Positions 1 to 64,000 of a stretch of DNA of 64,000 nucleotides are shown piece by piece. Positions within the stretch are counted from its first letter, which is position 1; each line of letters begins with the position of its first letter. The stretch spans positions 2,309,001-2,373,000 of the forward strand of contig NC_087392.1 in NCBI RefSeq assembly GCF_963675165.1. The letters run 5' to 3'. The DNA comes from Halichondria panicea (Eukaryota; Porifera; Demospongiae; Suberitida; Halichondriidae). The position numbers and the translations under genes were made by a program. The notes beneath the pieces were generated by a model. It was not told the origin of the DNA. It saw nothing but the letters and a program-made list of their open reading frames with translations, and searched no databases.

Positions 1-2935
1 ACACATTGGCACAAGAGTCGATGATCTGCGTCAGAAACAGCTGCACAAAACATAAGCAACAGTTTCACAACAAAAACAGTGAGTGCTATACAGTAACTAT
101 TAATTGTGACAACACTCCTATCTATCATTTGAATGGGCAAAATTGCACACAATCCCAACCACACACACACACACGCACTTCACCTCATACGCTTGCAGCG
201 TCTGGTTCTGAATGGTTATTGTGATCTGAGCATCTATAGAAACACCGCCATAAGTAACACACTATACAGTCATGTGAGAGTTGCAACGTACTAGTGACGT
301 CAGCTTTGAGGTGAATAGTGGACTGGTTGATGGTGTCTTCATTGGGTGGGGGTATTAACGGGTAGTCCTTGCACTGCTCAGAGGCAATGGAGCACATTCG
401 AACCACCTGATTCCAGGTGAAGTTTTCATAGATAATGACCGCAGCCCATGCATCGCCTTGCTCTACCATGGCAACCGCATCCTCCTCAGTACCATCAACC
501 TCAATCTGTGTGTGTGTGGGCAGAAGATAGATTGTACACTGTATATAGTAAGAATAGCTTTACCGAGCAATAACTATGTACTTAAAAAAACTTACCAGTT
601 CAAATGTTGGATCTTCTTTCAACTTGTTGATGTACAGTTGTCCCAGCGTTTCGACACCGACCAGGCCACCACCATCGTCCGTGTTGCTACAGATATTGTA
701 GAGGTGAAAATCCGTGGGAACAGGAAGGCCAGAGCCATTGAGACCGGTGTCAAGGTTCAGGTAAGCTGTCTTAATGCCCTCCAAATTGTTGCCGATGGCG
801 AAACAGAAAAGGGCAATCTGTAATGTGGGGAGTAGAAACTGGAAGAGGAGTAGGCCGGGGTTTCGCATGATTTTCATCAGGTTCTTCCAACAGAGGGCAA
901 CGATGTTTCTTGGCCGAGGAATAAAATCGGAGGGGTTAAACTTACACCTACAAGAGGTCTTCAGAGAAGTGACCACTCCCCTAGCTGTGGGGTAGGGGAA
1001 AGTACAGTAAGGACATTCTATAGACAGTAGCAATTTTTGCACACCAAACCAAATTATGCAAAGGGTTACCATCTAAGCATAGTAGAGGGACGGGTTTAGC
1101 ACTCACCTGACTTCTTTAGTGAGTCGAGGCAGGTCACCTGATCAACCGGTTCGTTGTCCTCAGAGAATGAAGACGTTCGAGTGGCAACGAGGGGAGTCTT
1201 CTCATCAGGACCAGAGTCGTACGCTACCAAACTCTCCCCAGTGCCATTCTGGGGGTGGGTGGGTCCGACTCAGTATTATTATCGAAGTATATAGATACAC
1301 TTGATCGTAGGTATTTGCAGTACTAGCTAAGTTAACGACAAGCACTCTTACCACAGAAACAGCCATAGTGTTAGCACTCTGGACGTCCTGTTTTTTACAG
1401 AGCAAGAGAAACACCTCCTCCAGAGTCTGCATAATTATGTAGTTAAAATAATAGCACCATAGTTACCTGAACACAATGGAAACACACAATGTCATACCAC
1501 ACAAGTATGAAGTATTTAAAAATAGCCGATACTGAGCAGATGCCATACATGTACGTACATTCATGTTGTATGTCTGAATGAGCTGGGAAGGTGGAGCCTC
1601 GGCCAATAATTTGCCGTCCCTCATGAGGCCAACCTGCAAACAATAGTATAATAACGTACAGCAGTTGGTACAGTAATCCCGTTTTCTGTAGGTGTAATGC
1701 ATGGCAGGTACTGATCAACCTTGCAGTATGTTCAATGCAGTAATGGAGGCTATAACCTACACAATTGTGTTCGCCTAAGAAACAACAGCTGGTGCCACCA
1801 ATGCAAAGAAAAGAGACAGGTGTACATGACATTGTGTTGTTCTCACCTGGTGTGCCTGCTTTGCCTCCTCAATGTAGTGTGTAGTGATGATGATGGTGGT
1901 CAGACCTGAAGAGGTCAGCTCCATCATATGATGCCATATCCTGAGCAGAAGGGGAACAAGCTGACAACACTCTCAATACCGTCTACTGGTACTATAGTGC
2001 TCTAGTTTCCGTGGTAATACATGACTATATAAAGCAGCTGGTGTTGGTGAGAATAGTGATATGAGAAGGAGCTCACTTTGCCCTGAGGAGGGGATCAACA
2101 CCCACGGTCGGCTCGTCCAGAATCAGCAGGGGAGGTTCCTGTAACATAGCAATGGCAAATGAAAACCTCCTCTTCTGACCCCCACTGCAAAAAACAGCCA
2201 TTAATAAAAAATGTTAAAGCTAAGGTACTGACCATAAACTGCATAAATTATACATGTACTTGCTTGATCACATAATGAAGATGGATGAGGCACCTTAATG
2301 TCCTGACTGTCCTGCTCTTAGAGTGTAGTTCGAGCAGCTCTAAGAGGAACTTGCGTCTTTGTTTTACCCTCTGCCTGCTCATCCCGTGGAGGATGCCGAA
2401 GTAGGACATGGTCTCATAGGTAGTGAAGTCTCCATACAAGGCCATCTCCTGTTATGCAACAATAACTTTAAACTACATGTATTGCTTTAACACAATGCTG
2501 CAACGTTTGCAGGTGAAATATAGGCATTCCTCTAGTTTAATATGTTTGCTTAAACTACCTGTGGCATGTACCCGACGTCTCTGCCTGGTATATGATGTCC
2601 CCACGTCCCAGGGACACGCCCCAACACCCGCACTTCCCCCATGACAAGGTTAAGTCGTCCCAGAATGCAGCGGAGGAGGGTGGTTTTGCCACACCCACTA
2701 GATCCAAGCAAACCGTAACTGTGTGGAGACAGTAGGTGCATGCATTATTTTATTATCAGAGATAGCATCAGATTTTCCAATGTGATAACTCTATAGCTAG
2801 CTAGCTAGCTCACATTGATCCATAAGGCACGCTCATGTCGAGGCCCTTGAGCACATCCAGACTCCCATAGCTCTTGAAAGCATCCTTCAACTCGACAGCA
2901 TAGCCTACTTCCTTCATTTCTCCGTTGGCAGCCAT
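1..2935 (-). CDS. ABCH/ABCG20-23-type half ABC transporter, partial (3' end outside window)
   Basis: Probable plasma-membrane half transporter with an N-terminal ATPase domain followed by an ABC2-type membrane domain. The start is placed at 2935 ([20 protein letters not shown]); an in-frame Met lies a little upstream. Exons on the minus strand: 2814-2935, 2559-2718 (Walker [10 protein letters not shown]), 2294-2448, 2077-2184 (signature [10 protein letters not shown] and Walker [14 protein letters not shown]), 1847-1940 (H-loop ITTHYIEEA), 1559-1633, 1352-1426, about 1107-1248, about 597-955, about 280-509, about 180-225, and 1-40 running off the window. The segment [20 protein letters not shown] is the first membrane helix and resembles arthropod ABCH and ABCG20/23 proteins. 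An extracellular loop follows. The splice between about 1107 and 955 is uncertain, because the best donor and acceptor are out of phase. The family call rests on NBD-first order and the RNPGxLLFQF motif. Confidence 0.8.
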
Positions 2936-4457
2936 GATAGACAAGATCCTGTGCCGCTTGGCTGCAAAGGTCATGGAGAAAAAAGGGGTGGAGCTAATCA
3001 AGATACTTGGAACCACTCCCTTTTCACCCTTATTAATTTTGTCGCCTCCGCTTAGAGAGACATCTGGCCACGCCCAGCTATAAAGAGCAACAACAAACCA
3101 GACAACAAACATATGTACCTGAACAGAGCCCCCTACTGCACTGGAGAGTGTGTCTCAGAGAGGGGAGGGGTAAGAGAGAAAGAGTCCTAATCCTAATCTA
3201 ATCCTAGCTCTCTTGATTTTGTGCCCCCCCCCCCCCCCCCGAGCTATTAGGTGTGGCCTCCAGACTACCAGATAGTGCTGATAATTATGCTCAAAACTTT
3301 TTTCCACAATCCTTAATCTCTGAGACTATACCGAATTAATTAAGTACAGCCAGTGAACTGGTACAGTTTGCACTTTGCATCATGAAAGGGATATTGTTCT
3401 AGTTAATTATTGTATTGATTGTGGGAAACTTCGTATACGCGTAGTACATGTACTTCATATAATTGTTGTTGTACATGAACTGGTACAGTTCGCACTTTGC
3501 ATCATGAAAGGGATATTGTTAACCCGAGGCGCGTGGGCGGCCACGGGTTATAGTAGTCGTTTGGTTTGTCTGTTTGTAAGTTCAGGATCTGCTCACCTGG
3601 CTGCCACAGCACTGCGTTTACAGCATGGATAGCCTTCACACAATAAGTTATTAGTTTTAACAATAGTAGATTTCTATGTTAGAGCTTTGTTGTCGAATAA
3701 AAACGAGCATAAACTAAGAAGCTTGATTGCACGTTGGCAGCTAACACTATACACTATACACGCGGCCTTTATTCGAGGCACCCTCCGTATTTACAGCTGA
3801 AGTGATCCTGTACCAAAAACAGTGGAAAAGGGTCACTACAATAGAAAGCTAGAATTGTGACTTGTTTGTTGCTCTGTTAGCTGACTCTGGGATCCTACTC
3901 CATCCAAGAGTCATACTTCTGATTCTTTGCTGTGATCCTAGACTAGGACCTAGTTCACCTCATGTACCACTAAAACTCTGTTCTCAATGTTTCAGCATGT
4001 CTCCAGTCTGGTTTAGTTTTATTGCTCCTGAGTTGCTGTGCTAGACAGCTCAGTCATACATCACTACATGCACTGCATTATATCACTCTTCTGGTTTCTT
4101 GTCACCAGCCGAGGGTTTGCACTTCAGTGCTCTAGTTCTAGTTATTGTATTGATTGTGGGAAACTTCATGTACTGCATATAATTGTTGTTGTACATGTCT
4201 TTGTATGGTGGTAACTGTTTACAGGTAGACTAAGACTAACTTTTAGTATAAAATTATGTACTTATTAATTAAGCTTTGTGGTTGAAGACCTTGACCTGTA
4301 CATGTAAACTGATGAAAGTTTTATAATAAATATAGAGCTGAATTCATTACATCATAATGATGCAATTTCAATGGCTAATTGTGTTGGTGGAATGTTAATC
4401 CATAGATAGTATCTATGGTTAATCCAACATTCACATCCTGTATGAATTTATGCATTA
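2936..4457. other. Intergenic region with simple and dispersed repeats
   Basis: No gene is seen. It holds a poly-C run at about 3225-3240, just after a degenerate CCTAAT-type stretch (3186-3215). A 35-bp unit containing TTTGCATCATGAAAGGGATA occurs at about 3372 and 3493, and a second short unit (TTGTATTGATTGTGGGAAAC) at about 3405 and 4147. The inverted-repeat element at 3520-4118 is listed separately. Short ORFs here have no recognisable motifs and coincide with repeats. Confidence 0.6.
3520..4118. repeat. Dispersed element with TAACCCGAGGC-like ends, copy 1
   Basis: About 600 bp, beginning TAACCCGAGGC and ending GCCGAGGGTTT, so the ends are imperfect inverted repeats. Internal stretches (CTGCGTTTACAG, CTGAAGTGATCC, AGAAAGCTAGAATT) recur in the same order at 55136-55682 inside an ETFDH intron. 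No coding capacity is seen. It behaves as a non-autonomous DNA element family. Confidence 0.7.
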
Positions 4458-5268
4458 CTATGAGTTGTGGTTGCCCACTGGCATTGATCTTGGCAGGAGT
4501 GTACTCCTGATCTTGGGAAGCTTCAACTGAGAGCTTGCATTCCTTGGCTTCCCGCTTGAGAACTCACTTTTGTATCTTGTCTGGTAGGAAACGGATAATG
4601 GAGGCTTTACATTGGCTAGAGTTGGTACAATCCCTTGAGCAGCTCGTAAAATGCCTTTACTGCACCCATAGCGAGTTGTGTTGCCTTTGAGATTTAAAGC
4701 TTGCCTTGGGATTGTATAAGAAACTTGCACAGACGTGGGCCACGTGGATAACCCTTTTCTTATTCGTGTAGCAGGCTTGCTGCTGGTTGAACCAACTCTT
4801 CCTGAGGAATGTTAGGGTGATCAAGTGCTGTAATTACTGTCACAATGACATACCCTGTGTAAAGCTTGTGTAGTCTCTCTGATACGTAGACAAGACTTTG
4901 TGGCCCGCAATCAGTTGCTCAGGGTTTAGTTGAGCTGTGGCCTGCAGGGATTGCTTAACCAGTGGGTTGAAATGATGGGGTAGTGTCGACACCATGAAAC
5001 CCTGCTAGTGTATACCTAAACATAACTTATCGTTTGTCAGATACCTTGTGCATATCAGGAATGTTTCTGGACCCGTATAGCAATGCACTTGTAGTTGTTG
5101 GTCCTGGTTTCTGGCAGTATTCCTCATTGTAGTTGGAAGTAGCCTCTGGCTTGTGTGTGAATAGCTTTGATACTCTATTTCTGAAATTAGAAGCATTAAT
5201 TTTAACGAATGAGAGTTGAAGTCGTAGATTGTATTTCTACAGTTAGAGTCTACCGTATACGTAGTCAT
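4458..5268 (-). CDS. Unidentified 211-aa basic Ser/Thr-rich protein
   Basis: Four exons on the minus strand give an exact 212-codon frame: 5261-5268, 5045-5180, 4854-5001 and 4458-4801. The first coding exon is only 8 nt (ATGACTAC) before a GTATAC donor. The protein begins MTTNRVSKLFTHKPEATSNY and includes NPEQLIAGHKVLSTYQRDYT. Its C-terminal half is basic and rich in Ser, Thr and Pro, with no membrane segment and no known enzyme motif. The STYQRDYTSF-like repeats recall small axonemal microtubule-inner proteins, but that is only an impression. The gene is head to head with the first ABCB gene (404 bp between starts). Phases agree at all three introns, which argues that it is real despite the lack of an identified family. 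Confidence 0.55.
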
Positions 5269-5672
5269 GTTACATTTAATTTTTTTGTACCTCATTACTA
5301 CTGGATATTCGGTGGTTACCATGATTGAAGCACTGCAACTAATTTTGGAAGGGTTATTAACTGTCCACTGGAGGCTGAGCTTGATTGCTGAGCTTCATGG
5401 CAACACCTCTGCAGCACCTATACTGCGCATGCGCATGTACAGGACGCTGTGATAATCATCTTTAATTACTAGTAAAAGGTCATCAGGTTACGGTGTGTTT
5501 TGTGTTTCATCATCTTGATTAAAGGTTATAAATACCCACAAGCTAGCAGGTTAGCTACAGAATTATTTCACGAGACTTATACAAGCCTTAGCGTATCCCA
5601 ATCAACATTAGAAGAAATCATCGAGGGCAACAAGAAGCAAGCAACTCATTGCGTGCAGACAGTCTGTTCAGA

Positions 5673-8600
5673 ATGGCTGACAATTCTAAAGAATCTAAGG
5701 ATCTCGTAATTGAGGTGGACTTGTCTGAGGATCATGCTCCAGAACCCAAGGAAGCAACAGTTGTAATCTCGTGAGTAGGCTATGCCAATGTTTAATTCTG
5801 CGCCTATAAATATTAGATGCTTAAAATGTGTATTGAAGTACAATTAATTACGTATGTATTATTTTGCTGTGGCTTCAGGAATAAAGAAGAAAAAGAAAAA
5901 GAGGTGAAAGAAGAGGAAAAAGAAAAAAAAAAGCGTGGAAATCCAATTTTCCTTGTGAGTTTCCTTATAATTTATCAACTGTATATCTAGTGTACTAACA
6001 TTCGTCCCTCCCCTCCCCTAGTTTCGTTTTGCCTCCTGTCTGGACGTGATCTTCATGCTGATCGGCACACTAGCAGCCACTATACATGGAGCATCTCTGC
6101 CTCTACTCATGCTCTTCTTTGGAGACCTCATCAACAGTTTTATCTACGAGGCCATTTCCTCGGGTATCCAGCAAAATCTCAATGCCACCTTCAACGTTAT
6201 TTTTGACTGTGACACTGTTATGTTCAACACCAGTATCGACTCTATCATTATGGAACAGTTTGAAGGATCAAGTTGTTTACTTGGAGACGAGTTCACTGCG
6301 GAGATCAATGTCATTGTGTTCATTTTCCTTGGAATTGCCGGAGCTGTGTGGATAGCTGCGTACCTTCAGGTTGGACTCTTGCAAGCGTCTGCTGAACGGC
6401 AAGTTCAGAAGATTCGCCTGTTGTACTACAAGTCTGTACTGAGGCAGGATATAGCATGGTTTGATGAAAACCCCTCAGGAGAGGTGGGAAGCAGAGTATC
6501 TGAGTAAGTCACGACTATCTCCTTTTTATCTCCTTTTTATCTCCTTGCATTCTGTTTTATTTTCTGCTTACTTTTACTATAATTATTGTTTCTATTTTCA
6601 GTGATATTGACAAGATTCTTGAGGGCATTGGAGACAAGATGGCCCAGTTCCTGCAAGGTCTTGCCACCTTTGTCGCTGGTTTTGTGATTGCCTTCTCTCA
6701 AGACTGGAGACTGACTCTCTTCATTCTTGCCTTCACACCGTTTCTGGTCATAGCTGCATCAATTATCTCTGTTCTCACGGCTAAGTTCACGACCAGAGAG
6801 CAAAAAGAGTATGCCTCAGCCGGTGCAGTGGCAGAAGAGGTTCTCTCCTCCATTAGAACAGTTGTGGCCTTTGGTAGTGAGAAGACTGAGATGAAACGGT
6901 AAATAACAATGTCAGTAATAATAGTATGAGAGTGTGAATAAGCTGTTATCCACATTCACACTCTCACACTGTTATTCATTATGTAATTTGTGAGGCATAA
7001 CACTGTTACATGCTCTCGTTACAATTATGGGCATAATCATGCTTCATTAATTCCTCACCACAGCTACAACTCAAAGCTTGATGAGGCTAGGAAACTAGGT
7101 GCAAAGAAAGGATTCAGCTTTGGGAGCATTTTTGGCTTCATCTTTTTCTTCCTATTCTTCATGTACGGCTGTGCGTTCTGGTTCGGAGCTTACCTAATAG
7201 CACGGCAAGGGGCGGAGCCTGGCAATATCCTTACTGTCTTCTTTTCTGCCCTCATTGGAGCATTTTCTCTTGGTCGTGCTGGGCCAGACATGGAGGCTCT
7301 CCTCACAGCTGCAGGTGCAGCACAGGAGGTGTACAACACCATTGACAGGGTGAGTAATGGTATATACGTGTATAAAATTAGTGTTGATAGTAACTGAAAG
7401 ATATTTGACCCACAATGTTGATGAAATTTGATACCTTGATTTAGTGCACTGTGTATAATACAGGTTCCACCAATTGATGCAAGCTCAGAGGAGGGTCTGA
7501 AACCCGAGGGTAAATTTGAGCCTACTGTTCAACTGAGAAATGTTAACTTCACCTATCCCTCCAGACCAGATGTACAGGTAAGAATTTGTACTGTCACCTT
7601 TATTTGGTGTCTGTTGATTATAGCAACGACTATCTGGTGCACATGCAGGTGCTGCATGATGTGAACCTGTTAGTAGGTGTGGGTCAGACTCTCGCTCTGG
7701 TCGGCCCCAGTGGGTGTGGCAAAAGCACAGTTGTGCAACTTATCGAGAGGTTCTATGATGTGCAAGGAAGTGAAACAAACTTCTTCAACACTGACAATGG
7801 ACAGGTAATTGATACGTGTACATAATTATTACCATCATGAAGCATGCATACATGACAACTACTGTGCTCTTTATTTTGAGAACTGTGATCATAAAATTAA
7901 TGTTTACTGAAACTACATAATTATTCTCAGATTTTGGTTGGAGGTGAAGATGTTCGCAATTTGAACCTCAAGTGGCTACGCAGTCAGATAGGTCTAGTCT
8001 CTCAGGAGCCAGTTCTCTTTGACACTACCATTGCTGAGAACATTCGCTTTGGCAAAGAATCTGCCACAATGGAGGAGATACAAGAGGCTGCCAAGAGTGC
8101 CAATGCTCACGATTTCATCTCTGCTTTGCCCAAAGGCTACAACACTCTGGCTGGTGAAGGAGGCACCCAACTCAGTGGAGGACAAAAACAACGGATCGCC
8201 ATCGCTCGAGCTCTCATTGCCAACCCCAAGATTCTTCTCCTGGACGAGGCCACCTCTGCCTTAGACTCTCAAAGCGAATCTATTGTCCAAGAAGCTCTGG
8301 ATAGGGCACGCTCTGGCAGGACTACGATTGTGATAGCTCATCGATTGTCGACCATCCAAAACGCTGACAAGATAGCTGTAATGGAGAAGGGATGTGTGGT
8401 GGAAGTAGGGACACACAGTGAGCTCATGAACAACAAGGGACTCTACTTTGACCTCGTGAATGCACAGGTGAGACACATTCCATTTAAAAAGCAATCTTTC
8501 ATTGTTGATATTATGTTGTTAATCATGAAGCACACGTACGTACACAAACTAACCACCCCGGCCCCTCCCCATGCACACACAGATGGTTGAAACAGATGAG

Positions 8601-11442
8601 GTGTTTATACAGACTAGCCCTGTCAAGAGTTCTGGTCGCATCCGAATGACGTCAGAGAGTGGATCAGTACACGACTTCCAACGACAGGGAAGCCTTCATC
8701 GTCAGGGCAGTGTGAAACGTCAACTCTCCTCCACGACCAAACAAGAGGGGGTCCAGAGTCAAGTTTCGGCGGTGAAGGACAAGGACCAGGAGCAGTGGGA
8801 CAAAGATCTGCCAGAGGTCTCTCTCTTTAGAGTGATCCGTCTAAACGCTCCAGAGTGGTGGATGATACTTTTAGGAGTGATAGCGTCTGCACTCAGTGGA
8901 GCAGTTTTTCCTGTCTTTGGATTGGTGTTTGGTGAAATTTTGGGAGTATTCAGTTTGCCTCTTGATGAGATTGTACCTGGGGTAAGCCTCTATGCCGGTT
9001 TGTTCTGGGTTCTGGGATTTGTGGCTGGATTCGGATTCTTTGTTAAGGTGATTAATCATTGTGGGTGGTACTGTACACGTGTGTGAAGATTTCCAGTGAT
9101 AATGATTTCATATCATGCTATTTGCTGTCTCTGCATACCTAACTGACTATACATAATTGTAATCACCACAGACGTTGACTTTCACAGTGGCTGGGCAAAA
9201 CCTGACGGCTCGATTGAGGGCTCTCTCATTCAAGGCCATTTTGCGACAGGAGATTGGCTGGTTTGATGAGGAGAGGAACTCTACAGGAGCACTCACCTCG
9301 AGGCTGGCTCACGATGCTGCTCAAGTACAGGGGGTGAGTCTCATTGTTCACGGGTGTGGTTTGCATGTACTGTGTTTGCAACAATAAAAGATTGCAGTAC
9401 TGCATGCTGTATTGCAAGAATGGTTTAAACTACCTACTGCACATTAGCAACTTTTCTGGCCATGTTTCATAGTAATTATTATTCCCTGTACAGGCCACTG
9501 GTAGTCGAATTGGCGTACTCATTGAGACGATGACGGGTCTCGTCCTTGGTGTAGTCATTGCATTTATCTATTCCTGGCTGCTCACTTTGGTTGTCCTGGG
9601 CCTGGTGCCCTTCATCATATTTGCCGGAATCATACAAACTAAGGCAATCACCAGCAGAGTCAACAAGAACAAGAAATATGTGGAGACCTCGGGCAAGATT
9701 GTGGTGGACTCGACTAGTAACATTCGCACGGTAGCATCTCTCACTGCTGAGGACAACTTCTACAGACAGTACCACAAGGAGCTCTCTATCCCCTATAAGT
9801 AAGCCATCCCTTTGGTTGTTTCTTTTGTCAGAATGCATGTACTACATGTACATGTACGTGTATTCCACTGTTGTACGCAACAGAGGAATGTACAGTATAT
9901 TTTACTGTGCAGTCTTTCTCGGATTTTTTGTACACAAGTGAATGTGCCTAGTTTGTACCCAATGCTGATACAGGTACATCTATGGTAAGTTTATCCCTCT
10001 GTCTTCTCTCTCCCCCAGACGCTCAGTCTTCGTAAACCCATTGATCTACGGATTCACATACGCCTTCTCCCAAGCCACCCTCTATCTAATGTACGCTGTT
10101 GTTTTCCGATTTGGAGCATTTCAGATTGTTTCCGATGATCCAATTATTCACGAGGATTTCAATGACGTGTTCCGCACTTTCATTGCTCTCGTGTTTGGTG
10201 CTTTCTCCATTGGTCAAGCGAGTGCATTTGCTCCCAACTACGTCAAAGCCAAGCTGTCCTCCAATCGGATCTTTGCTCTCCTTGACCGTGAGCCAGTCAT
10301 CGACAATTATGACGAATCAGGCCAGAAACTAGTAAGGATCGAGTGTATCTTGTTCTGTGGGTATTGAAGTACATGTAAGGCTAGGCTTGACTTGAACAAG
10401 GATTACATACGCACATGTCTTTATTATTATGTAGTGTTTCTAACTCTACAGTAGCTGGTGTTTACTGATAATTTAATTTTACTTTTCCAGGACAAAGTAT
10501 CTGGTGATCTATCTATTGAGGACTTGTTCTTCACTTACCCTGCTCGTCCCGACGTCCAGGTGATCAAGGGAATCAATCTCTCAGTCAAAGCAGGTCAGAC
10601 TCTCGCTCTGGTCGGCCCCAGTGGGTGTGGTAAGAGTACAGTGGTACAACTTATCGAGAGGTTCTACAACCCAAGTAAAGGTGGACTCAAACTGGAAGGG
10701 ATTGACCTGCGTGATTTGAACATCTCCTGGCTCCGCTCTCAGATTGGGATAGTGTCTCAGGAGCCGGTGTTGTTTGACGGAACGATTGCTGAGAATATCC
10801 GATACGGGGCCCTGTTCAGAGAGGTGTCTGATGAGGAGGTGATTGCTGCGGCCAAATCTGCCAACATACACAGTTTCATTGAGACACTGCCAATGGTGAG
10901 TAAAGTAACAGCCTACCGTTTTTGTATTGATTCATCAATTCCAGCCAACAAAAAGCACTGTTTTACACTCCTACTCTTAGCGCTACCTTAATTGTACTGT
11001 TTGTAAAACAGAGTACATGCACTGTAATTCTATTGGTTCACTGTTTTTCATTTTATGCATATAGGGTTACAACACAAATGCTGGTGGAAAAGGCACCCAG
11101 TTGAGTGGTGGACAAAAACAACGTGTGGCCATTGCTCGAGCTCTCCTCCGAGATCCGAAAGTCCTCCTTCTGGATGAGGCCACCTCTGCCCTGGACTCTG
11201 AGAGTGAGAGGGTGGTACAAGAAGCTCTCGACAAGGCCAGGGAGGGCAGGACCTGCATAGTCATTGCTCACCGTCTCTCAACCATATATAACTCCGACTG
11301 CATTGCTGTGATCAAGGATGGTCAGGTGCTGGAGTCGGGGACGCACTCTGAGCTGCTGGCTAAAGAGGGCCTCTACTACAAGCTCAACAAGTACCAGGCC
11401 CTGGCAAAGGCAGGCTCTAGTGAAAATGTTGACTCTCAGTAA
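5673..11442 (+). CDS. ABCB1-like: Full-size ABCB (P-glycoprotein/MDR-type) transporter, first copy
   Basis: ATP-driven efflux pump, probably at the plasma membrane. Fourteen exons: 5673-5770, 5879-5954, 6022-6503, 6602-6898, 7064-7349, 7464-7577, 7649-7804, 7931-8467, 8583-9047, 9172-9333, 9494-9798, 10019-10331, 10491-10895 and 11065-11442, giving 1357 aa. Order is TMD1, NBD1, a linker (8583-8800, Ser/Gln-rich), TMD2, NBD2. NBD1 has Walker [10 protein letters not shown] near residue 480, LSGGQKQR near 582 and [13 protein letters not shown] near 604. NBD2 repeats these near residues 1138, 1245 and 1267. The lysine-rich N-terminus ([17 protein letters not shown]) precedes the first helix. NBD1 carries a short insertion after Walker A ([12 protein letters not shown]). 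The length fits ABCB1 (about 1280 aa). Substrates cannot be inferred. A paralogue follows 294 bp downstream. Confidence 0.93.
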
Positions 11443-11735
11443 ACTTTTCTAGTTGATATTCCATGCACTGTATATAGTCAATCGATTCTCTGTTTCTAAT
11501 GTTGTATAACTCTTAGTGTTTTAATTGTGATCATTCCTGCAATTATGATTTGCTAACTTTTGTAATTACTATTGTTATTAGTGTGATTATTATGATGTTG
11601 ATGTAGTTATAACTGTAGTCGAGTCAATTACTATAATGCCTGTTTGAGCAAATGCAGTACATGGAATGCTTGCCAAAGTTTATAATCGTATAAAGTGGTA
11701 TGAGCTTGTAGTTTTTAGCAAAAAAAGTTAGTGTA

Positions 11736-14700
11736 ATGGATCCCGTGGTCCCCAGAAGCACACTGTCTCCTGCTGGATATCAGGCTAGTGTTGATAGCAA
11801 ACCCAGGCTATCCTCCCACTCCTACAGACGGGCTATTGGTGGGCCACTAACAGATAAATACAGGTAATCAGTGAGACCTCAAAAGGTTTATTGTGACTGA
11901 AACAGGGCTATACCGGATGTGGGCAAGTAATAATTGCCCACAGTCATGTTGACCATTATTAAATTTCAGTAAGTAATTATAACATTTTCTACAGAACAAA
12001 GAGTGTGAACAAGGTTAAAGTGAGGCGTCTCAAAATGCCTGACAAAGAAGACAAGCCAAAGACTGTTGGATTCATTAAGCTAGTAAGCTGCACACCATGT
12101 ACCACTAGGCCTTATCAGTAGATCAGTAGATCTACTGCTAAAAGTGTGCATATTAAATTCTATATAAAGTGGTCCTCCCTTGCAGTTCCGCTATGCCTCA
12201 TGCCTGGACGTGGTGCTGATGCTGGCTGGACTGGTGGCTGCATGCCTCAGTGGTGCAGCCTTTCCTATTGCAATGAATGTGTTTGGAGACATCACCAACT
12301 TGTTTATCAACCACCAATTCTCCCGAGATGTGGTCAGCTCAAATGTCCTCCCGTGTCCCTCGAATCCAAGCATTCTTATCCTAATATCAAATGTGACTGG
12401 TGGCGTTGTGAATTGCAGCACTAACTATATTTCTCCCGGCTGCACATTCAACTTGTCTCAGTTCATATCTGGCCAAGTAATGTGTTTAAGTAATGAAGAC
12501 TTCATTTCAGAGATCAACCTTCAAGTGTACGCATTCATAGGCATTGCTGTCGGATCGTTCCTCTTCTCCTGGATTCATGCATGGTTTTTCCAGATGGCAG
12601 CAGAGAGACAGACTCATAGGATCCGTCTCTTGTACTATCGCTCTGTTCTCAAGCAGAACATTGGCTGGTTTGAAGAGAACTCCAGTGGAGAAGTGTCCAA
12701 CAGACTCTCAAGGTACTGCTATTGTATATACACTCCCATTGAGTTCATGGTACGCTGCTCTGTGTATTTGCTCTTTTGAAGGATAGACATGATTAACGCA
12801 CTAGTGTGAGCTAGAGCTCGTTAGAAATTGACACTTTCTCCCTCCTTGCGTGCATACACTAAATGCTGATTAAAGTTTGACACCTCTCTTTTCAGTGGAC
12901 TGGACAAGATCTACAGGGGCATTGGTGATAATGTGTCGCAACTAGTGCAGTGGGTGGCCACATTTTTAGTTGCCCTGGTCGTTGGTCTAGTGCGACAGTG
13001 GGAGCTGGCTCTACTCCTCTTTGTGATCATACCGTTTATGGCACTTGCAGGGGCTCTGTTTTCTCGAGTGAGTTACAGCTTTGTCTTTGTTGTTTGGTGT
13101 TAGTATGCTTCATGCCCTTGGGTGTTTGGATTGTGCTAGACTGCTACACTGTGCACAATGACCATGGTTGTACATATACACATAATTATGCTTTGTTAAT
13201 TGTACCTTTATGCAATAATTATATGCGCTAAAATTAATGTGGGCCAAGACTAATTCTTATAATTATAATAGCTTGGAGCCATATTTTCAAGTCGTGAGGA
13301 GAAGCTGTATTCAACTGCTGGAGGCATAGCCAGTGAGGTCCTCTCCTCCGTCAAGACTGTCTTTGCCTTCGGGGGACAACAGAGGGAGAGTGACAGGTAC
13401 CGTAGTACTATACAGTGGGCCTGCGTGCATACTCATCAAGAAGCAACATGCATCACTTTTTGTTAATTGGTGCATTATTGAGGCATCTACCAGGGCTTCG
13501 TTGTCTCCTTATTCAGTAATGCTGAAACTTAACAAATTTTGTGTTTGTTCCTGAGGCCCATGGAATGAGTATTACATGGTGTTGTGTTTCTGTCACCTGC
13601 AGATATGACCGGAACCTAGCAGCTGCAACCAAGCAAGGGGTGTTCAAAGGTGCCACCGTTGGATTCAGTGTCGGGGTCATCTATTTCCTTATCTTCATTG
13701 TCTACTCTGTCTCTTTCTGGCAAGTCAAAGTGTATTATGTTTGTATCCTTTCTCTATACATACCATACCAAACTGAGAAGCACATATGTATTACTATAAC
13801 TCAGCCTATAGGTCAACAGTTAGCTTCATGCTTTTCCTGCTAACCATAGAGATGATATAAGGAAGCAAAATGTTTGCTGCAATCTATATATATATCAATC
13901 TTATATATATATATTTATATCCCGTTACTACGTTGTTGCCAAGTGCAATATGCAGCATAATGCACTGCTGAAAGTCATAATGCACTAACCACAAAACGCC
14001 CCTCCGGCATTAGACAATTAAATATTGTATCATGAGAAATAACAAGTATATCAAAGTAAGTCCAGCCATGCAGGAATGTTCAGCACTGCTGGAGTTTCTT
14101 CTTTGCAACCATGCAGGTTTTAAAATTGTCCAAGGCTCATTTTGTGGAAGATTCTGTGTTCCTAGACCTAGTCCTCGACTTCGTGATGCATGTCAATTCT
14201 GCTTCACCATAGCACTAGAAGCGGCTCTTTTTGCTGGGGCTTGAGCTGTTTTGCAGCAGTGTAGAGGCGAGCTTCTTTGGCTTGGTTGTGATGCCGAGGA
14301 TAGTGGAGGGCTGTTTCTTCGCAGCAGTTACACTGAGTAGTGGGGTGGGGCTGTTTCTTCGGCAACAATAGTAAGTAGGGTGGGGCTGTTTCTTTGCAGC
14401 AGTAGTGGGGTGGGGATGTTTTGCAGTTTTCAGCGTTGGAACTCCAACAATTTTGTGTCAAGCCATTCGTCGGTCATGCCAATCTTATACGCTGCATATA
14501 CTGGCGTCTAGAAGAGAGAAGAGATGGAGCTGTGTAGAGTTGTCTTTGTCATCTTTTTGTGCAGTTTATATTGTGTTACTAAGACAGTGTTACGTTGCTA
14601 TGCCCTCGGGATATAAACTAGTTATAACACGTGCACTCGGGATGCATGGCATATATTGCACTCAGCCCTCGGGGCTTACGCCCTCGTGCTTCAGTGCAAT

Positions 14701-17700
14701 AAATATTCCATACATCCCTTGTGCCCGTGTTATAACTATAACATAATAGTATGCATATATGCATGTAGGTGCAACTTATTGGTAGTTATCCATTCATGTA
14801 CACATAATTATAGTTGTGTGAATACGCTTCTCTGTTTTCTGGCCATCTGTGCAGGTTTGGAGGGTTCCTTGTATCAAGTGGTCGGGGACAAGGTGGTGAC
14901 GTCATCACAGTGTTCTTTGCCATTCTAGTGGGAGCCTTCCAACTTGGACAGGCTGGACCGAACCTCCTCAACCTCTCCGAATCTAGGGGAGCAGCCGGCG
15001 AGATATACAGTACCATTGACAGGGTCAGTTTTGCATCTGTGGTCATGCTCTTCACTGTCACTTTGTTGTAGCCTAGACCAAACTTGTATTAAAAATTTTA
15101 GTTGCACACTTTAGTAAATCGTCACCTTCAGGTGCAGATTGTTCAATGTTACACATAATGATTATGTCCACGGCAGATCCCACACACAGATGTGACAAAT
15201 ATTTAAGCCCTGTCCGCATGGTTAGATCAGAACGTACATTCATTAGAACTTTTGTACCTGAAGGGTCACTAACACAATCCACACAGTGTTTTGACAAGAT
15301 TTTATGACAATGTTAATTGCACAGCCGCTCACAATTGACTCGAGCTCAGAAGAAGGTCTAAAGCCGGATAATATGGAGCACACCATTGAGTTCAAAGATG
15401 TCAATTTCTCTTACCCCCATCGACAAAATGTGCAGGTTGGAGGATAGTCTCGTCAATAAAAATTGTTTTGTACATATATGTATACATGTATGCTATGTAT
15501 ACAGTAGATACACATACGCACAACTTGAAATTCCTGCTCCATGCATACGCACACCGCACACCCTCAGGTGCTCAACAACCTGCAGCTGCGTGCTGGTGCA
15601 GGTCAGACGGTGGCTCTGGTAGGCCCCAGTGGCTCGGGCAAGAGCACTGTCATTGACCTAATTCAGAGATTCTATGAACTGGGTAGTGTTGGGCAGGTAC
15701 GTTCTCAGTTTAAACTATTTCCCTCTCTTTATCTCTGCTATGAGCTAGTATATATTATGTATGTTTACGTATGGACTAGCTAATTGTACTAGTCCTCTTG
15801 TATCGACAGTATTTTCTTTGCCATGCAGCTCCTGATTGGAGGCTATGACATCAAGGACCTAAACCTCAAGTGGCTACGCAGTCAGATGGGTTTAGTCTCT
15901 CAGGAACCCGTTCTCTTTGACACCACCATTGCTGAGAACATTTGCATGGGCAACGATAATGCCACAATGGAGGAGATGCAAGAGGCTGCCAAGAGTGCCA
16001 ATGCTCACGATTTCATCTCGTCTCTTCCAGACGGCTACAACACACAAGTGGGTGAGGGCGGAGACCAATTGAGTGGGGGACAGAAGCAACGTGTGGCCAT
16101 TGCTCGAGCTCTCCTCAGAAATCCTAAAATCCTCCTTCTGGACGAAGCCACCTCTGCCCTGGACTCTGAGAGTGAGAAAGTTGTCCAGAATGCTCTCGAT
16201 AATGCTTGTGCACGTACTGATCGCACAACTATTGTGATTGCTCATCGCCTCTCAACCATTCAAAATGCTGATCTTATCGTGGTTTTAGACAAGGGCCAAG
16301 TCACTGAATCTGGTACTCATTCCGAGCTTCTCACCAAGAATGGATTGTACGCTGATCTCGTGAACACCCAGTCCCAAGCTCTACAACTTGAGGTTCCTCG
16401 ATACAGAGCCAGACCTCTAACTGGACGTAGCCTGAGAAGCAAGTCTTGGAAACAAAAGAGTATCCCTCGTACTCTGCGACGAGCCACAACCTTCACTAGC
16501 TCCGTGAAAAACCTCTCTAGGCGATCCTCTAGAATTAGTACACCGTCTAGAGCTAGTAACCGTAGCAGCTCTGCCACAGAACCCACTGAGATGACTGACG
16601 TTGGTACATCTGTTGACGTTGTTGCCCCAAGTCCAGTGGAAAGCGATATTGACAAGGATAAGCTCCCTGATGTGTCGTCATGGAAACTGATGAAAAATCT
16701 GTCGTGGAGGATTTGGCTGGTGGTGTTCATTGGGATCATGTCCTCCATTTTGAATGGCCTAGTCTTTCCCTCCTTTGCTGTTGTGTTTGGAGAAGTGCTG
16801 GGAGTGTTCTCTCTGCCGGCTTCTCAAGTTTTGGACGAAATTCACCCGTGGGGAGCAACGTTTCTCGCTCTGGGCATTGTACTCGCCGTCTCTACATTTG
16901 TCAAGGTGAGCAGTAAGCAAGATGGATGCAGGGCGGATCTAGCCAAAAATGTATAGGGGGGTTATAGACAAAAGCGAGCGCGCAAAATGTTTGGCCACGC
17001 CCCTTTCACGCCCACTTAATTGAAATTGATATCATGCGTGCACAAAGCAAATCTACTGTCTACTACAGCTAGGTGCCTTGTCATGTATACTAATACATGT
17101 GAATGGTATGTTGGTATGTGTGGATGGAAATTATTGTGTATTACTACTTAGTGTGTCCTGGACTTGTACTCATGTCAACAGATACTAATACTTCATCGTT
17201 CACAGCTTGTAAGTTAACCATGCACATTGCTCATTTAGCCACAAGCAACACAAGTGTAGGTTGATCTAGTTTTTGTGAGTGTTTGGGGGGTTGCAACCCC
17301 TGAAACCCACCCCCTAGATCCGGGCCTGGGATGTGTGTACAGTGTTAGGACCTGAAACTCATGAGCAAATTTTTTCGTGCTATTTTGCCAATAATTTTCA
17401 CCTCATTCAATCAATCATGACTGCTCTCCCACACAGAACCTATGCTTTAGTATATCGGGTGAGAATTTGACTCGAGTTGTTCGCTCCAAGCTTTTCAAGG
17501 CCATTCTTCGTCAGGAAGTTGGCTGGTTCGATGATGAAAGTAACTCAACGGCCGCACTCTCTACAAAGCTTTCCTCCAATGCTGGAGATGTCAGTGGGGT
17601 ATGTCAGTTTATTCAAGCTAGCCCTAAACCTAGCGATAAGGAATTCCATTGTACATTGTACCTAAAATAAATTTTGGCCCCATATAAAATTGGTCTTACT

Positions 17701-19879
17701 TCTTTTCTTTTCTGGTGTTGCCTTGTTTAAACAAGTATAACACAGTAGAAGAGTAATTAATGCTCTGTTGGCTCATGTGTTTGCTGTTCTGTGTCTTGAA
17801 GGCTGAGTGTGTATGTTTCTTGCAGGCTGCCGGTGTGCGGCTGGGTACTGTGATAGAGATGTCTGTGACACTGTTGGCCTCCATGGCTGTTGCGTTTGGT
17901 TACTCCTGGATTACTGCCTTTGTTGTTGTGGGACTCATTCCTATCCTGGCTGTGGGCAGTGTACTGTACTTTTCTTTGGCTGCTGGGCGTAAGAAGTCCT
18001 CCAACAAGGGCCTCAAGGAAGCATCAGAGGTGAGTGCTCACCTTCTTAGCCGAGGGGTTGTAGCTATTACTACATTAGGTAGCTAGCTACTCTCACTACC
18101 AACTGTAGTTGCAATGTAGCAAACAGTATGTTACAGTCTATAATTATTTCTTGTTACATTGTATTTCTCGGTGCAGATTGCTCTGGAGAGTGTGAAGAAC
18201 ATCCGTGTGGTGGCTGCTTTTGGTCTTGAAGAATCGTTTTATCAAACTTTTGAGAAAGAAGTTCTGGGAACCTACAAGTAAGCGTACATATACATTCAGG
18301 AATGCATGAACATGCACTCCTGATACGTTACATATACTTCTTTTTATTTTTATTTCTTGCCTCCACTGATAGGAGAGTATCCTTGTTTGGTAACGTGGTG
18401 GTTATCATTGTTATTATTGCATAATCAGGTCTGCACGGGCTTTTCTGAGCCCATGTATGTAATTCACTGCGAATTTTTGGGTTGGGAGGTCATCAAGCCA
18501 GGGATGTGCCGATGTGACGTAAAGTGTATGCAACCACATGCTCATTGATGTACACGCACACACACAGATTGTCGGTCTGCCTTAGTGTGCTCTTTGGTGT
18601 TGCCTATGCTCTCACCCAATCTCTCGTTTTCTTTGCTTACATTGTCACATTTCGTTTTGGTGCTTACATCGTCATGTTACCTACTGATGACATTCTTTAC
18701 ACTGGTTACGAAAATGTTTTCCGTGTATTTTCTGCCATTGTGTTTGGCTCAATTGCTATTGGAGCAACTGGTTCTTTCGCTCCAGATTACACCAAAGCCA
18801 AGGAATCAGCAAAAATTGTGTATGCCATTTTGGATAGGAATCCTGAAATCGACAATTACTCCCAAGATGGATTAAAGCTCGAAGACGTGAAAGGAGATCT
18901 CCAATTTGAGAATGTTTTCTTTGCCTACCCTCAGAGGCTCCAAGTGAACGTACTGTCAAGTTTCAGCCTCAAGGTGAAGCAAGGTCAAACTCTCGCTCTG
19001 GTGGGGGCAAGTGGAGGAGGCAAGAGTACAGTCATGCAACTCATCGAGAGGTTCTATGACCCGCACGCTGGATGTGCTTCTCTGGATGGCACAAATATCT
19101 TGGACATTAATCTCTCCTGGCTCCGCTCTCAGATTGGGATAGTGTCTCAAGAGCCGGTGTTGTTTGACGGAACGGTTGCTGAGAATATCCGATACGGGGC
19201 CCTGTTCAGAGAGGTGTCTGATGAGGAGGTGATTGCTGCAGCCAAATCTGCCAACATACACAGCTTCATTGAAACACTGCCAATGGTGAGTAACGTTAAC
19301 AGGGCCTACCCTGTTTTCTGCTTGTGCTATGGGAGGCAGTGGAGATGGAATGATGGTTGATGTTAAGTACCCCTAACCTCCCGTACATGAATCTCTCAAA
19401 TCTAACATTCTATATATAGACCCTCGACAAACAAACAACATTATAATACATGGCTGATATAAACTGCGTTTTACGTACAGGGTTACAACACCAGTGTTGG
19501 TGGCGAGAGCAACCAGTTGAGTGGTGGACAGAAGCAACGTGTAGCCATTGCTCGAGCTCTCCTCCGAGATCCGAAAATCCTCCTTCTGGATGAGGCCACC
19601 TCTGCCCTGGACTCTGAGAGTGAGAGGGTGGTACAAGAAGCTCTCGACAAAGCCAGGGAGGGCAGGACCTGCATAGTCATTGCTCACCGTCTCTCAACCA
19701 TATATAACTCCGACTGCATTGCTGTACTGAAGAGAGGCAAAGTGGCGGAGTTGGGGACTCATCGGGAGTTGATGGAAAAGAGGGGGCTCTATTATAGGCT
19801 GAATGGAGCGAAGGCTACAAGCCAGCCAGAGCAGGAGACAAATAACACCGAGAGTGGCATTTCAATTTTACAAATATAA
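11736..19879 (+). CDS. ABCB1-like: Full-size ABCB (P-glycoprotein/MDR-type) transporter, second tandem copy
   Basis: Fifteen exons: 11736-11863, 11995-12082, 12186-12712, 12896-13067, 13272-13396, 13603-13719, 14855-15023, 15325-15435, 15568-15696, 15829-16905, 17437-17598, 17826-18029, 18177-18277, 18568-19285 and 19481-19879; 1408 aa in an exact frame. Order is TMD1, NBD1, a long Ser/Arg-rich linker (about 16390-16680), TMD2, NBD2. Walker A is GPSGSGKST in NBD1 and GASGGGKST in NBD2; both NBDs have [16 protein letters not shown] and [14 protein letters not shown]. The intron after 13719 starts with GC (GCAAGT), is 1.1 kb long, and is needed to keep the SFWFGG reading. The gene lies 294 bp after its paralogue on the same strand. 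NBD2 exons are far closer to the paralogue than the rest, which suggests gene conversion. Its 3' half from 16078 on is duplicated at 28175. Confidence 0.93.
14290..14425. repeat. Degenerate minisatellite in ABCB intron
   Basis: About three imperfect units containing GTGGGGCTGTTTCTTCGCAG inside the long GC-AG intron of the second ABCB gene. Confidence 0.5.
14621..14736. repeat. Imperfect inverted repeat with GTTATAAC termini
   Basis: Begins GTTATAACACGTGCACTCGG and ends in a related inverted sequence (CCCGTGTTATAAC). The middle is GCATATATTGCACTCAGCCC followed by a degenerate mirror. It is likely a short fold-back or MITE-type element in the long ABCB intron. Confidence 0.6.
16926..17330. repeat. 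Intronic repeat with GGATCTAG-type ends
   Basis: The ABCB intron contains GGGCGGATCTAGCC at the left and an inverted-like CCCCCTAGATCCGGGCCTGG at the right. It is probably a short non-autonomous element, copied along with the duplication at about 29023-29425. Confidence 0.4.
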
Positions 19880-20147
19880 TGTGACATTTTAGATATAGCA
19901 ATTTTTAGACATGAGTTTACAGTACATTCAAACACATTCAATAGCTTCATAAGCTAGCGTATAAATTTTGAATTTTACCTTATACGTACGTACACGGCAG
20001 TGGTTCTAGATCTCCAAATGCCAATAATGATTATGATGACAATTATAATTTTCAAATCAATGACATAAAAAAGTAATGTGCAAATGAGCTGACTATTACG
20101 TTATATGCAGCACTTCAGCTAGTATAATAAGCACACACATAATCATA

Positions 20148-20674
20148 CTAGGTATAGTGAGTATCTCTTCGTGAGGACGAGTTAGAATAAGATAGTTTTT
20201 CATGCTTTGATTTTCGCTCATGGTGTAGCTGCATGGAGAGACGGAGAGACAGTACAGGTTTACAGTAAAGTCTTAATGCATTTTAATTAAGAGAACTTAC
20301 CACTCGCTGTTGCTTGTACTTTTGTTTGAACTCTGCAAGAGACAACTTGTTGTCTAGAAAATCTTCTGCAATGACCTGGGAGAAATAATAGAGAAGTATA
20401 CAGCCTGTCATATTACGTACCTCTGATTCAGTTTCTGCTTCCTGCGTCAGTGTCTTCAATCGAGCCACAATGTTTTTGGACTGGTACCTCTGCAAGTGTG
20501 TGTGTGTGTGCGTGTGCGTGTGTGCGTGTGTGTGTGTGTGTGCGTGTGCGTGTGTGCGTGTGTGTGTGTGTGTGCGCATGTACATATAATACGTGATACC
20601 ATTACCTCAGTAAGCTGTTTTTGTTCTTCTAGCAGTTTCTCATAATCAGTCTTCAGTGCTTGCATCTCTAAGAA
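20148..20674 (-). pseudogene. VPS37A: VPS37A 3' fragment (last four exons)
   Basis: Exons 20606-20674, 20421-20489, 20301-20375 and 20148-20228 are identical or nearly so to the last four exons of the complete VPS37A gene at 32241-35422. They encode the C-terminal Mod(r) helices (FLEMQALKTDYEKLLEEQKQ onward). The duplication boundary at 20714 falls in the intron upstream, so no 5' exons, UEV domain or promoter are present. Splicing from the neighbouring tensin exon is out of phase: tensin leaves two bases, the joined codon is followed almost at once by TAG. It is therefore most likely a non-functional by-product of the duplication. Confidence 0.85.
20499..20578. repeat. GT/CGTG microsatellite
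   Basis: A (GT)n stretch with interspersed CGTG in a VPS37A intron. It is repeated in the second copy at about 32588-32668 with the same length pattern. Confidence 0.9.
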
Positions 20675-21675
20675 CTACATGTATATACAACACAAAACGT
20701 AAACTTCTAAGAAAATATATAAATATAATTATAGAGTCTCTGCAAAGAGAAGTATTAGATTTATAACCTCTAACAAATAAGTGCTAATGACACCTTACTG
20801 TCGAGCACGCACAACACACACACCCACACACACCCACGCACGCCCACACACACACACACACGGTACCTGTTAGCATTGGTAGCCTTGATAAAGACCCTCT
20901 CATGATTTGAGAACGACCTGCTCCTCTGAATAGACTCGGCCCTCTCCCTCTCTTCACTGGTACCCTCTGCTCCGGGGGTTATGTCCAGGTCCGCCAGGTT
21001 AGAATAGAAATCAGAACCAGAATTACTCGTCATGGTCAGATTCCCAGAACTTGAAGACCGACGCCCGATACTGTCAGAGTTGAGTGGAACAGGAACATCA
21101 GGGAACTTCACTTTAGCCCACATGTCATTGTCCACAGCGGACTGTCTGTTAGGCAAATGCTCAACTGAGATTTCTTGATTGAGCGGAATCTCATCATACG
21201 ATGGTTGGTGTTTTAAGACACTTAGAGGGTGGGCTGAAGGTTTTGCTGTTTTCTTTTCCGCTTTTGATGGCGTTTCTGATGGCTTGGTTATCTTTTTTGT
21301 CTTTGTAGCCTCCCCTCTTGATTCTAAATTGGCACTCTCACGCTTTCGTTGAAGATGCTGTTTTAGTATTTGTTTCTGCAGTTCTTCGTGCACAGAGCCA
21401 ATTTTATCGTCTGTTGGTTTGGGTTTAAACACCGGTTTAGTACGAGGGGTGGGCCGTTGTGGGCGTGGCTTTATGACAGGGGTGTGGTCAGGGGACGATT
21501 TGGTTGGTTTGGTTTTGGAAAGCCCCGGACCATCTGTCCCCTCAGTTGCGAGGGTGGTGGGTGTGTCATCGTCTATCTCGGCATAGTCTTCATCAGTGGG
21601 TGTTTGAGAGTCCAGGGATCTGGAGTGAACAATTAATACACTGATACACTTTTATCACCGTACAGTATATACATG

Positions 21676-22417
21676 TAGCCTCCTTCGCAGCCTCTCCTTT
21701 TTCTGTTCTTTGTCACAGAAGAAAAAATTGGAGGAACAAAGAAAGAAAGAAGGAAGCAACTAAGAAAAAGGAGAGCCTGCCTTGCTAAGTCGCGTGATCC
21801 CCTACTGACGTAGACAAATTTTAACGAGCGTGGGCGAGAGAAAACCTCAATAACTGTCCTCCCACACAGTACTTGGAGCGCATTTACCAGGAACATAATC
21901 TGTTATGAACAGTACAGTACAGTGCAGTAGAGTCAGCCTTCGTGAGACCTTTAGTCAGTAGAGGAAGTATGAAAGACTAGAGTAGAGTAGACTATACTGC
22001 TGTAATAATTATATCTACTAATCAAGTGGGTCTGTTCTGAACTCAGGAAAAAAAACTGAGCTAAATTTAGATATTAAATTTTAGTCTCTTTAGTCTTTAC
22101 TAGGTAAGCCCTCGTCTACGATGTCTCCACGCTTGATTCTGGCTTACTATCTACGATGCTAACAGCTTTTATTTAGAGTTTGCAATGCGTAGGCATGCTG
22201 TAGCTTTTTGCTCTGTCAGCCTCCGCCCAGCTAGTGATTGCCCACGTTCATTTTCACTCGTCTACCACTCGTCTACCGTCACGCGACTTAGCAAGGTAGG
22301 CTCTCCTTTTTCTTAGTCTCTTCCTTCTTTCTTTCTTTGTTCCTCCAATTAGTCCCGTATTTTATCTTATTGAACTATGACAAAGAACAGAAAAAGGAGA
22401 GGCTGCGAAGGAGGCTA
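21676..22417. mobile_element. 742-bp fold-back element with long terminal inverted repeats and 9-bp TSD
   Basis: The left arm starts TAGCCTCCTTCGCAGCCTCT and the right arm ends with its complement (AGAGGCTGCGAAGGAGGCTA). Homology between the arms extends about 140 bp inward (to the AGTCGCGTGA / TCACGCGACT pair). It is flanked by a 9-bp direct repeat ATATACATG (21667-21675 and 22418-22426). No ORF is seen in the centre. The 9-bp duplication fits Mutator-type elements. It lies in a tensin intron. Confidence 0.88.
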
Positions 22418-23418
22418 ATATACATGTACATGACGACTGTACATGACGACTGTACATGTACATGAATATAGTGGTATAAAATTAAATGCATGCTCATGCG
22501 TTACATCACCATTTTAGAGCTGCATACATATGACACATGTACGTGGCACTCTCATGCAGTCATGATTGCATGCTGTAATCGAAGCCTATTCCACATAATG
22601 TACAGTACATGTTATCTATAATTAACACACGTACATGTACAACCATATGAAGGGGTTACCTTGAAGGGGGTATCCTGGGTAGAGGACGATGGACCAACTG
22701 GCTGCCGGCTTTACGCTCCCCAGAGGGGGGTGGGGGTCTGGGTGGCTTGACTGTCTTCACAACCCCTAGGTTTGGAGTGGATGGAGACGAGTCAGGAACT
22801 CTTCTATCACTTCTATCGAGAAGACTGAAAAGAGAGTCATTCGAAGTAGCTTTGTGTGGCTTTAGGATTTTCTTTGGTGGAGGAGGTGGCTTTTCTTCTG
22901 GTTGAGCAATTACTTCATCTCGTTTTGTCTTGTCTTTGACTGATTTTTGGACGACTGTGTATAACTCTGAAGATTGGGGATGTGTGAAATGGTCTATATC
23001 GTCGGGGTCCATTTGAGCACTGATTTCACTCTCTGCCCTCTCACGACGAAGTTGGGGGTACTTTATCTTTGGGGACTCCAAACTACATGTACATGACAAT
23101 TGTATATATAATTGTGTACGATGGTGAGGGAGGCCAGGGCCATATATTAGACTGACTATAGAAGTTAAATCTAGAGTTTTAAATCTAACTAGCATATGTA
23201 GTATATCCTATATAGACTTTACATCAGAGGAGGTACATGTATGACTCGATTAGGCTAAAATTAAGGTATTTGGTCACATCAATACATGTAGTCTGGCCAC
23301 GCCCTCCCCAACTTTGTATTGGGTCGGGTGAACTAGAACAGAACTACCACAAAGCAACAAACACTAATTTTATAGTTTAAAATAATTATAGCATTCAATT
23401 ATTCTACATGTACATGTA

Positions 23419-23977
23419 TACCGTACTCTACCGAGATTACACCCACCCTAATTGCATGCTACAAAGCAGCTACAGGTGGGATGGGCTTAATTTCGAAAAC
23501 AGTAGTTTTGTCTCGAAATTAAGCCCACCCAGGTGTTTGCCTCGAAATTAAGCCCACTCATTAAGAAACTATTCTTCTCTGTCTGCGTCTGAGGCCTGCC
23601 AGCTTTTGAAATACAATGAATACATCAACATACAACAACGGTGAATGCATGGGTAAAGTAGGTAGGTATAAAAAGTCAAGACTCTGCATCAGAAGGTTGT
23701 TCCTTGTCACTGTCAGTGTCTTCAACAGAGATTTAGAGAAGATTGTCCTTGTCTCTCTTATACTTGCTAATAGAATCTAGCTATATCTAATTATTCAGAG
23801 CTAACCAGCGTACACAATAAACTGCTAAACCTTTTCTTGAAAACTTGCTCACTGACAAGATGTATCACTTCCTGGTGGGCGTATTTTCGAGGCAAATTAG
23901 CCTATGCAGGAACTTTCACCCAAAAGTGGGGGTGGGCGTAATTTTGGACGTGGGCGTAATCTCGGTAGAGTACGGTA
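23419..23977. mobile_element. 559-bp MITE with TACCGTACTCTACCGAG termini
   Basis: Terminal inverted repeats TACCGTACTCTACCGAGATT and its complement at 23950-23977 are near-perfect. The flanking sequence is TATA on both sides, which suggests TA-type insertion. The interior has repeated TCGAAATTAAGCCCAC units in both orientations. No ORF is seen. Confidence 0.85.
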
Positions 23978-24398
23978 TATACATGTACGTACAATGTACA
24001 AGCAAATAAAAATATATAAAACCCAAAACACGGTCACACCATTGTTCAAATCAAAGCACTCTCACAGATCCACCCACTCACTCCATAAGGTTGGGCGGGT
24101 CGTCTCCCGGCATCCCGCTGTCATAGCCTCCTCTGAACGAAGCGTACGAGTTCCTCTTTGCCAACACGTCATCGTCCAACCCAATGTTCCCATTGGTCGC
24201 CGTCCCATTGTTGACTGTCAGCTGTTTGCCGTCAAGAAGAGAGGAACGGACATCAGCAAATGGTACATCTGTGTGTGTGGGGGAGAAGGGGGTGGAAACT
24301 TTACTATGAAGCATATCGATCTGAATTCATGAGTATTGACACAGGTATGAATATTGCGGTAAGCAGTTGAGAGGATTATTGAGCTACATGTAAGTGCA

Positions 24399-24549
24399 TG
24401 AGAGAACAACCCCCCATAGTGAGAGACAACCCCCCATAGTGAGAGACAACCCCCCCCCCATAGTGAGAGACAACCCACCATAATGAGAGACAACCCCCCA
24501 TAGTGAGAGACAACCCCCCATAGTGAGAGACAACCCCCCATAGTGAGAG
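24399..24549. repeat. 20-bp minisatellite (GAGAGACAACCCCCCATAGT)
   Basis: About seven or eight near-identical head-to-tail units of 20 bp, differing mainly in the length of the C run. Units abut without spacers, so this is a VNTR in a tensin intron and not a CRISPR array. Confidence 0.9.
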
Positions 24550-24792
24550 AGACCCTCAAATCAAAATCAACTATGAGCAGGCAATGGGATCGACAATATC
24601 AATCAATCACAGCGATTAGTGATTAGTGACTCCAGTAACATTTGGTAGTGGTGAAAGCACAATTGCTAGACTTGTAGACTATTAATTTAACGTGAATTTT
24701 AGGAGCGTGTAGAGTCATGAATAGCAGAAGTTAATTCATAACACGGTTAAAACATTTAAAAGGGGATACCTCCCACTTTTTTAATTAATATC

Positions 24793-25506
24793 ATGGCTCT
24801 GCAAGTAACAAACGAAGTGTTTGGTGTGATACCAGAAGACACCTCAACAAAAGCAATCGAAGCTACATTTGATCATATTCACTATGACGGTGGAGTAGTA
24901 TCTGCAGTAACAGTGATCAGCAGCCATGAACATATTATTGGCATCGATATACTACGATCTCTGCATTAACAGTTCAAAGGGAAAGTAAATTGGATGGTGA
25001 AGGTTTTGGTCACCGAAGATCATGAAGACATAGAAGCAGTTTGTGATACTGCTATTTCATATGTAAAGCGAGTTACCGGTGAAGCACCAGTATATCATGA
25101 TGGTGGCTTTAATAAACGCAAGAGAAAGCATCATGTGTACGCACTGGTACACCGAAATCTGTACTACGTGGAAAAGACACCATATCCAACCTATTTGAAG
25201 AGCAGTGTGAGCGCTTATCTTCGAAAAAATCCACTGTCAGACTTTTATATCGGTATTGCTAGTGGTCGTGATGCTTTCACTGCAATGAAAGCACGTCGCA
25301 CAGGTGACGACTACAAGGAAATGCACGGCATCAACCGGATGACGGCTGTTTTCAAATCGAAAGATCAAAAAATATGCAAAAAGCGTGAAAAAGAACTTGT
25401 TGCAGCGTACAAAACGCACCCAAGGAATTTAAATCGAATAGGCGGAGGTGGGGGAAGAAGTACCAAACAACCATGGAGTTACGTGTACCTCGCCATGCAT
25501 GTTTGA
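24793..25506 (+). pseudogene. Single-exon ORF with GIY-YIG-like nuclease features, one in-frame stop
   Basis: An intronless frame from ATG 24793 to TGA 25506 (about 237 codons), interrupted once by TAA at 24967-24969; both sides are in the same frame. The downstream part alone has an ATG at 24994 (170 aa). Near the C-terminus are FYIGIASGRD, then a basic RRTGDDYKEMHG segment, then a Glu-containing helix (KKREKELVAAYK) and NLNRIGGGGGR. The order tyrosine/glycine strand, Arg, Glu, Asn is that of GIY-YIG endonucleases, though the first GIY-type strand (VYALVHRNLYYVE) is atypical. It sits antisense in a tensin intron. It could be a decayed captured gene or part of a mobile element. Function is not established. 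Confidence 0.5.
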
Positions 25507-25783
25507 GATTTGAGACTGACTAGAAACATATAAAGCTAGACTGATAGAAAGACGGACAGTAGACTAGAAACTGTAACATTTTAAGTACATGTACATGTGT
25601 ACTGTAGCTAAAGATTTCTGTGTACAGATCGAGTTTATATTTTGAATCTAAAAAATTGGTACCTGTACATGTTCAGTACATACACGTACATGTACATGTG
25701 AAATGTGTTCCATATGAAGTCTAAGGCGTCCAAGGTAAAGCCACAAGCAAGCTCAAGACTCCTTAAAAAAGTCGACATAACTG

Positions 25784-26238
25784 TTACAACTTATCCCGAT
25801 CTTCAACTATTGATCCACGAGCATAACGTTGGATAAAGGTTGCTGCGTTTAGAATGCCTAAATAATTCGTCCTTACGATACATTGTCTAGACCAAGCTTC
25901 AATACAATGGCAAGTTTTACTTTGAGGAAACGTTTTTGGGCTATGGACCTTCTTACATGAGTTTGAAGAACAATAACAGCAGATCGCTTTCGTAAGTAAT
26001 CATTTCGTACAATACACATTCGAGCTGAGGCTTGCAGAATGCAAGTAGCTTTGCGAATTTGCTGGTAACGTGCTTGAGATATCATAGATCGAACGTGTGC
26101 CTGAACACGTACCACAGTTTCCACTGTCTTTATATAAACGCTTCGCTCTTGCCTCATAAGCAAAATAGACCTCCATTTTCGCTGCAGCAATGTCGTACAA
26201 ACACTGACACGTGCAAACAGTTTTCTCAGGTGAAACAT
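25784..26238 (-). pseudogene. IQ-motif repeat fragment (ASPM/myosin-like)
   Basis: The minus-strand frame 25873-26238 encodes four or five IQ-like units (RVQAHVRSMISQARYQQIRK, ILQASARMCIVRNDYLRKRS, VLQTHVRRSIAQKRFLKVK) that resemble the calmodulin-binding IQ array of ASPM. A further IQ unit (AATFIQRYARGSIV) follows at about 25784-25860 in another frame, which implies a frameshift. No flanking exons or calponin-homology domain are seen. It sits in a tensin intron on the same strand. It is likely a decayed fragment, perhaps of retrocopy origin. Confidence 0.45.
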
Positions 26239-26254
26239 TTTCCAACTAGGTCGT

Positions 26255-26331
26255 TAAAATTTCGTGGAGGTCAGCCTGCCCATGAAAATAACGAATATTT
26301 TACCCCACGAAAATTACCTGCTATACGGTAC
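26255..26331. repeat. Truncated relative of the CCGTATAG MITE family
   Basis: Ends CCCCACGAAAATTACCTGCT followed by ATACGGTA, matching the right terminus of the element at 34041-34273. The left half is degenerate or missing. Confidence 0.6.
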
Positions 26332-26571
26332 ATGCATGCACAACTGTATACCCTCAAGCTTGTAACTCTCCCACTAATGTACTGCATGTACATGTACGTA
26401 TGATAAACTGTTGTTTACAGTCTTGTACATGTATGTAGAAGCATAAACATGTGCATGTACATTGTATGTGCATGTGCATGTAATTGCCTAGCAACAAAGT
26501 ATGAAGGGTGGGTGGTATCATGCAGTGGTGTGAGGCCCGGGTGACTACTTAATTTTGATGCACTAATAAGG

Positions 26572-26646
26572 ATCGTGGTTACTCAATATTAGGAGTCCTT
26601 TGTTGTGGCAAACTATAATAATTTACTGATATTGAGTAACCACGAT
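26572..26646. repeat. Short hairpin (ATCGTGGTTACTCAATATTA inverted repeat)
   Basis: Arms at 26572-26591 and 26627-26646 pair almost perfectly around a 35-bp loop. It is a probable small MITE or fold-back unit. Confidence 0.75.
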
Positions 26647-27211
26647 TCCGGGAGTATTACTGTACTGTCCAGACAGTTAAAACATTGACCCACTCACGTA
26701 CCATCAGGATACTGGTCCTCTGCATTGTCGAAGATGAGCTCCACCCGGGTACTATCATCAAATCTCTTGTCTTTGAAAGCATCGTCCAGATCTGCCTTGC
26801 TGTACACCATCCGGAGGTTCTCTCCCACCACTGCCGAGTGGAACTGACAGCGAAAGATTATCTCCATTCCGTGGGACTTTTTGTGGAAGCATTTGATCTG
26901 AGTGTGCGTGTGTAGTGGTGGGGGAGGTTATGACAAGTGTGACAGCTGTATGGGTGTGCTTCATAATTACATGGTACATGTACATGCATACACGTACACT
27001 AACCTACATGTACATGTACGCAAAATGTGTACAAAATGTAGGAACAATTAATAATCAAGGGATGTCAATACAGTACTCCTGACCTACCTACATGTATGTA
27101 GCTACATTGTACGTACATGTACATTGTACAGTTACTCACCAAGACTTCTCCTTTTAGACTCAGTCCTCCGTATATGGATATCTTCACTCTCTCCTTGTCC
27201 GCCTGGCAAAG

Positions 27212-27212
<1 letters not shown>

Positions 27213-27267
<55 letters not shown>

Positions 27268-27277
27268 GGGGGGGGGT
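27213..27277. repeat. (GT)n microsatellite followed by poly-G
   Basis: About 25 GT units and a run of roughly ten G, immediately upstream (minus sense) of a tensin exon whose acceptor is CACACACAG. The pyrimidine/purine tract forms part of the splice acceptor region. Confidence 0.9.
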
Positions 27278-28174
27278 GAACGGTTAGTTATCGTGGGGCT
27301 ACAAGTACAGTGGAGCCCGCCACTTTGCAAAAATAAAATCTGCAAAACCTAAAATAGTAATGGTAATGACACACGGTCGGTCCTTGCCAGAATGCAATAG
27401 TTAGATCGCAAAAGGTTAACATTTCTGCTGATTTGGTCCATTTGCAAAGGTTTCAAAAACCCGCAAAATATTCTAGTAATACGGTGGGATATATTGATGC
27501 ACAAAGTAGGCCACAAAACTCACATACATGACATGTATGACAGAGTGAAATAATTGAGCAAAAATGAGTATCAACCCTCCACCCACCCCAACGCCCACTC
27601 ACTATAGTCCAGAGGTGTAAACGAGGTCCATGTTGTCGTAGATCTTGAGGAACGGTCGAAACCCTCCCTTGCCGTCAAAGTTGGGTATACCGTGGATGAT
27701 GAGATGCTGGAGGGTCACGGGCCTGTGGAACAATGTGCGTACATGTACATGTAGGCTGTAATACTTAGTATGTGTATGTGTTGTGTAGAGTGTATCAAGA
27801 CTAGATATGAGTATACATACATGCATATTCAAGGATACATGTACATTGTAGCTAGTATTCTTGCCACTTTTGTATAGATGCAGTACAGTAATTGAAGGAT
27901 ATCTACGATGTATACAGCACAGTTATAGTAACATGTATACAAATGTAGGTACTGTTCCTGTACAAACGTAATTAATTATCCTGATCAAAACATTTTTGAA
28001 GAAATAGCGATAACGTCCTAAGCATAGACGGATATAATCCACAGACTCACGGTGATTGGAGGTCGATCTTCCCGGCTAGTAGGTCAGCAAAGTAGTGAAC
28101 GTACTTCCTCTGGGAGGGTTGGGTCACGCCCCCACACTTGCTATCGTAGAACCTCTTCATGGCGAACCGATCCA

Positions 28175-31100
28175 GGACAGAAGCAACGTGTGGCCATTGC
28201 TCGAGCTCTCCTCAGAAATCCTAAAATCCTCCTTCTGGACGAAGCCACCTCTGCCCTGGACTCTGAGAGTGAGAAAGTTGTCCAGAATGCTCTCGATAAT
28301 GCTTGTGCACGTACTGATCGCACAACTATTGTGATTGCTCATCGCCTCTCAACCATTCAAAATGCTGATCTTATCGTGGTTTTAGACAAGGGCCAAGTCA
28401 CTGAATCTGGTACTCATTCCGAGCTTCTCACCAAGAATGGATTGTACGCTGATCTCGTGAACACCCAGTCCCAAGCTCTACAACTTGAGGTTCCTCGATA
28501 CAGAGCCAGACCTCTAACTGGATGTAGCCTGAGAAGCAAGTCTTGGAAACAAAAGAGTATCCCTCGTACTCTGCGACGAGCCACAACCTTCACTAGCTCC
28601 GTGAAAAACCTCTCTAGGCGATCCTCTAGAATTAGTACACCGTCTAGAGCTAGTAACCGTAGCAGCTCTGCCACAGAACCCACTGAGATGACTGACGTTG
28701 GTACATCTGTTGACGTTGTTGCCCCAAGTCCAGTGGAAAGCGATATTGACAAGGATAAGCTCCCTGATGTGTCGTCATGGAAACTGATGAAAAATCTGTC
28801 GTGGAGGATTTGGCTGGTGGTGTTCATTGGGATCATGTCCTCCATTTTGAATGGCCTAGTCTTTCCCTCCTTTGCTGTTGTGTTTGGAGAAGTGCTGGGA
28901 GTGTTCTCTCTGCCGGCTTCTCAAGTTTTGGACGAAATTCACCCGTGGGGAGCAACGTTTCTCGCTCTGGGCATTGTACTCGCCGTCTCTACATTTGTCA
29001 AGGTGAGCAGTAAGCAAGATGGATGCAGGGCGGATCTAGCCAAAAATGTATAGGGGGTTATAGACAAAAGCGAGCGCGCAAAATGTTTGGCCACGCCCCT
29101 TTCATGCCCACTTAATTGAAATTGATATCATGCGTGCACAAAGCAAATCTACTGTCTACTACAGCTAGGTGCCTTGTCATGTATACTAATACATGTGAAT
29201 GGTATGTTGGTATGTGTGGATGGAAATTATTGTGTATTACTACTTAGTGTGTCCTGGACTTGTACTCATGTCAACAGATACTAATACTTCATCGTTCACA
29301 GCTTGTAAGTTAACCATGCACATTGCTCATTTAGCCACAAGCAACACAAGTGTAGGTTGATCTAGTTTTTGTGAGTGTTTGGGGGGTTGCAACCCCTGAA
29401 ACCCACCCCCTAGATCCGGGCCTGGGATGTGTGTACAGTGTTAGGACCTGAAACTCATGAGCAAATTTTTTCGTGCTATTTTTGCCAATAATTTTCACCT
29501 CATTCAATCAATCATGACTGCTCTCCCACACAGAACCTATGCTTTAGTATATCGGGTGAGAATTTGACTCGAGTTGTTCGCTCCAAGCTTTTCAAGGCCA
29601 TTCTTCGTCAGGAAGTTGGCTGGTTCGATGATGAAAGTAACTCAACGGCCGCACTCTCTACAAAGCTTTCCTCCAATGCTGGAGATGTCAGTGGGGTATG
29701 TCAGTTTATTCAAGCTAGCCCTAAACCTAGCGATAAGGAATTCCATTGTACATTGTACCTAAAATAAATTTCGGCCCCATATAAAATTGGTCTTACTTCT
29801 TTTCTTTTCTGGTGTTGCCTTGTTTAAACAAGTATAACACAGTAGAAGAGTAATTAATGCTCTGTTGGCTCATGTGTTTGCTGTTCTGTGTCTTGAAGGC
29901 TGAGTGTGTATGTTTCTTGCAGGCTGCCGGTGTGCGGCTGGGTACTGTGATAGAGATGTCTGTGACACTGTTGGCCTCCATGGCTGTTGCGTTTGGTTAC
30001 TCCTGGATTACTGCCTTTGTTGTTGTGGGACTCATTCCTATCCTGGCTGTGGGCAGTGTACTGTACTTTTCTTTGGCTGCTGGGCGTAAGAAGTCCTCCA
30101 ACAAGGGCCTCAAGGAAGCATCAGAGGTGAGTGCTCACCTTCTTAGCCGAGGGGTTGTAGCTATTACTACATTAGGTAGCTAGCTACTCTCACTACCAAC
30201 TGTAGTTGCAATGTAGCAAACAGTATGTTACAGTCTATAATTATTTCTTGTTACATTGTATTTCTCGGTGCAGATTGCTCTGGAGAGTGTGAAGAACATC
30301 CGTGTGGTGGCTGCTTTTGGTCTTGAAGAATCGTTTTATCAAACTTTTGAGAAAGAAGTTCTGGGAACCTACAAGTAAGCGTACATATACATTCAGGAAT
30401 GCATGAACATGCACTCCTGATACGTTACATATACTTCTTTTTATTTTTATTTCTTGCCTCCACTGATAGGAGAGTATCCTTGTTTGGTAACGTGGTGGTT
30501 ATCATTGTTATTATTGCATAATCAGGTCTGCACGGGCTTTTCTGAGCCCATGTATGTAATTCACTGCGAATTTTTGGGTTGGGAGGTCATCAAGCCAGGA
30601 TGTGCCGATGTGACGTAAAGTGTATGCAACCACATGCTCATTGATGTACACGCACACACACAGATTGTCGGTCTGCCTTAGTGTGCTCTTTGGTGTTGCC
30701 TATGCTCTCACCCAATCTCTCGTTTTCTTTGCTTACATTGTCACGTTTCGTTTTGGTGCTTACATCGTCATGTTACCTACTGACGACATTCTCTACACTG
30801 GTTACGAAAACGTTTTCCGTGTATTTTCTGCCATTGTGTTTGGCTCAATTGCTATTGGAGCAACTGGTTCTTTCGCTCCAGATTACACCAAAGCCAAGGA
30901 ATCAGCAAAAATTGTGTACGCCATTTTGGATAGGAATCCTGAAATCGACAATTACTCCCAAGATGGATTAAAGCTCGAAGATGTGAAAGGAGATCTCCAA
31001 TTTGAGAATGTTTTCTTTGCCTACCCTCAGAGGCTCCAAGTGAACGTACTGTCAAGTTTCAGCCTCAAGGTGAAGCAAGGTCAAACTCTCGCTCTGGTGG

Positions 31101-31975
31101 GGGCAAGTGGAGGAGGCAAGAGTACAGTCATGCAACTCATCGAGAGGTTCTATGACCCGCACGCTGGATGTGCTTCTCTGGATGGCACAAATATCTTGGA
31201 CATTAATCTCTCCTGGCTCCGCTCTCAGATTGGGATAGTGTCTCAAGAGCCGGTGTTGTTTGACGGAACGGTTGCTGAGAATATCCGATACGGGGCCCTG
31301 TTCAGAGAGGTGTCTGATGAGGAGGTGATTGCTGCAGCCAAATCTGCCAACATACACAGCTTCATTGAAACACTGCCAATGGTGAGTAACGTTAACAGGG
31401 CCTACCCTGTTTTCTGCTTGTGCTATGGGAGGCAGTGGAGATGGAATGATGGTTGATGTTAAGTACCCCTAACCTCCCGTACATGAATCTCTCAAATCTA
31501 ACATTCTATATATAGACCCTCGACAAACAAACAACATTATAATACATGGCTGATATAAACTGCGTTTTACGTACAGGGTTACAACACCAGTGTTGGTGGC
31601 GAGAGCAACCAGTTGAGTGGTGGACAGAAGCAACGTGTAGCCATTGCTCGAGCTCTCCTCCGAGATCCGAAAATCCTCCTTCTGGATGAGGCCACCTCTG
31701 CCCTGGACTCTGAGAGTGAGAGGGTGGTACAAGAAGCTCTCGACAAAGCCAGGGAGGGCAGGACCTGCATAGTCATTGCTCACCGTCTCTCAACCATATA
31801 TAACTCCGACTGCATTGCTGTACTGAAGAGAGGCAAAGTGGCGGAGTTGGGGACTCATCGGGAGTTGATGGAAAAGAGGGGGCTCTATTATAGGCTGAAT
31901 GGAGCGAAGGCTACAAGCCAGCCAGAGCAGGAGACAAATAACACCGAGAGTGGCATTTCAATTTTACAAATATAA
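28175..31975 (+). pseudogene. ABCB1-like: Truncated copy of the second ABCB gene (linker, TMD2, NBD2)
   Basis: Exons 28175-29002, 29534-29695, 29923-30126, 30274-30374, 30664-31381 and 31577-31975 correspond one to one with exons 10-15 of the gene at 11736-19879. All splice sites and frames are intact. The copy starts inside the first ATPase domain, just after the LSGG codons, and has no start codon, TMD1, Walker A of NBD1 or promoter. An open plus-strand frame runs across the junction from about 28052, but it is antisense to a tensin exon and lacks an ATG. Near-identity to the parent means that expression data would map to both. Confidence 0.9.
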
Positions 31976-32807
31976 TGTGACATTTTAGATATAGCAATTT
32001 TTAGACATGAGTTTACAGTACATTCAAACACATTCAATAGCTTCATAAGCTAGCGTATAAATTTTGAATTTTACCTTATACGTACGTACACGGCAGTGGT
32101 TCTAGATCTCCAAATGCCACTAATGATTATGATGACAATTATAATTTTCAAATCAATGACATAAAAAAGTAATGTGCAAATGAGCTGACTATTACGTTAT
32201 ATGCAGCACTTCAGCTAGTATAAGCACACACATAATCATACTAGGTATAGTGAGTATCTCTTCGTGAGGACGAGTTAGAATAAGATAGTTTTTCATGCTT
32301 TGATTTTCGCTCATGGTGTAGCTGCATGGAGAGACGGAGAGACAGTACAGGTTTACAGTAAAGTCTTAATGCATTTTAATTAAGAGAACTTACCACTCGC
32401 TGTTGCTTGTACTTTTGTTTGAACTCTGCAAGAGACAACTTGTTGTCTAGAAAATCTTCTGCAATGACCTGGGAGAAATAATAGAGAAGTATACAGCCTG
32501 TCATATTACGTACCTCTGATTCAGTTTCTGCTTCCTGCGTCAGTGTCTTCAATCGAGCCACAATGTTTTTGGACTGGTACCTCTGCAAGTGTGTGTGTGT
32601 GTGCGTGTGCGTGTGTGCGTGTGTGTGTGTGTGTGCGTGTGCGTGTGTGCGTGTGTGTGTGTGTGTGCGCATGTACATATAATACGTGATACCATTACCT
32701 CAGTAAGCTGTTTTTGTTCTTCTAGCAGTTTCTCATAATCAGTCTTCAGTGCTTGCATCTCTAAGAACTACATGTATATACAACACAAAACGTAAACTTC
32801 TAAGAAA
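28175..32807. repeat. 4.6-kb segmental duplication, copy A'
   Basis: Direct copy of 16078-20714. The left boundary joins a tensin PTP exon (antisense) to ABCB exon 10 at GATCC|AGGACAGAAG. The right boundary passes without a break into the complete VPS37A gene. Since VPS37A is intact here and ABCB is intact on the left, each copy holds one original junction. Confidence 0.95.
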
Positions 32808-35422
32808 GCCCATTATCACATACAAACAAGTTTCAATGTAATCACGTGCACATTCTATGGAACATATTGCTAATACATGTACATGTACATGTACAACCCA
32901 TACATGTACCTTTTCCTGAAGCTGTGTCCATGATTCCTGCATGTCGGGCTCAACTCTCAGGTTGAGACCAGCCTGCCCTTCATTGTCAGCCAATAACTGG
33001 TCTCTGTCGCTGTGCACTTTTCGGATCTGCGTAGCAGGTTGAAACAAGTTCGTAAGTAAACTCCCATCGGACATATAAATTGACACTAGCACAATGACAA
33101 TGTACTATGAGTATGTACATATCTATACACTGTACACGACATTATACATGTAACAAGGCAAACAAAAATGGTGGACACACAAGTGCATGTGTTCGTGTGC
33201 TAAGCACTTACCACATCCATCTTTGTGACGTACTGCTCGACTAGGACCGGCCCTTCTTCCTCATTGAGGTATCTATTCAGCTCCTCAGTACTGCACACAC
33301 ACGACAAGGCAATCAACTTTACACACCTCATTCAGCACACACAATCAAGCGTACAATGGATCCGATGTAAACAAAAACTATGGATACAGTCTTCATATAA
33401 TACAACCCTTTTCACCTCATTTGAAACATTCAAAACAAAATGTCACTCCAATTGACGTACAGAGTGTGCTACAGTAGTGGTTGACTTATGATAAGGTTTT
33501 CATTTAAAGTGAAGTAAAAAGGGATGTGTAAACAAACACACAACAGAAACAATGAATTCACCTCATTTGGCCAATGTCCTCTAATTTATCTTGGAGAGAG
33601 GGGGGCACGTAGCGACTCCTGGCAGGGACAGCCTGAGGGTGAGATAATAACACACACGATATCAACACATGTACAACACATTCCAAGCCTGAGGGGATAG
33701 TAACACACACAATATCAACACGTGTAGAACACATTCCACGTCAAGGGTACACTGTACAAAGATCAGTACTCACAACAGAGGGTGGTGGGGCTGGTCTCCT
33801 GGTTCCCCCATGCTCCCATTCGTCACTGGTCACCGTGTGAGGTACAGAGCTGTACATGAACGTTGTGTGAGGTGCACTCGAGGGGGGAGGAAATAGAGGG
33901 ACATAAAACATGCTGGAGCCGGCCTGCACTGGAGTGGGGTGTGACATGGGGAGGAGCTCAGGAGGGTGCTCTGTAAACTCCTTAACAATCTGCAAGAAAG
34001 TGTGGCATCGCACGATAATTATGTGCTTTGTGGTCGTGTATACCGTATAGCGGGAAATTTTCGCGGGTGCAAATTTTCGCTATTTGGCTCCCAGAGAAAT
34101 TTTCACGGTTTTAATTTTCGTGTCAATGCCAATAAACCACACCCACCAATAGGTTTTGCACCTGCGTATACCGGTGCGTGGGAGTTTATCCCAGTTTTAA
34201 TTTTCGCGTTGACTACTCTGCCCTCGAAAAACGCGAAAATTTGCACCCCACGAAAATTTCCCGCTATACGGTATTTGTATGTATAATTATAGAGAACCCA
34301 ATTTAAAAAAGCCACACTGGCATCACTGCAATACTAAGAATGGCTTACTTGTTGAATGGCTTTGCCCAGGTTTGAGTGAATTGAAAACTGCGAAGGAACA
34401 AAGCATAGCTACTAACAACACGTTATCAGCAAAAATACTCACATTCTTGATGGCCGGACTCCCATCCACCATCATCTGCACACAGACAAATCAACAAGCC
34501 ATGAAAATACAGCAGAATCTCACAAACATCTACACTACATGTATCACACGTGCTTGAAGGACACTGTCATCAATTGCATAGTATTAGACCAGAAGAGGAT
34601 TGTCAGGGTCAAAAAGGTCTTAATGCTTCCGGATGACTTCAATTGAATTCCACTCAGCTAGCTCCACGTGAATTGGAGATACGTGGAATTCAATTAAAGT
34701 CCTCCGGAAGTAGCTTTATGATTGACCCTGACGACCTCTGGTATTAGACTAGACAGTTGAGTTTTAGTATTTTTCTCTACGCATGAGCACATGTGATATA
34801 GTAGAGTTATACACATGATGAAATGCCTGACTCTATAGACACTAACAAAGGAAGTAATATGTGTACACTGACGTACATGCTCATTGATCCAGGGATGTCT
34901 CATTGGAGGGTACACTGTCACGATCGGGGCATGATCAGTCAGAGGAAAGCTCTGAGGCAGCTTACTGCATAATAAACATTACTAATTCATACTTTAGTGT
35001 ACAACGCATACGTCACTCCAGTGCCAATGTGTAGGTGGTCTGCTAAGATCATGAGGCTTACACGGCAGCGGATGTGGAAACGCTCTAAAATTTATAACTT
35101 GTCCTTTACTAACCCAAACCACTCCCTTCCACACCTACATCCGGTGCCCCATAAATATTACTCAGCACCTTGTCACTTACATATCCAGAGTTATGGTCAG
35201 ACTGTTCACGGTCAGGTCGACCCGATACAACTCATCTCTGCTCACCTCCACCGCACTACAGTGAAGATAGTCTAGTCACAGTTTATGTTTATATTATAAT
35301 TATACTCACTTTGGAATGTGCTCCCTCAGACACTCTATCTGCTTGTGCTTTTGTTTCTGAACAGAACTGACTGCTGGTACGTTGCTGGCTGTGCTAGAGC
35401 GACTACCAAACCATGAACTCAT
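32241..35422 (-). CDS. VPS37A: VPS37A, ESCRT-I subunit
   Basis: Component of ESCRT-I, which sorts ubiquitinated membrane cargo into multivesicular endosomes. Twelve minus-strand exons: 35310-35422, 35181-35255, 34877-34964, 34443-34475, 33774-33989, 33562-33632, 33212-33290, 32910-33026, 32699-32767, 32514-32582, 32394-32468 and 32241-32321; 361 aa in an exact frame (human about 397). The N-terminus MSSWFGSRSS with a UEV-like domain (DLTVNSLTITL, VTVYPPMRHPWINEH) is diagnostic of VPS37A among the VPS37 paralogues. A Pro-rich linker and a coiled-coil Mod(r) domain (YEKLLEEQKQLTERYQSKNI, DFLDNKLSLAEFKQKYKQQR) follow. Start codons of this gene and the CWH43-like gene are 267 bp apart, head to head. 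Its last four exons also occur as a fragment at 20148-20674. Confidence 0.95.
34041..34273. mobile_element. 233-bp MITE, CCGTATAGCGGG termini, TA target
   Basis: Terminal inverted repeats of about 40 bp (TACCGTATAGCGGGAAATTT; right end complement). Flanking TA dinucleotides suggest insertion at TA. The interior is AT-rich with AATTTTCG repeats. It lies in a VPS37A intron; a truncated relative is at 26255-26331. Confidence 0.88.
34590..34740. mobile_element. 151-bp MITE with 9-bp TSD (GTATTAGAC)
   Basis: Ends CAGAAGAGGATTGTCAGGGT and its near-complement (ACCCTGACGACCTCTG). The same 9-bp sequence GTATTAGAC flanks both sides (34581-34589, 34741-34749). Subterminal CTTCCGGA and CACGTG-containing palindromes match the element at 45473-45645. 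It lies in a VPS37A intron. Confidence 0.9.
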
Positions 35423-35689
35423 GTCACTATGTTACAGTACAGTAGAGATGCTACAGTGAACTGATGAATAAAAGGAGATGGTGCCTACACAGCATAAGTT
35501 TTATTTTCAAAATTACTTTTCTGTAAATTAAACGACAAGAGTTCTTTGACCTTTGACCTTCATTCCTAGAAGAGGAGCACCAGAGGAGCACTGCACTGCA
35601 TTGAATCAGTTTACTGTTTAATAGTAGAGTGGTTCTGGTACCTACTTAGTACTAGATCTACAGCTAAGAGCTATATCTTATTGTTGAAT
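35423..35689. promoter_or_regulatory. Divergent promoter, VPS37A / CWH43-like
   Basis: 267 bp between opposed start codons. It must hold both 5' UTRs and promoters. No TATA box is evident. A TTCTTTGACCTTTGACCTTC stretch (about 35539-35559) has a DR1-like TGACCTTTGACCT repeat typical of nuclear-receptor sites; this is inference. Confidence 0.6.
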
Positions 35690-38600
35690 ATGGCTGACGA
35701 TGAATTACATATGCAAGATGTGTCTGAAGAAGAAGTTAATGCAATGGAGGCGACAACCAATGCAGTTAAACAACAACGAAAGCAGCACACATCCCTGCAA
35801 AAACGCACCCCTGTAAAATTGGAGCATCGACACAGAGCACAGAGCATCATACAGAGCAAGGCCTTGGATGAGCTGGAGACTGAGGTGTTCGAGACAGGCC
35901 TCTATGAGAATTCAGACCTGAGCACTGGAAGCAGTTATGGAGTGATGGGTGCAGAGATTCTCTACAGTAAGGGCCTTCCCAGAGAGACTCTACTTAATCG
36001 ATTAATCATTGGTTGCATGTATGCTATTAGTTTCATAAATCAGCCACCCTTCCTAGGGTCTTTACCTAGGAAGGGTGGCTGATTCATGAGATTAGCATGC
36101 CTATAATTATATGCACAGATCATTCACCTGTAGGGGATATTATGAGACATTCATTCGTGCAGTAATCTTGAGGGAGCTAAATAGCCTGTTCACTAACTAC
36201 TCACAGTAATAGGCTTTGTATGTAAGCAAACAAATTATAGTGACAGTGCACTTTGTTTGCAGCTAATGCTAGCATTTAGTGTTCAAGTGGTTCGGGGCAA
36301 GGGGGATATGAGACACACTAATTGGCTACTCTAGCATATCTGGAACTTTCTTATGTAGTGGTTATTCTGTCTATAAAAACAGTTACTCCTGTTTTAACAA
36401 ATACATTTGGCACCCACTTAAATTTGGTCAATTAAAATGTTTTCTCCAATTAAACTCTGTGCTAAACAAACTATTGTGGTATCTCTGTCAACACAACCAG
36501 AAGAGATACGACACGCGTGCCTCAATTTAGCAATTAGCCTAAATCGAGGCACACGTGTCGTACCCTCCTCTGGCATTCAAAACCCAAGCATACAATTCCA
36601 AATTTCTTTTGGACTAGAAAGCCTTTCTAAGGTAACACTATTAAATAAATGCAGAAAAATATCTGAAGCACTTTTGAACAGCTGTCTCATATTGGTTCTG
36701 TCTATTTAGGATGTGTTTGAGTGCTTGAAGCATGAGTGTATATTCAGAAATTAGGTGTGTACATTTTCCATCATCTGTTTCTGTATGCAGGTTATGTGTG
36801 GTGGAGCATCTTCCATGCTCTACCAGCAATGGTGTGGTTCTTCCCTCTATGTGAAATGGAGATCAGTGGATACGAAGCAGCGGCATTCGTTTGGTTCTCC
36901 CCAATTTTCACTCTGATAGGTCCAATACGGAGAGCCATTTCTACCCCGTTTGGACTCATGGTCCTCCGCTTGTTGAGTATAGTGGGTGTGGCCTCATTCC
37001 AAGCACCCACCAACAAATCCAGACTCCTCATCTTGGCCGCAGGAAACTTATTTGTAATGCTTGGCTGGGTAGCAAACTGGTGGAACATGTCAAAGTTAGA
37101 CAGGTGTGTCCAGTGCATTGAGTCGGCACATAATTATGTGTATTGATATTAAATTGTTTAGGAGACCCCTCTAGGTGCTTTTGCAGGAACTAGACTGAGT
37201 AGTGAATTTTGAATGGTGATTTGGGTGTACATTATTTCCCTGTACATTGTACATGTAGGTTGGCAACAAGGGATTTTACTCAAGGAAGCGTTGCGTTGAC
37301 TGTTACAAAACACTAAGCTTCACTGTACTATAATTATATACACCACACACTAGTCACACTCCTAATTGTAGGGTTAGGGTTAGGGTTAGGGTTATGGTTA
37401 GGTAGCTGAATACTGTGTTGTTTTTATTCATGCAGGCATCGTCGTATCTACCTGCACCTGCTAGGTTACCTGTTCTTCCTGGCTGTGCGGGTGTGGGGCT
37501 CCACCTTCAACTACATCTACATGAGCTACCAACTAAACAATGTTGTTTCTGTGCTCTGTGTCCCACTAGCTATCTACTTGTACATACGAGACCAGAGAAC
37601 CCCAGTGATTAGTCATGAGTTAAGCGAACCCCCACGGGCTAACACTAGATATCCAGGTCTCCTGGCAACAGGGGTGGGATTTGGTGCGCTGCTGTTTCTG
37701 ACTGGACTATTGTTTGGAGAGGTGTCAGTTATCGTCAGGTACTCAGTGGTGCCGATCGGAGAGCAGGGGCCCCAACCTTGGCCATGGGGGTGAGTTATAA
37801 TGTTCGTGTACATGCATGTATTTCTTAGCTTGTCTAGATGTCTGTAAGCATACTATGATGTATTGAACCAATAATTTATGTAAAAAGTACATTGGTCCAG
37901 AATTTAACACAACTAGACATTTCACAATAACTAGAATGGTTTGTTATGTACAACGTACCTTATTTATTTGTTCTCCTCAGACTGGCCACCCTGTGTGCCC
38001 TCACTGTTGGCCTGCTGGGATCTGGTCATTGCAGAGACCTCCTTTCTTCCCATCCCTGGACCATGGTCGGGCTCTTTTTCTCAATGGTCTTCTATTTCAT
38101 GGAGTCCTATACTGCCTTCTTTGGTGGCCTCATATTAGCAGTGTACACAATGTCCCTTTTGCCTCACATCTCCAAGCGTCTTGTTAATTTCCCATCTGGG
38201 AAGGTCTTCCCCATTGCTATGCTGTCATACTTCTTCTTATTGCTACTCTCAGTATGGGTGGTGGCGTATAAGTTTGTACCCGGTGGAGTGATCACTAGGG
38301 AACGGAGCGATGCCATGCATGTTCTTTTGATACTGCTAATAGGGATGGCCTCAAGAAAATTTGGAAGTGAGCACGAATCATCGAAGATGCATAGTCAGAA
38401 AGCAGCCAACAAAAAATCGACTTTGTTTGGTCGATTCTTTCGTCGATTGTCCACAATCACTGAGGAAGACAGTGAAGAATGGCAGGAAACGACGAGAGGA
38501 AGTACCACTCATCAGGTGAGGGCCAGGGAGCTGATAGTAGCCGAGGAGAAAGAAGGAAGACGCTTCCATAGCAAAGCCATCAAAGGTACATATACATGTA

Positions 38601-41080
38601 TTTTATGATTCTAACAATGTCAATACCTATACAGTTGGTGTGGCCATTATTTTGCTCGCTCTGCTTGGCTTTGCTAGTCGTTATCGTCCTTACCCTCCAA
38701 TGCCAGTCGAGGTATGCCAAATCCTGTGTGTAAAAAATCATGTCTGAATTAACTTTGTTCGTCTGTTCTCAGGAACACCCTAATATTGTGAGTGGTGGAA
38801 TCTGGGCCTTTCATTTTGGCTATGACAACAAGGCTTTTCCGAGCATGGAGAGAGCAGCTCAACTCATTCTCAACTCAGGTCAGAGTCTGTGCGAAGCAAC
38901 GTCTATTGTCACTGGCTGGTCTTCTTGGCGTCACTGTTCAGTTTGTAGCTGTTGTAGATTTATAGTTGGAGGAATGCAAAAACTAAAAATCAATCTTTGA
39001 GGCCATAACAGTATTGGTTAGCTCTTGTGTGTTTTACTTGCAGAGGTGGATGTGATAGGTCTCCTGGAGACGGATGCAGCCAGGCACTTCATTGGTAGCA
39101 GGGACATCGCCACCTGGCTGGAGGAGAGACTGAATGTGTATGTGGATTACGGTCCAGGCCCCAAAGCCCACACTTTTGGGTGAGTGACAATTAGTATTGC
39201 TACATGTGCTGATCTATCCCTTTCTGCAGGTGTTTACTGGTCTCCAGGTATCCTATTGTCAAAAGTACACACCATCTCCTTCCGTCACCAGAAGGTAAGT
39301 TCACTGCTCTGTTCATAATTAATTTTAATTAATTTTAATTTTGTGCCCACAGGGGAGATTGCCCCAGCTATTGTGGCTACTGTCAATGTATCTGGAAGCC
39401 TAGTTGACTTCCTCGTTGTACACTTTGGAAATGAGGAGTAAGTTAATTATGCCTCGATGCGCATGGGCAAACGAGGTATACGGTAGTGTGTTTGTGTGTC
39501 TGTGTGTGTGTAGACTGCTACAGCTGCTCAAGGATCAATTATATGCAAGTAAGAGTTTCTATAGGCTTCTAGTCATGTTTTCTTGGATTTTAATTCGTGG
39601 ATTTGCAAAATAATGCTTTGTTCTCGAGTTATGCCTAGTTTTGCTTAGTTGGAATGCCATTGCAGCCTTTTCAGAAGAGTGCGTAGCAATACTTGTTCAC
39701 TGAGTGTGCTACTCCATTTAGTAGTTAGCTCTGCACTAGAACGCTAGCTATTGGTAGCTGTAAGAGTGAGAAGAGAGCTGCAAGGCTCTGCTGATGCAGC
39801 CATTGATTTTAGACTATAACTTTTGGCATCAATCGTTTTTAACAACAATCATGGTCGATCATTACCCACTCTTGAGTTTCCCTGTGATTCTGGATTCTGC
39901 CTGCTTGCAGCAAAATTAATTAATGCAAAATGTTCATGATAATTATAATGTGTGTATAAAAGCTATTTGTAGCTTTATGTTATGTAGCTTTGGCATCTCC
40001 ACCGAGGCATCAGCACCTGCAGTGCTTTCATTATACCACATTACTTATCTTGTGGTAATTCTTGACAGGGATAATCTGGATCGGAAACTTCAGGCACACG
40101 CGGTAGCTGAGCTCTTAGCCAATGCTACGAACCCCATTGTTATGCTGAGCTACGTAACCGATCGTCATGGGAGCAGAGACTACAAAACAATAGTGGAGAA
40201 AGGGAATGTGAATGTGAGTTTCTCTCTGTTTGGATGGAATATTAAAAATTAAGATATTGATTTTTAGGATATTGACACGACTGACAGGAAGAGATTCTGT
40301 GAGTACATCTTCTATCGAGGTCTCATAAGGTCAGTTCAATGAGTGTCCGCCTATTTTGAGAAAATACAATTTTGATACTGCTGAACTTTTCCAATAATTA
40401 TATACTCCTGGTTTAAGCGCACTCCTCATGTGCAAATTGGTCTGATGTATATCTGCAGACTTGGCTATGCTAGAATATCCCATGGAGGGCTGAGTGACAC
40501 CGAGGTCCAGATAGGAAAGTTCAGGATCCCGTCTTCACCTGCTGAACCCGATCACTCCACCGTAACTCAGAACCCGGAGGATGTGCCAGCATGGACACAC
40601 TTCCCTGACATGTGAGATTCATGCCAATATTTTGATGCCCTATCTCTCTTAGACTTGTTACCATTAGGCCACACAAACTAAATCACTTGTTTCTCAGGCC
40701 CACTTCCTTCGTTTTTTACCCCCGCTTGCTCCTTATTTTTAAATGATTAGCTGTAAAGATCGTCAAAAACAACTAACGTAAAGTAAACTTTTAACGACCC
40801 TGCATCCCTGCGTTACTTTTTAGGTCTAAGAAACAGTTTGTGTGCTTTTAGCCTTACACATTAATTAGTGCCCATCAAGTCATTGTACCTACATCCGACT
40901 ATTCACCCTAACCTAACCACTGTATGGATATCACTTGTTCAATACGTGATACACGAGGTTATATGATCACACATGCATCTAAATGCACACTGCAGGTTTG
41001 GGAAGTTGTTCCAGGGTCACTATTATGATGAGTCAAGACATCACTTTCATATGAACACACCAAAGTACTTTAAAGTATAG
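35690..41080 (+). CDS. PGAP2IP: CWH43/PGAP2IP homologue (GPI-anchor lipid remodelling)
   Basis: Probable ER/Golgi multi-pass protein that acts with PGAP2 in remodelling GPI-anchor lipid. Thirteen exons: 35690-35966, 36791-37103, 37436-37789, 37981-38585, 38635-38711, 38773-38878, 39044-39179, 39230-39294, 39353-39437, 40069-40213, 40268-40329, 40459-40611 and 40996-41080; 820 aa, exact frame. A hydrophilic 90-residue N-terminus precedes a membrane region ([20 protein letters not shown] onward, about 12 hydrophobic segments). The luminal C-terminus resembles the endonuclease/exonuclease/phosphatase fold ([42 protein letters not shown]). This arrangement is that of yeast Cwh43 and vertebrate PGAP2IP. 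The 823-bp first intron carries two hairpins and the second a telomere-like tract. Confidence 0.88.
36015..36100. repeat. Perfect-arm hairpin in PGAP2IP intron 1
   Basis: ATCAGCCACCCTTCCTAGG and its exact complement surround a short loop (GTCTTTA). The outer flanks (GCATG...ATTAG.TTCAT) also pair with a few mismatches. Confidence 0.85.
36507..36562. repeat. Short hairpin (TACGACACGCGTGCCTC inverted repeat)
   Basis: Arms TACGACACGCGTGCCTCAAT and ATCGAGGCACACGTGTCGTA pair with a few mismatches around an AT-rich loop. It is a probable MITE remnant. Confidence 0.8.
37367..37403. repeat. Interstitial telomere-like (TAGGGT)n tract
   Basis: About four to five TAGGGT units, one with a substitution (TATGGT), in a PGAP2IP intron. 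It matches the metazoan telomere repeat but is far too short to be a chromosome end. Confidence 0.85.
39438..39800. repeat. Dispersed repeat with TATGCCTCG start, copy 1
   Basis: Shares with 61660-62040 the series ATTATGCCTCG, GATACGGT/GTATACGGTA, TGTGTGTCTGTGTG, TTCTATAGGCTTCTAG, CTTGGATTTT, TCGAGTTATG and GTTAGC. The order and spacing are conserved and identity is perhaps 75%. No ORF. It lies in a PGAP2IP intron. Confidence 0.75.
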
Positions 41081-41317
41081 CTACATACATGGTTATAGTG
41101 GTCTCACTACTCTACAATATAATTATAGAGCTGAGATCAAGATGTATTCATTTACTATTATTGTATTCGAAAGACAACAATGGAGTCATGTTGAACATGG
41201 AACATATTGAGTACATACAGTGAATGAATCGAAGCTAGCATAAAGGCTGACATAAAAAGTGGTAACAGTTCAATAAATAGTTATAGCTATACATCATAAT
41301 AATTATATATACATGGA

Positions 41318-46350
<5,033 letters not shown>

Positions 46351-46607
46351 GATAGTTTTTGGTTACAGTAGGGAGCCATTTCACTTAGTACAATGAACTA
46401 CACTGCTACACAAGCTACTTCTACGATATAGTGCTGTAAACACAGAAGTAAAGGCAATTGCGCAAAATGGTCCTCCTCTTATTTCAAAAGGGTCGAAGTT
46501 CAAATTGACTGGTAGCTAGCGCATGCGCCATGTGATTCGTCACTCCCCCTTTTAATACTGCCACATGGCCCATATTTTCTATTTCCAGTTGAACAGCAGC
46601 AATAATT
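46351..46607. promoter_or_regulatory. Divergent promoter, PLK4 / DNAJA3
   Basis: 257 bp between opposed starts. It contains GCGCATGCGC (about 46519-46528), a CpG palindrome resembling the NRF-1 consensus often found in bidirectional housekeeping promoters. No TATA box is evident. Confidence 0.6.
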
Positions 46608-49121
46608 ATGAGGAGCTGGAGCAGATTATTGAAGTACATTCCAACTGTTTGTCACAGAGGGACAGCGTATGTAGCTCAGGGAGTTGGAAATTCTTTGGCT
46701 TGTAAGACAATTCCAAATAGAAGAGTACATGGATGTATCCTTGGCTGTACATCTTCCACTGGCATGTTCCAAGGATGTAGGGCTATACACACCAGTGGTA
46801 AGGTTCCTGTCGCCTGGCGTATCTATTAATTGATCACAAGTATTGTGTGTGTGCGTTACTAAATCACCATGCGTGCCCTCATACACTTTTTGAGCTTGGA
46901 GTCATTCAAAGATGCATTGTGTAGCTTTGCTCATCACGTTATGGTGGTATTAATTTCTGTGTCACCCAATACCATTGTACTCAGGTTCTTCGGACAAGGA
47001 TGACTATTACAATATGCTGGGTGTTCCCCGTAGTGCCGGTCAGAAAGAGATCAAGAAAGCATATTATGAACTGGCCAAGAAGTATCATCCTGATCTAAAT
47101 AAAGACAATCCAGATGCTGCAAAAAGGTTCACTGAGATCGGAGAAGCTTATGAGGTAAATCATACTCATTCATCATGAATGAAAGATAAGCAGCTCCATT
47201 GTGCAGGTATTGAGTGACCAAGACAAGCGCAACACCTACGATGCCACTGGACACTCAGAATACACTGCCGGATCTCAAGGGGCTAGTAGTGGTTTTACTT
47301 CTTCACAGGCCGAGGAGATATTCAAGTCCTTCTTTGGTGGTGGAGGTTTCGGGAATATGTTTGAGCAGGGCGCAAGTACTCATCGTATTGGTTTGACCTT
47401 GAGTTTTAATGAGTCAGTGAGTGGCTGTACAAAGGACATCTCATTGAGGGTGCAAGGTACATGTGGGAGGTGTTTTGGGACTGGAGGTGAGCCGGGAACC
47501 AAGGAGCAAATGTGTCCTTACTGCAGAGGGAAGGGAGAGGTCAGTGTTTTGGTCTATTATAGATGTGCTATTATATATCCTTTTTATTGTGTGCTAGATT
47601 TACTTTCTGAAGTTTTAATGATGGTATTTACCTATTCTCACTTTTGTCAGGAGTGTATTATAATATCTTCATACACTCCTGCTTTTGTATATGTACTTTT
47701 TCCCTCTCCCTTTTTCCCACAAAAGTATTGACTTTTAAATACTTTATACTGCTGCCCCTTCCCCCACAGGAGGTAATCAACACAGGGTTGTTCCACATGA
47801 AGTCAACGTGTCGACGTTGCCACGGTCAGGGGAAAATAATCACCACCCCCTGTCATCAGTGCTCGGGTACTGGGACCACTGTTCGTGCCCAGAGTGTCAA
47901 TGTACAGGTACCAGCTGGTGTTGCTGACGGCCAGACTCTCAGGGTACCAGTGGGCCAGTCTGAAGCCTACGTTGTCCTGAAGGTGAGTGGTGTGTGAAAT
48001 GGTAGTTTGTTCAACAATCATTACCCTGTGCCGAAACATAATAGTTCTGTGTGTTCTCTGACTGTGCAGGTTACAGACAGTGATTTGTTTGAGCGAGATG
48101 GCTTTGATGTACACTCCGATACTGATGTCAGCTTCACCCAGGCAATACTAGGTGGGGAACTCAAAATTCCAGGACTGAGTGGACACATCATGCTCAAGGT
48201 ACACGTACACGTAGTTGTCATGCCGCAATTAATTTTTATGTCCTGTTCTCATTCAGATACCTGCTGGAGTTCAGTCACATCATCGCATCAAGTTAACCAA
48301 TAGAGGAATACCTCAACTCAATGGATATGGCAAGGGTGACCACTATGTTCATGTAAAGATCTCAATCCCAAAGTAAGTACTGCTGTTTCATACAGCGGCG
48401 TATCCAGTTTTGGGATCAGGGTGCTCGAGCATCCCCCTACACTAAAATTATTACCGTAACTTACTGTTTATCTGGGAGCTATTCTTAAACGGTGAGCAAC
48501 ACTGATATTATCCTATGGATACTGAAGATTATCACTAGCTATTCAGATTGAAAACTAGAGCTTTTGCATGTCTATTGATTAAAACCACACCTTAAAAACG
48601 TTGTCATGCGCCATTCGTTCGATTATTGTTGTTATTTTTGTTATAGGAGGTTAACCAAGCAGCAGAGAGAACTAATAACTGAGTATGCCCTGACAGAGAA
48701 CTTGGTGAATGGGACAGTCAATGGACTTGACAAAGGTCAGTATAATAATATACTAGGGCGCGAGTGAAGTTAGCAAATTAAGATGTACGTAAATCAATCG
48801 AGTGACTTCAATTGAGTAAAGCATTAGTTTGTTTGCTTAATTTGAGCGATGTACTTGCATACATACAAACAGAAAAATCCCCATGTAACTCACTAGTGTG
48901 AGGCTCGCTTCTCTTGCCCAATAATTATGTCAACAGCTTACAATCTGTTATGTATGGTATATCATTTCCCAGGTAGAACGGAGAACAAAGATGGACCTTC
49001 CTCTGTCGTCAAAGTCGAAGAAAAAGGAATCATTCAAAAGTTAAAAGACGTGTTTTGGAAGTCAGATGATGACGAAGCTGAACAACAACAAACTGATCAG
49101 AGTAGAGATAAAATGAGCTAA
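46608..49121 (+). CDS. DNAJA3: DNAJA3/TID1, mitochondrial HSP40 co-chaperone
   Basis: Stimulates mitochondrial HSP70 ATPase in protein folding. Exons 46608-46797, 46985-47154, 47207-47539, 47770-47982, 48070-48198, 48257-48372, 48647-48735 and 48973-49121; 462 aa, exact frame (human 480). The Arg-rich N-terminus lacking acidic residues ([20 protein letters not shown]) fits a mitochondrial presequence. The J domain ([23 protein letters not shown] at YHPDLN) is followed by a Gly/Phe region and four CxxCxGxG zinc motifs ([32 protein letters not shown]), then a CTD substrate-binding region. The acidic Gln-rich tail ([15 protein letters not shown]) is longer than the folded core. The intron 48373-48646 carries an apparent dispersed repeat. 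Confidence 0.95.
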
Positions 49122-49264
49122 CTCACAGCTCTCATTGTACATATAATTGTGTTCATTATTAATTTGTCAATTCACCACAATAATATTAATGATAATTCCA
49201 TTCTCTGTAAAACTTTTTTGTGAAAACATCAAAATGCCATAATTATAGAGTGTGATCTAGAAGA

Positions 49265-49996
<732 letters not shown>

Positions 49997-50210
49997 AGTG
50001 GAGTGTTGTTTCTTTCATATACTTCGAGCTTCATGTACTTGCATATCTGAAACCACATGGCCTAGAAATTTTAGCTGGGTGTGGCCTAACATCTCCACTG
50101 CAGGAAGTGAATGGCCCTAATTATTAACGTGTATAACTGGATGTAAACAAACAAGCTCTGTGAGCTCTTGAACGTGATTTACCACAAGCTCCAAGAAATA
50201 GCACAAAGCA
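49997..50210. promoter_or_regulatory. Divergent promoter, UFM1 / membrane-protein gene
   Basis: 214 bp between opposed starts. No clear TATA box is seen. Confidence 0.55.
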
Positions 50211-50943
50211 ATGGAGCCAAAAACGTTTCTGCCATTAACTGTCGTGATCATTGGTCTATTTACCCCAGCAGGTAAGGTGTCAAATCCAGTAAAATCTTTG
50301 TAGTTAGCTAGAAAATTACGATCCTCCATCGACTATTTCTTTTGTAGCATACGCACAGGGGACTATCATTGACCTTGAGGAATGTCAGTCACTGGGACTC
50401 CACTGTGGCAGAGAAGAAGCTGGAACCTCACAGCAGTACTGCTGTATCGAGATCAATGGCCATTTTCCAATTCACAGCTGTTGTAACCCGTACATTGGGT
50501 GAGTAGACTAGTTTACAATAATTTTGTGTGTAATACTTTCCATTTACAGACTAGCTATTGGACTCTCAGTAGCAATCCCACTCCTTGTTGCCATCATAAT
50601 AGGCCTGATCGTCGCCTACTGTTGGTGCTCTCGCTACCAGAATCGGAAGATGGACCGTCTCATGATTGCCTATCGCCAAGCCCAGCTAGAAGATGAGCAA
50701 GAGGAGGATGGCAGCGATGAACCAGTCAACTCTGCTGCTCCCCCTGTCTACACACCAGTTGCTAGCTCTGAGCGGGACAATTCTGAAGCTGGGCTACCTG
50801 TGTATACCAAGTCTGATCCCTTTGCCCCCCAAAGCACTGATACTGCTGCTGTGATAGAGCCTACGGTTGAGCAGCAAAGCACTGAGACGCAACTCGACGA
50901 TGTTCCTTTGTTGCCGGATGAAAACGATACTGAAACAGTATAA
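50211..50943 (+). CDS. Type I membrane protein with short Cys-rich ectodomain and PPVY tail (Shisa/CYYR1-like)
   Basis: Exons 50211-50271, 50348-50498 and 50550-50943; 201 aa, exact frame. A signal peptide (MEPKTFLPLTVVIIGLFTPA) precedes a roughly 50-residue ectodomain with CQSLGLHC, YCCIEI and SCCNPY, then one membrane helix (LSVAIPLLVAIIIGLIVAYC). The tail is acidic with PPVYTP and a second proline-poor LPVYTK motif. The CC-containing ectodomain, membrane helix and PPxY tail recall Shisa, CYYR1 and WBP1/VOPP1 proteins, which bind WW-domain ubiquitin ligases through the tail. Orthology is not established. Head to head with UFM1. Confidence 0.75.
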
Positions 50944-51138
50944 AAATGTGTGATGGGTAACGTACCAAAACATTGACTTTTTAATGGTTGCTTAGCTTTT
51001 CGTCCATTTTAAACCAGTTTTGTATTTCTTGCTGTTTTTGGTTTTAATTTCATCTCATCTTTGAAATTAATTTTGTGTGTGAAACGATATACATAATATT
51101 GATTACATGTACATGTACCACGACAAATTAACAAAACT

Positions 51139-52339
51139 TTAAAGTTTCTTGCCTATTACACACCAATTCTCATGGTCATAAAATTCTTCTATAACTACTA
51201 CATCAGTACATTTAGACAACAATTGAACAAGTTCCCCTCTTTGAAACACATGGTAGTATCTCTGGAATGTTTGATAGCCCCTCTTCTCAAGACCATTGCT
51301 TGCATTAGCTGCACAATCATCATTTGGGGAGTTCCTTTGTGCTAATTCATGTGAATTTGTTATCTTTCCTTTATATGGAGCAATGTCAACATTGTTAGCA
51401 ATGGCTTCTGTTGAGCATTCGACGTCAGTTCTATGAAGCTCATGTGATTCCTCTCCAATAGTTTTGTGCGGTCCAATTGCTAGATCTTCGTCGCTTAAGT
51501 TTAGAGCTGACAAGTCACCCAGTAGATATTCAGTATGTGATGTATCCTCCGTTAAATTGAGTTCAGTAGAGTCCTCGTGTCCAACAGCACTTGCCTGTGA
51601 TACTTGACTTTTTTGCTGTTTCTTTTGTTTCTTCTTTAGTCTTTTTCTTTCTCTCATTCTCGCATTATCTGTGCTCTTTTGGGATACTTTTTCTTGGCTT
51701 GCCCCTTTCGCATATTTAGGTTGTAGATGCCAAGGAACCATAACATCCTGTGCCTCAAACTGCATATACAGAGATATAGCATTTCCTTAGTGTTCATATC
51801 ACTACCAAATTGGGTGTCATAATACAATTACCTGCTTCCTTTCTTGCTCCATGGCCCAAACATACACCAACATGTGCCCTCCACTCCTAAGTATTCTGGT
51901 CATCTCCCTGAGAGCTGCCAGTCGTCTCTCCTCGGTCGACAAGTGGTGAATCACAGCAATGCAGATGACAGCATCAAACATTCCCGTCCTATAAGGAAGT
52001 TGCAGACAGTCACACACAGCCACCTCATGACCTCGATCATTTGCTATGGATATCAACTCAGGACAAATATCCGAGCCAAGACAATATGTTGATTGGTTGA
52101 CTCCGAGGTACTTTCCATTACCACATCCTTGAAAATAATGATTATAGTCATTAGTACTATAGTAGTATCATGTGATATTGCTCCTCACCTACATCGGCAA
52201 TGATGCTTGAAACAGGTTGGTCATTCAAAAACTGAGCAATCCTGGGCCAAGGCTTGAATCTTGTGTCACTGAAGTGGGTGGCAATCTGTGAATACACCTT
52301 GTGCACATGTTCATGCTCTAGATCAGCAGTTAGCTCCAT
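51139..52339 (-). CDS. TRMT9B: Trm9-like tRNA wobble-uridine methyltransferase
   Basis: SAM-dependent methyltransferase of the Trm9/ALKBH8/TRMT9B family, which methylates carboxymethyl-uridine at tRNA position 34. Exons on minus: 52189-52339, 51832-52127 and 51139-51759; 355 aa, exact frame. The N-terminus MELTADLEHEHVHKVYSQIA has HFSDTRFKPWP, then motif I DVGCGNGKYL, VCDCLQLPYR, AVIHHLSTEERR and LRSGGHMLVYVWAMEQ. The conserved DVMVPWH follows. A long Lys/Ser-rich insert separates it from the final YQRYYHVF-type block. There is no AlkB or RRM domain, so it is Trm9/TRMT9B-like rather than ALKBH8. Head to head with ETFDH (266 bp). Confidence 0.88.
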
Positions 52340-52605
52340 CACAACTTAAAGTACTAGATACAGTGTACTACAGTGTAGTGCACATGGACAAAGTAGAATT
52401 TCTAAATAGAGATCATTTTCTGGGTGCAAAGGTCAAATGCAAAAGATTAAAGATGATGAAACGTTCTCTACATGTTTTCAAGGCAGCCAGACATGGTAAA
52501 CTCAAACTTTAAGCTGTCAGAAATGTATCCAGTGCTCATGGGTGCATGCCCAAAAAGCTTGTATATAAATCTTATATAGGAGATCTAGTTAGGTTTCACA
52601 TAATT
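52340..52605. promoter_or_regulatory. Divergent promoter, Trm9-like / ETFDH
   Basis: 266 bp between opposed starts if ETFDH begins at 52606; an upstream in-frame ATG at 52546 would shorten it. No TATA box is evident. Confidence 0.5.
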
Positions 52606-55600
52606 ATGATCTATACTGTCATCCATCTTTGCACAGCTAGAAGCAGGGGGCTTGGTTCTGCACGATTTACAGCTGGTATTCACAGTACAGCCATACGCCA
52701 ACATGCAACGCACCCCCAAATCACCACCCACCCCTCTGTAGTACAACGAGAGAATGACTCAAGATGGGAAGGTACTTTTGTTTAAACAGAAAACGTATTA
52801 TGTGTGTATGTATGTACTTGAAAGGGATACACTCTTGTAGTTTGCTTGAATTCAAATTTGAGATACTGTTATTTGGTGGTTAGAGGTGTTTAGTAATGCG
52901 TTCCTCGTTTGGGCGATTGTTATTTAGTATTAAACTCTTACCCTTCTTCTTGTATTCAGGTGTGGACATGGACCGAGTGTCCGATGAGTGTGACGTTGTG
53001 ATAGTAGGTGGGGGGCCAGCTGGACTCTCAGCAGCCATCAGACTTAAGCAGCTGGCAGAGGAGAGTGGGCAAGATTTCAGAGTATGTCTTGTCGAGAAGG
53101 CTTCTGAGATTGGTAAGGAGTAGTAGGGTGAAAATGTATTGGCAACTTTTATCTAACTCTATAATAATAATAATATTGATGCTCGTATACTTGTTTGGTT
53201 AGATGCTATTTGTTGTATCAGGTTCTCACACATTGTCTGGAGCTGTTTTGGAACCAAGAGCACTGCAAGAATTGTTTCCAGACTGGAAGGACAGAGGGGT
53301 AGGTGTGGTCAATGTTGACGGTTGTGGCCACTGAACACCAACCTAATTATAGGCTCCTCTACACACTCCTGTCACCAAGGACAAGTTCTACATTCTCACT
53401 CAGAAGTCGCAGATTCCATTACCAATGTTTCTTCCAGGTAATGTCATTTCTGTATAAAATACGATTTAGGTATGCTTAACCCCTTATCAGGTTTACCTAT
53501 GAACAACCATGGCAACTATGTGGTGAGACTCGGTAATGTGGTGCGCTGGCTGGGGGAGCAGGCAGAGCAGCTGGGAGTGGAGATATACCCTGGAATAGCT
53601 GCCAGTGAGGTAGGGGCATTTGTAGTAGTAGGAAGCAGTACATGTATTTCCTTATTGTGTAATCATTTCTGTACACTGTGCTTGATTGCAGGTGTTGTAC
53701 CATGAAGATGGCAGTGTTAAGGGCATAGCTACAGTCGATGTTGGGATAGCTAAAGATGGCTCTCCCAAGCCTACCTTTGAGCGTGGAATGGAACTTCATG
53801 CCAAACTGGTTCTGTTTGGTGAGGGCTGTCATGGCTCTCTGGCTAAGACACTCTACAAAAACAAGAGCTTTAAATTGCGAGAGAATTGCCAGCCACAAAC
53901 ATACGGCATTGGGATAAAAGAGGTAAATAGAGCTAGATAATAATTATTCACACATCATTGCTTTCCCCATGCAGCTCTGGGAGATAGATCACTCAAAGCA
54001 CAACCCTGGCCTTGTTCAGCACACAATTGGCTGGCCCATGGTGCGTATGATAGATGAAGCTAATGTTTTGACTGGAATGTGACATATCCTCTATTACTTT
54101 TCGATCAGAATCGTTCAACGTACGGAGGGTCATTCATGTACCATCTCAATGAAGGGGATACTCCTCTCGTTTCTGTTGGATTTGTGGTGAGTACTCCACG
54201 CACACTGTTACAACACTCTCGTGTACACATTTATATCATGTTGTCAAGATTACAAGGGTGTAATAAACGTCATACAGTCCCCTCCGTGTTATATTTTATT
54301 ACACGGTCGCGTAGCCTGGAGGCATGATTTGGTAAGGGGTTGTCATGATATAAAACACATAATTATTGCATAAGAATCCTTGTGTTTTACAGGCAACTCG
54401 CCCTTATATTTTATATAAAACACTCGGTCTCATGCTATAATTATCTATTACACACAACATAATTATTGTCACCACTTTACAGGTGGCCCTGGATTATGAC
54501 AACCCACATCTCAGTCCGTTCAAAGAGTTTCAGGTCCGTATTATCTACTAGTACTTCATAATGAGTATGCTTTTCTAACGTATATACAGCGTTGGAAACT
54601 CCACCCACATGTACGATCGACCTTTGAAGGTGGAAAAAGGATTGGCTACGGGGCACGTGCCTTGAACGAAGGAGGGCTTCAGGTTTGTGCACCAAAAATG
54701 TGCTTGTACTGTATAACCCCCCTTTAAATAGTCTAGGACCTACATGTACTGTACATGCACTGCGGGTCATGAGGCTTTATTCATGAAGTTACTTTTTCTA
54801 CAGAGCCTGCCTAAGCTAGCGTTCCCCGGTGGTGCTCTCATTGGGTGCAGTCCTGGGTTCATGAATGTACCTAAAGTGAAGGGGACTCACAATGCCATGA
54901 AGACTGGTATGCTAGCTGCTGAGAGTGCTTTTGAAGCACTGAGCAAAAGCTCTCCTGATGACCAAGGTAACATGCTATGTATACATACTTATATCACATT
55001 GTCAAGGTTACAAGGGTGTATTAAAGTCATACAGTCTCATCCGCGTTATTTTATTTTGTCGCGTGCCTTGAGGAATGATTTGGTAAGGGATCGTCATGAT
55101 ATATAAAACACATAATTATACATGCGAATCCTCATTAACCCGAGGCCGTGCCGCGACCAATATATTTGTTTGTTTGTATCTGAGTCTATTTACCTGGATG
55201 CCATAGCGCTGCGTTTACAGCGTGGATAGCCCTCACACAACAAGTTATTTAGTGGCAGATTTTGATGTTAAAGCTTTGTTGTCAAACAAATTTGCACGTT
55301 AGCTGCATAGCTAGCTAGCTACATGTGGCCTTTATTCGAGGTACGTATAATAATTATATAGCTGAAGTGATCCCAAACCAGGAACAGTGGAAAGGGTCAC
55401 TGAGTAGAAAGCTAGAATTCTGGGTGTGGTTGCTGCTTCTTTTGCTTATCCTAGCCCCAGAATATACCACTCTTTTGATTATCCTAGCCCCCCAAAATAC
55501 CAGGAGGCTTCTTTGCTGTGATCCTTGTCTCATGCACTACTAAAACTGTCTCTAGTCTACTTCTAGTCTATTGCTCCTGTTTACTTGCTGCTACCAGCTG

Positions 55601-56331
55601 CCATGCTCATACATACTACTGCATTATTTTATTGTATAGCAGTCTTTTGATTTCTATTGTTTATGTGAACAGCCGAGGGTTAGTACTTCAGTGCTCTTGA
55701 AACACTCAGTCTTATGCTATTATACATTGTAATTATTACTACGTGAAAATTGTCCACTGCTTTAGGTATTTACCTCGAGTCATACGAGGCTCGTGTCAAG
55801 AATAGTTGGGTCTGGAATGAGCTCAAGCAGGTCAGAAACGTTCGGCCATCGTTTAATACCCCTCTTGGCTATTGGGGAGGGATTGCTTATGCTGGACTTT
55901 TTAATTGGATACTGCGTGGCAAGGAGCCGTGGACTCTCAAACACCACGGGACGGATGCCAACTCTTTAAAACCTCTCGAGTCATGCTCACCCATAGACTA
56001 CCCCAAACCAGATGGTGAAATCACCTTTGACCTACTTACATCTGTTGCTCTAACCGGTACCAATCACGAGGGCGACCAACCACCCCACCTCACACTTGCA
56101 GATGACAGCGTACCCGTCGAGAAAAACCTGGCCGTTTATGGAGGACCTGAGCAGAACTTTTGTCCGGCTGGTGTCTATGAATATGTGGAGAGAGAGGATG
56201 GACAGGGAACGAGACTGCAAATTAATGCACAGAACTGTATTCACTGCAAGACTTGCGACATCAAGGACCCCTCTCAGAACATCAACTGGGTACCACCCGA
56301 GGGGGGTGGCCCTGCATATAGTGGCATGTGA
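52606..56331 (+). CDS. ETFDH: ETFDH, electron-transfer flavoprotein:ubiquinone oxidoreductase
   Basis: Inner mitochondrial membrane flavoprotein passing electrons from ETF to ubiquinone. Exons 52606-52771, 52960-53112, 53222-53298, 53353-53437, 53491-53609, 53692-53922, 53975-54040, 54109-54186, 54483-54533, 54590-54682, 54804-54966 and 55766-56331; 615 aa (human 617), exact frame. An in-frame ATG at 52546 gives 635 aa; the length favours 52606. An Arg/His-rich presequence ([16 protein letters not shown]) precedes the FAD motif [14 protein letters not shown]. The C-terminus has [20 protein letters not shown], the 4Fe-4S ligand cluster. The intron before the last exon (799 bp) contains nested repeats and is the longest here. 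Confidence 0.95.
54228..54440. repeat. Intronic repeat, empty copy
   Basis: Starts TATATCATGTTGTCAAGATT, contains TTACAAGGGTGTAATAAA, GATTTGGTAAGGGGTTGTCA and ATAAAACACATAATTA, and ends CACTCGGTCTCATGCTAT. It is homologous to 54990-55725 except that it lacks the 547-bp insertion. Confidence 0.8.
54990..55725. repeat. Intronic repeat, copy with nested insertion
   Basis: The same series as 54228-54440, split by the element at 55136-55682. The flanking halves (to ATGCGAATCCTC and from GAAACACTCAGTCTTATGCT) align with the empty copy. Confidence 0.8.
55136..55682. mobile_element. Element with TAACCCGAGGC-like ends, copy 2 (nested)
   Basis: Begins TAACCCGAGGC and ends GCCGAGGGTTA, an 11-bp inverted pair with one mismatch. 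It is homologous along its length to 3520-4118. The second copy is flanked by the two halves of another repeat, so it inserted there after that repeat was duplicated. Confidence 0.8.
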
Positions 56332-56550
56332 CACTGGCTATATTAAACAATATTGCACATAGCTAGCTAGTTTATAAGATTTTACATTTATTGTGGACTA
56401 TGCAATCTAATTATCATCCGATCATCATAATTATTATAATTATTATAGTGAGTGCATTGCAAGTGAATACATGTAATATCAGGAGTGCATTTTGTAATAT
56501 TAATTGATTGAGGGTGGAGTGGGAAAATTATGTGAATGAGCGAGTTAGTG

Positions 56551-58393
56551 TTATACCATCCAGTGTGAGTGGACCTCCTGTGCCCCTGGAATTGCATCCA
56601 GTTGGCTATGTCTTTTCAACCGAGGGGCTCCTGCTCCAGCTCTCCTCCAAGGTTCGTTGAAAGAAAGCACATGCTGCAGCAGAAAAAATGAAATTGAGTT
56701 TCATGATGTAAATAAAAAATAATGGATTGGTACTACATTCTGCTCATCTGGTTGTCGTCGTCTTCCTTCTTTTTCCCACATCTGAGCCATAGTCTCTGTG
56801 TGAAGTACATCTAGTTTCTTGTCATCGTGTCTCCTCTGTTGTAGCTGCTTGTGCCTCAGTTCAGCCTGATCCTGGAGATCAGTGTAGTAGCTCTTAGAGC
56901 CACGGGAGTTGGGGTTCTGTAAATGCAATATAATAGGCAGCCCAAGAAAGGAAATTCATCTTCAACTATTGTCATGGTTTACTTGACAAATAACTACAGT
57001 ACATGCGTAAGTAGTATAGCAGCACAAAAGAAAACATGGAAAGCACTTACATGATTTTCTCCATATTTCTGTCGATGATCAACTTTTCTTTCCACATCTT
57101 TAGCTTTCATTAAAGTAGCCATATCGACCCCACACCCTCGACCGAGCTGCATTACCTGGCCTTGTCTGTTTCTCATAGGAGCACCTGCGCCTGGTCTACC
57201 CCACGGGTCAAACTCTTCCACACCTTGATCTGAGATAAAAAGATGTCGCTAATTGAGTGAAGCTCATCTCAATCTTCATACTTAGCACAGTACACAGCTA
57301 TGCAACAATCAGCTATGCAACAAACCACTTACTAATAATGGGAATAGGTGCTTCATATCCTCTTTTCCTCATCTGAGCTGCTATACTGGTAAAGCCAGAG
57401 TCTGAACTGTAGGTGTCCCAGTCCATGACCCTCTTTCGTGCGTCCCTGCGGGATACTTCGTTTCTACCCCAGATGTAGTCAGAAGGAGCATCCTTTAACT
57501 CTCTTTTCTCTCTCTCACGTCTATCAATATCTTCAAGGCGCTGCTCTTCTGTATATGCAATTATACTCTTACAATGATGAAATAAGACATACATGTGTTT
57601 ACCTAATTTCTTCCCATAGATCAATTTCCTGTTCCTCTCCTCTATCATTAATAACTTTTCAGAGTCAGACCTTTCCAACTTGTAGTTTTTCTGCCTCCCA
57701 CTTTTCTCAGGACCACCGGGTAGACATCTCTACAATATAATTAGTTGTTAAAATACAAGTTATTGCCAGCACCTGAAAATGTAAGGCATTGTACCATGGA
57801 GTCAACTTCTCTCTTAAGGTGATCCTGGAATTTGATGTCCCTAGCTCCTTTGATGTGAGTGGTGAGCTTCCCTGAGCTAGTCCTTAGTAGCGCTCCAGCC
57901 CCCGGCTTGCCATAAGGATCATATCCACAACCACTCTGGGAGTGAGGATGTGTAAATGAGATCTGGAAACGACACGTATAATTATATAGGCACTGTCCGT
58001 TCAAACCTCTTACTTTGGTAGATACACCTACAGCTGGTCTCCCCCATGGATTATACTGTTGTAGCTGCTCTAAATCCTGCATTGATAAAATCAGTAGTTA
58101 TTTATCCCCACTTAAAAGTAACCGTACTTTTCGTTGTTTTTCCACCTTCTCTCTCCTCTCTGCTTCTCTCTTGGAAAGGTATGCACGATGGTCCTCCTCT
58201 GTGATTAATATAATTGAATGTACAAGCACGTACACAACTAATACTTACGGATTTCTTCCTGTTGTTTCTTCAACTTCCTTCTTTCAGCAGACCTAGGAAC
58301 GTTATTTTATATTGGGACAAATATTTAAATGTGACTGCCTTACGTTCTCTGTGCTCCTTCACCAATATAGATATTTGTATGCCAAGAACTCAT
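56551..58393 (-). CDS. Coiled-coil protein with PWGRPGAGAP repeats (CSPP1-like)
   Basis: Ten minus-strand exons: 58344-58393, 58249-58292, 58128-58198, 58014-58076, 57795-57935, 57603-57729, 57333-57548, 57051-57229, 56737-56916 and 56551-56673; 397 aa, exact frame. N-terminus MSSWHTNIYIGEGAQRTSAE is followed by a charged helix (REAERREKVEKQRK). Four repeats are spaced along the protein: YNPWGRPAVGV, YDPYGKPGAGALL, FDPWGRPGAGAPM and NEPWRRAGAGAP. Charged coiled-coil stretches lie between them (LEDIDRREREKRELKDAP). PWGRPGAGAP repeats with coiled coils occur in centrosomal or ciliary proteins such as CSPP1; the match is from memory and not proven. It is tail to tail with ETFDH (219 bp between stops). 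Confidence 0.7.
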
Positions 58394-58615
58394 TGCAAAC
58401 CTTAAACCCCTCAGTTCACTCTTTGCCTATTGAAATAATAATGTGCACTGCATGTTATCTGAGTTTTAGTTTTATCTCTATGGATACATGTCCATGTACT
58501 TTTGGGAGGGAGGGGCGGGGCTGAAATGGAATTCCGAGGGCGGGGCTGGCCTTTGCCCTTTACTTTGCGTAGCTACTAAGCTAGCTAGCTAGCTAGCGTC
58601 AAAAACATATAAAAT

Positions 58616-59391
58616 CAGAGATACAAAAGAAAGGGGATTGGAAACGACCGCCCACGCCCTATGTAAAAGGACTGACATCCGGTGAAGCACTCCGTGTAAT
58701 CATTGCGCTCGCAAATAATTACATGGAGGACTGCGCTACGGTTTTGTATCCCTGGTTTCTAGCTCTCCTATCCACTAGAGATCACTCAGGGCCTGGGAGA
58801 TACTTGAGAGAAGTAAGCTTATACCACTGACAAGCTCTAAGTCCGTTGTCTTTACTCTGTTTCCAATTTTTTTGAGTTTAGCTTGAATTACTCTGTGTCA
58901 ACTTTTCTCTGTCCCTCCTGTGAAGTCAAAACAGCAAAGGACATTGCTTGACTTGGTTATTATGTATCTAAGTGCTACATAGAATGGCTTTATGCTATAA
59001 ATAAGCTGTACTGTTCATAAACGTTTGCAGTATAGTCCTTCAAACTGCTTTAGTATACTTTTAGACACACCACGGGCCTGTCCCTCCTACGACTTCATAG
59101 TAAAGGCTATTTCTTCTTGCATAGCATTTATTTGTCTAGTAATAGTGGCTGCATGGCTTAGTCGACTTTTTAGAGCTAAATTCTCTTTACTTTTTAGAAA
59201 AATCAACATTAAAGATTATCAATTTCACTGTTTCTATGTACAGCACATTGTAGAGCAGTCAAGACAGGTAATGAGCATGCTGACTATAAATATAATCCTT
59301 TGTAGTTTTAGTCACGCCCTATAACACGGAATGCTTCACGCAAAAATTTCGTAAAAATTTCGTTTCCAATCCCCTTTCTTTTGTATCTCTG
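58616..59391. mobile_element. 776-bp inverted-repeat element overlapping the KLHL start region
   Basis: The left end CAGAGATACAAAAGAAAGGG continues GATTGGAAACGA, and the right end is its exact complement (CCCTTTCTTTTGTATCTCTG). Direct repeats ATAAAAT flank it (58609-58615 and 59392-59398); the second copy includes the AT of the KLHL ATG at 59397. No ORF with known motifs is seen inside. Without it the divergent promoter would be about 220 bp. Confidence 0.88.
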
Positions 59392-59396
59392 ATAAA

Positions 59397-61308
59397 ATGG
59401 AAAGACATTCAAGGTCAAGCTCTCCTTACTCAGAGCTAAGCTGCTCTATTCCCGATGTACGAGTAACAATAGAAGAACGCAATGGTTACACAGAAACTAC
59501 AGCGGAAGGTATTGTCTTCACTGCTGAAGGTCACTCAACTCGATTGCTCTCCCAAATGGCATCCCTAAGAACCAAAGGCCGGCTACTATGTGATGTCATT
59601 CTTAGAATAGGAAGCGAGGAAGTGTATGCACACAGAGTGGTTCTGTCTGCTTGTAGCACCTACTTTTGTGCCATGTTCACCAACAAAATGATGGAAAGTA
59701 CCCAAGAAACAGTCACTCTAGCTGAGATGGACCCTCAAGCTGTAAAAAGTCTCGTGGAATTTGCTTACACAGCCAAGATCATAGTGAACGAAAACAACGT
59801 CCAACCCCTTCTAAAGGCTGCTTCTATTCTTCAGTTGTCTGAAGTTGTTGGAGTATGCTGTAACTTTTTATGTGTCCAGCTACACTCAACCAACTGTCTA
59901 GGTATAGTATCATTTGCTGAAGCTCATGGTTGTAATGTGTTAGCTGACTCTGCTCAGCAGTATCTTCTCGATCACTTTATGGAAGTTGTGAAATCTGACG
60001 AGTTTGTTCATCTCAGTTTCGATCGTGCTCAGAGGTTGCTCTATTCCGACAACATTAATGTCTCAAATGAAGAAGTTGTGTTCGATGCTGTTTATCGTTG
60101 GTTGACTTATGATTCGAATACACGGAAGATGCACGCGTTTGAAATGCTTTCTGCAGTTCGATTGCCCCTTCTCAAACCTCGCTTTTTAGCTGAACAAGTT
60201 TACACGAAGGACACTTTGCGACAAAATCCACAATGTGTCAATCTGATGATGAATGCTATGATCTACCATTCAGTGCCTGAAAAGAGACTACATCTCAAAG
60301 AGATACTAAACGACACTCCGCGTAAAGGGACAATAGGAACTATGTTTGTTATCGGAGGAATGGAGTCTTGCCAGAACAAAGGTACTGTGGAGTTCTTCAA
60401 TGCACGCAAGAATGAGTGGTTGCTAATGATAAACTCACAATCGACATGCAAAAGGCTACAATTCGGATGTGCTATTCTTAAGTCCAAAATCTACATTGTT
60501 GGTGGCCGAAATGGACTAAGAACTTTAAATACAGTTGATCGATTCAATCCCCTGACCAGTAGCTGGGAGGCTTGTGTGCCCATGTGCTCATACAGACACG
60601 GAGTTGGAGTGGGGGTGATGTCAGGTCCTATGTATGCTGTTGGTGGACACGATGGTTGGTCATATCTCAGCTCAGTGGAAAGGTGAGTATTAAATTTATC
60701 CTTAAATTAGTTACTGTACTGCTACACAAAATAATGACTTAATAGTTACATCATTTCCTTTTCTGCACCACAGGTATGACCCTAACATGAAAGTCTGGTC
60801 ATATGTGTCTTCGATGAATTGTGCTCGCAGTACTTCAGGAGTGGCTGTACTCAATGGAAAGCTCTTTGTGGTTGGTGGTAGAGACAGCAATGCGTGCTTG
60901 AAGTCGGTAGAATGCTACGACCCTCACACTGATCGCTGGGCAAACGTCCCTGATATGAATGTTGCAAGAGGAGGTGTAGCTGTCGCTGTGCTCTTCAGAA
61001 AGCTGTATGCCATTGGTGGACACGAGATATCAGATCCACTCTCATCCGTTGAAGTGTATGATCCTCTCACGAATGTGTGGTCGATGGTGGCTTCCATGCG
61101 ATATAGAAGAGATGCTGTCGCTGCTGCTTCGTTTGGAGGAAAGGTGTATGCAGTTGGAGGTTTTGATGGGTCAGACTATCTCTGTTCAGTGGAGGCCTAC
61201 GATCCTGAGTTGAATGAGTGGAGCCTGGCAGCAGAACTGAGATTGGGTCGTGCTGGCTCAGGGGTTGCAACCAGCTCGGACATTTGTGTCAGTGAACTTC
61301 CTAAATAG
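59397..61308 (+). CDS. KLHL5: Kelch-like protein, KLHL4/5 type (BTB-BACK-kelch)
   Basis: Predicted Cullin-3 adaptor. Two exons, 59397-60682 and 60774-61308; 606 aa, exact frame. A BTB domain (CDVILRIGSEEVYAHRVVLS, with YTAKIIVNENNVQPLLKAA), then BACK (FAEAHGCNVLADSAQQYLLD), then six kelch repeats. Repeats include [66 protein letters not shown]. The [14 protein letters not shown] and LGRAGSGVA ends match KLHL1/4/5 rather than KLHL2/3. The first 55 residues are unrelated low-complexity sequence. Only three bases separate the ATG from the TIR of the upstream element, so the 5' UTR must run through it, unless a more distant non-coding exon exists. Confidence 0.9.
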
Positions 61309-61659
61309 TACATAATATATAATATAGTAGTGAATGCTATTTTTATCCCAATCACTTTTTAATTGCATTCTGTGCATTCTGTGCACGCATTTTTATATCC
61401 TCTGTACAGTGTCTGGAGAGTTGATTATGCATGTATTGTCAGCACGCCCCTATTGTTTCTTATACCGTAGAGCTGTCATCAAGTTTATACAGTGAAGCAC
61501 ATGCACGATGTTCGATGTTAGGTCATGCAGAAGGAATTTGAAAGATGTACATGTAACAACTAAGAGACCAATTTACATGTATATTATGAGCATAAACTTG
61601 TTAACCATGTACCAGTACTCACACCCAATAGCCAGAGCCCAATTAGCCCCCCAATAATT
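61309..61659. other. Intergenic, KLHL 3' flank
   Basis: AT-rich sequence with TACATGTA-type palindromes. I see no gene or clear repeat other than the one that starts at 61660. Confidence 0.5.
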
Positions 61660-62040
61660 ATGCCTCGAGGCGTAGCCGCACGAGGGATACGGTAAAGCTG
61701 ACTGTGTGTGTCTGTGTGTCTGTTCCAGCTGTAACTGCTCAACTGTTGCAATACGACGAAAACTAACAGCTTCTATAGGCTTCTAGCCACGTTCTCTTGG
61801 ATTTTGATTCGTGGATTAGCAAACTAAAGCTTCTTTCTCGAGTTATGGCTAGTTTGACTCACATTGAAGGCTGTTGCAGTCTCTTCAGAATCTTTCATAG
61901 CATCATCTGTCCGCACAAACTTTCTATTCAACATATGAGTTAGCCTTGCACTAAAGCGCTAGCTTTTTGTTAGCTACAAGACTCAGAAAATAAAAAACAG
62001 CTAGCTAGCAGTAGCCATTTGTGAAATTGATCTCTTTGGA
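61660..62040. repeat. Dispersed repeat with TATGCCTCG start, copy 2
   Basis: Homologous to 39438-39800. Begins ATTATGCCTCGAGGC, with GGATACGGTA, a TGTGTGTCTGTG stretch, TTCTATAGGCTTCTAG and TCTCGAGTTATG in the same order. Confidence 0.75.
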
Positions 62041-62065
62041 CACACCCTTTAATTATTCCTATGGA

Positions 62066-62960
62066 TTTTTTTTTTTTTTTTTTTAGCCTTTATGGCGAAA
62101 GTAGTTAAGGTAAGTACAAACGGGTAGACAGATATAAATAGAAATCTAAGTAAGGTAAAGATATGAAGAACAAACATATAGTAAGTTTAGGTATGCCCAT
62201 CAAGCACAGGTGATAGAGTTGGTGACCTGTGAATGAGCATGGAAGCATTCCCTCGCCAAAGGGCTATGCTGACTCTCCCAAAGAGGTGTTTAATGGTGAC
62301 TGAGTCTCGGTCCGCGCCTGAGCGGAGACAAATTGACCGGCCGATATCACGGATGGTTGAGATGAAGTCCTCTGCTAAGCCTCCCAGGGTTTCGGCCACA
62401 AGGGGAATGCATGTCATACCCACAGACCTGCAGCTGGGGAGATTGGAAGCCAGCTTACGCTGGACCCCCACTTGGAGAGTGTGGCCCTGGGTCCTTGCAG
62501 CCTCAGACAGTGTGAGAGACTGGAGAGGAGAAATGACATGGACGTCAAGAGCCGCTGGACGACCATTGATCCAGTTGGGGAGGAGGACGTCTGCAGGGCG
62601 AGAAGCCGAGTCAGGAACAAGCCCTGTAGTTTCTCTTGAGGGGCCCAGAGCAGCAGACTGAGCCGCTTTAAAAACAACGTCACGGACGGCGTTGTGACGG
62701 CTGATACGGTCACTGTTGCCTCCACATCCCACCTGGTGGTCACCAAGGGAGTCAGCAACACCATGACACTCAGGGCAGGTGAACTGGTCATTGTGCAGCG
62801 GGACCCCTAGCCAGTAACACAGGCAAGAGCGAAACTCCCTATCTTGGAGGTGAAGCCCGAGTGAGGGAGAAGGGATTACGTTCAGCCAGTCGTGAGCGTG
62901 AGGGAGACCAGTGGAGATGTAATGCGCATGCGCGCTCATTCCCCAGATCCTCCTGGCAGA
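62066..62960 (-). mobile_element. 5'-truncated non-LTR retrotransposon, restriction-like endonuclease end
   Basis: A 19-T run at 62066-62084 is the poly(A) tail of a minus-strand element. The ORF ending at 62187 encodes CPECHGVADSLGDHQVGCGG, RHNAVRDVVFK, RPADVLLPNW and ALDVHVISP. The CCHC-type zinc cluster, R.RHN, then PAD and DVxV order fits the C-terminal restriction-like endonuclease of R2/R4/CRE-clade elements, which sits after the reverse transcriptase. Only the C-terminal part remains; the RT domain is absent upstream, where sequence changes near 62945-62960 to tandem repeats. A clear target duplication was not found. Confidence 0.75.
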
Positions 62961-63300
62961 ATCATATTTTTCTTGAGGGCCTGGTAAGCCACAAAACACT
63001 ACTATGTACACAAGTCTTTTCTTCTTAAATATTATAATTATACACTGCATGAACTACAGATCCAATTTTCTTCTTTCTTGAGGTCCTGGTATTAAAGCCA
63101 CATAATACAACAATAGCATGTGTAATAAGTCTTTTCTTCTCAGTGACTTTATATAGATAAGCTAACTTTATGAAATAATTATGCACTTCTGCTTATAATT
63201 AATTGAAAACAAAATCTTCTTTGTTGCTTCCTAGATCCTCGAGGTCCTGGTATAAGCAGCCACAAAACACAACAATGATACCATAATTATACAATTGCAA
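62944..63300. repeat. Three spaced degenerate repeats (AGATCC / GAGGTCCTGGTA / AGCCACAAAACAC)
   Basis: Units at about 62944-63030, 63058-63145 and 63233-63290 share AGATCC, then GAGG(T/G)CCTGGTA, then AGCCACA(A/T)AA(C/T)AC and, in the first two, AAGTCTTTTCTTCT. Spacing is irregular. The first unit abuts the truncated 5' end of the retrotransposon fragment. Confidence 0.65.
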
Positions 63301-63517
63301 GTCAGTTTTAGACAGATTATTTTATACACTTTTCCTCTTCTATACTTTCTCTTCTATACTTTTCTATACTTTTGAGCAAAAGCAAATCATGGCGAGAGGC
63401 ATTAGCACAGCGCCAGCTTGAACACTAGTTGATTCAGTGAAACAACCATGTAATAATTACAATCACAACAATAAAATAAATATCCCTAGGATGTTAACAG
63501 TTTTAGACCGATTGAAT

Positions 63518-64000
63518 TTAATCCACTTCTTCAATTGTTGGTCCACCACTGCTGTTGTCACCACTGTCTGCAGGGCCACCTGGTCCACCAAATCCTCCTG
63601 GCATTCCACCGGGCATGCCACCAGGCATACCACCTTCAGGCATACCACCAGCTTGGTACAACTTGGTGATGATGGGAGAACACACTTGCTCAAGCTCTTT
63701 TTGTTGATGTTCAAATTCTTCTTTTTCAGCAGTCTGGTTCTTGTCCAGCCATTCAATGACCTCTTTACACTTCTTTGTAATGGTCTCGCGTTCTTCTTCG
63801 GTTATCTTGTCCTTGATTTTTTCTTCATCCATTGTGCTCTTCATGGAGAATGCGTAACTTTCAAGCCCGTTCTTGGCACCAACACGATCACGTTGTTTGT
63901 CGTCCTCAGCCTTGTAATCTTCAGCTTCTTTAACCATGCGTTCAATATCTTCAGCAGAAAGCCTTCCTTTGTCATTTGTAATGGTGATTTTGTTTTCACG
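63518..64000 (-). CDS. HSPA8: Cytosolic HSP70 (HSPA8-like), C-terminal part
   Basis: The gene runs off the window to the right, so only the last about 160 codons are present. They encode the end of the substrate-binding domain and lid ([40 protein letters not shown]), a helical region with [20 protein letters not shown], then a GGMP-repeat tail ([14 protein letters not shown]) and a terminal PTIEEVD. The EEVD terminus binds TPR co-chaperones and marks the cytosolic HSP70 class; mitochondrial and ER members lack it. The stop is at 63518-63520. No intron is seen in the visible part. Confidence 0.96.

Follow-up and report, generated by a model that had tools for sequence, protein, structure and literature searches.

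Near-identical direct repeats flank a copied fragment of a tensin-type gene in a sponge genome: a possible germline cycle of templated insertion

How did the interior of a tensin-type gene come to lie on another chromosome, between two nearly identical copies of a 4.6-kb host stretch? We analyzed a window of 64,000 nucleotides of the Halichondria panicea genome (C16:2309001-2373000) and searched the whole assembly, 131 Mb in 39 contigs, for its parts. The arrangement in question, A-X-A', is real in the assembly and is composed of the following elements:

16078-20714, plus strand: copy A, delimited by self-BLAST of the window against 28175-32807
20715-20726: filler of 12 bases at the junction of A and X, absent after A' and before the source on C6
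20727-28174, plus strand: X, a copy of the interior of a tensin-type gene at C6:5820667-5826404
28175-28176: junction of X and A', with a 2-bp microhomology, GG (GGGCAG on C6, GGACAG in A')
28175-32807, plus strand: copy A', delimited by self-BLAST, its right end continuous with the flank

This structure is best read as a germline cycle of templated insertion with one template, leading from C16 to C6 and back. In more general terms, a young segmental duplication generated by template switching or theta-type repair fits it best, with a probability that we place at about one half. A-X-A' thereby looks like a copy-and-paste accident of DNA repair or replication, not like a new kind of element.

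Self-BLAST of the window returned A and A' as one long pair of direct repeats with 99.655% identity over 4638 columns, on the very coordinates at which the initial annotation had placed two direct duplicates; chance is far too weak to give a match of such length and identity. Compared base by base, the copies are distinguished by 10 substitutions in 4632 aligned bases (0.22%) and four indel events (three of one base, one of three bases), matching the approximately 14 differences originally estimated. Among the 60 matches to A listed from the whole assembly (best 40 of 1221 candidates scored), just two, A and A', are full length, the other 58 spanning about 400 bases or less. The substitutions are unevenly distributed, with 6 of the 10 crowded into 238 bases (P=0.0006, 20,000 random placements) and four differences in about 4400 bases outside this tract:

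18649-18886, plus strand: tract variable between A and A', holding six substitutions, every one of them synonymous in the open frame

Gene conversion by the neighboring ABCB paralogue was considered as the origin of this tract and rejected, since the paralogue is 57-58% identical there. As a separate observation on these neighboring ABCB genes, their NBD exons (10588-11375 versus 18977-19791) are 84-89% identical at the DNA level and a membrane-domain stretch is about 58% identical, as if the NBD exons were exchanging sequence.

The host genes reveal which copy belongs to which flank. Of two ABCB-type genes in tandem, A carries the 3' half of the second, starting mid-NBD1; its right end also bears, in minus-strand orientation, an extra copy of the last exons of a VPS37A-like gene, recognized by identity with A'. 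Pfam ABC_tran was found in frames 15793-16956 and 18518-19360, and ABC_membrane in frame 12168-12779. The first of these frames crosses the left edge of A (16078) unbroken, so that the left flank does continue into A as the initial annotation had it. A', for its part, combines a 5'-truncated ABCB half with the final exons, on the minus strand, of the VPS37A-like gene. Right of X, two of the five minus-strand frames tried matched Mod_r (VPS37), namely 32376-32699, over the curated cut-off, and 32739-33104, under it, and the other three gave none; A' is therefore continuous with a VPS37A-like gene, in line with what had been asserted for the right flank. Over the edges examined, one continuous copy of each host gene is kept. 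The host-gene frames and the C6 origin of X likewise support the original order ABCB-A-VPS37A that had been put forward.

X, previously described as a foreign piece of tensin, is the interior of a tensin-type gene whose home is C6:5820667-5826404, that is, an independent locus of the kind that the earlier analysis had proposed to look for. Besides matches to transposons and simple repeats, those listed for X comprise X itself and this single place on C6, apart from two stretches with other sources that are taken up below. The source gene sits on the minus strand of C6, and X aligns with it in several blocks, orientation and order being kept; the copied length is 5.7 kb by C6 coordinates and X itself measures 7.5 kb. 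As in a templated insertion, the insert is a copy and its source is still in place, the C6 locus being present and continuing past both ends of X. Past the right end of X, just outside the copied part, the C6 gene has a phosphatase exon with an HCKGGKGRTG loop, and a domain search of the home copy located a PTEN_C2 exon inside X. We name the source gene tensin-type after this predicted domain pair; X, which is without the phosphatase loop, is therefore a fragment.

Two further candidates were discarded. Capture of X by a transposon is at odds with its ends, both of which fall within stop-to-stop frames of the tensin-type gene and show no terminal repeats; by eye, they are gene interior with no inverted ends, and the complete transposon that was found lies internal to X, not at its ends. 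A fusion gene was suggested by frame 28028-29053, open across the junction of X and A', and found no support, as no methionine precedes the joint in its translation.

The relative ages of the parts are informative. X and its C6 source differ by 52 substitutions and 11 small indels in 5234 aligned bases (0.99%), as counted in four blocks that leave out a tandem-repeat stretch, the large indels and a nested patch described below. This divergence exceeds that of A and A' (52/5234 versus 10/4632; Fisher P about 5e-7). In five tensin frames, taken stop to stop with intron margins rather than as checked exons, 8 of the 11 differences, a small number, are synonymous, against 3.3 expected (P=0.0045). 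None of the four tensin frames that can be compared whole contains a stop codon in X. One tensin frame has its low-complexity end, which we take for intron, shifted by an 8-base insertion in X. The synonymous excess argues that much of the divergence between X and C6 arose while both copies coded for protein. X was thus probably copied, in a recent event, from a working tensin allele that differed from the C6 sequence by about 1%, and the event itself may be as young as the difference between A and A' implies. An older event with later homogenization of A and A' is the alternative, and it leaves the synonymous excess unexplained.

These unequal divergences (0.22% for A/A', 0.99% for X/C6) also bear on whether all junctions arose in a single event. 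They could be explained by the allelic source of X, an account that we offer short of proof. At face value they would suit two successive events, a simple tandem duplication of A and a later insertion of X exactly at the joint. This history is very improbable: the position of X precisely at the duplication joint would be a coincidence, and an older X within a younger duplication is impossible unless A and A' were converted later.

The junctions themselves show no sign of extended homology. A ends at 20714, where the initial annotation had placed its boundary with X; the next 12 bases, by contrast, are not C6 sequence, and X begins at 20727 instead of 20715. The junction partners have 0 bp in common on the left and 2 bp on the right. 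The only nearby match of at least 10 bases to the filler is AAAATATATAAA, 12 bases made up of three bases of A and nine of filler, which recurs at 24009 in X and at C6:5823234. Base frequencies alone predict about 0.1 chance matches of this kind, so at best the recurrence hints that the filler was templated. When A and its 2-kb flanks were compared with 40 kb around the C6 locus, two common stretches of about 40 bp were detected, both in the right flank, in a comparison run with the low-complexity filter on and with part of the C6 stretch masked. With no longer homology at the joins, these were not made by evident homology, which disfavors homologous recombination, and an overlap-based assembler would have had no evident substrate for a misjoin. 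Long common sequence at the joins, by which a shared-repeat misjoin would be recognized, was not found; a 12-base filler and 2 bp are what a templated-insertion cycle, with junctions free of long homology, would leave.

The same data bear on an assembly artefact, whether from a chimeric molecule or from the two haplotypes of A having been strung one after the other together with a C6 piece from the other haplotype. X does resemble another tensin allele, the tract of six synonymous differences between A and A' looks allelic, and C16 carries one more near-identical direct duplication, spanning 19.8 kb or more. However, two independent chimeric joins would be required, between partners that have just 0 and 2 bp in common, and the C6 region contributes only the two short stretches in the right flank mentioned above (filter on, C6 part masked), making a misjoin unlikely. 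Sequences of 16.7 kb, the total of A-X-A', are within the range of ordinary long reads. On balance we consider an artefact rather unlikely.

Filler and microhomology suit end joining, and hence also a staggered break with a patch, in which distant nicks or breaks on opposite strands would be followed by fill-in of a 4.6-kb overlap, with a tensin fragment captured between the ends. Duplications attributed to staggered breaks are mostly short, and in rice insertions that carry a target duplication the duplicated stretch is reportedly usually short as well, against the 4.6 kb of A here. An overlap of this length is long, and the captured fragment would measure 7.5 kb, so we hold this explanation to be unlikely, even though PMC5730883 proposes, with reference to the rice insertions of Vaughn and Bennetzen 2014, that a pair of neighboring nicks, one on each strand, can give rise to tandem duplications. 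The rice work reportedly also provides a likeness to A-X-A', patch-mediated break repair yielding insertions with tandem duplications, in which a foreign piece goes with a target duplication.

We therefore return to the one-template cycle, whose steps would be as follows. The mechanism would be template switching of the MMBIR/FoSTeS type, or else end joining, through polymerase theta, of a repair intermediate that had been aborted. Synthesis would pass through A on C16 and leave it within the VPS37A-like gene, adding the 12 bases of filler; 5.7 kb (C6 coordinates) of a tensin allele would then be copied; and the 2-bp microhomology would bring the path back into an ABCB exon, at its middle, so that A was copied again before synthesis ran on into VPS37A. 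The VPS37A tail in A, X itself and the truncated ABCB of A' would be bystander fragments of this path. A and A' are direct copies with 99.66% identity, as expected of a path that leads back to its host chromosome and copies part of it a second time. As it stands in an animal's assembly, the structure, if real, should be germline or clonal. Among the points that weigh against template switching, circle integration or broken-end joining yields the identical order, and the excess of X/C6 over A/A' divergence needs either a divergent allele or later conversion of A and A'. A more specific version, namely that the cycle is young and still segregating in the germline and that an unlinked gene, in its other haplotype, served as template for the insert, is put forward tentatively, as a possibility less likely than not.

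A single homologous crossover within A, integrating a DNA circle that carried both A and X, would likewise produce the exact order A-X-A', and moves from chromosome to chromosome through circles have been reported for cattle KIT. Such a circle, however, must itself have been a C16/C6 chimera, first built from two chromosomes through both non-homologous junctions, which is one step more than the templated cycle requires. Among the matches listed there is neither a third full copy of A nor a second arrangement of A with X or of X with A'. Moreover, X is collinear with C6, not permuted, and hence bears no circle signature. As the order is identical, the sequence offers no feature by which to prefer a circle over a templated-insertion cycle, and we regard the circle as quite unlikely.

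Known systems offer partial parallels. In PMC7025897 a cycle of templated insertions is defined as one that comes back to the host chromosome and copies a stretch of it again, and the A-X-A' shape resembles what Li et al. describe; as in those human cancer genomes, a foreign copy is accompanied by a re-copied host segment. Unlike the tumor cycles in that source, which are somatic, A-X-A' stands in an animal assembly and has one main template of 5.7 kb. In helq-1 mutant Caenorhabditis elegans (PMC8654963), tandem duplications form in the germline via polymerase theta, with sizes from 100 bp to 10 kb that include the 4.6 kb of A, and patchwork insertions are assembled from several stretches. Those worms are mutant laboratory strains and their inserts come mostly from beside the break, whereas X is 7.5 kb long and derives from another chromosome. 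Human patients with complex chromosomal insertions made by replicative repair (PMC5120786) equally show interchromosomal copying and joints with 1-3 bp of microhomology or 2-3 inserted bases; in the three basic cases described, however, the inserts span 0.8 to 11.8 Mb, and the host site has a deletion instead of a duplication. Serial translocation of cattle KIT through circles is similar in that gene pieces moved between chromosomes, with a circle model leading to the same product. Our limited literature search yielded no such structure in a natural, non-domestic animal, and we do not claim its absence; outside humans and plants, the nearest cases in that search were the helq-1 worm study and the cattle KIT papers. 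If confirmed by reads, A-X-A' would be a base-level example of a templated-insertion cycle in a setting other than human disease, cancer or mutant laboratory strains, with its source, both joints and relative ages all readable and an earlier patch nested in the insert. Its junctions are PCR-ready, which would allow a natural population to be surveyed for segregating events of this kind. Should A-X-A' fail, it would mark an error class in chromosome-scale assembly.

X contains four additional pieces with no counterpart at the corresponding place on C6:

21676-22417: inverted-repeat non-autonomous transposon of 742 bp, TAGCCTCC...GGAGGCTA
24558-25148: stretch of about 591 bp absent from C6, which in the assembly search matches X itself only
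25716-25807: nested patch, first piece, an internal cut of 91-92 bases out of the middle of a repeat that is dispersed in the genome
25807-26249, minus strand: nested patch, second piece, 443 bases from a CH+IQ-repeat (ASPM-like) frame at C6:6574415-6574861

The transposon is bounded by a 9-base target duplication, ATATACATG, at 21667-21675 and 22418-22426, and C6 has the empty site. Among 40 candidates scored, at least 38 other near full-length copies are 93-98% identical, which suggests recent activity of the family, represented in the window at 21667-22426; each of the four other copies examined by eye has a 9-base duplication. The 9-base duplications and long terminal repeats recall, as we presume, Mutator-like elements. 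The 591-bp difference is probably a deletion in the C6 haplotype. A 178-aa frame lying partly within it (24970-25506, plus strand) had no Pfam match up to E=1 and no significant match among solved structures, where one hit reached E=0.84.

The nested patch is a second, smaller insertion, with two templates and of similar style to A-X-A'. Its position corresponds on C6 to the site of a small inverted-repeat element, and its order is the 91-bp piece, then the 443-bp ASPM-like piece, then an element end. Copies of the dispersed repeat run past the first piece on both sides in all six cases examined, and the second was taken from the middle of the ASPM-like gene, 0.75 Mb away on C6. The latter piece differs from its source by five substitutions, four of which change an amino acid, and a 4-base deletion. 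Its divergence (1.1%) is above that of A and A' (0.22%; P=0.007), and the patch is therefore probably older than the move to C16; it presumably sat in the copied tensin allele before that move. Only one of its five substitutions is synonymous, against 8 of 11 in the tensin frames, a difference that is not significant alone (P=0.11); this share fits the neutral expectation (P=0.52), as for a dead piece. If the proposed cycle is true, then, together with this patch, multi-template repair would be a recurrent and ordinary source of chimeric gene pieces in this small genome.

The second direct duplication on C16 pairs 4712227-4732000 with 4743001-4762829 at an offset of about 30.8 kb, in two pieces with 99.78 and 99.88% identity, and extends to the edge of the examined sequence on both sides. 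Near-identical direct duplications are hence not unique to the A-X-A' locus, and those on C16 are either young and not rare or have a common assembly cause. A fragment of organellar origin was also encountered, a nuclear piece of mitochondrial COX1 at C1:5280527-5280718, which has two TGA codons within the match and is the sole COX1 match in the assembly.
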